Source of the DNA: Aminivibrio pyruvatiphilus
GTDB taxonomy: Bacteria; Synergistota; Synergistia; Synergistales; Aminobacteriaceae
Assembly (NCBI RefSeq): GCF_004366815.1
Contig: NZ_SORI01000005.1
Coordinates: forward strand, 62,001-126,000
Direction of reading: 5' to 3'
DNA: 64,000 bases
Made by a program: the position numbers and the translations under genes. The notes below the pieces were generated by a model. The model ran no database searches. It had not been told where the DNA came from and was given only the letters and a program-made list of their open reading frames with translations. Below, piece after piece: positions 1-64,000 of the stretch. The number at the start of each line of letters is the position of its first letter. Position 1 is the first letter of the stretch.

Positions 1-120
1 CGCCTCACGGGCGGCCGCCTGCGGAAAGGATTTCATTTCCTCCTCTCCGTACAGGAAATTGCTTCAGCAGGCCGAACCCATGGGCTTTTCCATGTAGAGC
101 TTCATTTTTCGAACAGCCAC
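1..120 (-). CDS. 5' end of an unidentified gene; in-frame TGA at codon 19, possible selenoprotein
   Basis: A GTG at 120-118 (minus) is preceded by a strong ribosome site (AAGGAGGGG, five bases away). It lies 16 bases after the stop of the flavodoxin/ferredoxin gene, so the two look co-transcribed. The first 18 codons read through MKLYMEKPMGSAC to an in-frame TGA at 66-64. The same frame then stays open to the window edge (SNFLYGEEEMKSFPQ). Directly after the TGA a 7-bp stem (ATTTCCT with AGGAAAT, 11-base loop) could act as a bacterial SECIS. If TGA is selenocysteine, this is a Cys-Sec protein that continues off the window. Otherwise it is a short leader ORF, with the true gene starting at a downstream ATG that has almost no ribosome-site spacing. 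No family was recognised. Confidence 0.4.
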
Positions 121-136
121 GGCGTCCCCTCCTTTT

Positions 137-919
137 TCAGAGATTTTCCGAGACGAGCTCTCCGTACTCTACCGACCGGTACTGTCGGTACTCCTTCCCC
201 TGCACGCCGATGGCCTGGGGCGGACAGAAAGCGATGCACCGCTGGCAGGAGACGCAGGTGTCCAGGAACTCGGGATACTCCGCCATGCGGATGTTCTTCG
301 CCGGGCAGAGCCTGGCGCACTTGCCGCACTTGATGCACTTCTCCCTGTCCACGGCGAGGGGATACTTGCCCCTCATGAGCTTCCATGGCCACTGCTGCCG
401 GGAGAGACGGTAGAGGAGCGGGGAAAGGACATTGCCTCCCTTCCACGGGGCGTTTCCCTCCAGGAGGGCGTCGGCGAAGGCGGAAGCGTTCTTCTCCATT
501 GTTTCGATTTTTTTCCTGTTCCTCTCGAGGGGTATGGTTGTGTTGTTGTAATTTGACGGCATGACGAAATCCCGAGCCCCCAGGGGGGTGAAGTTCTTCG
601 AAAGCAGAAGTTTTTTCACCGCCGGGCGGAGGCCTCCGGACGCTCCTCCCATGGTGGAGATCAGGAACGCGCTCCGGCCCTGTCCGTCGGGGAGGCTCTC
701 GAGGAATTCCCAGGCGAAGGGGTAGGTGGAGAACATGGCCACTGTGACTGCGATTCCAAGGGCGGTCCTGTCGTCCTGGAAGGGTAGAAACCCTTTTTCC
801 AGCCGGCGGAGCCGGACCGTCTTCCCTCCTTCCCTGAGCCCCCGGGCCACGGCCCGGGCCGCGAGCAGGGTGTTTCCCGTTCCGCTGAAAAAGTAGAAAT
901 CCACTGACCTTTCCTTCAT
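137..919 (-). CDS. EFR1-type flavodoxin plus 2x[4Fe-4S] ferredoxin protein
   Basis: Cytosolic electron carrier or oxidoreductase. The N-terminus is flavodoxin-like, with the FMN phosphate loop FSGTGNT near residue 10. The C-terminus carries two [4Fe-4S] motifs, CIKCGKCARLCP and CVSCQRCIAFCP. This two-part architecture is typical of EFR1-family ferrodoxins in strict anaerobes. The frame is open upstream to 1087, but the ATG at 919 (MKERSVDFYF) is preceded by AAGGAGG and places the FMN loop at the usual distance from the N-terminus, so it is preferred. It is followed by a second gene 16 bases downstream and is divergent from msrA. The partner is unknown; the Cys motifs are intact. Confidence 0.85.
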   Translation of the reverse strand: MKERSVDFYFFSGTGNTLLAARAVARGLREGGKTVRLRRLEKGFLPFQDDRTALGIAVTVAMFSTYPFAWEFLESLPDGQGRSAFLISTMGGASGGLRPAVKKLLLSKNFTPLGARDFVMPSNYNNTTIPLERNRKKIETMEKNASAFADALLEGNAPWKGGNVLSPLLYRLSRQQWPWKLMRGKYPLAVDREKCIKCGKCARLCPAKNIRMAEYPEFLDTCVSCQRCIAFCPPQAIGVQGKEYRQYRSVEYGELVSENL

Positions 920-1056
920 TTCGGGAGCCGCGCCTCCTTCGGGGATATTTATGGGCCCCATTGTACAGCAGGAAAGCCGGAGATGATTGTCTCCCCGGAA
1001 AGAAAGATGACGGTAGTGTAAAATAATAGGGAAAGAAATTACGGGAGGTGGAGAAA

Positions 1057-1761
1057 ATGAAAATACTTGAAGCTGTAATTGCCGCATCAGTCGTGTTTTT
1101 TGCCGGAAGGGCGTGGGCCGGTGAGCTTCCTCCCCTGGACCGGCAGATTCCTCAGGAACTCCGTACAGCCACCTTCGCCCTAGGGTGATTCTGGGGACCT
1201 GACGCCCGGTTCGGGCTTCTCGACGGAGTGGTGCGCACCAGGGTGGGATATGCCGGGGGAACCACTCCGGATCCTACCTACGACGATATAGGGGATCATA
1301 CGGAGACCGTTCAGGTCGATTTCGACCCGGCAAAGATTTCCTACGGCGAGCTCCTGGAAGTGTTCTGGACGAGCCACAACCCGGCGGCCCGTCCATGGTC
1401 CGTCCAGTACCGGTCCGCCATTTTTCCGGCGGACGAAGAGCAGCGAAAAACAGCGGAACGTTCGGCCGCGAAACTCGAGACCGCCATAGGCGGCAAGGTC
1501 TTTACGGCCATCGAACCCCTGGCCCGCTTTTACATGGCCGAGGGGTACCATCAGAAATACTACCTTCGCAGGGATTACATCCTCATGAGGGAATACAGTG
1601 AAATGTTTCCGGAGCGGGACGGTTTCGTCAATTCCCCCTCCGCTGCGAAGGCCAACGGAATTCTTGCGGGACTGGGTTCGAAGGAGGAACTGGAACGATT
1701 TCTTCCGCTGCTCGGTCTTTCGGAGGAGGCGCAGAAAAGACTCCGTACCAGGGTGAAATAA
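1057..1761 (+). CDS. msrA: Exported peptide methionine-(S)-sulfoxide reductase, selenocysteine form
   Basis: Reduces methionine-S-sulfoxide in oxidised proteins. The ATG at 1057 follows GGGAGGTGG and opens a signal peptide ending AWA-G at about residue 21. The MsrA signature GCFWG appears as G-TGA-FWG: codon 44 (1186-1188) is TGA where every family member has the catalytic Cys. The frame is otherwise open from 1057 to the TAA at 1759-1761 (234 residues). Downstream it is typical MsrA (VGYAGG, PTYDD, HTE, Y-N-P-type contacts). A hairpin with GGU in its loop begins 15 bases after the TGA, where bacterial SECIS elements lie. The rest of the protein has no Cys, so there is no internal resolving thiol and an external reductant is needed. 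A gene finder that ignores Sec would call only 1228-1761 and lose the signal peptide and active site. Confidence 0.9.
1201..1219 (+). promoter_or_regulatory. SECIS-like hairpin downstream of the msrA UGA
   Basis: A perfect 5-bp stem GCCCG/CGGGC (1204-1208 with 1212-1216) encloses GTT. It is extended by G1201-C1219 and A1202-T1218 across a C/T mismatch. Read with a 4-bp stem, the loop is GGTTC, which contains the GGU that SelB recognises in the E. coli fdhF element. The stem starts 15 bases after the UGA, within the window used by bacterial SECIS elements. Confidence 0.7.
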
Positions 1762-1797
1762 GCGGCATTCTTCAGGAAGGGGAGAGGAAAGAAGAGG

Positions 1798-2763
1798 ATG
1801 AAGACTGTGTTTGTTGGGCTCGGCGGTGTCGGCGGGTACTACGGCGGCAAAGCGGCCCGGGCATTTGAAGGCGGCAGTGAGCACCGGGTGGTGTTTCTCG
1901 CCAGGGGAGAGCATCTCCGGGCCATCACGGACAAGGGGCTGAGGGTGCTGGCCCAGGACGAGGAGTTCCTCGCAAGGCCCTTCCTTGCTACCGACGATCC
2001 CGCTGAAATCGGAACAGCCGATCTTGTGGTCTTTGCGGTAAAGGGGTACGACCTCCGGATGGCCGCCCGGACGGCCGCCCCCCTCGTGGGACCGGAGACA
2101 GCGGTCCTTCCGCTGCTGAACGGGGTGAACAGTCCTGAAATCCTGGCCGGGACACTGCCTCCGTGCCGGATGCTCAACGGGTGCGTATACATCTCCGCCC
2201 GGATCGAGGGGCCCGGGGTGGTCCGCCAGACGGGGGGCAGCAGGAAGCTCTTCTTCGGCCCCGTGTCCGGCGGCAGGGAGCAGTACCTGCCCGTGGAGGA
2301 AATGTTCAGGAAGGCGGGGATAGATGCGGCTCTCGTGGATGACGTGAACGAGGCCGTCTGGACGAAGTTCATCTTCATGGCGCCCTTTGCCGGGGTAACG
2401 TCTCTCTTCGGAAGATCTTTCGGCGAAGTTCTCGCGGGGCAGGACAGCCAGCCCATGCTCGAGGGGATGATGCGTGAGATACAGGCCCTTGCAGTGCTCA
2501 AGGGAGTTTCCCTTCCGGCGGACATAGTCGAGCTGTCCCTTGCAAAGGGAGTGGCCTTCCCGCCGGACACGAAATCATCCATGCAGCTCGACTGTGAAAA
2601 GGGGCGCAGAACGGAAATCGAAACCTTCCTGGGATTCGTCGTCCGGGAGGGAGAGCGTCTCGGAGGCGATGTTCACCTCACCCGGGGCGTGTACGACGCC
2701 CTGAGAATGAGGGCGGATCACCCCTGCGGCTGCGTTTACGAGCAGGAGGGACAGCGCCCGTAG
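1798..2763 (+). CDS. Ketopantoate reductase-family (ApbA/PanE) 2-dehydropantoate 2-reductase homologue
   Basis: 321 residues. It begins with the nucleotide-binding motif GLGGVGGYYGG of the ApbA/PanE Rossmann fold. It continues with the family pattern VVFAVKGYD, PLLNGVNS and the C-terminal helical domain containing NEAVWTKFI, whose Lys aligns with the catalytic lysine. The family reduces 2-dehydropantoate to pantoate with NADPH in coenzyme A synthesis, but many paralogues act on other 2-keto acids, so the exact substrate is inferred. The ribosome site is AGGAAAGAAGAGG. The 3' end overlaps the convergent Fur-family gene by 28 bases, with no terminator between them. Confidence 0.8.
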   Translation: MKTVFVGLGGVGGYYGGKAARAFEGGSEHRVVFLARGEHLRAITDKGLRVLAQDEEFLARPFLATDDPAEIGTADLVVFAVKGYDLRMAARTAAPLVGPETAVLPLLNGVNSPEILAGTLPPCRMLNGCVYISARIEGPGVVRQTGGSRKLFFGPVSGGREQYLPVEEMFRKAGIDAALVDDVNEAVWTKFIFMAPFAGVTSLFGRSFGEVLAGQDSQPMLEGMMREIQALAVLKGVSLPADIVELSLAKGVAFPPDTKSSMQLDCEKGRRTEIETFLGFVVREGERLGGDVHLTRGVYDALRMRADHPCGCVYEQEGQRP

Positions 2764-3146
2764 GCGAGGAGCTGCTTCCCCTCCACGACGCATCCTTCGG
2801 GAACCTGCACCGTGGGAAGAGGCTGGTCCTCCAGGCAGATCATCCTGCCGCAGGCCAGGCAGAGAAAATGGGGGTGGTTTCCGGGACACCTGTTTCCTTC
2901 GGGGAGGTGAGCGCAATAATGCCATGCTCCGTCGGTGCCGAGGACCTTGTGGACCAGCCCCTTTTCCTCGAGCAGCGACAGGGTCCTGTACAGCGACACC
3001 TTGTTCACCCGCTTCCCCGTGAAGCGGGTGAACGTGTCTTTCCAGGAAAGGGGTCTCCCTTCCCCGAAAAGAATGCGCAGCACCTCTTTCCGGAGTTCCG
3101 TGGGCCGTATTCCCCTTTCCCTGAGAAGGTCTTCCGGGCTTCTCAT
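2736..3146 (-). CDS. Fur-family metal or peroxide-responsive transcriptional regulator
   Basis: 136 residues. The N-terminal winged helix includes RPTELRKEVL and the recognition segment VNKVSLYRTLSLLEEKGLV, typical of Fur/Zur/PerR proteins. The metal sites are intact: HPHFLCLACG (HxH and CxxC) and a C-terminal CPSC giving the structural zinc tetrad. The ATG at 3146 overlaps the stop of the upstream gene as ATGA, so translation is coupled. The frame is open further upstream, but that part lies inside the previous gene. Context with a molybdopterin-binding protein and an inverted repeat at the operon start suggests autoregulation. Which metal or signal it senses cannot be told from sequence. 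Confidence 0.85.
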   Translation of the reverse strand: MRSPEDLLRERGIRPTELRKEVLRILFGEGRPLSWKDTFTRFTGKRVNKVSLYRTLSLLEEKGLVHKVLGTDGAWHYCAHLPEGNRCPGNHPHFLCLACGRMICLEDQPLPTVQVPEGCVVEGKQLLAYGRCPSCS

Positions 3147-4165
3147 CGGGCCGCGAAGACACAAACGGGATAGTTGCACTCCCTGCATTTCCTGCACATT
3201 CCTCCCACGCCCCACCGTCTCACTTCCGCAGCCGTGGGAATGAGGCCCGCAAAGAGACGGTTCAGCAGGGGGTCCAGGCTTGTCCACTCGTCGTGGACCA
3301 CGCAGGCGGGTGCACCCACGATCTTCGTCTCGCCCGCGAGGGCGAGCATGAGATGAGCGCCCGGAATCGCGGGGACACCTCTGAACCTGACCTCATCCGC
3401 CACCGAAGCGATGGCGCCGGCGGTCCTGTCGTCGGGGTCCACGCTCATGCCCCCCGTGGCGATCACCAGCTCCGCCCCCTGTTCGATGAACGTCCGGATG
3501 GCGTCGGCGATCTCTTCTCTTTCGTCCCCCACCACCGCATGCCCCATAAGGGATGCTCCGTACCCTGCAAGCTTGCCCTGAAGCTTCGGGGCGAAACCGT
3601 CACGGATCCTTCCTTCAGCCAGTTCCTTTCCGGTGGTCACCAGGGCTGTCTTGAGAGGGGCGAAGGGAAACACCGTCATGGGCAGAGTCGCCTCTTCGCC
3701 CCTGCTGACCTGTTCCTTCCTCATGGTGAGGGGGACGATCCTGATGCCCGCAACCCGCTCGCCCTTTTTCACGGGAACCTTGTTGGCCACTGTTGCGACG
3801 ATCCAGTCGGGATCGTCGTTGATCCTGTGAATACTTTCTTCGTCATAGACCAGGAGCCCGTTCCAGAGGGCCGAGAGGGACACTTTCCCCTCCTCCGGCG
3901 CCTCAGACGAAATCCCCTCGCCGCTGAGACGTTCGGCCAGCCTTGACGCGGCATCGTCCTCGTGGACATCCCCATCCTCCAGTTCCAGAACAGAGATGGA
4001 TTCCTTCCCCATGGACTTCAGCATGGGGATGTCCTCCTCCCGGAGAACCTGCCCCTTTTTGAAGCGGGCGCCCTTGAATCCCGTCTTCACGTCGATCTGG
4101 GTCATATCATGGGAAAGGGTCATGCCGAGCGCGTCTTCCACGTGAACGTAGCTGATTTTCGCCAT
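3143..4165 (-). CDS. Molybdopterin-binding (MoeA/MogA-like) domain protein with Cys-rich tail
   Basis: 340 residues. The second half carries a MoCF-biosynthesis fold: LVTTGKEL, then an ELVIATGGMSVDPDD segment like the ATGG(T/V)S motif of MogA/MoeA, then GVPAIPGAHLMLA. The first half lacks full MoeA domains and instead resembles the N-terminal region of stand-alone molybdopterin-binding proteins. The last 20 residues hold CRKCRECNYPVC, a possible metal or Fe-S site that standard MoeA does not have. It is first gene of an operon with the Fur-family regulator (ATGA overlap). It may handle molybdate, tungstate or cofactor insertion, or be a sensor; the precise role is unknown. Confidence 0.75.
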   Translation of the reverse strand: MAKISYVHVEDALGMTLSHDMTQIDVKTGFKGARFKKGQVLREEDIPMLKSMGKESISVLELEDGDVHEDDAASRLAERLSGEGISSEAPEEGKVSLSALWNGLLVYDEESIHRINDDPDWIVATVANKVPVKKGERVAGIRIVPLTMRKEQVSRGEEATLPMTVFPFAPLKTALVTTGKELAEGRIRDGFAPKLQGKLAGYGASLMGHAVVGDEREEIADAIRTFIEQGAELVIATGGMSVDPDDRTAGAIASVADEVRFRGVPAIPGAHLMLALAGETKIVGAPACVVHDEWTSLDPLLNRLFAGLIPTAAEVRRWGVGGMCRKCRECNYPVCVFAAR

Positions 4166-4204
4166 AAAAAAAGTGTCCCCCGCCTTCTCGTTGCCTTGAA
4201 TGAC

Positions 4205-4230
4205 TGCAACATGGTTGCAATGGAATTATA
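4205..4230 (-). promoter_or_regulatory. Extended -10 promoter and inverted-repeat operator of the MoeA-like/fur operon
   Basis: On the minus strand TATAAT (4230-4225) is preceded by TGC, giving an extended -10, with no good -35. Immediately downstream, across the expected start point, lies a perfect inverted repeat TGCAAC-ATG-GTTGCA (4205-4219). Its position on +1 is that of a repressor site. The Fur-family regulator encoded in the same operon is the obvious candidate, though the 6-3-6 repeat is not a classical Fur box. Confidence 0.5.
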
Positions 4231-4273
4231 GCATGGGTGCAGAATGTATGGGGTATACAGTTCTGTTTGTTTA

Positions 4274-4302
4274 TTGAACGAGAATGACGTTTATGCTATC
4301 AT
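4274..4302 (+). promoter_or_regulatory. Sigma70-type promoter of the hydrogenase operon
   Basis: TTGAAC (4274-4279), a 17-base spacer and TATCAT (4297-4302), with TGC just before the -10 (extended -10). It lies 68 bases upstream of the first hydrogenase gene and faces it. The Rex-like operator begins eight bases downstream, over the expected transcription start. Confidence 0.7.
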
Positions 4303-4310
4303 CAATCCAA

Positions 4311-4328
4311 TTGTGACCGTATGCACAA
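4311..4328 (+). promoter_or_regulatory. Rex-like operator over the hydrogenase operon start point
   Basis: TTGTGACCGTATGCACAA is an 18-base imperfect palindrome with TTGTG/CACAA arms and eight central bases. It has the length and outer arms of the Rex site (TTGTGAANNNNTTCACAA). Rex is the NADH/NAD+ sensing repressor that controls many fermentative and hydrogenase genes. The site sits on the likely +1, so binding would block transcription. A CRP-family protein could recognise a related half-site, so the assignment is inferred. Confidence 0.55.
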
Positions 4329-4369
4329 TGCCTGCAAAGGCAGAAGTAAAGGGGAAAAGGAGGGGAATC

Positions 4370-4840
4370 ATGGCTTTCAGCGTTGATGAGATCCGCGAAA
4401 GGTCCAGGAAAATCGCCGAACCCTGGCGGAACGGCAAGGGAGGTCTCATTCCCATTCTGCAGGCCGTTCAGGAGCAGATGGGATATCTTCCGCCGGAGGC
4501 CCTGGAGACCATATCCAGGGAACTGAAAATACCGTCCTCGGAGATTTACGGTGTAGCAACGTTCTACGCCCAGTTTCACCTCAAGCCCAGGGGACGCCAT
4601 GTGGTGCGGGTCTGCCGGGGAACGGCCTGTCATGTCCGGGGCAGCCTGAAGATACTGGACAGCGTGAAGGAGATCACGGGAGTGGAGGAGAACCAGACCA
4701 CCGAGGACCTGCGGTTCACCATAGAGCCGGTGGCCTGTCTCGGCGCATGCGGTCTCGCGCCGGTGATGATGATCGACACCCAGACGTTCGGCCGCCTGAC
4801 TCCCGACATGGTGAAGGGCATCCTCGACAAGTTCGAGTAG
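4370..4840 (+). CDS. hydC: Bifurcating [NiFe] hydrogenase subunit HydC (NuoE-like, 2Fe-2S)
   Basis: 156 residues, thioredoxin-like NuoE/HoxE/HydC fold. It has an N-terminal helical part (LIPILQAVQEQMGYLP) and four [2Fe-2S] cysteines arranged as CRGTAC and CLGAC. The ATG at 4370 is chosen because it follows AAGGAGGGG; the frame is open upstream across the promoter. It is the first gene of a seven-gene operon whose products together make an NAD-linked hydrogenase. HydC docks on HydB and holds a cluster beside the flavin. Typical length for the family, with no missing residues. Confidence 0.9.
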   Translation: MAFSVDEIRERSRKIAEPWRNGKGGLIPILQAVQEQMGYLPPEALETISRELKIPSSEIYGVATFYAQFHLKPRGRHVVRVCRGTACHVRGSLKILDSVKEITGVEENQTTEDLRFTIEPVACLGACGLAPVMMIDTQTFGRLTPDMVKGILDKFE

Positions 4841-4858
4841 AAAGCGGAGGAGAACGCC

Positions 4859-5233
4859 ATGACGCAAATGAAAATCAGGAACCTCGACGATCTGAGAAAG
4901 CTGAGGGAATCGTCCCGGGACCTTTCGTCCGCACGGTCCGGCGGTGAAACGGTGATTATCGTGGGCATGGGGACCTGCGGCATCGCCGCCGGGGCCAGGG
5001 AAATCCTCTCCGAAGTGATGGCCGAACTCGCGAGGAGAAACATCGGCGATGTGGCGGTCCAGACCACGGGCTGCATCGGCATGTGCCAGGACGAACCCCT
5101 GCTCGACGTGATCCGGGGAGGCCAGAGGGTGACCTACGGCCGGGTGAAGCCGGAAGATGTTCCCACCATCATAGCGGAGCACGTGGTGAACGGCCGGGTC
5201 GTTGAAAAAATGGCCATCGGCCGGGCCGACTAG
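4859..5233 (+). CDS. Thioredoxin-like [2Fe-2S] ferredoxin-domain protein (HndB-like)
   Basis: 124 residues. It resembles the small HndB subunit of the Desulfovibrio NADP-reducing hydrogenase and similar proteins that sit between NuoE and NuoF genes. Motifs are [15 protein letters not shown] and [16 protein letters not shown]. Only three cysteines are seen in the cluster region, against four in the N-terminal domain of HydB, so either a non-Cys ligand completes the cluster or it is not assembled. The ribosome site is GGAGG. It sits 18 bases from hydC and 17 from hydB, so it is clearly in the operon. Likely an accessory or electron-transfer subunit. Confidence 0.8.
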
Positions 5234-5250
5234 GGGAGGGAGGAGGAATC

Positions 5251-7044
5251 ATGCCTATTTATCGTTCCCATATCCTGGTCTGCGGAGGCACCGGATGTGT
5301 GTCCAGCGGAGCCCGGGACGTAACGGAGTGTCTCAGGAACGCCATCAGGGACAGGGGGCTCTCCGAGGAAGTGCTCGTAGTGCCCACGGGATGCCACGGA
5401 ATGTGCGAAATGGGACCCATCGTGGTGGTCTATCCCGAGGGGACCTTCTACTGCCGGGTCCAGAAGTCGGACGTGGCGGAGATAGTGGAGGAGCACATCT
5501 ACAAGGGACGCCCGGTGCAGCGGCTCATGTACTCGGGCTCCGAGGATATGCCCTTCATCCCCCACTACAAGGAAATCCCCTTCTACGGCAAGCAGCACCG
5601 CATCGCCCTGGCGAACTGCGGCTACATCAACCCGGACAACATCGAGGAATACGTCGCCAGGGGCGGCTACGAAGCCCTTGGAAAAGCCCTTGCCGGCATG
5701 ACGCCCGCCCAGGTGATCGACGAGGTGAAGACCTCCGGCCTGAGGGGGCGCGGAGGCGGCGGTTTCCCCACGGGTCTCAAGTGGAGTTTCTGCGCCTCCG
5801 CGAAAGGCGACAAAAAGTATGTCATCTGCAACGCCGACGAGGGGGACCCCGGGGCTTTCATGGACCGGTCCATCCTCGAGGGCGACCCCCACAGCGTCAT
5901 CGAGGGCATGATGCTCGGGGCCTATGCCATGGGCGCCGACGAAGGATACATCTACTGCCGGGCGGAGTACCCCCTGGCCATCCAGCGGCTGAAAACGGCC
6001 ATGGCCCAGGCCGAAGCCTACGGCCTCCTGGGGGAGAACATCATGGACAGCAGCTTCTCCTTCACCCTTCACGTCAAGGAAGGGGCCGGTGCCTTCGTCT
6101 GCGGCGAAGAGACGGCCCTCATGGCCTCCATCGAGGGGCGGAGGGGGATGCCCCGGCCGCGGCCTCCCTTCCCTGCCAATTCCGGCCTCTGGGGGTGTCC
6201 CACGAACATCAACAACGTGGAGACCTGGGCCAATGTTCCCCCGATCCTCAGAAACGGCGGGGCATGGTACGCCTCCATGGGAACCGAGAAGTCCAAGGGA
6301 ACGAAGGTCTTCGCCCTCACGGGAAAGATCAAGCACACCGGCCTCGTGGAAGTGCCCATGGGCATCACCCTCCGGGAGATCATCTTCGACATCGGCGGCG
6401 GCATACTGGACGACAAAAAATTCAAGGCGGTCCAGATCGGCGGCCCCAGCGGAGGATGCCTCACCGAGGAGCATCTGGACACCCCGGTGAGCTACGAGAG
6501 CCTCACGGCCCTCGGGGCCATCATGGGTTCCGGCGGTCTCGTTGTCATGGACGAAACCACCTGCATGGTGGACGTGGCCAAGTTCTTCCTGGAGTTCACC
6601 CAGAAGGAATCCTGCGGCAAATGCGTTCCCTGCAGGGAAGGCACCAAGCACATGCTGCTGCTCCTCGAGAAGATCACCGACGGCAAGGGCACCATGGAGG
6701 ACCTGGACACCCTCGAGGGCCTCGCCCACATGGTGAAGGACATGTCCCTCTGCGGCCTGGGGCAGACTGCCCCCAACCCCGTGCTCACAACGCTCCGGTA
6801 CTTCCGGGACGAGTACGTCGCCCACATCAGGGATCACAAGTGCCCTGCCGGAGCCTGCGCGGCCCTGCTGGAATACAGGATCATCCAGGAGGCCTGCAAG
6901 AAGTGCGGCATCTGCGCCAGGAACTGTCCCGTCAAGTGTATCCCGGGCGACCGGAACTCCGGGTACCATATCGAGACCGACCGGTGCATCCGTTGCGGCA
7001 CCTGCTTCGAGAAGTGCCCCTTCGGCGCTATCGAGAAGAAGTAG
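5251..7044 (+). CDS. hydB: Bifurcating [NiFe] hydrogenase flavoprotein subunit HydB (NuoF-like)
   Basis: 597 residues, with FMN, NAD(H) and several Fe-S sites. In order: an N-terminal thioredoxin-like [2Fe-2S] domain (CGGTGC and CHGMC, Cys11/16/48/52); the NuoF core with the FMN/NADH glycine loop [11 protein letters not shown] and [13 protein letters not shown]; the N3-type [4Fe-4S] motif CGKCVPC plus a later Cys; and a C-terminal pair of [4Fe-4S] motifs [12 protein letters not shown] and [12 protein letters not shown]. The extra N- and C-terminal cluster domains separate bifurcating HydB proteins from plain HoxF/NuoF. It is expected to split electrons between NAD+ and ferredoxin. Confidence 0.9.
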
Positions 7045-7062
7045 TACCTGAGGAGGATCGAC

Positions 7063-9051
7063 ATGAGTGATATCACGCTCGTCATCGACGGAGTCGAATG
7101 CAGGGCGGCAAAAGGAGACACCATTCTCCAGGTCGCCCGGAGAAACGACATCTACATTCCGACCCTCTGCTGGATGGAGGGGCTGACGCCCATCGGTTCG
7201 TGCCGCATGTGCGTCGTGGAGGTGGAGGGGAACCCCAAGCTCCTCACCGCCTGCACCACCCCGGCGGAGAACGGAATGAAGATACATACGAAGACGGAAA
7301 AGCTGAAACAGTACCGCCTGCAGATCCTGGAGCTTCTCTTCGCGGGAAGGAACCACTTCTGCATGTTCTGCTCCCAGACGGGAGACTGCGAACTCCAGCG
7401 GCTCGCCATCGAGCACGGCATGGACAAGGTTCGCTACCCCTTCCTGTACGAGCCGTTCCATAACGACGCCACGGACCCGAACATCCAGCTGGACCACAAC
7501 CGGTGCATCCTCTGCCTGAGGTGCATCCGGGTCTGCGCAGAGAAAGTCGGGGCCCATACCCTCGACCTCGAAAAGAGGGGATGGGGAACCAACATCACCG
7601 CTGATCTCGGGAAGATGCTCGGCGAGAGCGACACGTGCGTGTCCTGCGGCGCCTGCGCCCAGGTCTGCCCCACGGGAACCATAACCCTCCGGGACTTCGT
7701 CTACCGGGGACGGCGGAACGACTGTGACGACCAGGTGGAGAGCATCTGCCCGCTCTGTTCTCTCGGCTGCAGGATCAAGGCCTATGTCCGCACTGGAAGC
7801 GTTGCGCGGGTTGAAGGTCTCTCGGCGAACAGCCCCGACGGGGGCCAGCTCTGCCACAAGGGACGCTGGGGCCTGCCCAAATCCACAGAACGGGACCGCC
7901 TCACGGCTCCCATGATCCGAACCGGTTCTTCCTTCAGGGAAGCTTCCTGGGAGGAAGCGCTGAATCTCATCGCATCGAAGCTCAGTTCCGCATCGAAGGC
8001 CAACAGGGCAGGCGCTCTCCTCTCCGAGCTGTCCACCGACGAAGAACTCTCCGTGGTCTCCTCTTTCTTCAGGGACACCATGAATATGGAGAAGGTGGAC
8101 GGGTTCTACGGCAACATGCTCCGGGGATTCGTGAAGGGTTTCCAGCCCTTCGCCGACCAGGGAATACGGCCGTTCACCGGGGCGCACAACATCCTCGAGA
8201 GCGATGCCATTGTCGTCATCGGGGCGAACCCCCAGGAGGAGGCCCCCGTGGCAGCGAGCTATATCCGGGTCTCCACCATCATCGAGAGAGCGAAGCTTAT
8301 CAACCTGTCCGCAGGGAAGAACCCCTTCGACGGGATCACCGACGCGGATATCCGGGCCGCCCTCGGGGGTGAGATGGAAAAGGTGCTGGTCTCTCTGAAA
8401 GAGGCCGTTGAAGGAGGAGATGAACCGAAGGACCCCGGCATGAAGGAAGCCGTCCGGATTCTCCGGGAAGCGAAGAAGCCCGTGTTCGTCATCGGTTCAA
8501 GCCTCGCGGAACATCCCGCCCTCGTCACGGAAGCCCTGAACCTGGCAGTCGCCTCGAAGGCCTTCTTCAACGACGGTCTCGGCGTGGTGCCCATGCTCCG
8601 GGGAGGAAACTGCCTCGGTGCACTCAACACGGTCATCGGTGAGAGCGACTGGCTCGGCGACGGCGAGCTCGATTTCCTCTACGTGCTCTCCACCGGCATG
8701 GTGGATGAGGACAAACGGTCCCTGGAGGCCATGACCAGGGCACGGTTTGTGGTGGTGCACACCCCCTTCATGGTCCATCCACTGGTGAACATGGCCGATG
8801 TGCTCCTTCCCGCCCCGGCGTGGTTCGAACGAAGCGGGCACTACTGCACCCTGGAGGGAGAGCGGCGCAGAATGAACATGATCGTGCCTCCCAAGGGCAA
8901 CCTGAAGGGATTGTCCGTCATCATGAATGAGCTGGCCGGCAAGCTCGGTCTCGCACTCCAGCCCGCCTCGGCCGCTCCCTGCGAAAACGTCTACGAGGCG
9001 AAGTCCCCGTCCACCGCGGCCAGGACCGTCTCGCTGAAGGAGGTACGATGA
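7063..9051 (+). CDS. hydA: Hydrogenase Fe-S subunit HydA (NuoG-like, with Mop-like C-terminal domain)
   Basis: 662 residues. N-terminal [2Fe-2S] domain (Cys36/47/50/64), His-Cys3 [4Fe-4S] site (His98, Cys100/103/109), and two ferredoxin-type [4Fe-4S] motifs (Cys148-158 and Cys192-202). A NuoG-type extra cluster follows (Cys229/232/236/264) at the head of a molybdopterin-oxidoreductase-like domain reaching the C-terminus. Simple HoxU proteins stop after about 240 residues, so the 400-residue extension is notable. It wires HydB to the small subunit. There is no H-cluster domain, so despite the name it is not an [FeFe] hydrogenase. The stop overlaps the start of hydS as ATGA. Confidence 0.87.
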   Translation: MSDITLVIDGVECRAAKGDTILQVARRNDIYIPTLCWMEGLTPIGSCRMCVVEVEGNPKLLTACTTPAENGMKIHTKTEKLKQYRLQILELLFAGRNHFCMFCSQTGDCELQRLAIEHGMDKVRYPFLYEPFHNDATDPNIQLDHNRCILCLRCIRVCAEKVGAHTLDLEKRGWGTNITADLGKMLGESDTCVSCGACAQVCPTGTITLRDFVYRGRRNDCDDQVESICPLCSLGCRIKAYVRTGSVARVEGLSANSPDGGQLCHKGRWGLPKSTERDRLTAPMIRTGSSFREASWEEALNLIASKLSSASKANRAGALLSELSTDEELSVVSSFFRDTMNMEKVDGFYGNMLRGFVKGFQPFADQGIRPFTGAHNILESDAIVVIGANPQEEAPVAASYIRVSTIIERAKLINLSAGKNPFDGITDADIRAALGGEMEKVLVSLKEAVEGGDEPKDPGMKEAVRILREAKKPVFVIGSSLAEHPALVTEALNLAVASKAFFNDGLGVVPMLRGGNCLGALNTVIGESDWLGDGELDFLYVLSTGMVDEDKRSLEAMTRARFVVVHTPFMVHPLVNMADVLLPAPAWFERSGHYCTLEGERRRMNMIVPPKGNLKGLSVIMNELAGKLGLALQPASAAPCENVYEAKSPSTAARTVSLKEVR

Positions 9052-9593
9052 CCATGGCGAAGCCGAAAATCGCGTCCGTCTGGCTTGAGGCCTGTGCGGG
9101 CTGCCATATGTCCTTTCTCGACATCGACGAACGGATAGTGGATCTCCTCGGCAAGGTGGAGCTCACCGCCACGCCCATCACCGACATCAAGACCTTCCCC
9201 GAGGTCGAGGTGGGGGTCATCGAGGGCGCCCTCGGCAACGAGGAGGAGCTTCATCTCGCGAAGGAGCTGAGGGAGCGGTGCAAGATCCTCATTGCCTGGG
9301 GAGACTGTGCCGTCTTCGGCGGAATCAACTGCATGCGGAATTTTATGCCTGCCGAGCAGGTGCTGAAGGAAGGATACGTGGACACCGTCAGCACGGTGAA
9401 CCCCGACGGCGTACTTCCCCGCCAGGATCTCCCGGCGCTTCTGCCCCAGGCGATCCCCGTGGACCGGGCCGTCAAGGTGGATGTCTACGTTCCCGGATGC
9501 CCGCCCGACGCGGACACCATCTATTATGTCTTCAGCGAGATACTGGAGGGGCGGATTCCCACCGTTCCCACGGATATCATGCGCTACGACTAG
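9048..9593 (+). CDS. hydS: [NiFe] hydrogenase small subunit HydS (HoxY-like)
   Basis: 181 residues, the size of a cytosolic group 3 small subunit that has only the proximal [4Fe-4S] cluster. Its ligands are visible: CAGC (Cys16, Cys19), WGDC (Cys87) and PGCPPD (Cys151). There is no Tat signal and no medial or distal cluster region, so it stays in the cytoplasm and passes electrons to HydA. Start chosen at the ATG inside an ATGA overlap with hydA, with AAGGAGG eight bases upstream. Confidence 0.92.
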   Translation: MTMAKPKIASVWLEACAGCHMSFLDIDERIVDLLGKVELTATPITDIKTFPEVEVGVIEGALGNEEELHLAKELRERCKILIAWGDCAVFGGINCMRNFMPAEQVLKEGYVDTVSTVNPDGVLPRQDLPALLPQAIPVDRAVKVDVYVPGCPPDADTIYYVFSEILEGRIPTVPTDIMRYD

Positions 9594-9608
9594 CGGAGGA
9601 AACGAGTC

Positions 9609-11042
9609 ATGGAGAACACGAAGAAAAACACCATTGTGGTGAATCCCATCACCCGCATCGAAGGCCACGGAAAGATCACCGTGGACCTGACGGACGGCGG
9701 CGCCGTCGACAGGGTCCGCTTCCACGTGACCCAGTACCGGGGGTTCGAGGTCTTCTCGAAGGGCAGGGATTTCCGGGAAATGCCGGTGATCACCCCCCGT
9801 ATCTGCGGAATCTGCCCCGTGAGCCATCATCTCGCCTCCGCCAAGGCCTGCGACGCCATTCTCGGCGTCACCCTCACGCCCACGGCGGCGAAGCTGCGGG
9901 AGGTCATGCACATGGGGCAGTTCATCCAGTCCCATGCCCTCTCCTTCTTCCACCTGTCGAGCCCGGACCTGCTCTTCGGGTTCGACGCCGACCCCGCCAT
10001 CCGGAACGTGGCCGGGCTGGCCCAGGAATACCCCGATCTGGCTGTGGCGGGCATCGGCATGAGGAAATACGGCCAGGAGATCATCAAGACCCTGGGCGGC
10101 AAGAAGGTCCATCCGTGGCACAGCATTCCCGGAGGGGTGAACCGCAGCCTCCGGGCGGAGGAGAAGGACGGCATGATCGCCGCCCTGCCGAAGCTCAAGG
10201 ATGACCTCCGGAAGGCCCTCGACCTGGTGAAGAACTACCTGGCGGAGAATGCGGAACTGGCCGCCCGGTTCGCCACCCTCGAGACGTCCTACCTGGGCCT
10301 CGTGAAGGACGGAAACCTGGAGCTCTACGACGGCCGCATCCGGCTCAAGAGTCCCAGGGGACGAATCACCGACGAGTTCGACGACAGCGAATACTGCGCC
10401 CACATAGGGGAGCACGTGGAGGAGTGGAGCTACCTGAAGTTCCCCTTCTACCGTCCCCTGGGCTTCCCCCACGGATCCTACCGCGTGGGGCCCCTGGGAC
10501 GAATCAACGCCTGCGACGACATTTCCACTCCCGAAGCATCGGCGGAGCTGGCTGCCTTCAGGAAGTCCACCGATGACGGCATGGTCCACTACACCCTCTA
10601 CTACCACTACGCCAGGCTCATCGAGATCCTCTATTCCATGGAGCGTCTCGAAGAGCTCCTGAACGACCCGGACGTCCTCGGCAGCGACCTCAGGATCACC
10701 GGAAACGTAACGAACCGCGAGGGTGTCGGAGTGGTGGAGGCCCCCAGGGGAACCCTTATCCACCATTACGAGGTGGACGGCAAGGGTGCCATCGAGCGGG
10801 CGAATCTCATTGTGGCCACCGGGCACAACAACTACGCCATGAACCGGGGCGTGGAACAGGTGGCCAGGGACTACATCACGGGCTCCGACGTGAAGGAAGG
10901 GGCACTGAACCGCATGGAGCACGTAATCCGCTGCTACGACCCGTGCCTCTCCTGCTCCACCCACGCCGTCGGAAAGATGCCCCTGAAGCTCGAGGTGCGG
11001 AACAGCCGCGGCGACGTGGTGAGGACGGTCACCAAGGAGTGA
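9609..11042 (+). CDS. hydL: [NiFe] hydrogenase catalytic large subunit HydL (HoxH-like)
   Basis: 477 residues. It binds the Ni-Fe(CN)2CO site and activates H2. The N-terminal L1 motif RICGICPVSH (Cys66, Cys69) and C-terminal L2 motif DPCLSCSTH (Cys446, Cys449) supply the four metal thiolates. Twenty-five residues follow His452 and are the expected removable C-terminal peptide. The protein is closest in style to cytosolic group 3 (bidirectional, NAD-linked) enzymes. L2 has Cys, not Sec. The stop overlaps the GTG start of the maturation protease gene, so synthesis and processing are coupled. Confidence 0.93.
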   Translation: MENTKKNTIVVNPITRIEGHGKITVDLTDGGAVDRVRFHVTQYRGFEVFSKGRDFREMPVITPRICGICPVSHHLASAKACDAILGVTLTPTAAKLREVMHMGQFIQSHALSFFHLSSPDLLFGFDADPAIRNVAGLAQEYPDLAVAGIGMRKYGQEIIKTLGGKKVHPWHSIPGGVNRSLRAEEKDGMIAALPKLKDDLRKALDLVKNYLAENAELAARFATLETSYLGLVKDGNLELYDGRIRLKSPRGRITDEFDDSEYCAHIGEHVEEWSYLKFPFYRPLGFPHGSYRVGPLGRINACDDISTPEASAELAAFRKSTDDGMVHYTLYYHYARLIEILYSMERLEELLNDPDVLGSDLRITGNVTNREGVGVVEAPRGTLIHHYEVDGKGAIERANLIVATGHNNYAMNRGVEQVARDYITGSDVKEGALNRMEHVIRCYDPCLSCSTHAVGKMPLKLEVRNSRGDVVRTVTKE

Positions 11043-11503
11043 AGGTCCTCGTCTGCGGCTACGGCAACCCCTTCCGGACCGATGACGGGGTGGGGCATCT
11101 TCTCGCCCCTGCCGTGGCTGAACTGATCGCTTTCCGTGGAGGAGAGGCGGAGGTCCGCCTGGAGCACCAGCTTCTGCCCGAAATGGCGGAGGAGTTCGGG
11201 AAGTACGATCTGCTGGCCTTCACCGACGCACGGGTGCCCGGTACCGGGAGCGGGAACGGATACGATATCCGGGAGATTTCTCCCGACCCCGCTCTCGAAG
11301 GACTCAACATCCACTCGGTGGGCCCGGAGTGGATTCTTGCCCTCGCCGCGAGGCTATGGGGGAAAGTGCCACCGTCGGTACTCGTCAGCGTGGAGGGGGA
11401 ATCCTTCGATTTCGGCGAAGGCCTGACTGCGGCATGCAATGAACGGATGAACTGCGCCCTCGCCGCTTTCGATGAATGGCTGAGAGACAGAAATTTACAG
11501 TAG
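11039..11503 (+). CDS. [NiFe] hydrogenase maturation endopeptidase (HyaD/HoxW family)
   Basis: 154 residues from a GTG that overlaps the hydL stop (GTGA). Family marks are the N-terminal VLVCGYGNPFRTDDGVG, with the nickel-sensing Asp in the DDGVG segment, LLAFTDARVPGTG, and a later His in NIHSVGPE. These nickel-dependent peptidases cut the C-terminal tail of the large subunit after the metal site is complete. Position as last gene of the operon fits. The frame is open to 10943, but that part lies within hydL. Confidence 0.87.
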   Translation: MKVLVCGYGNPFRTDDGVGHLLAPAVAELIAFRGGEAEVRLEHQLLPEMAEEFGKYDLLAFTDARVPGTGSGNGYDIREISPDPALEGLNIHSVGPEWILALAARLWGKVPPSVLVSVEGESFDFGEGLTAACNERMNCALAAFDEWLRDRNLQ

Positions 11504-11515
11504 CAGGCGGCGCAA

Positions 11516-11545
11516 AACCCCCGGCGGAAGCCGGGGGTTTTTTTT
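11516..11545 (+). terminator. Intrinsic terminator of the hydrogenase operon
   Basis: CCCCCGGC (11518-11525), loop GGAA, GCCGGGGG (11530-11537), flanked by AA/TT and followed by eight T. It begins 13 bases after the protease stop codon. Confidence 0.9.
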
Positions 11546-11590
11546 CTGTGAAGCCGGGGGGGGGGATACTCCGGCGGATGAATATCGGAA

Positions 11591-11596
11591 TATAAT
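11591..11596 (+). promoter_or_regulatory. Putative -10 element upstream of the structured leader
   Basis: TATAAT sits 46 bases before the structured region and about 258 bases before the exported-protein gene. No convincing -35 hexamer is seen 16-18 bases upstream, so the element is only a candidate. Confidence 0.35.
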
Positions 11597-11641
11597 GAAT
11601 CAAAAGACAGGCCCCCCTCCCCTGTATCCGCAGTTTTTCCA

Positions 11642-11793
11642 GGCAGAGGGAGTGTCGCTGGGCACAGCGCCCAGGCCGAGAAACCGACACGGATGTCGGT
11701 TTCAGGTGCAGTTGTCAAGGACGACAATCTGCACCGGCGGCCCAAGCGAGCACCGGTGACGCTCCCCGCTGCCAACGGAATTAGGCTTCAGCG
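11642..11793 (+). ncRNA. Structured leader RNA candidate (multi-branched, riboswitch-like)
   Basis: Within the 350-base gap before the 892-residue protein gene, the RNA can fold into a closed junction. The closing helix pairs GGCAG (11642-11646) with CTGCC (11769-11773) and GGGAGTGTC (11648-11656) with GACGCTCCC (11758-11766, one G-U). Inside are three hairpins: CTGGGC/GCCCAG near 11659-11675; AAACCGACA/TGTCGGTTT around a CGGA loop (about 11681-11702); and GGTGCAG-TTGTC/GACAA-CTGCACC (about 11705-11734). CCGCTG (11767-11772) can instead pair with CAGCGG (11788-11793), opening the closing helix. It matches no riboswitch class I can recall. A long untranslated leader or a mobile structured repeat are alternatives. 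Confidence 0.45.
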
Positions 11794-11853
11794 GAGGGGG
11801 GCGGGAGGAAAACAGGGGCGGTCCGGCAGACGGCGCGAAAGGCGGCGAAGGGC

Positions 11854-14532
11854 ATGGGAAGAGCGGCAAAAGGGGTTGCGGCGGTCCTGATTCTGGCGGG
11901 TATTCTGTGGGGGGAGCCTGTATGTCCGGCCTCGGCGGACGGCGGAGGAATGAGCCTTCGGGAGGAGATAGGGGCGCGGATCGGCCATATTAACGCCCTT
12001 CCCGCCGGAGAGCGTCTCAGCCCGAGGGGATCGGAAAAAAAGGAAGCGCTGCCTGGAGGGAAAATCCTGTCTCCCCAGGAAGAGTTTTTCGCCTCCCTGG
12101 GACTCGACAAGATTGCCCTCGGCGAGGAGGACCTCCGGGAGATCGAAGAATACCGGGAGGCCATGAAGAATGCGGGGCTCGGCCCGGAGCAGATCGAGGA
12201 GGCCGTGAAGGGGTTCGAGCTGGCGAAGAAGATGAGTGCTCTGGGGCCTGCGGCCATGATGAAAGCCGGCAGGGGTGCCGCGAAGAAGCAGGATTCGAAG
12301 AAGGAAACCCGGGAAACGGGCGCTGTGGGCGACGCACCGCTGCCGCCGGCGGCGGAAGGATACAACGCCGGGGACGAAGGGGAAAAAGCCCGGTGGGCCC
12401 TCGGTCTGGCGGATTCCATGGCCGTGGCCTCCTTCTACGACATCGCCGACGCGGGCATGGTGAGGGCGGCAGGGCTTGCCGTCTCCGCCTACCCCCACCC
12501 CCTGCTCCTGAACAACTTCGCCGGGATGATTCGGGAGGTTTCACCCGATGACGCCCTCTTCTTCTACTTTTCCGCCCTCTCCCTGGAACCCCGGAACCCT
12601 GTCATATTGACCAACATCGCCATGTCCTTCCTTGACCGGAACGACTTCGGTGCGGCCCGGAACTACGCAACCCAGGCCCTCTCCGAAAATCCAGAGTTTG
12701 GCCCCGCCTTCCAGGTACTCACTTTCTGCCATCTTCGGGACGGCAGCAGCGTCCTTGCCGCCGAGACGCTCATGAAGTCGGCGAGGGACTGTTTCGACGA
12801 CCTGTCCGTGCGCCTCTTCGACGATTACCTGGAGGAAGTGGGCAACCTTGATGTGACCCAGGGGGAGAAATACCCCCTGCCGGAAGAGCATCTGGAGATC
12901 CTGTACCAGATCGCGAAGAAGTACGGCGACCCTGAGCGGGAGAACGGCGCCGACACGCCGGGAGCCCAGATCCGGATCAACCCCTTCCCTGTCTTCGGGA
13001 GCGCCGACCACTACCTGAATTCCATGGATTTTCTCTTGGGGGATGCGGAAAGGAGAGCGGCGAAACTCGCGAAGATCTCCGCTGAGCTGGGCCGGCTCGA
13101 AAAGGCCGTCTTCGGCAAGCGGGGAAGCCGGGGAGCCCTGCCGGTGATGAAGAACATGCGCCAGTACTACGCATACCTGGTTCTGGAATCGTACTACCAC
13201 TTCAAAATGAGGGAGCTCAACTGGAAGCTCCAGGAGGAGGACCCCACGGACGACCTTCTGAAAGACTATGTGGATGCCTACATGACCCAGTGCATTTCTT
13301 TCAGAAAACAGGAGCACGATTTTCACGAAGCCTTTCTGAAGCAGACCAAGGGAAGCCCGAAGGAGGAGGCGGAATGGTACCGGAAGGGAATCCGCTTCTA
13401 CTCGGCATGCCTCGACCACCAGAAGATGCTGCTGGACATCACCCGCCGGTATACCCTGGAGTACCTGAAAATCCCCAAGAGCAAGTATGACGAACGGAAA
13501 ACTATCGTAGAGGAGTTCTGGCTGAAGGCGGGCGGCCTGCTGAAATACATGACGGACGGGAATGTATATGACCTCGCGGACAAGAGGCGGGAAATGTTTG
13601 CCGTGGACTGGATGGACATCTGGCCCACAGCGGGGTACCCTGTCCCCAACGCGGGAGATTCCGTTTTCGTCAGGGCTGTGGACGAAGCTCCCCTGGGCAT
13701 GTCCTCGCCTTTCCTGTGCTCTATCTCCCCACCGGCCCTCCAGGGAGCCCTGGAGAGGATGCAGCGGTACCAGGAAGAACTGGCGAAACTGAGCAAAGGT
13801 CTCAACAGGCTGAACCCGCCCCCGAAGGTCCTGCCGAAATACGCCTTCGACGTCGACCCGGTGGAGATCGAACGAACGGCCCTCCCCATGTTCAAGGAAG
13901 CGGGGGATTTGCCCCTTATCGGTTTCGAGGGGACACTCCCCTTCTCGGACAAGCACACGGCCTACACCGACGGGTCGAAGAGCACCTGGATCATCACGGG
14001 TGAAGGAGGCGCGAGGGGGTCGGTCTACGACGACAGTTCCGGGACCATGACCACCTTCAGTGCCGCGTCGAAGCCTGGCGGGTCGACGTCGGTCTTCGAC
14101 GTGGGGGCGAAGCTGACGGACGTGAAGGATCTGGGGGACCGGCTGGACAAGGCCACTGAGTTTGTCCGGGAAAAGGTGTTCAGGCAGAAGGGAGGAAAGG
14201 AGAGCGAAGGGTCCGGTCCCTTCGGGGGGCCCTTTCAGGCTGCGGACATGCTGAAGAAGGGGCAGGAGACCATCGGTTTCCTCCAGGCGGCGGGAAACGT
14301 CAAGGGTGCCGGTTCGAGGATGTATGGTGAATACGTCACCCGGGACAGGGATCATAGGGTGATCGACCACGGCCTGGTCTACATCCGCCAGGTGGGTGGG
14401 GCTCTGCCCATTGAAAACTCCCCGGAGCTGGGGAGGGAGGTTATGGTGATGAAGTCCCGTATCACGGGGGTCTCCACGAAGCAGGAGTTCACCCAGTACA
14501 AGTTCAAATTCGCCACGGTCAGGACACGGTAA
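11854..14532 (+). CDS. Large exported protein of unknown function with TPR-like region
   Basis: 892 residues. The N-terminal signal peptide (hydrophobic VAAVLILAGILWG, cleavage near PASA-D) sends it out of the cytoplasm. No enzyme motif was recognised. Residues about 170-300 are helical and TPR-like: SMAVASFYDIADAGMV, NFAGMIREVSPDDALFFYFSALSLEPRNP and NFGAARNYATQALSENPEFGPAF read as consecutive 34-residue-style helix pairs. The rest is rich in charged helices and Tyr/Trp. The C-terminal 120 residues contain Gly/Ser-rich beta-type sequence. It follows the structured leader and precedes the Synergist-CTERM gene. It may be a cell-envelope scaffold, but no function is claimed. Confidence 0.7.
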   Translation: MGRAAKGVAAVLILAGILWGEPVCPASADGGGMSLREEIGARIGHINALPAGERLSPRGSEKKEALPGGKILSPQEEFFASLGLDKIALGEEDLREIEEYREAMKNAGLGPEQIEEAVKGFELAKKMSALGPAAMMKAGRGAAKKQDSKKETRETGAVGDAPLPPAAEGYNAGDEGEKARWALGLADSMAVASFYDIADAGMVRAAGLAVSAYPHPLLLNNFAGMIREVSPDDALFFYFSALSLEPRNPVILTNIAMSFLDRNDFGAARNYATQALSENPEFGPAFQVLTFCHLRDGSSVLAAETLMKSARDCFDDLSVRLFDDYLEEVGNLDVTQGEKYPLPEEHLEILYQIAKKYGDPERENGADTPGAQIRINPFPVFGSADHYLNSMDFLLGDAERRAAKLAKISAELGRLEKAVFGKRGSRGALPVMKNMRQYYAYLVLESYYHFKMRELNWKLQEEDPTDDLLKDYVDAYMTQCISFRKQEHDFHEAFLKQTKGSPKEEAEWYRKGIRFYSACLDHQKMLLDITRRYTLEYLKIPKSKYDERKTIVEEFWLKAGGLLKYMTDGNVYDLADKRREMFAVDWMDIWPTAGYPVPNAGDSVFVRAVDEAPLGMSSPFLCSISPPALQGALERMQRYQEELAKLSKGLNRLNPPPKVLPKYAFDVDPVEIERTALPMFKEAGDLPLIGFEGTLPFSDKHTAYTDGSKSTWIITGEGGARGSVYDDSSGTMTTFSAASKPGGSTSVFDVGAKLTDVKDLGDRLDKATEFVREKVFRQKGGKESEGSGPFGGPFQAADMLKKGQETIGFLQAAGNVKGAGSRMYGEYVTRDRDHRVIDHGLVYIRQVGGALPIENSPELGREVMVMKSRITGVSTKQEFTQYKFKFATVRTR

Positions 14533-14575
14533 GCTGCGGGGAAGAAGAGTTTAAAGGGTGAGTTTTCTAGGGTGA

Positions 14576-14604
14576 TTTACATTGTTCTGATTTTTCCATA
14601 TACT
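14576..14604 (+). promoter_or_regulatory. Promoter of the beta-helix protein gene
   Basis: TTTACA (14576-14581), 17-base spacer and TATACT (14599-14604) give five of six consensus bases in each hexamer. It lies 83 bases before the chosen start, so the gene has its own promoter. Confidence 0.65.
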
Positions 14605-14686
14605 CAAAACTGAGCATTTGCGGGGGAGAGTCCATCTGCGCTCCCGGCACCCGGGGGCCTGCCTGAGGGAAAGAGAGGTGACCGGG

Positions 14687-16102
14687 ATGACCATGCCGGG
14701 AATCCGGAGGATATTTGCCCTTGCTGTTGCGGTTTTTCTGATGTCGCAGTGTGCTCCTCTTCAGTCGGAGGGGGCTGTGCGGTGTGTGACCCAGAACGGC
14801 GCCGGAACGAAGCACGGAGGCGATTGGGACAACGCCATGGGAGAGAGCGAGTTCGTCCAGACTTTGGCGCTCCCTCATCCTGCCCTGACTGAATACTGGA
14901 TCGCCAAGGGGACGTACCGGCCCACCGCGGATCCGAACAACAGGGATGCCACGTTCATCCTGAAGAACGGGGTGGCCCTGTACGGCGGCTTCGCAGGAAA
15001 CGAGAACCTGAGGAAGGAGCGGGACTGGAACGCCAACCCCACCATTCTTTCCGGGGAGATCCAGGCTGGCATCAACAGCTATCACGTGGTGTTCGCCGAG
15101 ATGGGCACGGACGGGACGGCCGTCATGGACGGCTTTGTGATTACGGGAGGCAACGCCGACGGAGGAGCCCTCCAGGATACCCACGGAGGCGGGATGATCA
15201 ATTTCGGCGACCCCAGGATCGCCAACTGCACCTTCCTGGGGAACCGGGCCCGGCTGGGGGGAGGGCTGTTCAACCAGGGCAGCGCTTCCGTTGTGACGGG
15301 ATGCACCTTTCTTCAGAACACGGCCACGGAAGACGGCGGCGGCATGTACAACACCGCCGGAAATCTTTCCATAGCAGGATGTACCTTTTTCGGCAACGTG
15401 GCCTATTCCCTGGGCGGAGGAATGAAGAACCGGGGGAGCAATCCCGTAGTGGAGTCCTCCACGTTCAGGCAGAACATGGCCCACTTCGGGGGCGGCGGCA
15501 TGAGCAACGAGGAGTGCGGCGCCGTGACGGTGAACTGCACATTCTACAACAACCGGGCGGGAGTGATCGGCGGGGGAATGCACTCCCGGGACGGTTCTCC
15601 CCGGCTGACAAACTGCACCTTCTACAAAAACACGTCGGACCTCGTCGGCGGGGACCTCGGCAACCTCGGGACGAGCAGCCCCAAAATAAAGAACACCATC
15701 TTCTGGGGCGCCTCCATCGGGGTCATCCACAATCACCCCACGGCATCGCCCGTGCTCTCTTTCTGCGTCGTGCAGGGAGGGTATGCCGGAGGAACCTCCA
15801 TCATAACGGCGGACCCGAAGCTTGCCGACCTTGCCGACAACGGGGGCCGGACCTTCACCTGCGCCCTTCTCGCCGGCAGTTCGGCCATAGACGCAGGCAC
15901 CTCCGATGGCGCTCCAGCCCAGGACCAGCGGGGAACGGCCCGCCCCCAGGGGTCGGGAGTCGACATCGGGGCCTACGAATCCTCCTTTTCGGCCCCCCCG
16001 GCACCTCTTTCGTCCTCGGGGGGCGGATGCTCGGCTGCCGGGGGCTCCATGCCGCTCGGCCTTCTGCTGTTGCTGCCGCTCCTGCTTCTGAGACGTCCAT
16101 AG
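14687..16102 (+). CDS. Exported parallel beta-helix protein with Synergist-CTERM sorting signal
   Basis: 471 residues from the ATG at 14687, preceded by AGAGGTG; the frame is open to 14618 without a ribosome site. There is a signal peptide (ALAVAVFLM), then a pectate-lyase-like repeat region: GGG-N-CTF-NR units recur about every 20-25 residues (CTFLGNRA, CTFLQNTA, CTFFGNVA, STFRQNMA, CTFYNNRA, CTFYKNTS). The C-terminus is SSGGGCS, a hydrophobic run and RRP, the Synergist-CTERM layout, which suggests processing and surface attachment at the Cys. The repeat fold suggests polysaccharide or adhesin binding, but no catalytic residues are identifiable. Confidence 0.85.
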   Translation: MTMPGIRRIFALAVAVFLMSQCAPLQSEGAVRCVTQNGAGTKHGGDWDNAMGESEFVQTLALPHPALTEYWIAKGTYRPTADPNNRDATFILKNGVALYGGFAGNENLRKERDWNANPTILSGEIQAGINSYHVVFAEMGTDGTAVMDGFVITGGNADGGALQDTHGGGMINFGDPRIANCTFLGNRARLGGGLFNQGSASVVTGCTFLQNTATEDGGGMYNTAGNLSIAGCTFFGNVAYSLGGGMKNRGSNPVVESSTFRQNMAHFGGGGMSNEECGAVTVNCTFYNNRAGVIGGGMHSRDGSPRLTNCTFYKNTSDLVGGDLGNLGTSSPKIKNTIFWGASIGVIHNHPTASPVLSFCVVQGGYAGGTSIITADPKLADLADNGGRTFTCALLAGSSAIDAGTSDGAPAQDQRGTARPQGSGVDIGAYESSFSAPPAPLSSSGGGCSAAGGSMPLGLLLLLPLLLLRRP

Positions 16103-16137
16103 GCTGAAAGGGAAGATGACGGTTTCTCATGAAAATT

Positions 16138-16168
16138 GAGAGGAAGGTGCGGGCACCTTCCTCTTTTA
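16138..16168 (+). terminator. Intrinsic (likely bidirectional) terminator
   Basis: GAGAGGAAGGTG pairs with CACCTTCCTCTT around a short CGGG loop, followed by TTTT. It lies between the beta-helix gene and the convergent LysM gene and can serve both strands. Confidence 0.75.
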
Positions 16169-16215
16169 TATGCAGTATTTTCTCTGTCTGGTTGCGTTGT
16201 TCTGCTCTCCTTCGG

Positions 16216-17208
16216 TTACGGCTCTGTAGAAGTCCCCAGGAAGGGTGCCGGATCCACCGTTTTTCCCTTCCGGAGAAGGTGGAACGTCAGCCCCGGCCCG
16301 GTTCCCTCTCCCACCAGCCCGATCTTCGTCTCCGCTGTCACGGACTGCCCCGGTTTCACGTAGGAGACCCCCAGGCCGCCGCAGAAAGTGGCAAAGTCGC
16401 CGCCGTGGCGGATGAAAACGGCGTTTCCGTACTCCTTCATCCAGCCGCTGTGGAGGACTGTCCCCGGGGCCGGGGCATAGACCGGTGTTCCTGCCGGTGC
16501 CGGTTCGAAAAGCCCCGTCCCGCGGACGGTTCTGCTCGCCGCAGTCCCGGCGCGGAGGGGCCAGCGGGGGTGGAAGGCGGTTCCTTTGGCCGCGGAAGGA
16601 GGGGACTCCTTCTGTTCCGCTGCCCCGGATTTCTCCGCTCCGGCTTTCGCCTGCGGAAGGACCAGCACGTCCCCGGGCCGGATGACGGATCCCTCCCTCA
16701 GGCCGTTGGCTTCCATCAGATCTGCAAGGGAAATGCCCCCGTTTTTCGCGATACGGAAAAGAGTGTCCCCTGCCCTGACAGTATATCTTCCTCCTCCTGA
16801 TTCTTCTCCGGCTTTTACCGGGACTTCGGCCGTATTTCCTTCCGTGGGGGGAGGAGCGGTGCTCCCGGTTTGCTGTTCCCCGGAAGGGGGAGGCGCCAGA
16901 GGCTCGAGGTATTCCCCGCCCTCCCGGGGTTTGGGCCAGGCGCCGAGCCCTCTCCGCTTCGCCTCGTAAAGGGTTGAAAGCACGTGCTCCGTCGATCCGG
17001 GAATAAGCATGACCGTTCCGGGGGGAGGCAGTTTCTCACCTCCGGCCAGCCCGTTGGCCGAGGCGATGTCCCCCGGCGCGGCGCCGTACCGGCCTGCGAT
17101 GGCTGCAAGGGTGTCCCCGTCCGCCACCCTGTGGACGGAAAAGGGCTGGTCGGCGCTCCCTGCCCCGGAAGCGGACAGCAGAATCAGGACGAGAAGAAGG
17201 AGTTTCAT
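16216..17208 (-). CDS. Exported protein with two LysM domains and a degenerate M23 (LytM-like) domain
   Basis: 330 residues from the ATG at 17208, which follows CGGAGGATACGGC. Order: signal peptide (LLLLVLILLSASGAGSA), first LysM (HRVADGDTLAAIAGRYG), a Pro/Gly-rich linker, second LysM (YTVRAGDTLFRIAKNGG), linker, and an M23-like beta domain (GTPVYAPAPGTV, GWMKEYGNAVFIRHGG). The zinc-binding HxxxD that should precede GTPVYA is replaced by GTGLFEP, and the late HxH reads TFHLLRKG. So the fold is kept but catalysis is doubtful, as in EnvC-like activators. It probably binds peptidoglycan and may activate an amidase or serve division or envelope maintenance. Confidence 0.8.
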   Translation of the reverse strand: MKLLLLVLILLSASGAGSADQPFSVHRVADGDTLAAIAGRYGAAPGDIASANGLAGGEKLPPPGTVMLIPGSTEHVLSTLYEAKRRGLGAWPKPREGGEYLEPLAPPPSGEQQTGSTAPPPTEGNTAEVPVKAGEESGGGRYTVRAGDTLFRIAKNGGISLADLMEANGLREGSVIRPGDVLVLPQAKAGAEKSGAAEQKESPPSAAKGTAFHPRWPLRAGTAASRTVRGTGLFEPAPAGTPVYAPAPGTVLHSGWMKEYGNAVFIRHGGDFATFCGGLGVSYVKPGQSVTAETKIGLVGEGTGPGLTFHLLRKGKTVDPAPFLGTSTEP

Positions 17209-17235
17209 GCCGTATCCTCCGTTGTGTTTTTCCAC

Positions 17236-17269
17236 ATTATAGCTTCCCGGGAGAGGTTACGGTTATAAT
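17236..17269. promoter_or_regulatory. Divergent -10 elements between the LysM and ferritin-like genes
   Basis: A TATAAT on the minus strand (17241-17236) faces the LysM gene and a TATAAT on the plus strand (17264-17269) faces the ferritin/asr operon. Neither has a clear -35. They are 22 bases apart, so the two promoters would compete or share a regulator. Confidence 0.4.
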
Positions 17270-17342
17270 GTTCCGAACGGATCATCTGTAATCCTGGTCA
17301 CCCGGCCATGGAAGAACAAGGGGAACGAAAGGGGAGAATGAC

Positions 17343-17825
17343 ATGAGCACTGCGCTTTCTGCGGCTGACGTATTCAGTGCGGCCATCCTTCTGGAGGAGA
17401 AGGGGGCCCGGTTCTATTCCGAAGCGGCCGCCAGGTTTTCGGGAGAAGGCAAAAAACTGCTCTCGGGTCTGGCGTCCATGGAAAAGGTTCATGCCGGGCG
17501 TTTCCGGAAAATCATGGACACTCTGCCCTCCGCCGACCCCGGAGAGATGACGGAGGAAAGGGACGCCTATCTCAGCATGCTGACCGGTGACCGCATTTTC
17601 ACCCCGGAATCGGAGATGGAGATGCGGGACACCTACGGCGACATTCTCGAAAAGGCCATCACCGTGGAAAAAAACTCCGTCTTTTTCTACACGGCGGTAA
17701 AGGATACCCTGGCGCAGAAAATGGACGGTGCGGCGGTGGACCTCCTGATCAGGGAGGAGATAGGGCATTTCCAGTCCCTCACCGACGCCCTCCAGAGGTG
17801 GCGGGAGCGGAAGGGAGAGGCCTAG
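17343..17825 (+). CDS. Ferritin-like / rubrerythrin-family di-iron protein
   Basis: 160 residues of four-helix bundle. Two ligand-bearing halves are visible: LLEEKGARFY with MEKVHAGRF (E and ExxH), and ITVEKNSVFFY with REEIGHFQSL (E and EExxH). This is the pattern of the erythrin or ferritin-like superfamily. There is no C-terminal rubredoxin CxxC domain, so it is not a full rubrerythrin. Such proteins act in peroxide reduction or iron handling in anaerobes. It sits three bases before asrA and is probably co-transcribed, so a role in protecting the sulfite reductase or supplying iron is possible. Confidence 0.75.
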   Translation: MSTALSAADVFSAAILLEEKGARFYSEAAARFSGEGKKLLSGLASMEKVHAGRFRKIMDTLPSADPGEMTEERDAYLSMLTGDRIFTPESEMEMRDTYGDILEKAITVEKNSVFFYTAVKDTLAQKMDGAAVDLLIREEIGHFQSLTDALQRWRERKGEA

Positions 17826-17828
17826 CCC

Positions 17829-18851
17829 GTGGCGTCCTTCTCCTTTTCCCGGGAGGGCTTCTCCTCCGTACTTGAAGCTCTCGGCGGGAGGTATGCTCTC
17901 TGGGGACCGAAGCGGCTGAAGGGGAAGGGGCGGTTCTTCGGCACCGACCTGGTGACCTGCGCCCCCCTCGAATCCTTCGACAGTCTGGAGCTCGGGGAGA
18001 AAAGCTCCGTGTCGCCGAAAGACATCGTTTTCCCACCGGACGAGACCCTTTTTTACTTCACCGGCGACCGGTTCTCCGAGCCGCCCCTTGAGGATGAACG
18101 GGAGACCATTGTCTTCCTCCGTCCCTGCGACATCAACGGATTCCGGCGCCTCGACGCCATGTTTCTCGAGAACGGCGGCACCGCTGACCCGTATTACCGC
18201 CGCAGGAGGGAGAAGCTCCACTTTTTTATGATCGAGTGCCGGGAATCCTTCGAAAACTGCTTCTGCGTCTCCATGGGAAGCAACGTAACGGATAATTATG
18301 CCGCGGCCTTCAGGTTCGGGGAGGACTCCGTGGAGGTGGAGGTGAAGGATCCGAAGTTCACGGAATTCTTTGCCCCGGGAAACCCGTCTTCCTTTGCCCC
18401 GGAGTTCGTGAAGGAGAACATGAAAAGGGTGACCGTTCCCGCCGTGGAGGAGATGCCGCCGGAATTGTTCGTCTCCCCTCTCTGGGACGAGTACGACAGC
18501 CGGTGCATCGCCTGCGGCCGGTGCAACACCTCCTGCGTCACCTGCACCTGCTTCTCTTCCCTCGACCTGTTCTACTCCGACAGCCGCTCCTGCGGCGAGC
18601 GCCGGCGGGTCTGGGACGGATGCCACCTGGACGGATTCACCGACATGGCGGGGGGCCATTCCTTCCGGAAGAAGAAGGGGGAGCGCATGCGGTTCAAGAC
18701 GTTCCACAAGATCTACGATTTCCGGAAGCGTTTCGGCTACGACATGTGCGTGGGGTGCGGCCGGTGCGACGACGTCTGCCCCGAGTACATCTCCTTTTCC
18801 GAGTGCATCAACCGGGTGTCGGAAGCCCTGAAGGGAGGAGAGGTTCAATGA
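17829..18851 (+). CDS. asrA: Anaerobic sulfite reductase subunit A (4Fe-4S electron carrier)
   Basis: 340 residues from a GTG four bases after the previous stop. The AsrA family hands electrons to the siroheme subunit. The N-terminal two thirds is the AsrA/hydrogenase-beta-like fold (FLRPCDINGFRRLDAMF, FYVS-type core). Two [4Fe-4S] motifs follow: CIACGRCNTSCVTCTC and CVGCGRCDDVCPEY. The stop overlaps the ATG of asrB (ATGA). Length and motif order match characterised Salmonella-type AsrA. Confidence 0.92.
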   Translation: MASFSFSREGFSSVLEALGGRYALWGPKRLKGKGRFFGTDLVTCAPLESFDSLELGEKSSVSPKDIVFPPDETLFYFTGDRFSEPPLEDERETIVFLRPCDINGFRRLDAMFLENGGTADPYYRRRREKLHFFMIECRESFENCFCVSMGSNVTDNYAAAFRFGEDSVEVEVKDPKFTEFFAPGNPSSFAPEFVKENMKRVTVPAVEEMPPELFVSPLWDEYDSRCIACGRCNTSCVTCTCFSSLDLFYSDSRSCGERRRVWDGCHLDGFTDMAGGHSFRKKKGERMRFKTFHKIYDFRKRFGYDMCVGCGRCDDVCPEYISFSECINRVSEALKGGEVQ

Positions 18852-19642
18852 AAGAGAATCCCTACCGGCCCTTCCCGGCGAAGATCACTTCCCTCACCCC
18901 CGAGACGGACCTCGAGTTCACCCTTACGGTGGAAGCCGCGGCGGAGATGACGCCGGGCCAGTTCTTCCAGGTTTCCCTGCCGAAGATCGGTGAAGCTCCT
19001 CTCTCCATCAGCGCCTTTGGCCCCGACTGGATCCAGTTCACCGTCCGGGCCGTGGGCCGCCTGACGAACTCCCTGCAGGATCTGCGGAAGGGAGAGAATC
19101 TCTTCATCCGGGGACCCTACGGAGTAGGGTTCCCGCTGGACGTGCTGCAGGATTCCAACCTCGTCATCGTGGCGGGAGGCTCCGGTACGGCCCCTGTCCG
19201 CCCCCTCATCCGGAAGGCCCTGGACGGTGATCTCCCCCTCCGCTCTCTCCGGGTGATCGCCGGATTCAAAAACCGGGAGAGCATCCTCTTTTCCGGAGAG
19301 GTGGAGGAGTGGCGGAAGCGGGGCGACGTGCTCGTCACCATCGACAAACCCCAGGAGGGATGGGACGGTCCCGTGGGGCTGGTCACTGAGCACATCCGGA
19401 AGCTGGCCCTTCCCGACCCCCGGGACGTGCAGTTCGTGGTGGTGGGCCCCCCCGTGATGATGAAGTTTGCCGCGGCGGAGGTCCGCCTCCTGGGTGTTCC
19501 GGAGGAGAACATCTGGGTCTCCTTCGAGCGGCTCATGTCCTGCGGCCTCGGCAAGTGCGGCCACTGCAAGATCGACTCCGCCTACATCTGCCTGGACGGC
19601 CCGGTGCTCAACTTTACGAAGGCCTCCCGGCTCATCGACTGA
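18848..19642 (+). CDS. asrB: Anaerobic sulfite reductase subunit B (FAD/NADH, 2Fe-2S)
   Basis: 264 residues of the ferredoxin-NADP reductase/DHOD electron-transfer family. An FAD-binding barrel (PGQFFQVSLP, PLSISAFG) is followed by a nucleotide fold (VIVAGGSGTAPVRPLI) and a C-terminal [2Fe-2S] site, CGLGKCGHC then YIC. It takes electrons from NADH and feeds AsrA/AsrC. Starts at the ATGA overlap with asrA. Confidence 0.92.
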   Translation: MKENPYRPFPAKITSLTPETDLEFTLTVEAAAEMTPGQFFQVSLPKIGEAPLSISAFGPDWIQFTVRAVGRLTNSLQDLRKGENLFIRGPYGVGFPLDVLQDSNLVIVAGGSGTAPVRPLIRKALDGDLPLRSLRVIAGFKNRESILFSGEVEEWRKRGDVLVTIDKPQEGWDGPVGLVTEHIRKLALPDPRDVQFVVVGPPVMMKFAAAEVRLLGVPEENIWVSFERLMSCGLGKCGHCKIDSAYICLDGPVLNFTKASRLID

Positions 19643-19654
19643 GAGGTGAACTTC

Positions 19655-20659
19655 ATGTCCCTCGACCTCAACCGGAAAAAAGTGACGAAGAACGCCTTCC
19701 GCATCACGAAAATGCGGAATTCCACCGCTGTCCGGATCCGTGTTCCCGGAGGGCATCTCGGTGCCGAAGATATGCGGATCATCGCGGGCATCGCAGAGAA
19801 ATTCGGCGACGGCAGTCTCCACATCACCATACGGCAGGGCTTCGAGATCCCCAACATTCCCTTCGAACGCATGCCCGAGGTGAACGCCGCCCTCGTTCCC
19901 CTCATCGAGCGGCTGGAGCTGCCCCACGGGGTGAAGATAGAGAACCCCGGGTCCGGCTACCCGGCGGCGGGGATGCGGAACATCTCCGCCTGCGTGGGGG
20001 CGTGGTTCTGCCCCTTCGCCAACGGGGACACCACGGCCCTCGCCGGGAAGCTGGAGGCGCTGGTCTACCCCAACGATTTCCACACGAAGATCGCCGTCAC
20101 GGGGTGCCCCAACGACTGTATCAAGGCCCACATGCAGGATTTCGGCATCATCACCATCTGCCGGCCCGAGTACGACTACGGCCGGTGCATCGGGTGCGAG
20201 GCGTGCGTGAAGGCCTGCACCCAGAAGGTCACCGGAGCCTTGAAGATGAAGGACGGCAAGGTGGTGAAGGACGACCGGCGGTGCATCGGCTGCGGCGAGT
20301 GCGTCCTCGCCTGCCCCACCGGCGCGTGGACCCGGAGCCCCGGGAGCCTCTACCGGCTGCTTATCATGGGCCGCACCGGAAAGAAGAACCCGAGGCTCGC
20401 CATGCCCTTCCTGGACCGGGTGACCGAAGACGTGGTCCTCAAGGTGATCCGGAACACCCTGGACTACGTCGACAGGCATATCCTCCGGAGCCTCGTGAAG
20501 GAGCACATCGGCTACATCGTGGACCGCACCGGGTACCCGGTGTTCCGTGACGCGGTGCTTGAAGGGGTGACCCTCAACCCCGAGGCGAGGATCGCGAAGA
20601 CCATGAGCTGGCCGGGGTACCACACCCTTGACGACGGAAACCTCAAAGAAATCGAATAA
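19655..20659 (+). CDS. asrC: Anaerobic sulfite reductase subunit C (siroheme subunit)
   Basis: 334 residues. Reduces sulfite to sulfide. The siroheme/[4Fe-4S] cysteines are CVGAWFC and TGCPNDC (C-x5-C and C-x3-C), as in the nitrite/sulfite reductase family. Two ferredoxin motifs follow: CIGCEACVKAC and CIGCGECVLACP. The ATG at 19655 has GAGAGGTG six bases upstream; a GTG nine bases earlier is also in frame but overlaps that ribosome site. No siroheme or sulfate-activation genes are nearby, so sulfite or organosulfonate-derived sulfite is the likely substrate. Confidence 0.93.
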   Translation: MSLDLNRKKVTKNAFRITKMRNSTAVRIRVPGGHLGAEDMRIIAGIAEKFGDGSLHITIRQGFEIPNIPFERMPEVNAALVPLIERLELPHGVKIENPGSGYPAAGMRNISACVGAWFCPFANGDTTALAGKLEALVYPNDFHTKIAVTGCPNDCIKAHMQDFGIITICRPEYDYGRCIGCEACVKACTQKVTGALKMKDGKVVKDDRRCIGCGECVLACPTGAWTRSPGSLYRLLIMGRTGKKNPRLAMPFLDRVTEDVVLKVIRNTLDYVDRHILRSLVKEHIGYIVDRTGYPVFRDAVLEGVTLNPEARIAKTMSWPGYHTLDDGNLKEIE

Positions 20660-20685
20660 TATCCGCTGCGGAAAGAGATGATTCC

Positions 20686-21423
20686 ATGTTCGAAGCGCCC
20701 TATTCCATCCCCTACGCCGGCATAGGCCCCGACGGCCGCATGAAGCTCCCGGTGCTGCTCGACATCCTCCAGGACATGGCGGACCGGGACGCCCACCGCA
20801 TGGCCATGACCGTGTCGGATTTGCTCCCGAAGGGAGTGAGCTGGGTCCTGCGGAGGTACCGGGTCACCATGGAACGGTACCCGGAGTATGAAAGCACCCT
20901 TACGGTGAAGACCTGGCACGAACCCAGGAGGAATCTCCATTCCCTCCGGGCCTTTTCGGTGACCGATGAAAATGGACCGGTAGCCTCGGCGGAAACGAGC
21001 TGGATCCTCATCGACCTGGAGCGGGGGCGGCCTCTTCGGCTTGACCGCCACGCCACCCCCCGCTATGTGGAGGAGAGCCGCCCGGTGACGGCGGAATTTC
21101 CGGATCTGCCTTCTCCGGACAACTGGGAGGACGAGCGCCCCTTTTCCGTCCGCCGGTGGGATCTGGACCGGAACAACCACGTGAACAACGCGGTCTACTT
21201 TTCCTGGGCCGCCGAGGCGGTGCCCGAGGAGACCGCAAAAGACTGTTCCCTTGTTCGTGTTGACGCCGAATACCTCCGCCCCACGGAGGGGCGTGGGGAT
21301 ATCCGGGTCCGGACGGCCCGGCATGCCGCCCCGGGAGCGGAAAGGGTGTACGTTCATTCCATCGTCGGGCCCGACGGTGACGAGAAGGCCCGGTTCATTA
21401 CGTGCTGGAAACGAAGGATGTGA
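20686..21423 (+). CDS. Acyl-ACP thioesterase family protein (double hotdog)
   Basis: 245 residues. It hydrolyses acyl-ACP to release fatty acids. The N-terminal hotdog contains DMADRDAHRMAM and RYRVTMERYPEYE. The C-terminal hotdog has RWDLDRNNHVNNAVYFSW, the D-NHVNN-Y-W motif with the catalytic Asn/His of FatA/FatB-type enzymes. It is 26 bases downstream of asrC with GGAAAGAG before the ATG, so it is probably read from the same transcript, a metabolic link that is not obvious. Chain-length preference cannot be read from sequence. Confidence 0.82.
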   Translation: MFEAPYSIPYAGIGPDGRMKLPVLLDILQDMADRDAHRMAMTVSDLLPKGVSWVLRRYRVTMERYPEYESTLTVKTWHEPRRNLHSLRAFSVTDENGPVASAETSWILIDLERGRPLRLDRHATPRYVEESRPVTAEFPDLPSPDNWEDERPFSVRRWDLDRNNHVNNAVYFSWAAEAVPEETAKDCSLVRVDAEYLRPTEGRGDIRVRTARHAAPGAERVYVHSIVGPDGDEKARFITCWKRRM

Positions 21424-21447
21424 TCTACTGCACGAAGGCCCCGGCAA

Positions 21448-21811
21448 TGTCATCCTGAGGGCTGTCTCACCGCCCGAAGGATCCGGGGTGGCTTTAAGGG
21501 GGGCTTGTCATTCTGAGCCCTGGTTTTTTAGGGCAAAGAATCTGGTCTTTAACTCTGGTTGAACCAACCTCGGGATCCTTCCTCGCTGCGCTCCTCAGGA
21601 TGACAAACAAAAGCGGTCATCCTGAGCTCGTGTTTTTGGCCGAAGTATCCGGGCTGAGAGCCCTTCAAAAGCAACACCAGGTCCTTCGCGTTGCTCAGGA
21701 CGACAACCGGGATTGTCATCCTGAGGGCTGTCTCACCGCCCGAAGGATCTGCTCGTTGATCCTGAGTGGGGCAAACCCGAGATCCTTCCTCGCTGCGCTC
21801 CTCAGGATGAC
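21448..21811. repeat. Cluster of dispersed TCATCCTGAG...GAAGGATC repeats
   Basis: A non-coding gap built from short related units. Two exact 36-base copies lie at 21448-21483 and 21714-21749 (start TGTCATCCTGAG, end GAAGGATC). Two near-identical inverted units lie at 21574-21604 and 21781-21811 (start GATCCTTCCTCGC, end CAGGATGAC). Each forward unit and the inverted one after it share complementary ends, so the block is a tandem pair of imperfect inverted-repeat elements. At least four more diverged units fill the space (about 21506-21545, 21617-21652, 21660-21705, 21758-21772). Small open frames crossing it are by-products. The remaining 21812-22140 shows no gene. Confidence 0.8.
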
Positions 21812-22140
21812 GGAGAACCGGGTCCCTCGCTGCAACTCAGGGTAACACAATAAACGCCCCCAAGCGCTATCCCGTGGTGTTCGCCAAAAACCTTCCCCTC
21901 GGCCTAAACATGGCTGAAAAACCGATAAAGTGTACACAAAAATAACTAAAAACTATCGCTTGGCATAACCGATCCCTATTTTACACCCGTTCCTGTTTCT
22001 GATAGTTTAGCCTGAACAGATACGGAGCAGGTGCGAAACCCGAGAACTAAAAAGGCATCCTGCTGCATTTGCTTTTTTTTAGGCGCTTGTGCCGGGAACG
22101 GCAGAGCGAGAGGTTCCAGGTATGAAAGGGGGAGTATGTA

Positions 22141-23115
22141 GTGAGAAAGTTCCAGCGGATATGTGTGTTGTTTGCAGTCTTTGCAGTTCTTTTCGCAGGT
22201 CTTGCGGTGAGCCCCTCCATGGCTGCCGGCGGGGATACATTCCCGAACAGGCCAGTCACTTTGGTCATTCCTTACGGTTTGGGCTCGGGCGACCATGAAG
22301 CCAGGACGTTCGGCCGGATAATGGAGAAACACCTCGGCGAGACCATGGTCCCCTCCAATCACGAGGGCGGCAGCGGCGCAATCGGCATCAGCTTTCTCCT
22401 GGCCCAGCCCGCCGACGGATACGCCGTCTCCTTCATGTCGGCGACCATCGCCTTCGGAATGGCCTCGGGGAACCTCAAGTTCGCCGCCACGGACATTCAG
22501 CCCCTCGGCACCTTCAACGCCGACTATCTCTGCTTTGCCGTGGAGAAGGACAGCCCATTCAAGACACTGGACGACATGGTGAAATTCGCCAAAGAGAAGC
22601 CCGGCTACATGAATGTGGGAGGAACCAACGTCAACGGTGCCCATCACGTCTTCGCCAACCTCTTCTTCAAGGACGCGGACATAAAGGCCCAGTACATTCC
22701 CTACAACGGATCGAACCAGACCCTCGTCGCCCTCCTCGGCAAAAACCTCGACGTGATGGTCACGTCGCCCTCAACGATCCGGCAGCACGTGGCCGTAGGC
22801 GACATCCGCATTCTTGCCGTCAGCACTTCCGCACGAGTGAAAGAATTCCCCGAGGTGCCGACGTGTAAAGAGCTCGGCTACGAGGCCATCGACGACTTCC
22901 TCAACTTCAGGGGATATTTCGTCAAACCGGGAACGCCCGAGGACGTGCTCAAGGTCCTTGACGAGGCGTTCAAGAAAGCCTACCACGATCCCGAATACCA
23001 GGCGTTCATCGAGAAGGAGCAGCTTGTTCCCTTCTACAAGGGCCGTCCTGAAGTAGGAGAGTACTTCAACAAGTTCGTGGCCCAGGCGGAGGAGCTCATC
23101 AAGGGAGGAAAATAA
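22141..23115 (+). CDS. tctC: TTT-family (TctC/Bug) periplasmic solute-binding protein, operon 1
   Basis: 324 residues from GTG with AAAGGGGGAG six bases upstream. Signal peptide (FAVFAVLFAGLAV, cleavage near SMAA). Bug/TctC marks are FPNRPVTLVIPYG, GGSGAIGISFLLAQPADGY and YNGSNQTLVALLGKNLDVM. It captures a carboxylate outside the membrane and hands it to TctAB. The usual GGxxD-type loop reads GLGSGDHEAR. First gene of a five-gene cluster. The ligand is unknown, but co-encoded catabolic enzymes suggest an aromatic- or dicarboxylate-derived acid. Confidence 0.87.
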   Translation: MRKFQRICVLFAVFAVLFAGLAVSPSMAAGGDTFPNRPVTLVIPYGLGSGDHEARTFGRIMEKHLGETMVPSNHEGGSGAIGISFLLAQPADGYAVSFMSATIAFGMASGNLKFAATDIQPLGTFNADYLCFAVEKDSPFKTLDDMVKFAKEKPGYMNVGGTNVNGAHHVFANLFFKDADIKAQYIPYNGSNQTLVALLGKNLDVMVTSPSTIRQHVAVGDIRILAVSTSARVKEFPEVPTCKELGYEAIDDFLNFRGYFVKPGTPEDVLKVLDEAFKKAYHDPEYQAFIEKEQLVPFYKGRPEVGEYFNKFVAQAEELIKGGK

Positions 23116-23153
23116 GTTTTCCGGCATCGGCAGAAGAAGCACGGAGGCCCTGA

Positions 23154-23597
23154 ATGAAAGTAAGCTATAAACTGGCTACGGTACTGGCGAATATCCTTTT
23201 TGCGGCTGCAGGGATCTTTGTCCTCAGGATGACGGGGGATTTTCCGGAAACGTTCGGCATCGGCCCCGCTTATTTCCCGAAGGTCCTCAGCATGCTGCTC
23301 ATCGGTTTTGCCCTGTACAGCACAGTTGTCGCGCTGCTCGGGGAGGGAGGAGACATCGCCCTCCCCAGGCCCGGCAACATCCTTTTCGTCATTCTGTCCG
23401 GAGTTCTGTTCATCTTCCTGTGGCTCCGCTTTCAACTCTTCTACGTCTCTTCCTTTTGCGTGGTGGTCATGATGCTCCTCTTCCTGAACCCTGAAAAAAG
23501 CATCCCGAAAAGAATCTTCGCCGCACTGGCGGCAGGGGCGGTCATCACGCTGTTCGTGTTCCTTGTGTTCGGCAGGATCCTGAACTTCCGGTTCTGA
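23154..23597 (+). CDS. tctB: TTT-family small membrane subunit TctB, operon 1
   Basis: 147 residues with four hydrophobic segments (about 7-27, 40-62, 77-115 as two, 121-142). This is the size and layout of TctB. Between TctC and TctA, 38 bases after tctC and 6 before tctA. TctB subunits assist TctA; they carry little sequence conservation, and the call rests mainly on context and topology. Confidence 0.82.
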   Translation: MKVSYKLATVLANILFAAAGIFVLRMTGDFPETFGIGPAYFPKVLSMLLIGFALYSTVVALLGEGGDIALPRPGNILFVILSGVLFIFLWLRFQLFYVSSFCVVVMMLLFLNPEKSIPKRIFAALAAGAVITLFVFLVFGRILNFRF

Positions 23598-23603
23598 GGA
23601 AGG

Positions 23604-25103
23604 ATGGAAGCCATGGATATATTTGCATTCGATCTCTTGTCGCTGTTTACCTGGCAGAACATCACGGCCATTCTCATGGGGGTGCTCATCGGCATCAGCA
23701 TCGGCATGATGCCCGGCCTTGGGCCCACCGTGGGGGTCGCCCTCGTCCTGCCCGTCACCTATACCATGAGCACGGTCCCGGCGATCCTCCTCCTCGTGGC
23801 GCTGTACCAGGCCGCGGAGTACGGCGGGTCCATATCGGCCATAACCCTCGGCATTCCCGGGACGGCCTCGGCGGTGGCCACCACCCTCGACGGAAACCCC
23901 ATGTCGAAAAAGGGCTACCCGGGGAAAGCCCTCGGCTACTCCCTGTACGCATCCTTCTGCGGAGGCCTGTTCGGAGGAGTGCTGCTCCTTGTCCTCATCG
24001 GCCCCCTCACGAAAATGGCCATCAGGTTCTCCGATCCCGAGATCTTCCTCATCGCCCTTCTCGGCCTTGTAAGCGTCGTGGGGCTCGGCTCGAAGGACAT
24101 CCCCAAGAGCATCATCTCCGTCATCTTCGGCCTGCTACTCAGCACAGTCGGCATCGACGTGTTCACCGGGGTCTCTCGGTTCACCCTCGACATTCCCTCC
24201 CTGAGCGAGGGGATTCCCTTCGTGGCCCTGATCACGGGCCTCTTCGCTGTCCCGGAGGTCATCAGTCTCGCCATGGGGAACCTCGGCACGGTCTACGTTT
24301 CCGATACAAAGAACCTCAGGGTGGGATTATCGCTCAGGGAGTTCAGGCCGGTGATAAAGACCATCCTCAAGGGCTCCGTGATCGGATCGATCATCGGCAT
24401 CATCCCCGGCGTTGGCCCCAGCGCCGCCACATGGATCTCCTACGCCGAGGCGAAGCGGTCATCGAAGACCCCCGAAGAGTTCGGCAAGGGCGCCCCTGAA
24501 GGCATCGCCGCCCCCGAGTCGGCCAACAACGCATGCGTGGGCGGGGCGCTGCTGCCCCTCCTCTCTCTCGGCATTCCGGGGTCCGGGACCATCGCGGTCA
24601 TCTCCAGCGCCTTCATCATCAAGGGCATCCAGCCCGGTCCCCAGGTATTCCAGACCCAGCCCGACCTCATTCTGGGCATCATCTGGGGCTTTATCCTCGC
24701 AACGTTCGTGGTTCTGGTGGTCGGAAAATATGCCACGGCGTTCTTCGCCCGCCTTCTCACCATACCCAATTACGTCCTGCTGACCATAGTGTTCTTCGCC
24801 GCCATGATCGGTGCTTACGGCACGCGGTTCAACCTCTTCGACGTGGGAGTCGCCTTCACCATAGGCACAATCGGCTTTTTCCTCTCAAGGCTCGACTACT
24901 CCTTCCCATGCTTCGTCATGGCCTTCATCCTGGGCAACCTCATCGAGGTCAGCCTCAGGAGGTCCCTCATGCTCTCCCGCGGAAGCTACGCCATATTCTT
25001 CACGCGGAGCTACAGCATCGCAATTATGGTGATCATCGCCGCAGTGGTGTTTTTCACCATCTGCAGCAGGCTCAAAAAAGCGCGGCAGGAGCAGGGGGCC
25101 TGA
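23604..25103 (+). CDS. tctA: TTT-family large membrane subunit TctA, operon 1
   Basis: 499 residues, about twelve transmembrane segments. Family marks: GMMPGLGPTVGVALVLP near residue 35, YGGSISAITLGIPGTASAVATTLDG, then the second repeat GIIPGVGPSAATWISY and NNACVGGALLPLLSLGIPGSG. The repeated GxxPGxGP motifs are the conserved core of the two inverted halves. It imports the acid in a cation-coupled manner in the characterised Salmonella system. Alternative ATG nine bases downstream cannot be excluded. Confidence 0.92.
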   Translation: MEAMDIFAFDLLSLFTWQNITAILMGVLIGISIGMMPGLGPTVGVALVLPVTYTMSTVPAILLLVALYQAAEYGGSISAITLGIPGTASAVATTLDGNPMSKKGYPGKALGYSLYASFCGGLFGGVLLLVLIGPLTKMAIRFSDPEIFLIALLGLVSVVGLGSKDIPKSIISVIFGLLLSTVGIDVFTGVSRFTLDIPSLSEGIPFVALITGLFAVPEVISLAMGNLGTVYVSDTKNLRVGLSLREFRPVIKTILKGSVIGSIIGIIPGVGPSAATWISYAEAKRSSKTPEEFGKGAPEGIAAPESANNACVGGALLPLLSLGIPGSGTIAVISSAFIIKGIQPGPQVFQTQPDLILGIIWGFILATFVVLVVGKYATAFFARLLTIPNYVLLTIVFFAAMIGAYGTRFNLFDVGVAFTIGTIGFFLSRLDYSFPCFVMAFILGNLIEVSLRRSLMLSRGSYAIFFTRSYSIAIMVIIAAVVFFTICSRLKKARQEQGA

Positions 25104-25197
25104 AGATACAGAGGGAACCTGGAGAAAAGGTACCTCTTCCCCCTGCCTGCGGCTTCAGGGCAACCCAGTAACACATAACAGAAAGGATAGTGGCAGA

Positions 25198-26064
25198 ATG
25201 AATACAGCGAGAGAAACACCAGGATTTGCGGCGCCGGAAAACGCCTGTGATTCCCACTTCCACATCTTCGGCGACCCGAAGAAGTACCCCTACAAATCGG
25301 ACCTGCGCTACACCCCCCAGGTCTCCACTGCGGAAGACTACCGCGAACTTGCGGGCCTCCTCGGGATCAGGCGCATGGTCACCGTCCAGCCGAGCTGTTT
25401 CGGCACCGACAACACCTGCCAGCTTGATGCCGCCGCGCTGTACGGTGTCGAAAACTGCCGCGTCATCGTGGACGTGGACGAATCGGTTTCCTCCAAGGAG
25501 ATGGACCTGCTCCACAGCCAGGGGGCCCGGGGCATCCGCATCAACGTTAACCCCATACAGCCCCTCACCGCAGGCCTTCCCGAGAGCCTCCTTCCAAAAA
25601 TAACGGCGATGGAGGCTCGGTGCAAGGAATTCGGCTGGTCCCTGGACTTCCTCTTCCCCGACTGGCTCACCACCGAAATGTTCCCATCCCTGGACAAACT
25701 CCGGGTGCCGTTCACTATCGCTCACCTGGGAATGAACAAGGCATGCAACGGAACGGAGTCACGGGGCTTCGCCCGGCTTCTCGATCTCGTGAAGAACGGG
25801 GAAGGGTACGCTTATCTCAAGCTCACCGCGCCCTACCGTATATCTCTCGACCCCGACTACTCCGACGTTATTCCCCTCGCACGGGCCGCATTCGAGGCAG
25901 CCCCGACCCGCATGGTATGGGGAAGCGACTACCCCCACGCATCCTTCGGCCATCACGACACGGTGAAGATCTTCAACCTCCTGCTCCGCATATTCCCCGA
26001 CGAAAAGGAGCGGAAGACGGTCCTGGCGGATAACCCGGAGGAACTCTACGGCTTCGGGAAGTGA
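25198..26064 (+). CDS. Amidohydrolase-2 family metal hydrolase (PDC hydrolase/LigI-like)
   Basis: 288 residues, TIM barrel of the amidohydrolase-2 family. Metal ligands appear as CDSHFHIFG (HxH) near the N-terminus, later SLDFLF, AHLGMNK, and the C-terminal WGSDYPH with the catalytic Asp. The style is closest to 2-pyrone-4,6-dicarboxylate lactonase, which opens a dicarboxylate lactone, but substrate cannot be fixed. Located between the transporter and the aldolase, so it probably acts on the imported compound. Ribosome site GAAAGGA. Confidence 0.75.
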   Translation: MNTARETPGFAAPENACDSHFHIFGDPKKYPYKSDLRYTPQVSTAEDYRELAGLLGIRRMVTVQPSCFGTDNTCQLDAAALYGVENCRVIVDVDESVSSKEMDLLHSQGARGIRINVNPIQPLTAGLPESLLPKITAMEARCKEFGWSLDFLFPDWLTTEMFPSLDKLRVPFTIAHLGMNKACNGTESRGFARLLDLVKNGEGYAYLKLTAPYRISLDPDYSDVIPLARAAFEAAPTRMVWGSDYPHASFGHHDTVKIFNLLLRIFPDEKERKTVLADNPEELYGFGK

Positions 26065-26071
26065 CCCGTGC

Positions 26072-26866
26072 ATGGACATCCTGAAAAAGAACCCCCTCAA
26101 ACGAGCGATCCTGGAAAAAAGAGCGGCCTTCGGCATATACGTAGAGGAGGCGTCCCCCACCATTGTGGAGCTCGCCGCCCTTGCGGGCCTTGATTTCGTC
26201 CGGCTCGACTGGTGTCACGGGCCCTTCTCACCGGCCACATTGATGAACCAGGTCACCGCCGCCGAGAGCAGGGGGATAACTCCCCTCGTTCGGCTCGAGT
26301 GCAATGAACAGAACGTGGGTCTTGCCCTCGAGCTTGGGGCCATGGGAGTCATCATCCCGGGAGTCTCCGATGTCTCCGCAGCCGAGAGGGCAGTGGACGC
26401 CGTGAAATTCGCCCCAGTGGGGAAGCGGGGGCTCTTCTCCGCGGCGAGAAAATCGGGGTTCGGTAGTGTGGGCAGCGCCGAATTCACCCGGTGGACCAAC
26501 GAGGAAGTGCTGCTGGGAATACAGATCGAAACACTCGAGGCCATCGAAAACCTGGATGAGATCCTTGCCGTGGAGGGGATCGACATCGTCCAGAGCGGGA
26601 GGGGTGACCTCTCCAACGCCTTGGGCGTTCCGGGGGAGAAAACCCACCCCCGGGTCATAGAGGCCGAGGAAAAGATATTCGGAAAAGCCCTCTCTCGGGG
26701 GCTCGCCATCTCACCCCAGCTCGACCCCTACGCCCCGGGCTTCGAGGAAGAGGTCGCCGCCTGGGTGGAGAAGGAGGCCTATCTCATCTCCCTCGGCATC
26801 GACCAGGCCATCATAAAAAAAGCCTTCCAGGGCATCGTGAAAAAGACCTCTCACATCTCCCGGTAG
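26072..26866 (+). CDS. HpcH/HpaI-family aldolase
   Basis: 264 residues. Class II 2-oxo-acid aldolase barrel: GIYVEEASPTIVELAALAGLDFVRLDWCHG, GVIIPGVSD (metal site region), RGLFSAARKSG and VQSGRGDLSNALG. The family cleaves 4-hydroxy-2-oxo acids to pyruvate plus an aldehyde or acid. Together with the upstream amidohydrolase it gives a hydrolysis-then-cleavage route for an imported acid, an inference from context. It starts seven bases after the previous stop. Downstream, the LysR gene converges with no clear terminator between. Confidence 0.82.
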   Translation: MDILKKNPLKRAILEKRAAFGIYVEEASPTIVELAALAGLDFVRLDWCHGPFSPATLMNQVTAAESRGITPLVRLECNEQNVGLALELGAMGVIIPGVSDVSAAERAVDAVKFAPVGKRGLFSAARKSGFGSVGSAEFTRWTNEEVLLGIQIETLEAIENLDEILAVEGIDIVQSGRGDLSNALGVPGEKTHPRVIEAEEKIFGKALSRGLAISPQLDPYAPGFEEEVAAWVEKEAYLISLGIDQAIIKKAFQGIVKKTSHISR

Positions 26867-26918
26867 GCCCTCAGCCTTTCCATTCGCGTCATTTCCGACT
26901 TCCCCCGCAGGGCACTTT

Positions 26919-27803
26919 TCACAAGCCCTTCGGGGGAGGGCATTCCGCCCTGATGAACGAGACGAACTTTCTCACTGCCGTGAGGTCGAGGTATTTCCTG
27001 TCGTACACCATGTATGTCTCCCGCTGCATGGGCTTCCCCTCATGGTCCCTCAGGGCTTCCACGAACAGGCCGCTGCTTCCGCCGTCGAGACAATACTGGG
27101 GAACTATGGCGTACCCCAGACCCTGCCGGACCATCTGGATGCACGTCTGGCTGTCGGTCACCTCCATCCCGGTCTTCATGTGGCAGGCGAACATCTTCTG
27201 CCACCATACCTCCAGCGAGTCGTGCAGGGGAGGGTCAGTGGAGTAGACCACCCTGGGCGTCCGGGGCAGATCCTCAAGGGAAATGGCAGACCCCGATATG
27301 AGGCACACGTTTTCCCTGTTGATCAGGAAACCCTCCAGGTTGGGCTGCTTCACCATCCCTCGGACGAAGGCCACGTGAAGCTCTTCGTTCCGCAGCCACT
27401 TGAGGATCTCGAAGGTGTACGCACTTCGGATGTGCACCCGGATCTCCGGGTTCCGCGCCGAAAAAACGCGGATAAGCCCGGGCAGTACCCTGTGGGCGAA
27501 CCGGTTCGGGGCCCCGATCCGGATCATACCCTTCGTCCGCAACACCCCCATGTTCTGGACCGTGTCCTTCGCCTCCTGAAGCCGGTTCAGCATCTCCACC
27601 GCATAGGCTGCCACATGCTCACCCTCGGAGGTGAACTCCACCCCCCGGGCGCTCCTCAGAAGAAGTTTCACGCCGAACTCTTCCTCCAGGTTCCTGATCC
27701 GCTTGCTCAGGGCAGGCTGGGAAATAAACAGCAACTCAGAAGCCTTCGTGATGTTTCCTGTCTCGCGGAGCACTTTCAGCGCCTGCCAGTCCTTTGTATC
27801 CAT
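26919..27803 (-). CDS. LysR-family transcriptional regulator
   Basis: 294 residues. N-terminal helix-turn-helix (LKVLRETGNITKASELLFISQPALSKRIRNLEEEFG) is a textbook LysR domain. The C-terminal half has the periplasmic-binding-like effector fold (MIRIGAPNRFAHRVLPGLI, GLGYAIVPQYCL). It converges on TTT operon 1 and probably senses the imported acid or its product. A TATAAT on the minus strand at 27865-27860 lies 57 bases before the start, without a clear -35. Confidence 0.88.
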   Translation of the reverse strand: MDTKDWQALKVLRETGNITKASELLFISQPALSKRIRNLEEEFGVKLLLRSARGVEFTSEGEHVAAYAVEMLNRLQEAKDTVQNMGVLRTKGMIRIGAPNRFAHRVLPGLIRVFSARNPEIRVHIRSAYTFEILKWLRNEELHVAFVRGMVKQPNLEGFLINRENVCLISGSAISLEDLPRTPRVVYSTDPPLHDSLEVWWQKMFACHMKTGMEVTDSQTCIQMVRQGLGYAIVPQYCLDGGSSGLFVEALRDHEGKPMQRETYMVYDRKYLDLTAVRKFVSFIRAECPPPKGL

Positions 27804-27949
27804 CCGGGCACCACCTTCGCACGACGGGAACTAAAAGCGAAATTCACAACTTGAACCCTATTATACCCCCCGCACCTGCCCCATACCGAACGGTACGTAC
27901 GGTGGTGTGAAAGGACGGGGGGCCTTGCCACCACCATCTCCTACTCGAT

Positions 27950-28016
27950 TGAAGGCTTTTCAGAAGCAAACCCGGGCCCTTCACTCTCTTACGGACGACA
28001 ACAAAGACTTTCGTCC
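27950..28016. repeat. Degenerate copy of the dispersed repeat
   Basis: GCTTTTCAGAAGCAAACC, then CCCTTCACTCTCTTACGGACGACAACA, resembles the diverged units near 21660-21705 (CCCTTCAAAAGCAACACC, then a CTCAGGACGACAAC ending). It also forms a GGACGA/TCGTCC hairpin. It lies in the 345-base gap between the LysR and DUF4332 genes. The rest of that gap holds promoter elements only. Confidence 0.4.
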
Positions 28017-28049
28017 CGGTGTGGTTTCATAATCGAATAATAATTCACC

Positions 28050-28077
28050 TTGACTTCTTCCCGACAATCGGTATATT
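28050..28077 (+). promoter_or_regulatory. Promoter of the DUF4332 gene
   Basis: TTGACT (28050-28055), 16-base spacer, TATATT (28072-28077), 72 bases before the start codon. The AT-rich leader after it is unlike its GC-rich surroundings. Confidence 0.6.
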
Positions 28078-28148
28078 TGAGGTATAGAAAAAATTTTCAG
28101 TTTGTTTCTGTTTTTATTTCCTAAAACACTACAGAAAGGAGATTGAAA

Positions 28149-28553
28149 ATGGCGAACCTCGAAAAAGTCGAAGGCATCGGCGAAGTCTACGGAAAGAAGC
28201 TCCGGGACGCGGGTGTGAACAATACGGACATGCTCCTCGAGGCGGGGAGCACGAGGAAAGGGCGGGACGAGCTTGCCGTGAAAACGGAGATTGCTTCGAA
28301 GCTGATCCTCGAGTGGGTGAACCACGTGGATCTCTTCCGGGTGAAGGGCGTGGGGGAGGAGTACGCCGACCTCCTGGAGGCCTCCGGCGTGGATACGGTC
28401 CCCGAGCTCGCCCAGAGGAGGGCGGACAACCTGCACAAAAAAATGGCCGAGGTGAACGGAGAGAAAAAGCTCGTCCGGCAGCTTCCGTCCGAAAAACAGG
28501 TGCAGGAGTGGATTGACCACGCGAGGGAACTTCCGCGGAAAATCCAGTACTGA
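28149..28553 (+). CDS. DUF4332-type helix-hairpin-helix protein
   Basis: 134 residues, ATG at 28149 after AGGAGATTGAAA. Two helix-hairpin-helix-like repeats are visible: VEGIGEVYGKKLRDAGVNNTDMLLEAG and VKGVGEEYADLLEASGVDTVPELA, each in the I-G-x-x-Y/A-x-x-L pattern of DUF4332. Such domains occur in small proteins thought to bind DNA or act as adaptors; no enzyme residues are present. Strong monocistronic signals (promoter before, terminator after) suggest a well-expressed gene. Confidence 0.8.
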   Translation: MANLEKVEGIGEVYGKKLRDAGVNNTDMLLEAGSTRKGRDELAVKTEIASKLILEWVNHVDLFRVKGVGEEYADLLEASGVDTVPELAQRRADNLHKKMAEVNGEKKLVRQLPSEKQVQEWIDHARELPRKIQY

Positions 28554-28567
28554 GAAGGCTGCCTGAC

Positions 28568-28611
28568 CGGGGCGGGAGGGGCGTACCGGCTCCTCCCGCC
28601 CCGTTTTTTTT
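28568..28611 (+). terminator. Intrinsic terminator after the DUF4332 gene
   Basis: A 12-bp GC stem (28568-28579 with 28592-28603) with a 12-base loop, followed by eight T. Confidence 0.9.
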
Positions 28612-28677
28612 ACCCCTTCCGCCCAGGGCGGAACATTCCTCATCGCCTCCCGATGGGAGTTTTTCTTCCCTCTCCCA

Positions 28678-28706
28678 TTGACATTCCCCTCCCCTGTCCC
28701 TAGAAT
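28678..28706 (+). promoter_or_regulatory. Promoter of the ROK/xylose isomerase operon
   Basis: TTGACA (28678-28683), 17-base spacer, TAGAAT (28701-28706). It is overlapped at its 3' end by the XylR-like operator. Confidence 0.75.
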
Positions 28707-28730
28707 TGGTTTGTTTCTTCAATAAATTAA
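28706..28730 (+). promoter_or_regulatory. XylR/ROK-type operator
   Basis: TTGGTTTGTT, five bases, AATAAATTAA: a 25-base imperfect palindrome close to the XylR consensus TTWGTTTRTT-N5-AAYAAACWAA. It overlaps the -10 of the promoter that reads the ROK gene and xylA, so repression by the encoded ROK protein is likely. Confidence 0.55.
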
Positions 28731-28775
28731 TTATCGGTCCCCGCGGCAGACTGCGGGGCAGAGGAGGAAGCGGTG

Positions 28776-29966
28776 ATGAGGATTCGCGCCATCAACGCGG
28801 AAAAAATGGGGCTGTCCAACAGGCTGACCCTGATCAACCTCATCCGGACGAACCCCGGGGTGAGCAGGAGGGAACTTTCCAGGCTCGCGGGGCTTGATCC
28901 AAGCACGGTCACAAAGATCATCACCTCCCTTCTCGACAAGGGGCTCGTGGTGGAGCAGGGAGTTCGTGACGCCGACCAGCCGGGCAGAAAGTCCATCATG
29001 CTCCGGGTCTCCAGGGACGCGGCGGTCTGCCTGGCTGCGGAGGTCGGTGTGGAGAGCACCCGTATAGCCGCGGGATACCTGGATGCTTCCTTCGAAGTGC
29101 TCGAAGAGTTTCCCACCCCGTCGGACCAGGATTCATTTTTCCGCGTCTTCGCCGAACGGATGGAGTCCGTCCGGTCCCCCGCGGGGGCAAGGGAATTCTG
29201 CGCCCTGAGCTTCGCCGTTCCCGGGATGGTGGAGTGGGGAAGCAACATCCTGAAGCACCTTCCCCATATGGGATGGAAGGACGTGAACCTGGGCGAGAAC
29301 CTGCGGCGGACCCTTCCGTGGCTTGACCTTCCCGTGTTCGCCGCCAACGAGGCAAAGCTCTCCCTCATCGCCGAGATGTTCCGCAACCCTGGAATTTCCC
29401 GCCTCCACAGCGGCATCTACGTCTACCTTTCCCAGGGAGTGGGGGGTGCCGTCCTTGTGGGCGACAAGATCATCCACGGAGCGGGAAACACTGCCGGCGA
29501 GCTGGGGCACATGGTCATCGACGCCTCCGGCCCCCTCTGCCACTGCGGCAGCAGGGGGTGTTTCGAGACCTTCGTCTCCATCGACAGGGTCGTGAAGAAT
29601 TACGAGGAGAGGAAGGAGCCCCTTCCGGGGCGGAACTTCCGGGAAAAATTCCGGCTCCTCCTCGACCGGTCCTCGTCGGGGGACGGAGCGGCTTCGGATG
29701 TCCTGGAGGAAATGAAGGAGTACCTGGCCATCGGTCTCTCGAACCTCGCCAACATTCTCAACCCCGATTTCATCATGCTCGGAGGTGTGGGCTCCATTTT
29801 CCCCTCCGCCTTCATCCGCTCGGTGAGCGACGCGGTGACCGCCAGGGCCCTCGGTCCGGCAGGGGCGGAACTGCTCTTCACCAGGGCATCCCTGGGCATC
29901 GAATCCGCCGCCCTTGAAGGGGCGACGCTCATGGCCATGAACCACCATATCAAAAAGGTGATCTGA
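28776..29966 (+). CDS. xylR: ROK-family transcriptional repressor (XylR-like)
   Basis: 396 residues. An N-terminal winged helix ([37 protein letters not shown]) is joined to a ROK sugar-kinase-like domain. The ROK zinc motif reads [10 protein letters not shown]; the glucose-kinase-like segment is [32 protein letters not shown] at 28776 with GGAGG eight bases upstream. Next gene is xylose isomerase, 34 bases downstream, so the likely inducer is xylose. Confidence 0.85.
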
Positions 29967-30000
29967 AGCGGCCACCTTATCCGCAAAGGAGGAATCAGCA

Positions 30001-31329
30001 ATGGGAGAATACTTCCCCGGCGTGGGAAAAATCCGGTATGAAGGCCCCCTTTCCCCAAATCCCCTGGCCTTCAGGGAGTACCATGCCGACGAGATCGTGG
30101 CGGGAAAGCCCATGAAGGAACATCTCCGGTTCGCCATGTCGTGGTGGCACACCATCTGCTCCCGGGGGAAGGACATGTTCGGCGATGAGGCAGCCGTCCG
30201 TCCCTGGGACCAGGAGGCCGACCCCATGAAGCGGGCCCTGATGGCGGCGGACGGAGCCTTTGAGTTCATGGAGAAGCTCGGGCTGGAATTTTTCTGCTTC
30301 CACGACAGGGATATCGCTCCCGAGGGAGAGACCCTTGCCGAAACCAACGCCCGGCTCGACGAGGTCGCCGCCCATATCCGGGAGCACATGAAGAGGACCG
30401 GAATACGGCTGCTGTGGGGAACGGCCAATCTCTTCAGCCATCCCCGGTACGTCCACGGGGCGGCCACCTCCTGCAATGCCGACGTGTTCGCCTTCGCCGC
30501 CGCCCAGGTGAAGAAGGCCATGGAGCTTACCCGGAACCTTGGAGGAGAGGGGTATGTCTTCTGGGGCGGCCGGGAAGGATACGAGACCCTGCTCAACACC
30601 AACATGGAACTCGAGATGGACAACCTCGCCCGGTTCCTGAAGATGGCCGTCGACTACGGGCGGAAAATCGGCTTTTCGGGGCAGTTCCTCATAGAGCCCA
30701 AACCGAAGGAGCCGACGAAGCACCAGTATGACTACGACGTGGCCTCGGTTCTGGCTTTTCTGAGGAAATACGGTCTCGAAAAGGACTTCAAAATCAACAT
30801 CGAGGCAAACCACGCCACACTGGCGGGTCACACCTTCCACCATGAGCTTCACCTTGCCCGTGTCAACGGCATGCTCGGGAGCATCGACGCCAACCAGGGA
30901 GACCTCTTCCTCGGCTGGGACACCGACAATTTCCCCACGGACCCCTTCACTACCACCCTCGCCATGGTGGAGGTGCTGAAAAACGGAGGCATCGCTCCCG
31001 GCGGGCTGAACTTCGACGCCCACGTGCGCCGGCCCTCCTTCCAGGACGACGACCTCTTCCTCGCCTATATCGCCGGAATGGACGCCTTCGCAAAGGGGCT
31101 CCGGGTCGCCGCGGACCTGCTGGAGAGCGGCGAGATAGAGGAGTTCGTCGAAAAGAGGTACGGGAGCTTCGCCTCCGGCATAGGAAAGCGGATCCTGGAC
31201 GGGACCGCCGGGTTCGAGGAGCTGGAGGCCTACGCCCTTGCAAAAGGCCGGATCGAAAATTCCTCTGGCCGGCAGGAGCTGCTGGAATCCATCCTGAACA
31301 GGTACGTGCTGAATTCCGGGGCCCGCTGA
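30001..31329 (+). CDS. xylA: Xylose isomerase
   Basis: 442 residues, the size of class II enzymes. Interconverts xylose and xylulose. Active-site and metal residues are visible: [12 protein letters not shown] (catalytic His and Asp), [39 protein letters not shown] and WDTDNFP. AGGAGG precedes the ATG. It is transcribed with the ROK repressor. No xylulokinase or xylose transporter is found beside it, so the pathway must be completed elsewhere or the enzyme serves another sugar such as glucose/fructose. Confidence 0.95.
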
Positions 31330-31349
31330 AGGGAGCGGAACAGAAAAAG

Positions 31350-31383
31350 AGAGCGGGACGGGAGAATTCTCCCGTCCCGCTCT
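31350..31383. terminator. Bidirectional terminator between xylA and the clostripain gene
   Basis: A perfect 17-bp inverted repeat centred on GAATTC (AGAGCGGGACGGGAGAA and its complement), flanked by an A-rich run on one side and a T-containing stretch on the other. It separates two convergent genes. Confidence 0.75.
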
Positions 31384-31394
31384 TGCTGTTTCCG

Positions 31395-34300
31395 TCACTG
31401 CATGCGCTGGTACATGACCATCATTCCCGTCACCGCGTCGGTGATGGTGAAGGTGAGCCCTCCCGGGCCGAGCTGGAAATAATAGTTGAAGGGCATCCCC
31501 ATCTGGTTCTGGCCGTACATCATGTTTCCCTGGATCTGAAACATGCCGGCCTCGAAGGGAATTCCGTTCATCCACGACTGATACTGGTTCCCCTGGATCT
31601 GCATCACCACCTGCTGTCCATTGAGAATCGTTCCCCACACCCCCGTGAGGTTGATGTACTGAACCGGAGGAACTGGAGGAACCGGCGGCTGGGGAACGGG
31701 CGGCTGAGGAACGGGCGGCTGGGGAACGGGCGGCTGAGGAACGGGCGGCTGGGGAACTGGCGGCTGGGGAACTGGCGGCTGAGGAACCGGAGGCTGGCCG
31801 GCAGCGCGCTTGTAGACCACGGCGGTTCCGCTGTCGGTGAAGGTGGCCACCAGTGCGTCCGAGGGCTGGTTGAAACCGAAATAGATGTACACGGGAGCCC
31901 CTGCCGGCGGGGTGATGGTAAGAAGGTTGTCTTTCACGGCCGTCTTTCCCTGGATTTTCGCTCCCTTTTCAGTGGTGTAGACCGCCGTACCCCTGTTCAT
32001 TTCAAGGGCGCTGCCGTCGTCTCCTTTCCAGCTTCCGTCCATGTAGCCGGCCGGGAAGTTGATTTCGTCAAGGGGCATCATGATGGTCTTCGCCATGGTG
32101 TAACTGTCGAAGGTGGTCCAGAAATAGCTGGTCCCCTCCATGGCGAGAACGGCGAACCGGCGCTCCGAAGGTTCATATTCGCCGTCGGGCTCCTCCTTTT
32201 CATAGGCGGTCAGGATGGGCAGCCCCCTGGGTTCCCACAGGAGGGCGAATTCCGAAGGTTTCTCTCCGAAGACCTCTGCCTTTGCCGGGAATACGTTCGG
32301 GTTTTTTCCGGCCGGACTGATGGTGAGCACGTTTCCGGCCGGGGCCATGATCATGCCCTGTCCGTTCCGCTGGGCCACGGCGGTGAATGTCGCATATTTT
32401 CCGGGGAGTTTCCCCGTCCCGAGCCTGTGAGTTTCGTCAAGCCTGGGGGTGATCTCGGGATTGGCTCCCACGGTGACGGGAGGGCTTACCAGGCTGGTTC
32501 CCGCTCCGCCGATGGACTCGGCCTGACCGATGATCCGAAGCGTCTTTCCGGCGGGAATCATTTCCAGGATGACGTCGAGGCCTTCCTCCCAGCGGATGGC
32601 TTCTCCCGGAACTATCTTCACCTTGCCGTCAGATCCGAATTTGATGATGGAAGGCTTGAAAACCCCTTCCGGTTTCGGTGTCACGTCTGTGATGGCCACA
32701 CCGTTTTCCGTGAACACCACGGAGGTCATGGCCACGATGCCGTAGGTCTGGGTGTCCACCACCAGCTCCACGGGAATGTCTCCCCGTGTGCCCGGGTCGG
32801 AATAGGTGCCGTCGATGGTGAAGTGGAACAGGTCGGACACGTCCCTGTACCGGGCGGTGACCGGGACGCTCGTCTTTCCGTTGGCAACTCTGTGGATGAG
32901 TCCCCCGACCTGGTAGAGCAGCTCGCTCCTGCCGTCCTGGAAAACGGGTGTCATGGCGTCGGAGATGTTCGCAGCTTCTTCCTGCCGTTTCTTGCTTCCC
33001 TCCGGATCGAGCTTTTCGTCAAGCAGGATGGCGTCGGAGACTATGGTGTAGTCACCCTGGGGATTGTCGGCGTAGGCGAACCCGGCATAGCCCCAGAGGA
33101 TGGCTCGTCCTTCGATGGTCAGCTTGACGTAGCTGCTCCTGGGGAGGTTGGCGGACAGGGGAATGACCTCCGTCAGCGGGTCGAGATCGAAGTCCTTCCC
33201 TCCCCTGGGCTGGGTGACCCCCTGGCGGAGCTTCGGCGTGCCGAACTCGATGGAGGCCACTCTGGGCGGGGTCATGCCGTCCTCTTTCTGCTTCCGGTAG
33301 AGGGCTGTCAGGGTGGAGACCCATCCCGTCTTCCCGTTGAAGTCCAACTCGGAGTAGCCGCTCCGCAGGTTGTTCTCCCTCAGGGGGGCGTAAATGGAAA
33401 GCCCGTTGCTGAAGACGAGCATGGGACCCTTCTCCGACGCGATGATCAGTTCGGCGATGGTCTTCTCCAGGGCGGCGATCTCCGGGGCGGGGGGATTGGC
33501 CATGGTTTTTCCCAGCCGGGCCAGCCAGTCTCTCAGGTCAATGCTCGACAGGGCGCTGTCGTCCCGGAGGTAGTCTCCGCGACCTCCGTAGTTCTGGGCG
33601 TAGAAGATGGTCCGGGTGATGTTCGCCCACTCGGCGGGGATTCGCTCTTCCAGCTTCCGGGAAAACGCGGCGAAAGCCGCCAGGAAGGCGTCCGTCTTCG
33701 ACAGGTCGAAGGCCGTGTAGGCCCCGTCCTTCCGCCCGTGATCCCTGAACCCCCGAACCCCTGTCCTGACGAGTTCCGCCGCAATCTCGGCGGTGCTTTT
33801 CCCGGCGCCGAAGAGGGGCAGTCCCTTGGTGTAGTCCATGCCCACGCCGGGAATCGTCGGGGCGGCCCCGACCATCCAGGAGGCGAAGGGAGCGCATGCC
33901 GCCAGGGTTTCCGCCTGGCCCATGAGGCACATGTCGAAGAAGAGAAGATCCAGCTTTCCTCCCGGAAGAATTGATGCCGCACTGTTCAGGACGTCCCGGA
34001 ACTCGGCGAGGGTGATCTCGTCGGTACCGCCTGCGGCCCCGGGGGCGTCGTCGTCGTTGGCCATGTTGATCCAGCCTGAACCGTGATCCCACATGAAGAG
34101 GGCTGTCTTCTTCGCAGGGAAGGCCCGGAGGGATTCACGGATGAATCCTTCGAGAACCGCAGGGTCCCCGAGGTTCAGTTCTCCGCAGTCGGCGAGGAGC
34201 TGGGAATCGATTTCGTCGCCCCGGACTGATTGCTTCACCCGGTAGGCCCGGGCGCCGGTCCAGTCGCCCATGGCGGTGCTGAATTCCTTCGAGCGGTCCA

Positions 34301-34595
34301 GGAGAACGATTACCTCCACGCCGGGGCCCGGGTATCCGGCCTCCAGCTCCTTCATATCGCTGAGGGCGAAGCTTTCAAGGTTGTTGTCGCCGTTGAAGTA
34401 GGCGATGATGGTCCATTCTCTCTCGTTCGAGAGAACCGGTTCTCCGAAAGTTCCCGGAGAGAGGGGGGCCGCCGCGGCCTGCTGCGGAGGAGGGGTCGTT
34501 TCGGCGGAGGAGGGGGAAACTGCCGGGCAGAAGAAGGAGGCGAACAGGAGGAGCAGCGACGGCAGGAAGAGCAGATTTTTCCATTTTCCTTTCAT
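31395..34595 (-). CDS. Exported clostripain-family (C11) cysteine peptidase, multidomain
   Basis: 1066 residues from ATG 34595, after AAGGTG; the frame is open upstream but lacks a ribosome site. Signal peptide (LLFLPSLLLLFASFF, cleavage near SSA-E). The C11 domain spans about 50-460: IIAYFNGDNNLESFA, MWDHGSGW (catalytic His171) and FFDMCLMGQ (catalytic Cys223). A long beta-rich middle follows. Around residues 925-965 there are seven PPVPQ repeats, then a C-terminal lipocalin-like domain (INLTGVWG, MYGQNQMG). Secreted protease or processing enzyme acting on Arg/Lys sites in characterised members. A GGQ-like run precedes the repeat. Confidence 0.85.
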   Translation of the reverse strand: MKGKWKNLLFLPSLLLLFASFFCPAVSPSSAETTPPPQQAAAAPLSPGTFGEPVLSNEREWTIIAYFNGDNNLESFALSDMKELEAGYPGPGVEVIVLLDRSKEFSTAMGDWTGARAYRVKQSVRGDEIDSQLLADCGELNLGDPAVLEGFIRESLRAFPAKKTALFMWDHGSGWINMANDDDAPGAAGGTDEITLAEFRDVLNSAASILPGGKLDLLFFDMCLMGQAETLAACAPFASWMVGAAPTIPGVGMDYTKGLPLFGAGKSTAEIAAELVRTGVRGFRDHGRKDGAYTAFDLSKTDAFLAAFAAFSRKLEERIPAEWANITRTIFYAQNYGGRGDYLRDDSALSSIDLRDWLARLGKTMANPPAPEIAALEKTIAELIIASEKGPMLVFSNGLSIYAPLRENNLRSGYSELDFNGKTGWVSTLTALYRKQKEDGMTPPRVASIEFGTPKLRQGVTQPRGGKDFDLDPLTEVIPLSANLPRSSYVKLTIEGRAILWGYAGFAYADNPQGDYTIVSDAILLDEKLDPEGSKKRQEEAANISDAMTPVFQDGRSELLYQVGGLIHRVANGKTSVPVTARYRDVSDLFHFTIDGTYSDPGTRGDIPVELVVDTQTYGIVAMTSVVFTENGVAITDVTPKPEGVFKPSIIKFGSDGKVKIVPGEAIRWEEGLDVILEMIPAGKTLRIIGQAESIGGAGTSLVSPPVTVGANPEITPRLDETHRLGTGKLPGKYATFTAVAQRNGQGMIMAPAGNVLTISPAGKNPNVFPAKAEVFGEKPSEFALLWEPRGLPILTAYEKEEPDGEYEPSERRFAVLAMEGTSYFWTTFDSYTMAKTIMMPLDEINFPAGYMDGSWKGDDGSALEMNRGTAVYTTEKGAKIQGKTAVKDNLLTITPPAGAPVYIYFGFNQPSDALVATFTDSGTAVVYKRAAGQPPVPQPPVPQPPVPQPPVPQPPVPQPPVPQPPVPQPPVPPVPPVQYINLTGVWGTILNGQQVVMQIQGNQYQSWMNGIPFEAGMFQIQGNMMYGQNQMGMPFNYYFQLGPGGLTFTITDAVTGMMVMYQRMQ
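31670..31795 (-). repeat. 15-bp tandem repeat encoding PPVPQ units
   Basis: Units of the form GGAAC(G/T)GGCGGCTG(A/G) repeat head to tail about seven times with few differences. Each encodes one PPVPQ pentapeptide of the clostripain-family protein. Near identity of the units suggests recent expansion and possible length variation between strains. Confidence 0.85.
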
Positions 34596-34635
34596 CTTTT
34601 TCACCTTCTTTGAAATGATGTGGAAACGGTGCGCT

Positions 34636-34671
34636 CTGCCCGGGAAAAACCCGGTATGTCCACCCGGGCAG
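34636..34671 (-). other. Hairpin in the leader of the clostripain gene
   Basis: CTGCCCGGG (34636-34644) and CCCGGGCAG (34663-34671) form a 9-bp stem in the 490-base gap 34596-35085, upstream of the minus-strand start. The rest of that gap has an AT-rich inverted repeat around 34810-34842 (AATATTTCAAC / GTTGTAAAATATT) and the promoter of the next operon; no gene was seen in it. Confidence 0.4.
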
Positions 34672-34928
34672 CGGAACGGGTGCCGCCGCAGATGTTGAAA
34701 TACCACCTCCTCCTGGTCATGTCCCGGAGCCTGTTTTCCCCGCAGGAAAAATTCCCCCCTGCTCCGGTAAAGAACACAACCGGTTTGGCGTAATGGTGGC
34801 ACATGAGCAAAAATATTTCAACAAGAAAGTTGTAAAATATTTGTAAATATAAAGGGCTCTACGGAAGCCCGGGATGACGGGAACTCCCGGCGGTCCGGTC
34901 CTTCCGGCCATCGCTTCATCAGAGTGCA

Positions 34929-34957
34929 TTTGCAAAGGAGTCCATGGATGGTATAAT
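34929..34957 (+). promoter_or_regulatory. Promoter of TTT operon 2
   Basis: TTTGCA (34929-34934), 17-base spacer, TATAAT (34952-34957) preceded by TGG, giving an extended -10. It lies about 110-130 bases upstream of the tctC start. Confidence 0.6.
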
Positions 34958-35085
34958 CCCCTCTATTATCCCGGCCCGGAGGCCGGGTTCTTCCCTGCCT
35001 GCCACGGTTCCGGCGGAAGCATCGTAGCGGGCGGGGAAAAGTCCGCCGGAAAAATGACGGGAATACAATGAAGGGACGTGGTGTA

Positions 35086-36096
35086 ATGCTGAAACAATGG
35101 AAATGTGCCGTTCTTGCCTGCCTGGTTCTGTCTGCCCTCCTTGCGCCGGCCGCCTTTGCCGATGGGTATCCGTCCAAGGGCGTGACCCTCGTGGTGCCCT
35201 GGGGTGCGGGCGGGGTGACCGACGTGGCCGCCCGGGTATTCGCCCCCCTGTTCGAGAAGTACCTGGGCGTTCCCGTGGTGATCCTCAACCGACCGGGAGC
35301 TTCGGGTGCCATAGGCACCGAGTACGCCTACGCAAGGCCTGCCGACGGCTATACTATCGTCTTTTCGGCGGAGACGCCGGCCACGTTCCGCATCATGGAT
35401 GTGAGCAGGCTTTCGTTCCATGATTTCGAGCCCATAATGCTGCTGTCCCATTCCGAAAAGATCATCGCCGTGGCTCCGGAGTCTCCCTACCAGACCCTCG
35501 CGGACCTGGTGAAGGATATCCGGGCCCGGCCCGGCAAGGTGCGGTTCTCCTACAGCGGCGCCGGGGCGAGCGGCCACGTCCAGGCTCTCCTGATGATGCA
35601 GAAGGGTGCCCTGGACTTTTCCGCCACGCCCTTCGGCGGCGGCAACAACGCTCTCCTGGCGGTGCTCGGGGGGCAGGTGGACTTCACATCCCCCAACATC
35701 GGGACGGTGAAGGATTATATCGCCTCCGGCAAGCTCCGGGCCCTGGCAGTGTTCGACAGGAACAGAAGCGTCTACCTGCCCGAGCTTCCTCCCATCACCG
35801 AGGCCATCCCGGAGATGGAGTCCTTCCTGCCCCTGGATTACCCCAACTGCCTCATGGTGAAGAAGGGGACGCCGGCAGACGTGACGGCGAAGGTCGCTGA
35901 AGCGGCCTCGAAGGCCGTGGCGGACCCGAAGTGGAAGGAGTTCCTCGAAAACAACTGGTACGTGGGGCTCGATTCGGTGAGGGGGCAGGATATGCTCTCC
36001 TACTGGGATAACTGGGCTTCCGTGGTCGGGTGGGTGCTCCAGGACGCCGGGGTGGCCAAGAAGAGCCCCGAGGAGTTCGGCATCCCCAGGCCGTAG
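35086..36096 (+). CDS. tctC: TTT-family (TctC/Bug) solute-binding protein, operon 2
   Basis: 336 residues from ATG 35086 (MLKQWKCAVLACL), with AAGGGA upstream; an in-frame ATG at 35068 is an alternative. Signal peptide to about AAFA-D. Family marks: YPSKGVTLVVPWGAGGVTDVAAR, NRPGASGAIGTEYAYARPADGY and GGNNALLAVLGGQVDF. Followed by a stem-loop, then tctB and tctA. Ligand unknown; no catabolic gene is linked to this operon. Confidence 0.88.
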   Translation: MLKQWKCAVLACLVLSALLAPAAFADGYPSKGVTLVVPWGAGGVTDVAARVFAPLFEKYLGVPVVILNRPGASGAIGTEYAYARPADGYTIVFSAETPATFRIMDVSRLSFHDFEPIMLLSHSEKIIAVAPESPYQTLADLVKDIRARPGKVRFSYSGAGASGHVQALLMMQKGALDFSATPFGGGNNALLAVLGGQVDFTSPNIGTVKDYIASGKLRALAVFDRNRSVYLPELPPITEAIPEMESFLPLDYPNCLMVKKGTPADVTAKVAEAASKAVADPKWKEFLENNWYVGLDSVRGQDMLSYWDNWASVVGWVLQDAGVAKKSPEEFGIPRP

Positions 36097-36113
36097 CGTC
36101 AAAGGTTCGCTTC

Positions 36114-36139
36114 GGGGTCCCTTCGGAAGGAGGGACCCC
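36114..36139 (+). other. Stem-loop between tctC and tctB, operon 2
   Basis: GGGGTCCCT (36114-36122) pairs with AGGGACCCC (36131-36139) around an 8-base loop, without a T-run. It probably stabilises the binding-protein mRNA or reduces read-through so that tctC is made in excess over the membrane subunits. Confidence 0.7.
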
Positions 36140-36162
36140 TGTTCCCTGAAAGGAAGGAAAAC

Positions 36163-36627
36163 ATGTCCAATGCCCGCTCTCCCTGGGCCGGGAATATCCG
36201 GCACGGGGTCTTTTTTCTCGCCGTGGCCGCCCTTTTCGGCCTGCAGGGGATCGCCGTCCACGACGGCGGTCAGTGGAGCCTTTCACCTGCCCTTTTCCCC
36301 CTGATCCTTTCAGGGGGGCTTGCCTTCCTCTCCGCTGCGCTCATCGGCCAGGCCCTCCTCAGGATCCGTGCCGGGAACGAAGGTCCTTCCCTGAACGGGG
36401 GAGCCCCTGTTTCCGCCATGCGTGCATCCCTGACCTTTCTCCTGTGCCTCCTCTATGCCCTGGCGCTGCCCCGGGCGGGCTTCCTGCCGGCGAGCGCCGT
36501 GTTCCTCGCCCTGTTCTGCCTTCTTGTCGGTGAGCGGCGCCTCCGGGCTGTCGCTGCCCTGTCCCTCGTTTCCCCGGCGGTGATATACCTGCTGTTCCGC
36601 CACGGGCTGAACGTGCTTCTTCCCTAG
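36163..36627 (+). CDS. tctB: TTT-family small membrane subunit TctB, operon 2
   Basis: 154 residues with four predicted membrane segments: GVFFLAVAALFGLQG, LFPLILSGGLAFLSAALIG, the ASLTFLLCLLYALAL region and AVFLALFCLLVG through the C-terminal LVSPAVIYLLF. AAGGAAGG precedes the ATG. Context between tctC and tctA fixes the call. Confidence 0.82.
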   Translation: MSNARSPWAGNIRHGVFFLAVAALFGLQGIAVHDGGQWSLSPALFPLILSGGLAFLSAALIGQALLRIRAGNEGPSLNGGAPVSAMRASLTFLLCLLYALALPRAGFLPASAVFLALFCLLVGERRLRAVAALSLVSPAVIYLLFRHGLNVLLP

Positions 36628-36640
36628 GGGGACCGCGGCA

Positions 36641-38161
36641 ATGGATCTCATCCTCTCCATGGTTTCCCAGGCGGACTTCACCTTCGTGATGCTGATCTTC
36701 GCGGGGGCCTTCGCCGGGCTCTTTGTAGGCGCCATTCCCGGGCTCTCCGTCACCATGGCCACGGCCCTGCTGGTCTCCATAACCTTCACCTGGACGGTGA
36801 AGAACGCCCTCGCCGTCATTCTCGGAGTGTTCGTGTCAGGGGTCTACGCAGGGGCGGTTTCCGCCATCCTGATCAATATTCCCGGAGCCCCCTCCTCGGT
36901 GGTCACCACCCTCGACGGGTACCCCATGGCCCGGAAGGGGGAAGCGGCCCTGGCCCTGTGGGCGGCCACGTTCCATTCCTTCGTGGGGAGCGTGTTCGGC
37001 TTCCTGGTGCTCATGTTCGTCGCCCGTCCGGTGACGGCTTTTGCCCTCTCCTTTTCCGCCATGGACTACTTTCTCCTGGCCCTTTTCGGCCTCACCACCA
37101 TCGGGACGCTCACGGCGAAGAATTACCTCAAGGGGGGCATCTGCGCGCTTCTGGGCCTGCTGCTGAGCATGGTGGGCATCGACCCCTTTTCCGGTGCGGC
37201 CAGGTATTCCTTCGGCCTGACCGACCTGCAGGGGGGCATTCCCCTCATCGCCGCCCTGATCGGCCTTTTCGGCTTTGCCGAGGTGCTCGACCAGGTCGCC
37301 AGGGGGACCATGAACGCCATTGCCGCACAGGCGGGCAGGATGCGGTATTCATTCCGGGAGATGATCAGGTACCTGCCCCTGTCGCTCCGGTCCTCGGTCA
37401 TAGGGACCTTCATCGGCGCCCTTCCCGGGGCGGGGGGGCCGGTGGCCTCCATCATCGCCTACGACCAGGCCCGGAAGTCTGTGAAGAATCCTACCCGGCC
37501 CTTCGGGGAGGGAGCGGTGGAGGGGGTCATCGCCAGCGAGGCTGCCAACAACGCCTGCATCGGCGGAGCCCTCATCCCCATGCTCACCCTGGCGGTTCCC
37601 GGGGACGCCGTCACGGCGGTCATCCTGGCGGCATTCTACGTCCACGGCCTCCAGCCGGGACCCCTTCTGTTCGTCCGGACGCCGGAACTGTTTTCCGTGG
37701 TGCTCGCCGCAGGATTTCTCGCCTGTATCGCCATGCTCGTGCTGGGCATGACGGTGGTTCCCCGCCTCTCGGGGATCGTCCTGGTACCCAAGCGGATCCT
37801 CATGCCCCTGGTGACGGTGCTCTGCGTTGTGGGAACCTATGCGGTGAACTCGAGCATGTTCGACGTAGGGCTTATGTTCTGCTTCGGTCTTGCGGGTTTC
37901 CTGATGAGAAGCAGGGGGTATCCGGCCGCACCGCTGGTGCTCGGACTCGTCCTTGGGGAGATGATGGACTCGAACCTCCGGAGGGCGGTGAACATGGCAA
38001 TGGCCGGGGACAGCGTTTTTCTGGAGCTGTTCGGCCGTCCCTCCACAGTGGTGCTTTCTCTCATGGTGGCTTTTTCCGTCCTCGCCGCCGTTCCGGCGGT
38101 GAAGGAACGGATCGGTGCGGCGGCCTCCCGCCTTCTTTCGGTCTTCGGATCGGGCAGGTGA
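36641..38161 (+). CDS. tctA: TTT-family large membrane subunit TctA, operon 2
   Basis: 506 residues, about twelve membrane segments. Conserved pairs: GAIPGLSVTMATALLVS and AVSAILINIPGAPSSVVTTLDG in the first half, GALPGAGGPVASIIAYD and NNACIGGALIPMLTLAVPGDA in the second. Ends at a perfect palindromic terminator. Works with the preceding TctB and TctC. Confidence 0.92.
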   Translation: MDLILSMVSQADFTFVMLIFAGAFAGLFVGAIPGLSVTMATALLVSITFTWTVKNALAVILGVFVSGVYAGAVSAILINIPGAPSSVVTTLDGYPMARKGEAALALWAATFHSFVGSVFGFLVLMFVARPVTAFALSFSAMDYFLLALFGLTTIGTLTAKNYLKGGICALLGLLLSMVGIDPFSGAARYSFGLTDLQGGIPLIAALIGLFGFAEVLDQVARGTMNAIAAQAGRMRYSFREMIRYLPLSLRSSVIGTFIGALPGAGGPVASIIAYDQARKSVKNPTRPFGEGAVEGVIASEAANNACIGGALIPMLTLAVPGDAVTAVILAAFYVHGLQPGPLLFVRTPELFSVVLAAGFLACIAMLVLGMTVVPRLSGIVLVPKRILMPLVTVLCVVGTYAVNSSMFDVGLMFCFGLAGFLMRSRGYPAAPLVLGLVLGEMMDSNLRRAVNMAMAGDSVFLELFGRPSTVVLSLMVAFSVLAAVPAVKERIGAAASRLLSVFGSGR

Positions 38162-38163
38162 CG

Positions 38164-38203
38164 GGAATAAATCAGGGCCCCGGCCGGGGCCCTGATTTAT
38201 TCC
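38164..38203. terminator. Bidirectional palindromic terminator
   Basis: A perfect 20-bp inverted repeat (each arm GGAATAAATCAGGGCCCCGG or its complement) lies between convergent tctA and the FAD oxidoreductase gene. The AT-rich outer arms provide A/T runs on both strands. It contains the stop codon of the minus-strand gene. Confidence 0.85.
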
Positions 38204-39483
38204 AGAATGGCTCCTTCGTCCAGCAGGGTCTTCCGGAGAAGATCCCGGTCCAGATCCCGGAGGAGACTGCCGGAGCGGAGGGCGAGCCGGGCCGCGGTCC
38301 CGGCGGCGTGGCCTGTGGCGAGGCACTGGCCCATGACCCGGGAAGAGGCGTAAGCCCCGGAGGTGACGGAGATGTTCCTCCCCGCGGCGAGGACATTGTC
38401 CATTCCCCTGGGGAGGAGAGAGCGGTAGGGGATGGTGTAGTCCTTTCCGCTCCACCGGTAGACGAGGCGGTTCCGTTCCCAGTCGTGGTACTCCATGGGC
38501 CAGGAGCCAACGCAGACGGCGTCGGCAAAGAGCCGCCCCTCCATGATGTCCTCTTCAGTGAGAGTGTAGGCGCATTCCGTCCTGGAGGCTTCCCTGACGC
38601 CTAGGGCGGGGGCGATGCAGGACAGGACGGCCCTTTCGAACCCCGGAACGTATTTCCGGAAAAACCGGGCGTTTTCCAGGACCTTGTCCCTTCCGCCGGT
38701 CAGTCCCGCAGTGACGTCCAGGGGAACCGAGGGATCCGCCTTCACCCAGTTGGCGTTCACTATGGCGGCCGTTCCGCCGGGAAGGACAGTGAGAACGCCG
38801 TTGCCCCGCTCCTGGGTGATGTCCCCCTTCGCCCGGGCTTCAGCCATGAGCGAAGCGATCTGATCCTTGCTGACGGCCCTGGCCGTTTTTCCGTCCACGC
38901 TGTCCATGCGGAACACCATGGTCCCGGCCTGGAGTTTCCCCCCTTCCGGGGAAAGGACGGCGCCGGAGGGGGCGAAGGGGGCAAGAAGGGCCTTTCCCGT
39001 GACATCCACGGCGATCTTGGGAAGGATGACCACCCGGGTGCCTGACTCGGTGTTGACCGTTTCGACGGACAGGAGCCTTTCGCCGTCGAAGGAGGCCCCG
39101 GTGACGAGAGTGGAAAGATGCAGTTCCGTTCCTCTGCGGAGAACCATCCTGTCGAGGGCGCAGGCAAGAAGCTCGGGGTCGCAGATGTCGCTCCTGTGGG
39201 TATCCCGGTTCACCCCCTCGTCCAGTCCTCCGAGGGCCTTCAGTTCCCGGGCGAGGGCGTCCCTGGCGCCGCCGGAGATTTTTCGCCGTTCACCGAGGGA
39301 AGAGTAGCACCCGCAGAGGGTACTCACCAGTCCGTTGGTGGCCGTTCCGCCGAGACGTCCGGTTTTTTCCGCCAGGACGACGGAAATTCCGGGGGCCGAC
39401 GCGGACCATGCCGCCGCCGCACCGGCGGAACCGCCGCCGAGAACGAGAATATCGCAGGACAGGGTGGAGGAAACTGTTTTCAC
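38197..39483 (-). CDS. FAD-dependent oxidoreductase (FAD_oxidored family)
   Basis: 428 residues from a GTG at 39483 with GGAG eight bases upstream; an ATG at 39489 is too close to that site. The N-terminal dinucleotide fold DILVLGGGSAGAAAAWSASA and LAEKTGRLGGTATNG (the GG motif after strand 2) are clear. The C-terminal FAD segment is RGMDNVLAAGRNISVTSGAYASSRVMGQCLATGHAAGTAA. This family includes flavoproteins often fused or linked to anaerobic catabolism; the substrate is unknown. It converges on TTT operon 2 and might act on the same acid. Confidence 0.8.
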   Translation of the reverse strand: MKTVSSTLSCDILVLGGGSAGAAAAWSASAPGISVVLAEKTGRLGGTATNGLVSTLCGCYSSLGERRKISGGARDALARELKALGGLDEGVNRDTHRSDICDPELLACALDRMVLRRGTELHLSTLVTGASFDGERLLSVETVNTESGTRVVILPKIAVDVTGKALLAPFAPSGAVLSPEGGKLQAGTMVFRMDSVDGKTARAVSKDQIASLMAEARAKGDITQERGNGVLTVLPGGTAAIVNANWVKADPSVPLDVTAGLTGGRDKVLENARFFRKYVPGFERAVLSCIAPALGVREASRTECAYTLTEEDIMEGRLFADAVCVGSWPMEYHDWERNRLVYRWSGKDYTIPYRSLLPRGMDNVLAAGRNISVTSGAYASSRVMGQCLATGHAAGTAARLALRSGSLLRDLDRDLLRKTLLDEGAILE

Positions 39484-39684
39484 GGGCATCACTCCGTTCT
39501 GTGAAAAGTGTTTTCCTGCATGCCGCCCGGCTCAGGGGAACGAGGGGTCCGGCAAAGGCGGAAAAAGAGAGAAAAGTTTCTGTTTCATAAGAAAAATGAT
39601 TCCATGAAACGGCATTTTGTACTATGATAACAGATTGTGAGAGAGCATGAGCGTTGCCATACCTTTGCAGGAGGCGAATGCGCC

Positions 39685-41514
39685 ATGGCGAAAATGCCGC
39701 AGGAAAAACACCCCCCAACCGAAGGAAGTCCCCCGAACGGGACCGGAGCCTTTGCCCCCGGAAACGGTGTCCAGGACGGGGATGAAGCTTTCTGCCCCGC
39801 GGCTCTCCGGGGTATCTCCCAGAGAATAATGAAAGACCGGTGGATCGAAAGCCTGTCCGCCAACCTGCACGGGTTGCTCTTCCAGGTGAGGCGGGCTCCC
39901 TCCGGCAAAGATCTTATCGCCTGCATTGGAGGAACCCTTGCTTCCTATTTCGGTTTTAGCCCAGACAATGCCCCGGTGGACAGGGATGCTTTTTTCCGGA
40001 ACGTCTCTCCCGGCGACCTTCCAGGGGTTGTCCGGTCTTTCGATGAAGCCATGGAAAAGAAGAGCACCTGGAGGTGTGAGTTCCGTCTCGAACTTCCTGA
40101 GCGCCGCCGGTTTTTCGTCGAGGGGACGGCGTCACCGACGGAGGAGCCCGAGGGCAGCCTTCTGTGGCACGGGTTCCTCGCGGATGTGACGGAGAGGAAG
40201 GACCTCGAGGAGAGGCTGAAGGACCAGCTGGAACTCCAGGAGCAGATCTTTGCCACCATCCCCGTGCCCCTCGTCCTCAAGGATCATTCTTCACGGTTCC
40301 TCCAGGTCAACGAGGCTTTCGCAGATTTCGTGAACAAGCCCAGGGAGGACATCCTGGGAAAGGGCCCCCATGAGGTCTTCGGCCCGGAGCTGGCCGAGCT
40401 GGTCTTCCGGGAAGACCGGGAAATTCTCCGGACAGGGGAGACGAAGATGGACCTTGAGCGCCGGGTGACTGATGGTCACGGCAGGCTGATGTGGCTGAAA
40501 TCATACAAGGGACCCATCCGGAACAGCCGGGGAGAGATCGTGGGCATCGTGGGGGGCAACATGGACATTTCCGCCGTGAAGGACGCGGAAGAAGCCCTCA
40601 GGGAGAGTGAAGCCCGCTGGAAGTTCGCCCTGGAAGGATCGGGGGCGGGGGTCTGGGATCTCGACGTCCGGACCGGCGATATCTTTTTTTCGAAACAGTG
40701 GAAGGCTTTGCTTGGCTACGAAGACCACGAGGTCCGGAATTCCCTGGAGGAATGGAAGAGGCTGATCCATCCGGACGACGCAGAAGGGACCTTCCGGCAG
40801 ATTGAACTTACCCATGAGAAGAATCTGGACGTCTGTACTGCCGAGTTCCGGATGAAGCGGAAGAACGGGGAGTGGGCGTGGATTCTCGGCATGGGGAAAG
40901 TGGTGGAGCGGGACGGAGACGGGAAGCCGCTCCGGGTGATCGGCACCCACACGGACATCACTGAAAGGAAGAATGCTGAAAAGATCATCTTCCACCAGGC
41001 CACTCACGACGCGCTCACCGACCTGGCCAACAGGTCCCTGTTCAATGACCGTCTCGAGATGGCCATGGCCGAGGCCAGGCGGTGCGGGAAAAAAATCGGG
41101 GTTACTTTTCTCGACCTGGATAATTTCAAGAAAGTGAACGACGCCCTGGGGCATTCGGCGGGAGATATGCTGCTTGTAAGCGCCGCAGAAAGGATGCGGC
41201 GGACGCTCAGGGATACGGACACCCTGGCCAGGATCGGGGGGGACGAATTTGCCTTTCTTTTCCCCCTGGTGGAGGACCGGGCCGAGGTGGAAGCCGTGGC
41301 GGCCCGGATTCTGGAAACGCTCTCCGCGCCGTTCATCATCGAGGGACGGGAGTTCACCATTTCCGGGAGTATGGGGATCTGCCTCTTTCCGGAGGACGGC
41401 GGCGATGCGCAGACACTCATGAAGAGGGCCGACATGGCCATGTACGAGGCAAAGCGGGCGGGGAAGAACACCTGGCGCCACTGGGCGGGGTTACCCTGTT
41501 CCGTCAACGGATAA
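39685..41514 (+). CDS. PAS-PAS-PAS-GGDEF diguanylate cyclase
   Basis: 609 residues from the ATG at 39685 (CAGGAGG ten bases upstream). There are three PAS/PAC regions: about 60-170, 180-290 (KDHSSRFLQVNEAFADFVNKPREDILG, DISAVKDAEEALRE) and 300-430 (GVWDLDVRTGDIFFSKQWKALLGY, HTDITERKNAEK). The C-terminal cyclase starts TDLANRSLFNDRLEMAMA and holds RIGGDEFAFLF. An inhibitory I-site RDTD lies five residues before GGDEF. Makes c-di-GMP in response to redox or ligand signals sensed by PAS. No membrane segment is seen, so it is probably cytosolic. Confidence 0.9.
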   Translation: MAKMPQEKHPPTEGSPPNGTGAFAPGNGVQDGDEAFCPAALRGISQRIMKDRWIESLSANLHGLLFQVRRAPSGKDLIACIGGTLASYFGFSPDNAPVDRDAFFRNVSPGDLPGVVRSFDEAMEKKSTWRCEFRLELPERRRFFVEGTASPTEEPEGSLLWHGFLADVTERKDLEERLKDQLELQEQIFATIPVPLVLKDHSSRFLQVNEAFADFVNKPREDILGKGPHEVFGPELAELVFREDREILRTGETKMDLERRVTDGHGRLMWLKSYKGPIRNSRGEIVGIVGGNMDISAVKDAEEALRESEARWKFALEGSGAGVWDLDVRTGDIFFSKQWKALLGYEDHEVRNSLEEWKRLIHPDDAEGTFRQIELTHEKNLDVCTAEFRMKRKNGEWAWILGMGKVVERDGDGKPLRVIGTHTDITERKNAEKIIFHQATHDALTDLANRSLFNDRLEMAMAEARRCGKKIGVTFLDLDNFKKVNDALGHSAGDMLLVSAAERMRRTLRDTDTLARIGGDEFAFLFPLVEDRAEVEAVAARILETLSAPFIIEGREFTISGSMGICLFPEDGGDAQTLMKRADMAMYEAKRAGKNTWRHWAGLPCSVNG

Positions 41515-41540
41515 ACTTGCCGGAAGAAAGGATGAAGAAC

Positions 41541-42692
41541 ATGTTTCCGTCATTCAGCTATGAAATGCCCACCAGGGTGGAGTTCGGCCGTGGGGTGGCG
41601 CTCCGCACAGGGGAAGAGGTCGGAAGGATCGGCGGCACGCGGGTTCTGCTTATCTCCGACGAAGGGGTCCGGAGGGCTGGACTGCTCGACCGCGTCACGG
41701 AGAGCCTTGACCATGCTTCCGTTCCCTGGGACCTGTTTCTCGATGTGGAACCCAACCCGAAAGACCGGAATGTCCATGCCGCGGCTGCCGCAGTGTCCAA
41801 ATCGGGGGCGGACTGTCTCGTGGCGGTGGGCGGAGGCAGCCCCATCGACTGTGCCAAGGCCGTGGCCATCGTGGCCGCGGCGGGGGGCAAGGTCAGGGAG
41901 TACGAGGGACGCTTCAAAACCTCCGTCCTTCCCCTTCCCATCATTGCCGTGCCGACTACTGCCGGAACGGCGAGCGAGCTGACCTTCGGCTCCGTCATCA
42001 CGGACACGGCGGCGAAATTCAAGTTCACCGTCAAGAGTCCCCTGCTGGCCCCGAAAGTGGCCCTGGCCGACCCGGAAATGACGGCCACCATGCCGAAGAA
42101 CCTCACCGCATTCACGGGAATGGACGCCCTGACCCACGCCATCGAAGCCTATACCTGCCGGGCCGCCACGCCCTTCTCCGACGCTCCTGCCATTGTGGCC
42201 ATGGAGCTTATCGGGAAGTATCTTCGCAGGGCCTGGAAGGACGGCTCCGACATGGAGGCCAGGGAGGGAATGCTCCTCGGGAGCCTCCTCGCCGGGGTGG
42301 CCTTCAGCCATTCCGACGTGGCGGCGGTCCACTGCCTCGCCGAGGCTCTGGGCGCACTGTACGACGCTCCTCACGGAGCCTGCAACTCCATCGCCCTTCC
42401 GGCCGTAATGGAATTTTCCATGGATGCCTGCGTGGACCGGTACGCCAGGGTGGCCGCCTGCCTCGGCCTGTCCTTCTCCACTCCCCGGGAGGGGGCGGAA
42501 AAGGCCGTGGAAGAAGTGAAGCGGATGGCCATAGATCTTGAGCTGCCCTCTCTTTCGGTTTTCGGCATCAAAGAGGAGGATTTCGACGAGATCGCCGCGA
42601 AATCGGAGGCCAACTCGTCGAATCCGGACAACCCGAAGATCCTCACGAAGGCCGACTATGTCGGGATCCTCAAAAAACTGACCTCCGCATAA
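41541..42692 (+). CDS. Iron-containing alcohol dehydrogenase
   Basis: 383 residues from ATG 41541 (AAAGGATG upstream); in-frame alternatives at 41517 and 41532 exist. Group III Fe-ADH marks: VAVGGGSPIDCAKAVAI (nucleotide), PTTAGTASELTFGSVI, ALTHAIEAYTCRAATPFSDA and AVHCLAEALGALYDAPHGACN, with the metal His and Asp residues present. The family reduces aldehydes or ketones with NAD(P)H in fermentation. It is 26 bases after the cyclase gene. Confidence 0.92.
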   Translation: MFPSFSYEMPTRVEFGRGVALRTGEEVGRIGGTRVLLISDEGVRRAGLLDRVTESLDHASVPWDLFLDVEPNPKDRNVHAAAAAVSKSGADCLVAVGGGSPIDCAKAVAIVAAAGGKVREYEGRFKTSVLPLPIIAVPTTAGTASELTFGSVITDTAAKFKFTVKSPLLAPKVALADPEMTATMPKNLTAFTGMDALTHAIEAYTCRAATPFSDAPAIVAMELIGKYLRRAWKDGSDMEAREGMLLGSLLAGVAFSHSDVAAVHCLAEALGALYDAPHGACNSIALPAVMEFSMDACVDRYARVAACLGLSFSTPREGAEKAVEEVKRMAIDLELPSLSVFGIKEEDFDEIAAKSEANSSNPDNPKILTKADYVGILKKLTSA

Positions 42693-42777
42693 GGAGGGGT
42701 CCGCCGTGCCGGCCTGCTGAAAATCCGGGTTTCCGCGGAGAAAGGCTGTTTTGAAGGCGGACAGGAAAAGGAAACAG

Positions 42778-42819
42778 AAAAGCGAAGGGAGAACGGGCAG
42801 TTCCCGCCTTCGCTTTTTT
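42778..42819. terminator. Bidirectional terminator between the ADH and acyltransferase genes
   Basis: AAAGCGAAGG (ending 42788) pairs with CCTTCGCTTT (42807-42816) and is followed by a T-run on the plus strand and an A-run on the minus. It separates two convergent operons. Confidence 0.8.
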
Positions 42820-44560
42820 ATTGCTCGAGAAGGGCCGCCATCTCCTCCATGTTTTCGGCCAGCTTGTCCCGGAAAGCGAGCAGGAGCGGCTCCAGGGAGG
42901 TTCGGCTTGTCATGGTGAAGACCAGCTTGTGGGGGAACATCAGGTAACGGACGCCGAACCCCTCGTCGTCCGACGGGCCGTAACCGTAGATGCGGAATGC
43001 CTCAGTGGGGCCCGTGCTCGTGGAGACCATGTTCCTGGAAAGAACGGCGTATCCGGGCGAGGAAAAGAGGGCCGGCGGTTCGTGAACTCCTATCTCCCGG
43101 CCGAAGCGTTCCATCATCTTCCGGAGGCCGAAGAGGTGGCGGTCCACTCCCCGCCCGTCCCGGCATTCCGAGACCCGTTCACTGTGGGCCCTTGAGGCGG
43201 CCTTCAGGGCTTCCGCGGTCCGCCTGTGCGCGAAGGCGGCCGCTTCCGCCGTGACTGGGCGCATGGCCTCGGTGCGGCCCAGGAGAAACTGCCGGGTCAT
43301 CACCGCTTCATAGGCGTTCAGGAATCTTCCGTACAGGCCGAAGACCGATGTCTGCATGGCCACCTGGCAGAATGCGTCGGGACTCATCCCGAGGCCCTTG
43401 ATTTTCTCCCGTCCGAAGGCTGAGAATTCAAGGACGGCCAGCGTAGTGTTCTTCCGCAGGCAGTGGAGGGCCTGTCCGGCTTCTTCGAGATGCCGGACGG
43501 CTTCTTCGGAAAGGTGAAAGGGCAGCGGCAGGGCGGAAAGAGCCTGCCATTTCCCATATCCGCCCGTCCCGCCGGACCTGAGAATGACGGATGCAAGAAG
43601 CGCGTGCTGGGAGCCGTCCAGGCCGGAGTGCTCGAAGTTCAGGCCCGCTTCTCCCCTTTCATCGACGATGATCTGGAAAGACTTGTCATACCATCGGTTC
43701 GCTCCTCCTCCGGAGAGATAGTGAAGCCCCTTCCCCTGGAGAGAGGGCGGGGTTTCCGGGTCGAGACAGAGGACAAAGAGGGCCGACTCTATTCTCTCCA
43801 GGTTCCCGCGGTTCTCCGGACAGATGGAGGCGATCGTTTCCCTGAGAGCCCCCCAATCCCTCCGGGGGAGTGATGTGCCGAGGCCGATCTCCCCGCCGGG
43901 CCGCGGGGAAGCGGCAATTTCATCGAGACGGACGGCGAGGCTTTCATGGGATGCCTCGTTCCCCTCCGGAGAGAGGACGTCCAGCGACCATGCCCCTCCC
44001 CCGCACAGGACGGTGATGTGGCGGCTGTCCGGCCGCGTGGCGAGTTCGTCGCCGGAGAGACCGGCAATTCTCGTGGTGCCGAACAGATTTCTGTACTGGC
44101 TCATGCACAGAGGCGTTCCCCGGTCGGTATCGGGAGGGAGGGTTTCGCTGTCGATGCTTTTTTTCAGGGAGAGTGCGGCGGAGATCAGCCATGCTGCCCT
44201 CCGGGAGCGGGGGGACGGGCTGAGGAGAGGCGGAAGGTCCAACAGGGAAAAGACATTGCTGTTGATCACAAGGGGGGCGGGGGATTCGAGATAGGTCCGG
44301 AGCCAGAAGTCCGAGAGCCAGCTTTCCGGCGTCTCTTCGGACCACTCCTCCAGGCGGCGCTGGAGCTTTCTGCCCGCCCCGCCGGGAGCGAGAAAGGCCC
44401 GGGCTGACTCCGCCGTCTCATGCCGGCCCTGTTCGTCAAGAAGGGGAGCCGTCCAGTCCAAAAATTTCGGGAGGGTTTCCTCAAGAGGAAGAACAGGGAG
44501 CCTGGGAAGGCTCCCCTGGAAAGCAAACGTGCCGGATGTTTCCGGATATTTTTCAGCCAT
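42818..44560 (-). CDS. Carnitine/choline O-acyltransferase family protein
   Basis: 580 residues. Transfers an acyl group between CoA and the hydroxyl of carnitine or choline. Family marks: LPRLPVLPLEETLPKFL at the N-terminus, PLCMSQYRNLFGTTRI, the catalytic FEHSGLDG (His311, Asp315), NMVSTST (STS motif) and DEGFGVRYLMF. It aligns in order with eukaryotic CrAT/ChAT though somewhat shorter. Starts eight bases after the permease stop in an operon with a quaternary-amine ABC importer. The frame is open to 45268, but that part is inside the permease gene. Substrate (carnitine or choline) is inferred. Family is uncommon in bacteria. Confidence 0.88.
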   Translation of the reverse strand: MAEKYPETSGTFAFQGSLPRLPVLPLEETLPKFLDWTAPLLDEQGRHETAESARAFLAPGGAGRKLQRRLEEWSEETPESWLSDFWLRTYLESPAPLVINSNVFSLLDLPPLLSPSPRSRRAAWLISAALSLKKSIDSETLPPDTDRGTPLCMSQYRNLFGTTRIAGLSGDELATRPDSRHITVLCGGGAWSLDVLSPEGNEASHESLAVRLDEIAASPRPGGEIGLGTSLPRRDWGALRETIASICPENRGNLERIESALFVLCLDPETPPSLQGKGLHYLSGGGANRWYDKSFQIIVDERGEAGLNFEHSGLDGSQHALLASVILRSGGTGGYGKWQALSALPLPFHLSEEAVRHLEEAGQALHCLRKNTTLAVLEFSAFGREKIKGLGMSPDAFCQVAMQTSVFGLYGRFLNAYEAVMTRQFLLGRTEAMRPVTAEAAAFAHRRTAEALKAASRAHSERVSECRDGRGVDRHLFGLRKMMERFGREIGVHEPPALFSSPGYAVLSRNMVSTSTGPTEAFRIYGYGPSDDEGFGVRYLMFPHKLVFTMTSRTSLEPLLLAFRDKLAENMEEMAALLEQ

Positions 44561-44568
44561 GGAGAAGG

Positions 44569-45420
44569 TTACCTCTTGGGCGGTTCCCACCGCTTGGCCA
44601 TGTTCTGAGTGAGACGGTCGATGACAATGGCCAGGAACACCACGCTCATGCCCGCTTCGAATCCCCTGCCCACGTCGATGCGGTTGATGGAGAGCAGGAC
44701 TTCCTGTCCCAGGCCCCGGGCACCGATCATGGACGAGATGACGACCATGGCCAGGGCCATCATGGTGGTCTGGTTCACTCCTGCCAGGATGCTCGGCATG
44801 GCAAGGGGAAGGCGCACTTCCCTGATGAGCTGCCAGCGCGTGGCGCCGTAGGCCAGGGCAGCCTCCTCCACGGGCTTGGGAACCTGGTTCAGCCCGAGGG
44901 CGGTCAGCCTGATCACGGGAGGAAGGGCGTAGATAAGGGTGGCGAGAACAGCGGGGACCTTGCCCAGTCCGAAAAGCATCATTGCCGGTATGAGGTAGAC
45001 AAAGCTCGGCATGGTCTGCATTCCGTCCAGAAGGGGACGGAGAACGGCGGCGACGGGCCGCAGCTCCGCCATGAGCACGCCGAGGGGCAGCCCGATGATC
45101 AATGCCATAAGAACGGCGGTGATGATCACCGAAAGGCTTTCGACGGCCATTGCCCAGAGACCGAACATGCCGATGACGAAGGGCAGGGATGCCAGAATCA
45201 CGGAGGAAATGAGTTTTTTCGACGAATACCAGCTCAGCAGAAAGACGCCCGCTATGTAGGCCCACCACGGGATGAACGTGAGAATCGAGTTGACTCCGAG
45301 GAGGAACGAGAGTATCCCGTCGGAAATGGAATCGAAGACGGGGGAGTAGGCCTCGATGAGATTGTTAATGAATTCATTCACCGCCCCGGCCACGTGGTAC
45401 CGGAAAGCTTCAGGAAACAT
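44569..45420 (-). CDS. Glycine betaine/carnitine-type ABC transporter permease (ProW/OpuAB)
   Basis: 283 residues, about six membrane segments. The permease signature loop YGATRWQLIREVRLPLAMPSILAG is intact, as is MALAMVVISSMIGARGLGQ. It forms the membrane pore of the quaternary-amine importer. Overlaps the upstream ATPase gene by 11 bases and is followed by the acyltransferase. Confidence 0.9.
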   Translation of the reverse strand: MFPEAFRYHVAGAVNEFINNLIEAYSPVFDSISDGILSFLLGVNSILTFIPWWAYIAGVFLLSWYSSKKLISSVILASLPFVIGMFGLWAMAVESLSVIITAVLMALIIGLPLGVLMAELRPVAAVLRPLLDGMQTMPSFVYLIPAMMLFGLGKVPAVLATLIYALPPVIRLTALGLNQVPKPVEEAALAYGATRWQLIREVRLPLAMPSILAGVNQTTMMALAMVVISSMIGARGLGQEVLLSINRIDVGRGFEAGMSVVFLAIVIDRLTQNMAKRWEPPKR

Positions 45421-46351
45421 GGGATGCTCCCTCCTTCCCCGCCCTGCTTCTGGCCAGGACCTCTTCGGCCCGCCTCATCTGCTCCCGTTCGTCGCTGACG
45501 AACCGCATGACATAATCATCTGCCGGGTTCGCGATGACCTCGTCGGGAGACCCGACCTGGACGATCTCTCCTTTTTTCATGATGGCCATGCGGTCTCCCA
45601 TGCGGAGCGCCTCGGAAAGGTCATGGGTCACGAAAAAGATGGTCTTGTGCATAACCTTCTGAAGATGGATCATCTCGTCCTGCAGCTCCCGCCGGATGAG
45701 GGGGTCGAGCCCGCTGAACGGCTCGTCCATGAGCAGGATGGGCGCGTCCATGACGAGAGCCCGGGCGATACCCACCCTCTGGCGCATGCCGCCGCTCAGG
45801 GACGCCGGGTAGTATTTCTCCCATCCCTTGAGCCCGACCTTTTCGATAGCGTCCGCTGCTTTTCCCATCCTGCATTCCTTTTCTTCTCCCCTGAGCTTCA
45901 GGCCGAAGGTGACGTTCTGCAGAACCGTGCGGTGGGGCAGCAGGCCATAATGCTGGAAGACCATGGCGATTTTTTCCCTGCGGAAATTGACGAGCTGCCG
46001 TTTGTTCATCGCCGTCACGTTCTCGCCGTTGATGATGATTTCGCCGGAGGTTGGTTCCACGAGACGGAGCAGGCACCGGATAAGGGTCGATTTGCCGCTG
46101 CCGGAGAGCCCCATGATGATGAACGTCTCTCCCTGCCTGATTTCCAGTGACACGTTTTTCATCGCCACCACGGCGTCTTCTCCCCTGTCAAGCTCCTCCA
46201 CACGCTCCTCGTTCTCCACGTCCGAAGAAGAAACGGTCAGGCCCTTCTTACGGGTATAGATTTTCCAGAGGTCGCGGATAAGAATGGCCTCCGCTGCGGT
46301 TCCGCCCCCGGAAACGCCGGATGCGGCGTCCGCCTGCTGCGGGGCGTCCAA
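45410..46351 (-). CDS. Glycine betaine/carnitine-type ABC transporter ATP-binding protein (ProV/OpuAA)
   Basis: 313 residues. Walker A MGLSGSGKST, Q-loop VFQHYGLLPH, signature LSGGMRQRVG, Walker B ILLMDEPFSGLDP and H-loop FVTHDLSEA are all present. There is a ProV-like N-terminal extension with VENEERVEELDRGEDAVVAMKNVS. The C-terminus (about 40 residues) lacks a full CBS pair. Starts directly after the binding-protein stop (46352). Confidence 0.93.
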   Translation of the reverse strand: MDAPQQADAASGVSGGGTAAEAILIRDLWKIYTRKKGLTVSSSDVENEERVEELDRGEDAVVAMKNVSLEIRQGETFIIMGLSGSGKSTLIRCLLRLVEPTSGEIIINGENVTAMNKRQLVNFRREKIAMVFQHYGLLPHRTVLQNVTFGLKLRGEEKECRMGKAADAIEKVGLKGWEKYYPASLSGGMRQRVGIARALVMDAPILLMDEPFSGLDPLIRRELQDEMIHLQKVMHKTIFFVTHDLSEALRMGDRMAIMKKGEIVQVGSPDEVIANPADDYVMRFVSDEREQMRRAEEVLARSRAGKEGASHVS

Positions 46352-47356
46352 CTATTTCTCCTCCTTCAGCGCCGCGGTCACTTTTTCAGCCACGTCGGAG
46401 GAAACCCAGGATGTCCAGACATCCTCGAAATTTTTCAGGAACCAGACGGCGGCCTGCCGCGTATCCGCCTTCGTCTCGAACATGAAGCCGAGGACCTTGT
46501 TGTTCTGCTCGAGGGTTGTGCTGTAGTTTTTCAGGAATGCCGCGATGTCGGGGTTGGCCTCCGCGAACTTCGCATTGGCGACGATGAGCACACGCACCGA
46601 CGGAATGGCGCAGGCGTACAGGTTCTCGTCGTTCCAGAGCTTTTCATCGTAGGGGGGCTCTTCGAGCATGGTCATGTCAAGAAGCCCCATGACCCACGTG
46701 GGCTCCCAGTAATAGGCCAGGACGGGCTGGCCCCGGTCGTAGGCCCTCTTGATGGCGGTGGAGAGGGCGGTTTCGGAGCCTGCGGAAAAGGCATCGTAAT
46801 GCTTGTCCAGGCCGTAGCCCCTGATCTTCATCTCGTTGATGGACGTGACCTTCCAGCCTGCCGGTCCGTTGAGAAGGCGCCCCTTCTTCGGGTTCTCGGG
46901 GTCCTTGAAGAGCTCCCAGTATTTCGGAAGGTCGGCAACGGACTTGAGGTCGGGAGCGACCGGCTTGATACCCCGGGCTTCGTCTCCCTTGATCATGTAG
47001 GTGGGAACGTACCATCCCTGGGGGGCGTCGGGGAAATTCGTTCCGAGGCTCACCATTTTTCCGCTGGCCGTGGCTTTATCCCAGAACTCGAGAATGTTGT
47101 CAACCCAGCCTTCCATGGAAAAGTCGGCGTCTCCCCGCTCGATGCCCATCATTCCCGGAAGGGACTCGGCGAAGATGAAGTCAGTCTCTTTGCCGAATCC
47201 TTTCTCGATGATGTAGGCCGCAATGCGGTTGTGGATCTGGACGCTGTCCCAGCTGAAGTCGACCAGCGTCACGGGGCGGGCTGCCGCCGTTCCCGGAAAG
47301 GCGGTAAACAGGCATAGGACTGCAAGAACAAGCGCAATAGTGGTTCGCATTTTCAT
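46352..47356 (-). CDS. Glycine betaine/carnitine-type substrate-binding protein (ProX/OpuAC)
   Basis: 334 residues from ATG 47356, with AGGAGG seven bases upstream. Signal peptide (ALVLAVLCLFTAF, cleavage near TAAA-R). OpuAC fold: VDFSWDSVQIHNRIAAYII, DFSMEGWVDNI, GWYVPTYMI, LAYYWEPTWVMGLLDM. Four conserved Trp/Tyr positions suit an aromatic cage for a trimethylammonium group. First gene of the four-gene operon. The bound amine (betaine, carnitine or choline) is not certain. Confidence 0.9.
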   Translation of the reverse strand: MKMRTTIALVLAVLCLFTAFPGTAAARPVTLVDFSWDSVQIHNRIAAYIIEKGFGKETDFIFAESLPGMMGIERGDADFSMEGWVDNILEFWDKATASGKMVSLGTNFPDAPQGWYVPTYMIKGDEARGIKPVAPDLKSVADLPKYWELFKDPENPKKGRLLNGPAGWKVTSINEMKIRGYGLDKHYDAFSAGSETALSTAIKRAYDRGQPVLAYYWEPTWVMGLLDMTMLEEPPYDEKLWNDENLYACAIPSVRVLIVANAKFAEANPDIAAFLKNYSTTLEQNNKVLGFMFETKADTRQAAVWFLKNFEDVWTSWVSSDVAEKVTAALKEEK

Positions 47357-47463
47357 GCAAACACCTCCTGGTAGGAATTTTTTGCGTTGGATGCCGGTAA
47401 AGGAAATGGACATCCGCGAAGAAAAATGAAGTGTTTCCCCTCGGGGTGAACATGTATTATCTG

Positions 47464-47492
47464 ATTAAAACTCAAGGCGCACAATTTGTCAA
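47464..47492 (-). promoter_or_regulatory. Promoter of the quaternary-amine/acyltransferase operon
   Basis: Minus strand TTGACA (47492-47487), 17-base spacer, TTTAAT (47469-47464), about 110 bases before the binding-protein start. The opposing DinB-like gene may have an overlapping start in this 237-base divergent region. Confidence 0.7.
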
Positions 47493-47593
47493 GATAGATA
47501 ATTCTGTATTGTATATCCACCCTCCCCCTGTGGGCGCAGGCCCCGGCAGGGGGTATACTTATCCTCACCTACTATCCAAAAGGGGGCTGAGCT

Positions 47594-48070
47594 ATGCGAA
47601 ACGTGGTGAACGGTATGAAGGGATATTTTGACCGGGGGATGGACTTCCTGTTCAGGCAGATCGACGAATGCCCGGACGACCTCTGGAACAGGAAGGGCGG
47701 CGGATTCTTTTATTGGCAGCAGGTGTACCATGCGTTCTTCTGCGTGGACTATTTCCTTCTCCCCCCCGAAGGGGAGATGGTGGAAGAACCTTTCGGACGG
47801 GCTGTGGCCATGTTCAGCGAGGTGCCTCCGGTAGCTCCTTCGAAGGAGACTGTGAGAGAATTCGGCGCAGTCATGAGGAAAAAGGCGGACGAGTGGATTG
47901 CCGCCCTCGACGACGAGTCCCTGGGGCTCAGGCATGAGGGAATGACGGCCCGGAAGAAGGCGGAAACATGCAACGGTGCGGTTTTTGCCTCCCTGTGCGG
48001 CCACAACATGTACCACGTGGGGTGCCTCGATTCGGTGCTCCGGGAGCATGGCCTGAAGGGAGTCTACTGA
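47594..48070 (+). CDS. DinB-like four-helix protein
   Basis: 158 residues. Helical bundle with probable metal ligands VYHAFFCVDYF and CGHNMYHVG (His-x3-His), the layout of DinB/YfiT-type metal proteins. Members act as thiol-dependent transferases (bacillithiol or related) or are uncharacterised. Ribosome site GGGGGCTGAG is 3-10 bases before the ATG. Divergent from the amine operon. Confidence 0.7.
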   Translation: MRNVVNGMKGYFDRGMDFLFRQIDECPDDLWNRKGGGFFYWQQVYHAFFCVDYFLLPPEGEMVEEPFGRAVAMFSEVPPVAPSKETVREFGAVMRKKADEWIAALDDESLGLRHEGMTARKKAETCNGAVFASLCGHNMYHVGCLDSVLREHGLKGVY

Positions 48071-48134
48071 TCCCTGACGGTCCCTGACGGACGGGGAGAC
48101 CGGTTCCGGAGGGCAGACCCGTCATGGTATGATG

Positions 48135-48163
48135 AACCCCGGTCCTGCAGGACCGGGGTTTTT
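48135..48163 (+). terminator. Intrinsic terminator after the DinB-like gene
   Basis: AACCCCGGTCC, TGCA loop, GGACCGGGGTT, then TTT: an 11-bp stem and short T-run, 65 bases after the stop codon. Confidence 0.8.
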
Positions 48164-48225
48164 CCTGCGGCCCGCAGGAGCACGAAAGTGTACGGAGAGG
48201 AGGAGTATGGTGCCGGCCCCATTGT

Positions 48226-49605
48226 TTGTCTTCGCCCCGGACAGGTCTGTTCTCGGCCTTTCTGGCGGTCCTCGTGTCGGGGGCCTCTGTTCTGGCGTCC
48301 GCCGGGTACTTTTCCTCTCCTGAAGACCGCCGCTTTTACTCTTCCTGGACCGCCGTCTTCCTCCTCACGGTCCTTGGGTGCCTCTTCTCCGCCTCCTGGC
48401 TCGGCTACCTCGTTTTCCTCGAGCTGTCCACCGCCGCCCTGTTCTTCCTCACGGCCCGGAAGGAGCCCCGGACGGCCTTCCGGTACCTCACGGCCCAGCT
48501 TGCGGGGGCGGCCCTTCTTCTGGGAGGGATCGCCGGCGCGGGGGGCGGCCTTGCCTTCGGCCCGGTGGAAGGGGATGTCCGCCTTCTGTTCATCCTGGGC
48601 CTGGGTGTGAAGACGGCGCTGCCGGGTCTGCACTTCTGGCTTCCGGAGACCCACGGGAGGGCGCCTGCGCCTGTGAGCGCCCTGCTGTCGGGGGTGGCGG
48701 TGAAGACGGGAGCCTTCGGCATCCTGACGGCCCTCGGCGGCGTGCCGTCCCCGGGCCTCGTGGCCGCCGGGGCCGTCATGGCGCTCTGGGGCGCTCTTCA
48801 GGCCACGCTCCAGTCCGATGTGAAGCGGCTTCTTGCCTACAGCACCGTGAGCCAGCTGGGGTACGTGATGGCGTCTGCGGGAGCGGGAGGAGCGGCGGGA
48901 GCGGTGTACCATTCCCTTGCCCACGGGCTGTTCAAGGGGTGCCTGTTTCTGTGTGCGGGGTCGCTGGAGAAGTCCTTCGGCACCCGGGACCTCGGCCTGC
49001 TGGAAGGGCGGGGGCGGGAGCTTCGCTGGACCCGTTGGCTGTTCTGGCTGTCGGCGGCGGCCATCATGGGTCTTCCGGGGACGGTGGGGTACGGGAGCAA
49101 GATTTTCGTGAAGGAGCCGCTCGGCAGCTGGCCCCTTGCGGGGATTGCGCTGGCCGTGGCGAACGGGGGAACGGTGATGTCCTTCTGCAAGATGGGGTAC
49201 TATGCCTTCGGCCCCGGAAAGAGGAGCGCCGGTGGACGGTCCGTGAGCGAGAGCGGTTGGATGGTGCTCGGTATGGTTCTGCTGTCGGTGCCCGTGGTGG
49301 TGCTGGGGCTGTTCCCCGGCGTGTTGGGGAGGCTGCTCGGCGGGGGAGAGCAGGAGCTGTTCTCCGCGGGGAAGCTGGCGGAGAGCCTCGGGGTGTTCTG
49401 TGCTGGTGCGGCGCTCTTTTTTCTTTTCCGGAAGAGGCTGGGGACACTCGGGGAGCTGCCGGATGCGGACCGTCTGACGGACCGCCTGCCCGCGTTTTTT
49501 GCCCGAGCGGTGCTCCCGTTCCGGCGCCTCCAGGGGGGCAACCTCCGGGAATATCTTCTGGCCGCGGTTTCCGCGGCCCTGCTGCTGGCGGTCCTTCTGT
49601 TCTGA
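48226..49605 (+). CDS. Antiporter-like proton-conducting membrane subunit (NuoN/MrpD-type), probably frameshifted at its start
   Basis: The 459-residue open frame contains the core of complex-I-like antiporter subunits: KTALPGLHFWLPETHGRAPAPVSALLSGVAVKTG, DVKRLLAYSTVSQLGYV, and the conserved Lys and His in membrane helices (HSLAHGLFKGCLFL). Its first codon (TTG 48226) has no ribosome site. An ATG at 48207 with a strong GAGAGGAGG site opens a different frame (MVPAPLFVFAP) that looks like the proper N-terminus and shifts into this frame near 48240. One extra C in the CCCC run would do this. The gene is thus either truncated, frameshifted or affected by a sequencing error. Confidence 0.65.
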   Translation: MSSPRTGLFSAFLAVLVSGASVLASAGYFSSPEDRRFYSSWTAVFLLTVLGCLFSASWLGYLVFLELSTAALFFLTARKEPRTAFRYLTAQLAGAALLLGGIAGAGGGLAFGPVEGDVRLLFILGLGVKTALPGLHFWLPETHGRAPAPVSALLSGVAVKTGAFGILTALGGVPSPGLVAAGAVMALWGALQATLQSDVKRLLAYSTVSQLGYVMASAGAGGAAGAVYHSLAHGLFKGCLFLCAGSLEKSFGTRDLGLLEGRGRELRWTRWLFWLSAAAIMGLPGTVGYGSKIFVKEPLGSWPLAGIALAVANGGTVMSFCKMGYYAFGPGKRSAGGRSVSESGWMVLGMVLLSVPVVVLGLFPGVLGRLLGGGEQELFSAGKLAESLGVFCAGAALFFLFRKRLGTLGELPDADRLTDRLPAFFARAVLPFRRLQGGNLREYLLAAVSAALLLAVLLF

Positions 49606-49630
49606 GGACGGGCGGGGGAAGGATGATCTC

Positions 49631-51134
49631 ATGATCTTTTCTGACTACTGGATGCTCTGGCCGATTGTCGTCCCCCTGGCGGCGGCGTTCGTGCTGCAGG
49701 TGCTGGACTATTTCGTTCCGGAAAGGATGGAGGGCTGGATAAGGATTTCCGCTGTCGTCACCGCAGCGGCTGCCCTCGGGGCTTCCTTCTCCGGCTGGAA
49801 CGCGGTGCGGGTGCTCCATGTGGGGGGGTGGGCCGCCGAGCTTGGAATTATCCTCGTCACCGACAGGCTCTCTTCCGTTTTCCTTCTCGTTTCCTCCCTG
49901 GGGGGGGCGGCTTCCGCCTGGACAGTGTTTTTCCCCTTCCGGAGGGAGAACCGCCGCTTCTGCGGGTTGTTCTTTATTCTCTGGGGAGCGCTCAACGGAA
50001 TTCTCGTCACGGGCGACCTCTTCAACATGTACGTTTTTTTTGAGATCCTGGCCGTATCGGCCTATGTGCTGGCAGGAGCCGCCATGACCCGGGAAGGCCT
50101 CGAGGCGGGGCTGAAATACCTCGTCCTCGGCACCGTGGGGGCCCTGTTCCTTCTTATGGGAACGGCGCTGCTCTACATGGGGAGCGGAACGCTGAACCTC
50201 GCCCTTCTTTCCTCCGCCATGGAGAGCGTTCCCAGGGGTGCGGCCGCCGCCGCCGCCGCGTGCCTCCTGACAGGGCTCGGACTTAAAATGGGAATGTTTC
50301 CCTTTCATTTCTGGCTTCCCGACGCTCATTCGTCCGCGTCCACAGGGGTGAGCATGATTCTGTCCGGAGTGGTGGTGAAGGCCTCTTTCTACGCCCTGCT
50401 GCGGATCGTGTTCCTTCTTTTTCCGGCAGGGTCCGGCTTCTTTTCGGTTCCCGACATCCTTCTGGCTCTCGGTGTTCTCTCCCTCGCGGCGGGGCACCTG
50501 TCCGCCCAGCGACAGCATGACGTGAAGCGCCTCCTGGCGTGGTCCACGGTGGCCCACATGGGGTACCTTCTGATCGGCGCAGGGTGCGCTTCTCCCCTGG
50601 GCATCGGCGGAGCCCTTCTTCACGCGCTCAACCACGGGGCGGCGAAAATGGGGCTCTTCCTCGGTGCCGGCGGGCTGTATTCCCTTTCGGGGAGCAGGAA
50701 CTGGCGTTCCTTCGGGGGGGGCAGCGTCACGCCATCCCCGGGAAACGGGAGCCATGGCCCTCCTGGCGGCGTCTCTGGCGGGCATTCCTCCCCTGGGCGG
50801 CTTCTGGAGCAAGTGGATGATTCTCCTGGCGGCGGCGGAGCGGGGGGCCTGGGTTGCGGCCCTGGCGGTGGCTGCGGGTACAGTCCTCTCGTGCCTCTAT
50901 TATGTTCCTCTTTTCTTCGTGCTGTACGGTCCGTCACGGCCCGAAGTCTCCGCAAAGAAGTCGGGAGCCCCATTCCCCGGGGGAAGGCTACTCCTTGCCC
51001 TCGGCGCTTCAGCGGTGCTCCTCGCGCTCCTCTATCTCGTTCCCGGGCTGCGGGAGCAGTTTGTTTCGGCGGGAACGTCGGCCCTGGTCCCGGACGCCTA
51101 CATCGGGAACGTCCTGGGCAGGCCGGTCCCCTGA
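49631..51134 (+). pseudogene. Second antiporter-like subunit (NuoN/MrpD-type), split by a G8 tract frameshift
   Basis: Read in two frames: residues 1 to about 360 from ATG 49631 (AAGG upstream), including GDLFNMYVFFEILAVSAYVL, GLKMGMFPFHFWLPDAHSSASTGVSMILSGVVVKAS, HDVKRLLAWSTVAHMGY and HALNHGAAKMGLFL, ending at NWRSFGG. Then the +1 frame restores ETGAMALLAASLAGIPPLGGFWSKW and the C-terminal helices to 51134. The break is a run of eight G (about 50714-50721); seven G would keep one frame of about 500 residues. It could be real phase variation, decay or a sequencing slip. Function with its neighbour: cation/proton channel of a membrane oxidoreductase, but other subunits are absent here. Confidence 0.7.
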
Positions 51135-51170
51135 CGGTGTATATCCATGGCAAGGAGGTTGATCTCGCCC

Positions 51171-52217
51171 ATGACCGAAAAAAAGGAACTGCGGGAACTC
51201 GTGTCACCATTGCAGGAAGTTCTTCTTGAGTCCCGGCGGACGGCCATGACGGCCGTCAACGCGGAGATGCTCAGGGCCTACTGGGAGATGGGAAAAATTC
51301 TCCTGGAGGCACGGGAAGGAGAGAATGTCCCGGATGACCTTCTCGAAGCCGTGTCGGCGGAGCTGGCGCCGGAATTCGGGAGGGCGTTCAGCGCGAAGAA
51401 GCTCGCGGCCATCCGGTCATTCTACGGCGAATACGCCCACCGGCCTCCCCTTATCCGCTTCCATGAAAAAAACGAGCTCGCGGAATCGGGGCTTCCGCCC
51501 CTTAACCCCAGGCTCAGCTGGACCCATTACCGCCTCCTTCTTTCCCTTCCCGGGGAGGAGGAGAGAAAAGCGGCCGAGCGGATGACTCTTCGGGAGCGGT
51601 GGTCCGTATCCGAACTGGAACGGCAGCTCGGGAACGGAACCCCCCTGGTGTGCCCGGATACGGGAGAGGAGTGCGACGACGGTCCCTCCTACCCAGAGGA
51701 TTTCGCCTCCGATCCTCATGTCCAGGCCTTTCTCGGGGTCCCCGAGAGGCAGCGTCTCACGGAAACCGTCCTCGAACGGGCTCTCATCGACCATCTGCAG
51801 ACTTTTTTCCTCGAGAAAGGGCAGGATCTCTATCTCGTGGAACGGCAGAGAGAAACCGTCCTCGACGGAGAAGCGGTTTTCACCGACCTCCTCTTCTACT
51901 CCAGGCCCCTTCATGCCTTTCTCGCGGCGGAACTGGTGTACGGCGATTTTTCCCGTGAGGATGAACAACGGATGGAGCGTGTCCTCCGGAAGATCAGGGA
52001 GGACGGCCTGGTGGAGGATGAGACGGAGAATCCTCCGGCGGGGCTTCTCCTCTCGGTGAGGAAGGACGGCGGGCGGATGAGGTATATCTTCCCTGCCGGG
52101 GCCGCCGGGCAGGAACAGCGATACCGCTCCAGGCTCCCCCTGGAGGAGGATATCGCCGCCGAGCTTGAAAGGGAGCGGGACGAGATCCTGGCCCGCTACC
52201 CCTTCCTGGAAGAATGA
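51171..52217 (+). CDS. YhcG-like (DUF1016) protein with degenerate PDDEXK nuclease motif
   Basis: 348 residues. The N-terminal helical domain (LLESRRTAMTAVNAEMLRAYWEMGK, FSAKKLAAIRSFYGEY, LSWTHYRLLL) is the DUF1016-N part. The C-terminal domain is nuclease-like: FTDLLFYSRPLHAFLAAELVYGDF. The normal motif D-(x)-ELK has ELV here, so the catalytic Lys is Val and nuclease activity is doubtful. Start at ATG 51171 is chosen (a weak AAGGAGG lies 12 bases upstream); an ATG at 51147 is an alternative. Such genes sit in accessory loci, often beside restriction systems, but none is here. Confidence 0.75.
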   Translation: MTEKKELRELVSPLQEVLLESRRTAMTAVNAEMLRAYWEMGKILLEAREGENVPDDLLEAVSAELAPEFGRAFSAKKLAAIRSFYGEYAHRPPLIRFHEKNELAESGLPPLNPRLSWTHYRLLLSLPGEEERKAAERMTLRERWSVSELERQLGNGTPLVCPDTGEECDDGPSYPEDFASDPHVQAFLGVPERQRLTETVLERALIDHLQTFFLEKGQDLYLVERQRETVLDGEAVFTDLLFYSRPLHAFLAAELVYGDFSREDEQRMERVLRKIREDGLVEDETENPPAGLLLSVRKDGGRMRYIFPAGAAGQEQRYRSRLPLEEDIAAELERERDEILARYPFLEE

Positions 52218-52229
52218 CATTCCCGTGCC

Positions 52230-52259
52230 TTGACAAAACGAATTCATCGGGGCTATAGT
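52230..52259 (+). promoter_or_regulatory. Strong sigma70-like promoter
   Basis: TTGACA (52230-52235), 18-base spacer, TATAGT (52254-52259). It reads about 100 bases into an intrinsic terminator before the next gene. Confidence 0.7.
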
Positions 52260-52265
52260 AGAGAC

Positions 52266-52389
52266 GCAGGGGAACTTGAAAAAGCAGAATATTCTGCGCG
52301 CTTGATGAGTGCGTTCAGGGTGTTTTGCCCCACATACATGCAACAGGTGTACCTTCTACCGGGGAAGCTCCGCTTCCCCGGTTTTTTTT
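52266..52389 (+). ncRNA. Short terminated transcript: small RNA or leader attenuator
   Basis: From the expected start point to the T-run the transcript would be about 124 bases. It holds the palindrome GCAGAATATTCTGC (centre about 52288) and then the strong terminator hairpin. It has no likely protein-coding frame. Its placement 43 bases before the CYTH-like gene suggests either conditional attenuation of that gene or a free-standing small RNA. Confidence 0.5.
52359..52389 (+). terminator. Intrinsic terminator
   Basis: CCGGGGAAGC, loop TCC, GCTTCCCCGG (52359-52381), then eight T. Confidence 0.92.
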
Positions 52390-52431
52390 ATTCTTTGCAC
52401 CACACTTTCATCAGAATATGGAGGGAATAAC

Positions 52432-53019
52432 ATGGCAAAGCCGATAGTTGCGCGGTGGGAATGGAGGACCTTCGGGGCGGGATTCGACGAACCGGAGGAA
52501 AGGATCCGGACGTACGAACAGGGCAATTTCAAGGAGAGCGGGGAAGTGTACGTGCTCTCGAAGAACAGCGACGAGAACGTGAAGGTCCGGGACGACCTTC
52601 TTGACATCAAGTCCCTGCAGGAAGTGAACGCCGACGGTCTCGAACAGTGGTTCCCTGTGCTGAAGGCAGGTTTTCCCATCTCCGTGGAGGACCTGAAGAA
52701 GGTTTTCGGCTATTTCAAGGCCCCCGAGCCCATTTTCGGGCGGAAGGAATATACCTTCGACCAGTTCCTGAACGAGATCGTCCGTCCCAACCAGAATCTC
52801 CGGCTCGTCCAGGTGAAGAAGAAGCGGTATATCTACGTCATCAACGGGGCGGTCACCGAGATCGCCGAGACCGAATTCGACGGTGTGGCCCTCAGGACCA
52901 TCTGCGTGGAGCACGAGGACCCCGAGGTGGTCATGAAGACGGTGCGGGAACTCGGAATGGAAGATCTGCCCAACATCAACTACATCCAGGCGATGAAAAA
53001 GACCGTGGGGATGGCGTGA
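52432..53019 (+). CDS. Uncharacterised CYTH-like protein paired with Ppx/GppA
   Basis: 195 residues from ATG 52432 (GGAGGGAATAAC upstream). Alternating charged beta strands recall a triphosphate-tunnel fold: ARWEWRTFG (E-x-R), NVKVRDDLLDIKSL, LVQVKKKRYIYV, EIAETEFDG and RTICVEHED. These are the kind of outward-facing Arg/Lys and Glu/Asp rows seen in CYTH proteins that handle triphosphate or polyphosphate. The identity is an inference, and no exact ExExK motif is visible. It lies four bases before the polyphosphate phosphatase gene, so a polyphosphate role is plausible. Confidence 0.6.
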   Translation: MAKPIVARWEWRTFGAGFDEPEERIRTYEQGNFKESGEVYVLSKNSDENVKVRDDLLDIKSLQEVNADGLEQWFPVLKAGFPISVEDLKKVFGYFKAPEPIFGRKEYTFDQFLNEIVRPNQNLRLVQVKKKRYIYVINGAVTEIAETEFDGVALRTICVEHEDPEVVMKTVRELGMEDLPNINYIQAMKKTVGMA

Positions 53020-53023
53020 TTCC

Positions 53024-53938
53024 ATGGACACCGTCAAGGCAGTCATAGACGTCGGCACCAATTCCATCAAGTTCCACGCCGCGAAGAAAAAAGCGGACGG
53101 GTCCCTTGAGACCGTGCTGGACAAAAACGACATCGCCCGCCTCGGCGAGGGGCTCAGGGAAACGGGGCTGATCGCTCCGGAAGCCCTTGAACGGAACGCC
53201 CTGTCCGTGGCGGCCTTCGCAGAAAAAGCGAAGGAGCTGGGTGCCGTGCCGGAGATCGTAGGCACCATGGCCCTCCGGACGGCGAAGAACGCAGCGGACT
53301 TCGCCTCCAGGGTGAAGGAGCTTACGGGCCTCGATGTCAGGATCATTCCCGGCGAGGAGGAGGCCAGGCTTTCCTACCTTGCCGTCCTTTCCGGCCTTCC
53401 CCTCGCTGGAGGGGAGCTCGTCACCTTCGATACGGGCGGAGGAAGCACGGAATTCGTCTACGGCAGGGGCACGGAAATGGTGCGGAAGTTCAGCATACCC
53501 CTGGGGGCGGTGCGCATCACCGAGGAATTCTTCGCCGACGACCCGGTTCGTCCGGGCTCGGTGGACGCTGCGGTGAAGGAAATCCGCTCGAGCCTCACCG
53601 GCGGAGGGGTACTCGGCTCCCCCGAGGTGATCGTGGGCATGGGCGGAACCGTCACGAGCCTTGCATCCGTCAAGTTCAAAATGGAAACCTACGACCCCGA
53701 CGTGGTCCAGGGGTCGGTCCTCACCCTGGCGGAGCTGAAGGACATGGCCGCCATGTTCGCCTCCATGACGCTGGAAGAGCGGAAAGGGGTGACGGGATTG
53801 CAGCCGAAGCGGGCTGATGTTATCCTTGCCGGAACATGTATCGTCTGCGCCATCCTGGAACTGCTCGGCGCCTCCTCGTTCACCGTGAGCGACAGGGGCC
53901 TGCGCCACGGGCTGGCCTACGAACTTTTCAACCAATAG
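53024..53938 (+). CDS. Exopolyphosphatase / pppGpp phosphatase (Ppx/GppA) family
   Basis: 304 residues, the short form. Actin-like ATPase fold: AVIDVGTNSIKFHAAKKK (phosphate 1), GEEEARLSY with the catalytic Glu, FDTGGGSTEFVYG (phosphate 2) and VGMGGTVTSLASV. Degrades polyphosphate or converts pppGpp to ppGpp. Paired with the CYTH-like gene. Followed 68 bases later by TTT operon 3, without a terminator. Confidence 0.9.
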   Translation: MDTVKAVIDVGTNSIKFHAAKKKADGSLETVLDKNDIARLGEGLRETGLIAPEALERNALSVAAFAEKAKELGAVPEIVGTMALRTAKNAADFASRVKELTGLDVRIIPGEEEARLSYLAVLSGLPLAGGELVTFDTGGGSTEFVYGRGTEMVRKFSIPLGAVRITEEFFADDPVRPGSVDAAVKEIRSSLTGGGVLGSPEVIVGMGGTVTSLASVKFKMETYDPDVVQGSVLTLAELKDMAAMFASMTLEERKGVTGLQPKRADVILAGTCIVCAILELLGASSFTVSDRGLRHGLAYELFNQ

Positions 53939-54006
53939 GGGAATTCGCCCGGGAAAACAGGATCCGGGGCAGGGAAATTCCAAAAATTCTCAGGAGGTGT
54001 TTTTTC

Positions 54007-54963
54007 ATGAAACGGATCATTGCCGTTCTGTGCATCGCGAGTCTCGCTGTGCTCGGGGCCTCGGCCGCCTTCGCGGCCTACCCTGAAAAACCCATACGAG
54101 TGGTCAACTACGTGGGACCGGGCGGCCTCATGGACGTGACGAGCAGGAAATTCGTCTCCATAGCCAAAAAATTCACCGACGCCACCTTCGTGGTGGAAAA
54201 CAGAGAGGGCGCCGGCGGCCTGGTGGGGATGCAGGCGGTGCTCGAGCAGCCCGCCGACGGATACACCGTCTTCGCCGCCACCACGTCCAACATAGCGAAG
54301 GTGCTCACGTCCAAGAAGGATGTGGATGAGTTCATCTGGGGATTCGAATGGATCGCCATGCTCATGAAGGACCCCGAGTGTCTCATCGCTGCCAAAGACA
54401 GCCCCCTCAACACCTGGGAGGCCGTCTTCAAAGAAGCGCAGGAGAAAAAGGGCGCCCAGCTCTGGACAGGTCCCGCCGCGGGAGGCAACGACCACCTCAT
54501 GGCCATGAAGGTCTGGGAGAAGAGCGGAATGAGCGCGAAGTGGATTCCCTACAACACAGGCCCTGAAGCCATGATGGCCCTTCTCAGCGGCCAGGGTGCG
54601 GTGTACGTGGGCAACCCCGCCGACATCGGCGGACGGGAAGGCTTTACCATCGTCGCCATTGCCCGCAAGGAGCGTTCCCCGAAGTTCCCGGACGCCCCCA
54701 CCTTCACGGAACTCGGAATCCAGGGGCTCGAGGACGAGGCCATGTGGCGGGGCTTCGCCATGAGGAAGGGATCCCCCGAAGAAGCCATGGCCTGGTGGGA
54801 GGATCTTCTGAAAAAAGTGGCCGCCGACCCCGAGTGGAGGGAATTCCTGGAGAAGGACGGCATCGACGTGGTGGACTACGGCCGTCCCGAATTTACCGCC
54901 CAGATCAAGAAGGACATCGAGGACTCGACTCACTACCTCAAGCAGTACGGCCTGATCAAGTAA
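54007..54963 (+). CDS. tctC: TTT-family (TctC/Bug) solute-binding protein, operon 3
   Basis: 318 residues, ATG 54007 after AGGAGG. Signal peptide ending near AAFA-A. Marks: YPEKPIRVVNYVGPGGLMDVTSRKF, NREGAGGLVGMQAVLEQPADGYTV and YNTGPEAMMALLSGQGAVYVG. First gene of the third TTT operon. Separated from tctB by a terminator-like hairpin. Confidence 0.88.
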   Translation: MKRIIAVLCIASLAVLGASAAFAAYPEKPIRVVNYVGPGGLMDVTSRKFVSIAKKFTDATFVVENREGAGGLVGMQAVLEQPADGYTVFAATTSNIAKVLTSKKDVDEFIWGFEWIAMLMKDPECLIAAKDSPLNTWEAVFKEAQEKKGAQLWTGPAAGGNDHLMAMKVWEKSGMSAKWIPYNTGPEAMMALLSGQGAVYVGNPADIGGREGFTIVAIARKERSPKFPDAPTFTELGIQGLEDEAMWRGFAMRKGSPEEAMAWWEDLLKKVAADPEWREFLEKDGIDVVDYGRPEFTAQIKKDIEDSTHYLKQYGLIK

Positions 54964-54993
54964 GCGTCTTTGCAGGCTGAAGAGGGATGCCCC

Positions 54994-55030
54994 CGGGGCG
55001 TCGTCGGAGAAGGCGGCGCCCCGTTTTCTT
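54994..55030 (+). terminator. Hairpin with T-run between tctC and tctB, operon 3
   Basis: CGGGGCG (54994-55000) with CGCCCCG (55017-55023), a 16-base loop and TTTTCTTT. Probably a partial terminator that lowers tctBA relative to tctC, as in operon 2. Confidence 0.6.
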
Positions 55031-55090
55031 TACCGGGGGCTCTGGAAAAATCATTACTTCGGGCGATACCGCCCGGGGAGGTGGAAACTG

Positions 55091-55645
55091 GTGGAAGAAA
55101 TGCTCGTTTTTCTCTCGGGAGGCACAGGGCTGCTTCTCTGGGCCGCAGGCCTCCCGGCAGTGCTGTTGGCAGTGTGGGCCGCCACGGGACGGGAGCGCCT
55201 GGCCCCGTTCCGGGTCCGGATGCTCATCTGCGCGGCCCTTTTGTATCTTTCCTTCGTCTTTTTCTTTCTGTCCTTCGGTCTCGAGGAGATCGAGGCCGTG
55301 GGGAGCAGCGCCAGGACAGCGCCGAGGCTCTGGGCGGCGGGACTCGCCCTCTTTACCGCCGACCAGCTTCGCCGCACGTTCCAGGGCCGGGCTCCCCGTG
55401 ATCCGGAAAGCGGCGACATCCGGCGGGTTCTCGCCACCGCGGCGGTGGTGGCCTTTTCCCTTTGGGGAATGGACATCGTTGGGTATTATCTGTCGTCGGC
55501 CGTCATGCTCCTCGTGCTCTGCGTCCTTCTCGGCGAGAGGCGTCCGCTCGTGGTCCTGTCCCTCGCCGGGGGATGGGTCCTGTTCTCCTGGGCCGTGTTC
55601 TCCCGAATGCTGACCCTCAATCTGCCCGAGGGGCTTTTTTTCTAA
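55091..55645 (+). CDS. tctB: TTT-family small membrane subunit TctB, operon 3
   Basis: 184 residues from GTG 55091 (GGGAGGTGGAAACTG upstream), with four membrane segments (ALLYLSFVFFFLSFG, WAAGLPAVLLAVWAA, VVAFSLWGMDIVGYYLSS, AVMLLVLCVLLGE to the C-terminus). Longer than the other two TctB proteins. Context fixes the call. Confidence 0.8.
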   Translation: MEEMLVFLSGGTGLLLWAAGLPAVLLAVWAATGRERLAPFRVRMLICAALLYLSFVFFFLSFGLEEIEAVGSSARTAPRLWAAGLALFTADQLRRTFQGRAPRDPESGDIRRVLATAAVVAFSLWGMDIVGYYLSSAVMLLVLCVLLGERRPLVVLSLAGGWVLFSWAVFSRMLTLNLPEGLFF

Positions 55646-55662
55646 GAAGGGGGAGCGACTGA

Positions 55663-57156
55663 ATGGAAATCCTTTCGAATCTTGCTGAAGGGCTCGGCGC
55701 ACTCATGGCCCCCGTTCCCCTTCTCGTGATCCTGGCAGGCGTGTGCGTTGGCATTCTCGGCGGGGCCATGCCCGGAATCTCGCCCTCCATGGCGGTGGCC
55801 CTGCTGCTTCCCTTCACCTTCGGCATGTCGCCGGCCATGGGACTCGTCATGCTCTGCGCCATCTACCTGGCGGCGAATTACGGCGGGTCCGTCACGGCGG
55901 TCATGATCAACACCCCGGGAACGCCTTCAGCGGTGGTCACCGCCTTCGACGGATACCCCCTCACCAGGAACGGGAAGGCGGGTACGGCCCTGGGCATCTC
56001 TCTCATCGCGTCGGTGGTGGGAGGATTTGTCGGCATCGCCATCCTGGTGCTCTTTTCCGCTCCCCTGGCCAGGTTCGCCCTGAAGTTCTGGCCTGCGGAA
56101 TATTTCGCCCTGGCCATCCTGGGCCTTTCCACCATAGCCTCCCTTGGAGGCGGGCGGTGGCTCGAGTCCTTCATCGCCGTCCTTCTCGGCCTGCTGCTGA
56201 ACACCATCGGACTGGATCCCCTCAGCGGGGTCAGCCGGTACACCTTCGATGTTCTCCGCCTGTACGACGGATTTTCCTTCATTCCCGTCCTCATCGGCCT
56301 GTTCGCCCTGAGCGAGGTATTCTCCGGCATCGAGTCGGGGGAAATCGGACATCCTCCGGCAGCCCCCGACAAAGAACGGTCGCCCTGGCCCAGCCTCAGG
56401 GATTATATGAAGCTGAAGTTCTCCATGCTCCGGGCGGGAGTCCTTGGAACAGTGATCGGCATATTCCCTGGTGCCGGAGGTACGATAGCCTCATTCATCG
56501 CCTATGACGTGGAAAAGCGCCTGAGCAAAAACCCCGCCGAGTTCGGTCAGGGTGCTCCCGCAGGCGTGGCGGCCGCTGAGGCGTCCAACAGCGCGTCCGT
56601 CGGCGGAGCCCTTGTTCCGCTGCTGACTCTCGGCATTCCGGGAAGCTCGTCGGCGGCAGTCCTCATCGGGGCCCTCATGATCCACAACCTCCAGCCCGGG
56701 CCGGAGCTCTTCACCAAGCATCCGGAGATAGTCAACACCCTTTTCTCCAGCCTCCTGGTGGCCAATGTGTTCATCCTGGCCCTCGGTCTCCTCGGCGCCA
56801 GGCTCTGGATCAAGGCCGCCCTCATACCGAAGCGGCTGCTCTATCCCCTCATTTTCGCCTTTTCCTTCATCGGCAGCTACGCGGTGCGGTCCTCCGTCTT
56901 TGACGTGGGGGTGTGCCTCGTTTTCGGCCTCGTGGGATGGCTTCTCTCCAGGGCGAAGTTTCCCGTTTCCCCCGTGGTCCTCGGAATGATCCTCGGCACC
57001 ATGATCGAGAAGAATCTCAGGGCGACCCTCATGATGGGAGGATTCTCCCTCTTCGTGCAGCGGCCCCTTTCCCTGACCCTGCTTCTTCTGGCCCTCGCCT
57101 CGGTGGCTGTGCCCGCCCTGCGGGAGCGGAGAGCTGCCCGGAAGGGAATACTGTGA
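55663..57156 (+). CDS. tctA: TTT-family large membrane subunit TctA, operon 3
   Basis: 497 residues. Conserved motifs: GGAMPGISPSMAVALLLP, YGGSVTAVMINTPGTPSAVVTAFDG, GIFPGAGGTIASFIAYD and NSASVGGALVPLLTLGIPGSS. Its stop overlaps the GTG of the Na/Pi cotransporter gene (GTGA), linking the carboxylate importer and the phosphate system in one transcript. Confidence 0.92.
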   Translation: MEILSNLAEGLGALMAPVPLLVILAGVCVGILGGAMPGISPSMAVALLLPFTFGMSPAMGLVMLCAIYLAANYGGSVTAVMINTPGTPSAVVTAFDGYPLTRNGKAGTALGISLIASVVGGFVGIAILVLFSAPLARFALKFWPAEYFALAILGLSTIASLGGGRWLESFIAVLLGLLLNTIGLDPLSGVSRYTFDVLRLYDGFSFIPVLIGLFALSEVFSGIESGEIGHPPAAPDKERSPWPSLRDYMKLKFSMLRAGVLGTVIGIFPGAGGTIASFIAYDVEKRLSKNPAEFGQGAPAGVAAAEASNSASVGGALVPLLTLGIPGSSSAAVLIGALMIHNLQPGPELFTKHPEIVNTLFSSLLVANVFILALGLLGARLWIKAALIPKRLLYPLIFAFSFIGSYAVRSSVFDVGVCLVFGLVGWLLSRAKFPVSPVVLGMILGTMIEKNLRATLMMGGFSLFVQRPLSLTLLLLALASVAVPALRERRAARKGIL

Positions 57157-58751
57157 GCACCCATCTTTTTTCGTACTTCAATATCCTGGGCGGTCTGGCT
57201 CTTTTTCTTTACGGTGTCGAAAAAACCACCGCCGCCTTCGGATCCAGTTTCGGTGCCGGTTCAAAGGACCTGATGGTTCGTTTTACCCGGCAGAAACCCA
57301 TGGCCTTCCTTTTCGGCGTGGCCCTTGCTGCCATCGCCCAGGGGAGCACCGTGGCCACGTCCTTCGCCATAGGCTTCGTGGACGTGGGCATGCTCTCCTT
57401 TGCCGGCTCCGTGGTGGTGATGATGGGGGCCAGCGTGGGAGGCACCTTCGTGACCTTCCTGCTCAGCCTCGACATCGCCGTCATCTCACCGCTCCTTTTC
57501 GCGGTAAGCTTGCTCCTTGTCCGGTATGGCCGGGGGAAGGCCTATCGGCTCGGCACTGTCCTCCAGGGGCTTTCCCTCCTTCTTTTGGGCATGTTCGTCC
57601 TCAAACTCGGGGTTCAGCCTCTCCTGGCGACCCCCGGTTTTGCGGCCCTGGCGGCCCATGCGGGGGAAAACGGCTTTTTGACGGGAATCGCGGCCTTTGT
57701 CGTCACGGCCATTCTGCAAAACAGCTCCGCCGTCATGGCCCTGGCGGTGACCCTTGCCACCTCCGGCGCCATGCCGGTGGCGGCGGTCCTCCCGGTGATT
57801 CTGGGATCCCACGTGGGGTCCTCGGTGACAACCCTCATCGCGGGCATGTCGGGCAAACAGAACGCCAGGAAACTCGGCATCTGCTCCTTTGTCTACAAGG
57901 TGCTCTGCCTTCCCCTGTACATTCCCGTCCTTCCGTGGTTTGAAAACTACATCTTCAACGGGCCCGGGGGATTGGCGAGCAAGATCGTCCTTGCTCAGGT
58001 CGGGGTGGCCCTGTACAACGCCGTCGTTTTCTACCCTTTCACGGAAACCCTCGCCCGATTCTCCGCCGCCATCGCCGAGCGAGCGGGGCGGGAGCGCCTG
58101 GCTGCCCCGGTCTATCTCGACGAGGATCTACTTGAAATACCGTCCCTGGCCATCCTGCTGCTTTCGAAAGAGATGATCAGGCTGGCGAACTACATCGAAA
58201 TGTACTGCCAGGTTCTCTTCGTTTCCGGCCCGAACGGAAACAAGGTGTTCCAGGAGCTTCCCGGGGCCATCCGGGAACTTTCGGAGGCATGCGAGGAGTA
58301 CATGTACGGCATCCACATCCCATCGGACGACGACGTTCTTCGGGAAAACTACTCCACGGTGTCCTATTCCATGGTATCCTTCCGGCAGATGGCGAAAATT
58401 CTTTCCGGGGAGCTGCGGCTTCTCGCCGAGGCAGGAGTGGGAGGGCAGCTCGCCAGGGAGCTCGGGAAGACCACCTGGGACGAGCTCACCAGGGTGGCCA
58501 TGACGGATATCCGGCTTGCCCTGAGGGCCTTCGCCCTGGGGGACGTGGATTTCGCCGTCGTTGCCGGGAAATATGAACGGGAGTTTGAGGAACTGGACAG
58601 GAGAATCCGGCTGCGCCTCGGCGCGGACGCCCTCAACCGCAGGGAGCTCGCTCCCCTCGTGGACTTCCTGTCCCAGATTTTCCTTCTCGTGAAGACATCC
58701 CTCGAGATTGCCCGGGGTGAAGCCTACCGGGAAGGTATGGTTCGGAAATAG
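57153..58751 (+). CDS. Na/Pi-cotransporter family protein with PhoU-like C-terminus
   Basis: 532 residues. N-terminal membrane domain with the paired Na/Pi motifs GVALAAIAQGSTVATSFAIGFVDVG and FVVTAILQNSSAVMALAVTLATSGA (QSS/QNSS type). The C-terminal 180 residues are helical and PhoU-like (ELLEACEEYMYG, DELTRVAMTDIRLALRAF). Imports phosphate with sodium, or has been linked to nucleotide signalling in some family members. Starts at the GTG overlapping tctA; the open frame upstream lies inside tctA. Confidence 0.88.
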   Translation: MSTHLFSYFNILGGLALFLYGVEKTTAAFGSSFGAGSKDLMVRFTRQKPMAFLFGVALAAIAQGSTVATSFAIGFVDVGMLSFAGSVVVMMGASVGGTFVTFLLSLDIAVISPLLFAVSLLLVRYGRGKAYRLGTVLQGLSLLLLGMFVLKLGVQPLLATPGFAALAAHAGENGFLTGIAAFVVTAILQNSSAVMALAVTLATSGAMPVAAVLPVILGSHVGSSVTTLIAGMSGKQNARKLGICSFVYKVLCLPLYIPVLPWFENYIFNGPGGLASKIVLAQVGVALYNAVVFYPFTETLARFSAAIAERAGRERLAAPVYLDEDLLEIPSLAILLLSKEMIRLANYIEMYCQVLFVSGPNGNKVFQELPGAIRELSEACEEYMYGIHIPSDDDVLRENYSTVSYSMVSFRQMAKILSGELRLLAEAGVGGQLARELGKTTWDELTRVAMTDIRLALRAFALGDVDFAVVAGKYEREFEELDRRIRLRLGADALNRRELAPLVDFLSQIFLLVKTSLEIARGEAYREGMVRK

Positions 58752-58772
58752 CCCAGGAGGTGGAGCAGCCCA

Positions 58773-59510
58773 GTGACCCACGGAAAAAACAACAAGTCCA
58801 TTCAGGCCTTTCTTTATGCGTCCGACCGGGAACGCATCGTCACCACGGTGATCCGGATGGGGGAGATGGCGGCGGACGCTCTTCAAAATGCGGTGAATGC
58901 CCTTTTCAACCATGATGCGATCCTGGCCCAGAAAGTCATCTTCAACGACGACTTCATCGACAGGCTGGAGGAGGCCGTGGACCAGGAGTGCCTCGGATCC
59001 ATCGCCATGAGAAGCCCCGGCAAGGAAGAGCTCTGCTTTGTTTTCGGTGTCCTGAAAATCATCACAGACCTGGAGCGTATCGGCGACCAGGCGGTGAATA
59101 TCGCCGAAAAAGCCCTGAAGATACGGAGTGCCACCGCCTTCCCCAAGAAGGACAGGATCCTGTCCATGCTGGACACGGTACTCTCCATGTTCCGCCATGC
59201 CCTCGAGGCATTCCGCACCGGCGACAGGGAGGCCGCCTCCGCCCTCTGGAAGCAGGACGACGTGGTGGATGAGATCTACGCCCAGTGCTACGAAGAATTT
59301 ATCGATTCGGCCATCGCCGGGGCAGCGGGAAACCACGAGGAGGTGGAGCGGGGGGCCGTGGAACTGTGGGCCGCCCGTCACCTCGAAAGGGCGGGAGACC
59401 ACGTGATCAATATCGCGGAGAGGGTCTATTTCATGGTGGAGGGCAAGTATTTCCCGAGCAGGGAAGAACGGGAAAAGAACAGGAAAACGGATGACAGGAC
59501 AAATCGATGA
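58773..59510 (+). CDS. phoU: PhoU-family phosphate uptake regulator
   Basis: 245 residues, GTG start with GGAGGTGGAG upstream. Two PhoU three-helix repeats; the E-R-x-GD-x-(A/V)-x-N-I metal motifs are LERIGDQAVNIAE and LERAGDHVINIAE. Directly follows the Na/Pi cotransporter gene (21 bases), so it likely modulates it. Ends at a terminator. Confidence 0.92.
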   Translation: MTHGKNNKSIQAFLYASDRERIVTTVIRMGEMAADALQNAVNALFNHDAILAQKVIFNDDFIDRLEEAVDQECLGSIAMRSPGKEELCFVFGVLKIITDLERIGDQAVNIAEKALKIRSATAFPKKDRILSMLDTVLSMFRHALEAFRTGDREAASALWKQDDVVDEIYAQCYEEFIDSAIAGAAGNHEEVERGAVELWAARHLERAGDHVINIAERVYFMVEGKYFPSREEREKNRKTDDRTNR

Positions 59511-59522
59511 CAGAAACCCCGG

Positions 59523-59557
59523 AAGGACGCCCTCGAAACGAGAGCGTCCTTTTTTTC
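59523..59557 (+). terminator. Intrinsic terminator after phoU
   Basis: AAGGACGC-CTCG with CGAG-GCGTCCTT (one unpaired base on each side), AAA loop, then a run of T. Confidence 0.87.
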
Positions 59558-59566
59558 TGACCAATC

Positions 59567-59594
59567 TTGACAGATGTGGAAAAACGGATATAAT
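59567..59594 (+). promoter_or_regulatory. Promoter of dnaK
   Basis: Perfect TTGACA (59567-59572), 16-base spacer, perfect TATAAT (59589-59594). No CIRCE inverted repeat (TTAGCACTC) is seen. An AGTCAG direct repeat (about 59601-59617) lies in the leader. Confidence 0.85.
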
Positions 59595-59636
59595 TTCCAT
59601 AGTCAGCATTAGTCAGTAAATCAGGGGGGAGACACC

Positions 59637-61526
59637 ATGAAAAAAGCGGTCGGAATAGATCTTGGAACAACAAATTCAGTCATTGCGGTCATAGAGGGCG
59701 GTTCGCCCGAAGTCGTGGCCAACGCCGAGGGAGGGAGGACCACTCCTTCGGTGGTGGCCTTTACCAGGGAAGGGGACAGGCTGGTCGGTTCTCTCGCGAA
59801 GCGGCAGGCCACCCTCAATCCTGACGGGACCCTCTTCTCGGTGAAGCGGTTCATCGGCAGGAAATACAATGAAGTGGGGTCGGAGCTGAAGATCGTTCCC
59901 TACAAGGTCACCGAGGGGCCCAACGGCGCCGTACGGTTTTCCGTGAACGGAAAGGAGTACGCCCCCGAGGAGATCAGCGCCTCGGTACTGAAAAAGCTCG
60001 TGACTGACGCTTCGGCCTACCTGGGGGAGAAGATCACCGACGTGGTCATCACCGTGCCGGCATATTTCAACGACGCCCAGAGGCAGGCCACGAAGGATGC
60101 CGGAACCATCGCCGGGCTGAACGTGCTCCGGGTGGTAAACGAACCCACGGCGGCAGCCCTCGCCTACGGCCTGGAGAAGCAGAAGGAACAGAAGATCATG
60201 GTGTTCGACCTCGGCGGCGGCACCTTCGACGTATCCATCCTCGACATAGGCGACGGCGTGGTGGAAGTGCTCGCCACGTCGGGAGACACCCATCTCGGAG
60301 GCGACGACTTCGACAAGGTGGTAGTGGACTGGATCGCCGACGAGTTCAAAAAGGAGAACGGTATCGACCTCCGGAAGGACAAACAGGCCCTGCAGAGACT
60401 CTACGAGGGTGCGGAGAAGGCGAAGTGCGAGCTTTCGTCCCGTGCCTCCACGGAAGTCAGCCTCCCCTTCATTACCGCCGACGCCAACGGGCCGAAACAC
60501 CTCAGCATGACAGTCACCAGGGCGAAGTTCGACCAGCTCACCGCCCCTCTGGTGGAGCGCTGCGTGGCTCCCGTGAAGGACGCCCTTTCGGCAGCGAAGC
60601 TCACGGAAAAGGACATCGACGAGGTGGTTCTCGTGGGCGGATCGACACGAATTCCCGCTGTGCAGGACCTGGTCCGGAAGCTCACCGGCGGAAAACAGCC
60701 CAACATGTCGGTGAATCCCGATGAGGTGGTGGCCGTGGGCGCGGCTGTCCAGGCCGGCATAATCAGCGGAGAGATGAAGGATGTGCTGCTTCTGGACGTG
60801 ATCCCCCTTTCCCTGGGGGTTGAGACCATGGGCGGCGTGATGACGAAGCTCATCGAGAAAAATGCCACCATTCCCTGCAAGAAGGCGGAGATTTTCTCCA
60901 CGGCGGCGGACAATCAGCCGGCAGTGGACATCGTGGTGCTCCAGGGCGAGCGGGAGATGGCGGCGGACAACCGGATCCTCGGCAACTTCAAGCTGGAGGG
61001 TATCCGCCAGGCGCCCCGGGGGCTGCCCCAGATCGAAGTCACCTTCGACGTGGACGCCAACGGCATTCTCAATGTGAGCGCCCGGGACCGGGACACCGGC
61101 AAGGAGCAGCGGATCACCATCAACGGATCCACCAATCTCGACACGGCGGAAGTGGAGCGGATGATCCGGGAAGCCCGGGAACATTCCGCCGAGGACCGGA
61201 AGAAAAAGGACCTTGCCGAAGCCCGGAACGATCTGGAGGCTTCCGTCTACCAGCTTGAGAAGATGCTGGAGCAGGGCGGGGCGAACGTGCCGGAAAACGA
61301 AAAGGCCCGGGCACGCTCCCTGGCGGAGGATGGCAGGTCCGCTCTCGCCAGGCACGACGGGTCTCTCGAATCCCTGAAAGTGGCCGCTTCCGACGTGAAA
61401 CAGATGATCCAGATCCTGTCGTCCTCGTCCGCCCAGGGGCCGGAACCCCAACCCGCTTCGTCGGCAAGGGAAGACGACAGCGTGGTGGACGCGGAGTTCA
61501 CCGACGGGTCCGGAGGAGGATGCTGA
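59637..61526 (+). CDS. dnaK: Molecular chaperone DnaK (Hsp70)
   Basis: 629 residues. ATPase domain: [57 protein letters not shown] and [13 protein letters not shown]. Substrate domain: [20 protein letters not shown] and [15 protein letters not shown], then a helical lid. The C-terminus is [14 protein letters not shown] rather than the usual EEVD-like or DAEFEE end; the terminal Cys is unusual. No grpE or dnaJ is adjacent, so it is a lone copy. Confidence 0.97.
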
Positions 61527-61594
61527 GGCGTCTGATGCCGTCTCCGTGAGAGACAGGTCCCCAATCCGGCACAGGGCCGGTTTTTCATAGACCG

Positions 61595-61633
61595 AAGCCT
61601 GCGGGCAACTGCAAATTGCCCGCAGGCTTTTTT
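61595..61633 (+). terminator. Intrinsic terminator after dnaK
   Basis: AAGCCTGCGGGCAA, 7-base loop, TTGCCCGCAGGCTT, then T-run. Confidence 0.92.
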
Positions 61634-61671
61634 GCGGTTATACTTGGCTGGAAAATTCCGGAGGTGACCAA

Positions 61672-62556
61672 ATGTCATTGACTTTTACCCCCTTGTCCAT
61701 AGATATGCGGAATGATTATTCCGCCCTGTTCGATCTCTGTTCCGGCAAGACGTCCGACTATACCTTCGTCAACATCTGGGCCTGGTCCGACGAGCGGCAG
61801 TATGAACTGGCCCGTGCCCACGGCCTGTTCTGGCCCCGCATCAACCGTCCCTCACCCGTCCTCTGGGCGCCTGTGGGAAACTGGGAGACCGCCGACTGGG
61901 AGCGGATTCTGCCCGACCTTTTTCCGGACGGAGCGGAGTTTCACAGAGTGCCCGAAGAACTTGCGGCTCTCTGGTCCGAACGGTTCGGCGGGCGGATGAT
62001 ACTGGAGGACCAGCGTTCCGAATGGGAATACATCTACTCCGTGGAGGAGCTGATCAACCTCAGGGGAAACCGGTTCCACAAAAAAAAGAATCTCTGGAAG
62101 CAGTTCCACAAATCCTATGAATCTACCTATAAAAAACTCTACCGGGAAGACGTGGACGGCATTCTCGAGATGCAGCAGCTCTGGTGCGAATGGAAGAGCT
62201 GCGATGACATCCCCGGCCTCCGGGCGGAAAACCATGCCATCTCAAGGGTTCTGAAGAACTGGGACCGCCTTCCCGGCCTGCTGTGCGGCGCCCTCTATGT
62301 GGGGGATTACATGGTGGCCTACTCCGTAGGGGAACCCATGACGGAGGACATGGTGGTGGTCCACTTCGAAAAGGGGCTCGCCGACTACAAGGGAGTGTAC
62401 CAGGCCATCAACCGGGCTTTCCTGGAGCATTCGTGCCCGGATTTCACCTGGGCCAACAGGGAACAGGACATGGGAGAGGAAGGCGTCCGGCAGGCCAAGG
62501 AATCCTACAACCCGGCCAGGTTCCTCAAAAAGTACCGCGCGGTCTGGAAAGGGTAG
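61672..62556 (+). CDS. DUF2156 / phosphatidylglycerol lysyltransferase C-terminal-like protein
   Basis: 294 residues, GNAT-like fold. Marks: FVNIWAWSDERQYELARAHGLFW, RGNRFHKKKNLWKQFHKSY, GYKGVYQAINRAFLE and the C-terminal WANREQDMGEEGVRQAKESYNPARFLKKY. This domain is the catalytic half of MprF-type aminoacyl-lipid synthases and also occurs alone as uncharacterised transferases. No membrane part is present. Ribosome site GGAGGTG. Followed by an MFS gene nine bases downstream. Confidence 0.8.
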   Translation: MSLTFTPLSIDMRNDYSALFDLCSGKTSDYTFVNIWAWSDERQYELARAHGLFWPRINRPSPVLWAPVGNWETADWERILPDLFPDGAEFHRVPEELAALWSERFGGRMILEDQRSEWEYIYSVEELINLRGNRFHKKKNLWKQFHKSYESTYKKLYREDVDGILEMQQLWCEWKSCDDIPGLRAENHAISRVLKNWDRLPGLLCGALYVGDYMVAYSVGEPMTEDMVVVHFEKGLADYKGVYQAINRAFLEHSCPDFTWANREQDMGEEGVRQAKESYNPARFLKKYRAVWKG

Positions 62557-62565
62557 CCCGCCGTC

Positions 62566-63825
62566 ATGCCCGACTGGGAAAAAAGCACCCTCTTCCGTGC
62601 CTTCCGGCACAGGAATTTCCGCCTGTTCTACATGGGCCAGATTGTCTCCCTCTCAGGGCTCTGGATGCAGCGGGTGGCCATGAACTGGCTGGTCTACAGG
62701 ATCACCGGCTCCCCTCTCCTGCTCGGAACGGTGGACTTCATGACCCAGATCCCGGTCCTGCTCTTCGGCTCCTTCACCGGGGCCTTCCTCGAGGGGCGGA
62801 ACCTGCGAAGGATCATCATGATCTGCCAGACCATCAGCATGCTCCATGCCCTCACCCTCGCCTTCCTGACCCTGAGCGGAATGGTGGAATACTGGCATAT
62901 CCTCATTCTGGCGGCCATCATCGGCATCTCGGACTCCTTCGAGGTCCCGGCCCGGCAGGGTTTCACCATCCGCCTCGTGGAGGACGAGAAGGACCTGGGC
63001 AACGGCATTGCCCTCACATCCACCCTCTTCAACGTCACCCGGCTCGTGGGACCGTCCATCGCGGGGATGGTCATCGCCGTGGTGGGGGAGGGGATATGCT
63101 TCCTGATGAACGGCATGGCCTATTCGGCCACCCTCACCGCCCTCTTCCTGATGCGCTTCAGGAAGCCCCTCGTCACGGACCAGGTCCGCAAGAGCGTCCT
63201 CGAGGGAATGAAGGAGGGCGTCCGGTACGTTGCCTCCTTCCTCCCCCTGCGGAATTACCTCGGGGCCATTGCCCTGGTGAGCTTCTTCGCCTTCCCCTAC
63301 ATGGTCCTCCTTCCGGTGTTCGCCCGGGAAATTCTCGGCGGGGGGCCCCGCACCCTGGGATTCCTCATGGGAGCCACGGGGCTCGGCGCCCTGGCGGGAT
63401 CCGTCCGGCTCGCCCTGAGAAAGTCCCCTGTGGGTCTCGGTAAAATCATGGCGGTGTCCTGCGTTCTCCTCGGCTTTTCCATGGCGGCCTTCTCTCTCTC
63501 CAGGGTCTTTTATCTCTCCCTGGCCCTCATGGCCTGCCTCGGCTTCTTCATGGTCTCCACCCTGGTTTCCTGCAATACCCTGGTGCAGACCCTGGTGGAC
63601 GAGGACAAGCGGAACAGGGTGATGAGCCTCTTCATCGTCTGCGCCATGGGCATCACACCCATCGGGAGCCTCAATGCCGGGTGGCTGGCCACCCATATCG
63701 GCGCTCCCGCCACCCTCTTCGCCGGCGGGGCAGTCAGCCTCGTCATCGGCCTGCTGCTCCTCCGGGCGTGGCCGTCCATGTGGGCTCTCTCCGAGCCGGT
63801 CTACCGGCGGAAAAATCTCCTGTAA
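62566..63825 (+). CDS. Major facilitator superfamily transporter (MFS_3/EntS type)
   Basis: 419 residues, twelve membrane segments. The MFS_3 (enterobactin exporter-like) marks are MQRVAMNWLVYRITGSPLLLG, FEVPARQGFTIRLVE and LVQTLVDEDKRNRVMSLF. Probably an exporter, substrate unknown. Its first codons follow the DUF2156 stop by nine bases; the pair may be one unit. Confidence 0.87.
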   Translation: MPDWEKSTLFRAFRHRNFRLFYMGQIVSLSGLWMQRVAMNWLVYRITGSPLLLGTVDFMTQIPVLLFGSFTGAFLEGRNLRRIIMICQTISMLHALTLAFLTLSGMVEYWHILILAAIIGISDSFEVPARQGFTIRLVEDEKDLGNGIALTSTLFNVTRLVGPSIAGMVIAVVGEGICFLMNGMAYSATLTALFLMRFRKPLVTDQVRKSVLEGMKEGVRYVASFLPLRNYLGAIALVSFFAFPYMVLLPVFAREILGGGPRTLGFLMGATGLGALAGSVRLALRKSPVGLGKIMAVSCVLLGFSMAAFSLSRVFYLSLALMACLGFFMVSTLVSCNTLVQTLVDEDKRNRVMSLFIVCAMGITPIGSLNAGWLATHIGAPATLFAGGAVSLVIGLLLLRAWPSMWALSEPVYRRKNLL

Positions 63826-63903
63826 GCCCCCTGTGCCCGGACCCTCGGGTATAATAGGGAAGAAGAAAATACCTGATACAGGCATTCCCGGGAGGTGAAG
63901 GAA

Positions 63904-64000
63904 GTGGCGAAAGAACGGGTTCTCATAGTGGGGGGCGACGCGGCGGGCATGTCCGCCGCAGGGCAGATCCGAAAACTGCTTCCCGACGCGGAGATCACAG
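63904..64000 (+). CDS. FAD/NAD-linked disulfide oxidoreductase, 5' end only
   Basis: Starts at GTG 63904 after GGGAGGTGAAG. The first 32 codons read AKERVLIVGGDAAGMSAAGQ, the FAD Rossmann motif GGDAAGMSAA typical of CoA-disulfide reductase/NADH oxidase-type proteins. A TATAAT is seen at 63850-63855, without a clear -35. It runs off the window. Confidence 0.75.
   Translation, partial: MAKERVLIVGGDAAGMSAAGQIRKLLPDAEIT

Follow-up and report, generated by a model that had tools for sequence, protein, structure and literature searches.

A selenocysteine-containing MsrA of the Clostridium oremlandii type, probably exported, in Aminivibrio pyruvatiphilus

Oxidised methionine is repaired outside the cytoplasm by PilB of Neisseria and by MsrPQ of Escherichia coli. 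PilB acts there as a Trx-MsrA-MsrB fusion that has its own reductase domain and a resolving Cys, and MsrPQ is an enzyme of another kind. The E. coli system has been described in this role (PMC6316033). MsrA containing selenocysteine (Sec) is a recognised bacterial selenoprotein family (PMC13188914, PMC9312934, PMC1794560), reported among others in Syntrophobacter fumaroxidans (PMC1794560). Synergistota are known as rich in selenoproteins (PMC12013277, PMC9312934), with 13 of them in Aminobacterium sp. MB27-C1 (PMC12013277). The relevant passages of PMC1794560, PMC12013277 and PMC9312934 contain no mention of an MsrA location or signal peptide.

The closest enzymes of solved structure come from Clostridium (Alkaliphilus) oremlandii. 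Its MsrA (CoMsrA) contains one Sec, lacks Cys and has a helical C-terminal domain needed for activity; it is 20-fold more active than its own Cys form and is reduced by glutaredoxin, not thioredoxin (PMC4333827). It can also form an intermolecular dimer in catalysis (PMC4479559). Here, we describe a related gene in a 64,000-nucleotide stretch of the genome of Aminivibrio pyruvatiphilus, a member of the Synergistota (hereafter the window). The features of the locus are as follows, in window coordinates.

137 to 919, minus strand: divergent flavodoxin-like/ferredoxin protein with two 4Fe-4S motifs (Pfam Fer4; start at 919 chosen from the open reading frame; also a neighbour in L024-L026 and L028-L030; a neighbour by position alone)
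1044 to 1050, plus strand: Shine-Dalgarno sequence GGAGGTG, 6 nt before the ATG at 1057, read by eye from the sequence
1057 to 1761, plus strand: msrA, putative Sec-containing peptide-methionine (S)-S-oxide reductase, 234 aa, U44 (PMSR PF01625, TIGR00401, full-length match to CoMsrA 4LWJ, UGA orthologs)
1057 to 1119, plus strand: predicted Sec signal peptide, residues 1-21, MKILEAVIAASVVFFAGRAWA followed by GE (hydropathy, AxA motif, conservation in relatives, purifying selection, low AlphaFold2 confidence before residue 21)
1165 to 1569, plus strand: MsrA catalytic domain, residues 37-171 (Pfam PMSR match)
1186 to 1188, plus strand: UGA, predicted to encode Sec at catalytic residue 44 (TGA in 26 Synergistota orthologs and in L057; TGC or TGT in 81 homologs)
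1204 to 1216, plus strand: candidate SECIS apical hairpin GCCCG-GUU-CGGGC (third bases locked in codons +6 to +9; basal pair alternating between G-C and U-A)
1576 to 1746, plus strand: C-terminal helical domain, residues 174-230, CoMsrA-like (five helices in the AlphaFold2 model; alignment to 4LWJ over its length)
1798 to 2763, plus strand: panE-like ketopantoate reductase, downstream (Pfam ApbA/ApbA_C; a neighbour by position alone)

The order ferredoxin/flavodoxin (minus strand), msrA, panE-like and fur-like (minus strand) is wholly or partly kept in close relatives. Further along the window, at 4244-11503, the translated reading frames resemble by eye a hydrogenase-type cluster, with NuoE/NuoF-like, iron-sulfur, NiFe hydrogenase-like and maturation-protease-like products.

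The initial annotation had read G-TGA-FWG within a single open frame, and this reading holds: the frame 1057-1761 contains one TGA, at codon 44 in the context ATFALG-U-FWGPDARFG, and ends at a TAA. Mechanical calling of reading frames recovers only 1228-1761 (GTG start, 177 aa), so that 57 residues including the active site are missed, as had been anticipated. Seventeen frames of msrA-like size in the window can be opened by reading through a single TGA, and 1057-1761 is the only one of them in which a protein-family context around the TGA was recognised by eye. Its product matches Pfam PMSR across the TGA (1.6e-42, 145.7 bits), scores above the cut-off of TIGR00401 and carries the G[C/U]FWG motif of the PMSR domain. 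It is the sole MsrA detected in the genome.

Both domains of the protein are homologous to those of CoMsrA. The C. oremlandii structures are the best solved relatives (9e-54, over the mature length), and an AlphaFold2 model built from 42 aligned sequences (pLDDT 92.3, pTM 0.86) superposes on 4LWJ with TM scores of 0.79/0.89; the alignment spans 198 columns at 44% identity, and other MsrA score well below this. With CoMsrA (PDB 4LWJ, 4LWK, 4LWM and 4U66) it shares Sec in GUFWG, the lack of Cys, and the succession of catalytic and C-terminal helical domains. By these features the window protein is a 1-Cys/1-Sec MsrA of the CoMsrA type, a kind already known, since such an enzyme with a C-terminal helical domain has been characterised as CoMsrA. 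The frame encodes no Cys, which bears out the earlier statement that the chain has no resolving residue, and the need for an outside thiol reductant that was derived from it agrees, by analogy, with the 1-Cys Sec-MsrA of C. oremlandii (PMC4333827, PMC4479559). These shared sequence features suggest that the chemistry is also that of CoMsrA: the Sec selenolate would attack methionine-S-sulfoxide, methionine would be released with formation of a selenenic acid, and the latter would be reduced by an external thiol, no resolving Cys being present.

Homologs with Cys, found in haloarchaea, Salinibacter, Halanaerobium, Bacilli and Thermoplasmata, are related over both domains and are mostly 1-Cys; they differ in having TGC or TGT for the TGA and a free choice of codons at the hairpin site. 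Those of Halanaerobium (L059, L063, L067, L069, L072 and L074) start with a segment resembling a signal peptide and end in a long extension that, from its length and Cys pattern, looks like a fused MsrB.

The protein differs from CoMsrA at the N-terminus. CoMsrA has 209 residues with Sec at position 16, which leaves no room for a signal peptide, whereas the window protein begins with a predicted signal peptide of 21 residues. This segment reaches a 13-residue hydropathy of 2.47 and contains an AxA site; its hydrophobic part starts after Glu5 and is accompanied by a single Lys, making it a modest signal. The hydrophobic segment and AxA are kept in the genus and also in g8 and g18. Among the 27 UGA orthologs, 26 from Synergistota and L057 from a metagenome-assembled genome (MAG) of unstated phylum, hydropathy exceeds 2.0 in 20 and falls just below in one more, and many have AxA. 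Five orthologs, all of family f2, have no hydrophobic N-terminus; export is therefore not universal among UGA orthologs. The MsrA of L057 (5001-5567) displays a lipobox-like LVAC near its N-terminus and is possibly a selenoprotein lipoprotein.

In Synergistota, which are diderm, an exported enzyme would end up in the periplasm or on the outer side of the inner membrane. Of the original description as a secreted protein with a signal peptide, hydropathy, AxA and conservation speak for the signal peptide, and "secreted" gives way to a protein that is probably periplasmic or membrane-anchored. The same selenoenzyme could instead keep its N-terminus as an uncleaved anchor, or reside in the cytoplasm and be reduced by cytoplasmic glutaredoxin as in C. 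oremlandii. CoMsrA itself has no extension and is glutaredoxin-dependent (PMC4333827), the genome has a glutaredoxin gene, and the f2 orthologs dispense with the N-terminal segment; yet in the genus, g8 and g18 a hydrophobic segment followed by AxA persists under purifying selection, and the only MsrB detected in the genome also starts with a signal-peptide-like segment, which renders this alternative rather improbable. An exported selenoprotein MsrA of the CoMsrA type, with one Sec, no Cys and a C-terminal helical domain, is the overall explanation that we regard as very likely. Sec-MsrA as a type is already on record, and what this protein adds is its probable export; no description of an exported Sec-MsrA was found among the open-access papers searched.

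The genome (3.35 Mb, 98.9% complete) was searched for selA, selB, selC and selD, as had been recommended, and all four are present. The selC gene matches RF01852 with 74.5 bits and is called tRNA-SeC by ARAGORN, and the genes for SelA and SelB adjoin directly on the same contig and strand. The genome's SelD itself has an in-frame UGA (TTSGUAAKIG; L020, about 1499-1590), followed 12 bases on by a hairpin GGTCC-GGC-GGACC whose geometry is similar to that of the msrA hairpin.

The comparison of position 44 in close relatives, also recommended, showed that UGA is kept at that codon in related genomes. An MsrA match was obtained in 89 of 188 genomes of the phylum, and orthologs with one TGA in at least 26, always at the codon equivalent to residue 44. 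The UGA orthologs of 25 relatives are 46-86% identical to the window protein. Sec-MsrA had been said to exist in a few anaerobes and algae; its existence is upheld, and "few" understates a spread over at least 26 Synergistota genomes. The 81 Cys homologs, with TGC or TGT at this position, lie nearly all outside the phylum. In a midpoint-rooted tree, the placement of all Sec sequences in one clade was not rejected (p-AU 0.47). The selA gene is found in 133 of the 188 genomes and in nearly all of those with a UGA gene; selA above threshold was not found in two UGA-ortholog genomes, G007 (56% complete) and G122 (86% complete), plausibly on account of missing sequence.

As the initial annotation had noted for a GGU-loop hairpin, a SECIS-like element follows the TGA at 15 bases: 13 bases at 1204-1216, GCCCG-GUU-CGGGC, with a G in the small apical loop. 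Folded in isolation it is more stable than its shuffles (z -2.16). A 50-nt fold with a lower stem is at chance level (z -0.01), and we therefore restrict the claim to the apical hairpin; a long SECIS with a lower stem was set aside, as neither folding energy nor conservation at silent sites supports it. An Rfam scan of the window at the gathering threshold gave no match.

Across the 27 UGA orthologs, the third base is all but invariant in codons +6 to +9 (C in 27/27, G in 27/27, C in 26/27 and G in 26/27) and free on either side, for example at the Gly codons +3, +13 and +20. Codon +9 is GGG in 26 of 27, where the pooled usage of GGG is 0.28 (p 8e-14), and Arg codon +7 is CGG in 23 of 24, where that of CGG is 0.23 (p 3e-14), whereas the control Gly codons +3 and +13 are free (p 0.20 and 0.67). 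These binomial p-values are inexact and serve as a guide, the orthologs sharing descent, but the rest of the gene shows a good mixture of bases at its synonymous sites. No such lock is seen in the 81 Cys homologs, in which the peptide is mostly very similar (GGG in 16/81, CGG in 20/81), and the hairpin energy is lower in Sec than in Cys homologs (p 2e-9). The basal pair is G-C in 10 UGA orthologs, U-A in 10 and a G-A mismatch in 6, and in L040 a change from CGG to AGG coincides with one from GGG to GGA, the stem being kept in a shifted register. This pattern indicates that the hairpin is held by selection on silent positions and is a real bacterial SECIS. A Cys (TGC) homolog in a Syntrophobacterales MAG (L054, 559-1206) has a GCCCGGTTCGGGC hairpin identical to that of the UGA genes, possibly a SECIS remnant; remnants of this sort are described in PMC1794560.

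A lone stop in an otherwise open frame would at first look like a TGC or TGT codon mutated to TGA, in a pseudogene or by sequencing error. The TGA is, however, found at the equivalent codon in 26 genomes, and its presence in related genomes excludes a sequencing error; comparison of the 43 residues before it with those of two congeners gives dN/dS of 0.13 and 0.34, indicating purifying selection, and the hairpin is conserved at silent sites. As the UGA is kept across the phylum together with its flanks and the hairpin, the TGA in the msrA frame is not due to chance, and both a pseudogene and an error were ruled out, having practically no probability left. Genome-wide reassignment of TGA, for instance to Trp, is just as implausible and was ruled out too: the in-frame TGA is the one thing found in its favour, while 14 of 32 long reading frames in the window (mechanically called, some not genes) end in TGA, which thus also serves as a stop in this genome, homologs have Cys at the UGA position, and the Sec machinery is complete. 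Taken with the machinery, the conserved codon and the hairpin indicate that 1057-1761 is a real selenoprotein MsrA with Sec at the catalytic position, the UGA at 1186 presumably being read as Sec by the genome's SelA, SelB, SelC and SelD under the direction of the hairpin at 1204-1216.

The only MsrB detected in the genome (L136, 1330-1857) has, by eye, a signal-peptide-like N-terminus, MNAVLLVLAGVLLLVPARECSA, and both Msr enzymes thus appear to be envelope proteins. In contrast to the PilB fusion, MsrA and MsrB are here separate genes, and MsrA has Sec. The N-terminal signal peptide would place MsrA in the envelope beside the exported MsrB. Elsewhere in the genome, a CcdA-type DsbD_TM protein adjoins a membrane-anchored thioredoxin with a CVPC motif, and this transporter and thioredoxin could plausibly supply the electrons for MsrA. 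The only glutaredoxin found in the genome has 79 residues and no signal peptide. Given that CoMsrA uses glutaredoxin and not thioredoxin, any envelope reductant proposed here is conjectural.

In the family to which A. pyruvatiphilus belongs, about 15 genomes contain a divergent MsrA gene that retains the helical domain (L137-L151, in G092, G090, G098, G095, G091, G102, G104, G099, G101, G089, G096, G097, G044, G094 and G035). These genes form one fully supported clade, and a panE-like gene stands beside 10 of the 15 in the flanking DNA retrieved. Position 44 is Cys in 8, Ser in 6 and Arg in 1; Trp46 is lost in all 15 and His165 in 14, D49E and Q129E are fixed, and there is no clear signal peptide. 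The two that were tested against PMSR still match, and a second MsrA match occurs in 10 of these genomes. The divergent gene is apparently a conserved pseudoenzyme, and its position, though not the midpoint-rooted tree, suggests descent from the Sec form. We tentatively propose the wider picture that an exported 1-Sec MsrA, an exported MsrB and a relay of CcdA and anchored thioredoxin may place the whole of MsrA/MsrB-type repair in the envelope, and that in sister genera a related gene at the same site next to panE lost its active site and persists as a pseudoenzyme.

If MsrA is exported, this raises the questions of how a selenenic acid is reduced outside the cytoplasm without glutathione or glutaredoxin, and for what reason an organism from an anaerobic phylum would keep its sole MsrA and its sole MsrB in the envelope. 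The msrA gene provides a clear, testable SECIS. Ordinary calling of reading frames misses its catalytic residue, and in at least 26 genomes the UGA orthologs can be expected to be affected likewise. The degenerate sister genes, in turn, offer a natural case of what follows the loss of a catalytic residue.

Follow-up and report, generated by a model that had tools for sequence, protein, structure and literature searches.

A CrAT-like acyltransferase gene in a ProU/Opu-type ABC importer operon of Aminivibrio pyruvatiphilus, and its recurrent linkage to importer genes

The window (the whole 64,000-nucleotide stretch of DNA that was analysed) lies on contig C5 of a 3.35 Mb genome. Four genes lie head to tail on its minus strand, from 47356 down to 42818, in the order substrate-binding protein (SBP), ATPase, permease and acyltransferase (Table 1). 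The SBP gene starts with an ATG at 47356 preceded by AGGAGG, the permease gene begins within the last 11 nt of the ATPase gene, and the acyltransferase ATG (44560) is found 8 nt past the permease stop. The claim of a sequence-only reading that the acyltransferase is the last gene of a ProX/V/W-type importer operon was confirmed, with all four genes in place. An 816-codon open reading frame was considered as a possible fusion and rejected; it reads through the permease region out of frame with the permease, and the likely acyltransferase start gives a protein of 580 aa. A promoter scan found no sigma-70-like site, and terminator matches were near chance level. Nearby, positions 41517-42692 encode an Fe-type alcohol dehydrogenase, for which the best NCBIfam model was the GbsB choline dehydrogenase (below cut-off). 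A gene for an Mrp/Nuo-type membrane subunit (49499-51229) shifts reading frame near 50700, through either a frameshift or a sequencing error.

Table 1. Genes of the importer-acyltransferase operon, with window coordinates.
Feature	Coordinates	Strand	Evidence
PF00755 carnitine/choline-type acyltransferase, 580 aa	42818-44560	minus	profile, alignment, predicted fold
ProW/ChoW-type ABC permease	44569-45420	minus	PF00528 (BPD_transp_1)
ProV-family ABC ATPase	45410-46351	minus	ABC_tran; TIGR01186 above cut-off
OpuAC/ProX-type substrate-binding protein (SBP)	46352-47356	minus	PF04069, E 3e-50

Textbooks present carnitine acyltransferases as enzymes of mitochondria and peroxisomes. The window protein matched the Pfam family Carn_acyltransf (PF00755) with an E-value of 6e-145 (484.5 bits against a cut-off of 22.3; profile positions 1-559 of 574), and the solved CrAT, ChAT, CPT2 and COT structures at E-values of 1e-51 to 1e-66. 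Its predicted model (pLDDT 90.9) was superimposed on carnitine acetyltransferase (CrAT) with a Z-score of 44.9 and 1.8 Å across 560 residues, at 30% identity. The predicted structure has the two-lobed CrAT fold, with Z-scores of 43-45 to CrAT, ChAT (44.6), COT and CPT2, and 14.4 for the structure that ranked next. Since these four score nearly alike, the fold alone does not reveal the substrate.

Active-site residues were compared by alignment to mouse CrAT, with the numbering of the F565A chain of 1t7q. Equivalents of His343, Tyr452, Thr465, Arg518 and Ser552-Thr553-Ser554 are all present; the Pfam profile and this alignment bear out the earlier description of a PF00755 acyltransferase with intact catalytic His and STS motif. 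Thr465 and Arg518, together with Tyr452, are positions that we take, from published CrAT mutants, to bind the carnitine carboxylate and to be carnitine-selective. Rat ChAT has Val465 and Asn518 (CrAT numbering) where the window enzyme has Thr and Arg. Because Tyr452, Thr465 and Arg518 are kept, carnitine is a more plausible substrate than choline; of the two products proposed earlier, acyl-carnitine or acyl-choline, the residues of the window copy favour the former. The enzyme has Tyr at the position of Met564, which, again judging by published mutants, limits chain length in CrAT, and Gly at that of Phe565. The Tyr suggests short acyl chains, and the chain-length preference may differ from that of CrAT. 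The window enzyme thus has the predicted fold and these catalytic and carnitine-site residues in common with the mitochondrial/peroxisomal CrAT, unlike which it is bacterial and encoded in an ABC importer operon.

The importer combines, in one operon, an OpuAC SBP with a ProV-family ATPase and a ProW-type permease, as in ProU/Opu-type systems. The ATPase passed the cut-off of the NCBIfam proV subfamily (TIGR01186; 342.5 against 326.6 bits), and the best models for the permease were ChoW and ProW, both under their cut-offs. The nearest solved chain to the SBP is RnDmpX (7yle; E 2e-33), and it is only through this nearest solved homologue that the DmpXWV DMSP importer comes into comparison. The RnDmpX cage residues Trp35, Trp84, Trp152 and Trp202 align with W55, W103, W187 and W236 of the SBP, so that the aromatic cage is conserved. 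These four Trp residues support an onium ligand, without singling one out. DMSP itself has no hydroxyl for acylation. The ligand of the SBP is uncertain because RnDmpX is of the DMSP-specific type, and the DMSP-specific DmpX of R. pomeroyi showed little binding of betaine, choline or carnitine (PMC10030565). In its OpuAC SBP with a four-Trp cage, its ATPase and its permease the system is like the ProU/OpuA/Dmp-type importers of betaines and onium solutes; unlike these, it has an acyltransferase as a fourth gene.

The family had been called rare in bacteria, which holds with qualification: it was found in 30/185 Synergistota genomes and in at least 37 loci among 84,980 species genomes, and the window genome has two copies. 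Linkage was scored in a sample of 59 relatives, 17 of which carry the family (19 loci). Of the 19 acyltransferase loci, 11 have an OpuAC gene no more than 5 kb away, against an expectation of about 1.8% per locus (from 3.8 OpuAC genes in each genome). On a binomial model p is 4e-15, or 1e-7 when only families are counted, independence being a rough assumption in both cases. The order proX-V-W-acyltransferase recurs in three genomes (G034, G039 and G056), and a full proXVW set precedes the acyltransferase in parts of family f1 and in f6. In families f1, f3, f8 and f9 a lone SBP gene is directly upstream; in the window's own genome (G000) and in G001 such pairs overlap by 1 nt (TAATG). An SBP gene is also paired with the acyltransferase in Acetomicrobium hydrogeniformans, which can be cultivated. 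A close ProW is encoded elsewhere in all ten genomes searched for it, nine of which carry lone SBP pairs. Possession of two or more OpuAC genes also tracks the acyltransferase (17/17 against 10/42 genomes, p 3e-8), but this tally includes the linked SBPs themselves and is drawn from related genomes, and the case is therefore made from adjacency. Amino-acid-type ABC genes next to the acyltransferase at L020/L021 and L035-L037 are convergent with it, and no OpuAC partner lies near the ABC ATPases of L057 and L059; neither group was counted as linkage. In two genera a butyrate kinase gene is directly upstream of the acyltransferase (L020:6783-7850; L021 from 9869, minus strand).

The distribution beyond Synergistota comes from a single scan of the 84,980 species genomes with two peptide patterns, for which the 37 loci are a lower bound; many are from MAGs. 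OpuC-type importers, with an OpuAC-domain SBP nearest to OsmF, two permeases and a ProV-family ATPase, lie beside the acyltransferase in MAGs of Syntrophomonadaceae, Clostridiaceae and Oscillospiraceae (L055, L058, L083 and L085). At L058 (Clostridiaceae) the second acyltransferase copy follows the SBP gene on the same strand; at L055, L083 and L085 importer and acyltransferase are convergent or divergent, a weaker linkage. The two L058 acyltransferases, at 5992-7716 (+) and 7801-9540 (-), face each other and are of divergent sequence, the second coming after the OpuC-type SBP. In Anaerophilus (L053) an OpuAC SBP gene is upstream of the acyltransferase. An actinobacterial MAG (L078) has, on one strand, genes for an OpuAC SBP, a betaine-homocysteine methyltransferase, a dimethylglycine-dehydrogenase-like protein and then an acyltransferase, the last with an interrupted reading frame. 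A chance link between importer and acyltransferase is very unlikely, because OpuAC genes are near 11/19 loci, often as the lone upstream gene, and versions occur in Clostridia and the actinobacterial MAG. The direct gene link of quaternary-amine uptake with acylation that the sequence-only reading had seen therefore stands, recurring with several transporter types and in several phyla, far above chance. Alphaproteobacterial-type homologues (L074-L077 and L079) have Gly/Ser452, Gln518 and Asn552, one of them with Gln aligned to the catalytic His, and perhaps have another activity. The acyltransferase tree does not settle the deep forks among Arg518-bearing enzymes.

From the computed gene order, predicted fold, catalytic and carnitine-binding residues and recurrent linkage, we infer a substrate, a (short) chain length, a direction and a physiological role for the window enzyme. 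The reading that we prefer, with a probability of about 0.5, is an accessory function in which (acyl)carnitine import is joined to CrAT-type acyl exchange with CoA, for net acylcarnitine salvage. The OpuAC-type ABC importer would bring in carnitine and/or short-chain acylcarnitines, and in the cytoplasm the CrAT-type enzyme would pass acyl groups to and fro between carnitine and CoA. In net terms salvage is the most likely use (acylcarnitine + CoA → acyl-CoA + carnitine). It would preserve the energy of the ester bond, which is lost with a hydrolase such as HocS; the resulting acyl-CoA would enter fermentation, and carnitine would be kept as an osmolyte or released. Where a butyrate kinase is encoded alongside (L020 and L021) it could convert acyl-phosphate to ATP, a phosphotransacylase step being assumed. 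Two things favour salvage, the coupling of the enzyme to uptake and these butyrate kinase genes. The reaction is reversible and the carnitine-binding residues would also serve the opposite net direction, in which acyl groups pass from the acyl-CoA of amino-acid fermentation to imported carnitine, as a CoA buffer (a role that animal CrAT has, according to PMC11852590) or for acylcarnitine that is stored or released. We consider this rather unlikely: no exporter or carnitine/acylcarnitine exchanger is linked, the window genome has no BCCT carrier, and an ATP-driven importer and the butyrate kinase of other genera fit salvage somewhat better.

Against the preferred reading, no gene beside the window acyltransferase would use its product, and a whole-genome search of the window genome found neither a BCCT carrier nor an MTTB demethylase. 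The suggestion of a new pathway is not borne out. Among the 59 genomes, MTTB demethylases were present in two (the window genome not among them), and Fisher tests tied neither BCCT carriers (p 0.15) nor CoA-transferase III (p 0.56) to the acyltransferase. These counts give no support to a Cai-type or demethylation route.

The history of the locus was followed in related genomes. In another genus (G034) the block is present with the acyltransferase in place, the enzyme being 71%, the permease 87% and the dehydrogenase 81% identical. Two species of the same genus (G001 and G003) have the syntenic block without the acyltransferase, with about 100 bp between dehydrogenase and permease, and a third (G002) retains a decayed acyltransferase remnant of about 350 bp and an intact importer. 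The Fe-type alcohol dehydrogenase still adjoins the importer in the species without the enzyme. A ProV+ProW tree placed the window, G002, G001 and G003 together, then G034. Between the window and G034 the acyltransferase has a dN/dS of about 0.14, with dS close to saturation, compared with 0.06-0.07 in its neighbours; the gene is constrained, though more loosely than they are. The simplest reading is presence in the ancestor of both genera followed by repeated loss. The sequence-only reading would have been refuted by a recent chance neighbour that relatives lack; the absence is seen, but recent chance is not, since G034, of a different genus, keeps the enzyme at the site. The gene is old at this locus but dispensable, because another genus keeps the enzyme in place and same-genus species without it keep the importer. 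With these losses and the looser constraint, the acyltransferase is an optional extra, attached to an importer whose core job is a different one. They are also what would be expected of an importer for osmoprotection with an enzyme that only shares its promoter, or of a gene being lost (the dN/dS is roughly twice that of the neighbours), but retention in G034 at the same site, an intact window copy under purifying selection and the recurrence of such pairs in other families and phyla make an incidental neighbourhood unlikely.

The second PF00755 copy of the window genome (G000:C5:8409-10031; L034 7929-9704) has Gly for Arg518 and belongs to a Synergistota clade (support 100/99) where this position is Gly or Ala in 17 of 18 sampled members, L043 keeping Arg. 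An in-frame deletion has removed about 235 codons from its upstream SBP gene relative to G001; the acyltransferase itself is intact (89% to G001, dN/dS about 0.19). G001 is the mirror image, with the second system complete and the first acyltransferase lost. The two genomes could represent reciprocal loss of overlapping functions, in one case that possibly includes an assembly error. The enzymes of Anaerophilus (L053:4976-6745) and Moritella (L071:5971-7755) have neither Thr465 (Ile instead) nor Arg518 (Gly or Ser instead) and stand apart from the Synergistota Arg518-less clade in the tree, possibly through an independent change of substrate. That the window enzyme acylates choline or another onium alcohol instead of carnitine would fit the Arg518-less second copy, the choline model that scored best for the permease (below its cut-off) and the near-equal fold scores of ChAT and CrAT, but is improbable given its Thr465 and Arg518, positions at which ChAT carries Val and Asn.

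The closest known parallel to salvage by import and acyl exchange is caiX-cdhCAB-hocS of Pseudomonas aeruginosa, an operon headed by the gene for CaiX, a lone carnitine SBP that uses the CbcWV core; HocS is a hydrolase for short-chain acylcarnitines, and cdhCAB degrade carnitine (PMC5806209). Both operons begin with a quaternary-amine SBP gene and include an enzyme for short-chain acylcarnitines (in the window, a proposed substrate), and the lone Synergistota SBPs with ProW elsewhere resemble CaiX on its shared core. The window copy differs in having a CoA-dependent transferase in place of HocS and no carnitine-degrading genes beside it; neither a HocS-type esterase nor CdhCAB was among the neighbours identified at 36600-52200. 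In the open-access literature we found no account of a bacterial carnitine acyltransferase tied to an importer.

More broadly, and tentatively, anaerobes of several phyla might trade acylcarnitines (or carnitine) as acyl currency, with dedicated SBPs and a CrAT-like enzyme leading to ATP-yielding fermentation, which would be the CoA-dependent equivalent of the HocS route of aerobes; the Synergistota clade without Arg518 would act on a different onium alcohol. The recurrent pairs in distant bacteria point to a little-noticed exchange of acyl groups of coenzyme A with imported carnitine. Should the linkage have a functional basis, anaerobes fermenting animal-derived matter could save acylcarnitine energy or buffer CoA with imported carnitine. 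The window genome and its relatives offer a natural comparison of a carnitine-type and an Arg518-less copy, each tied to an SBP, with species that have lost one or both; substrate and role are therefore directly testable.
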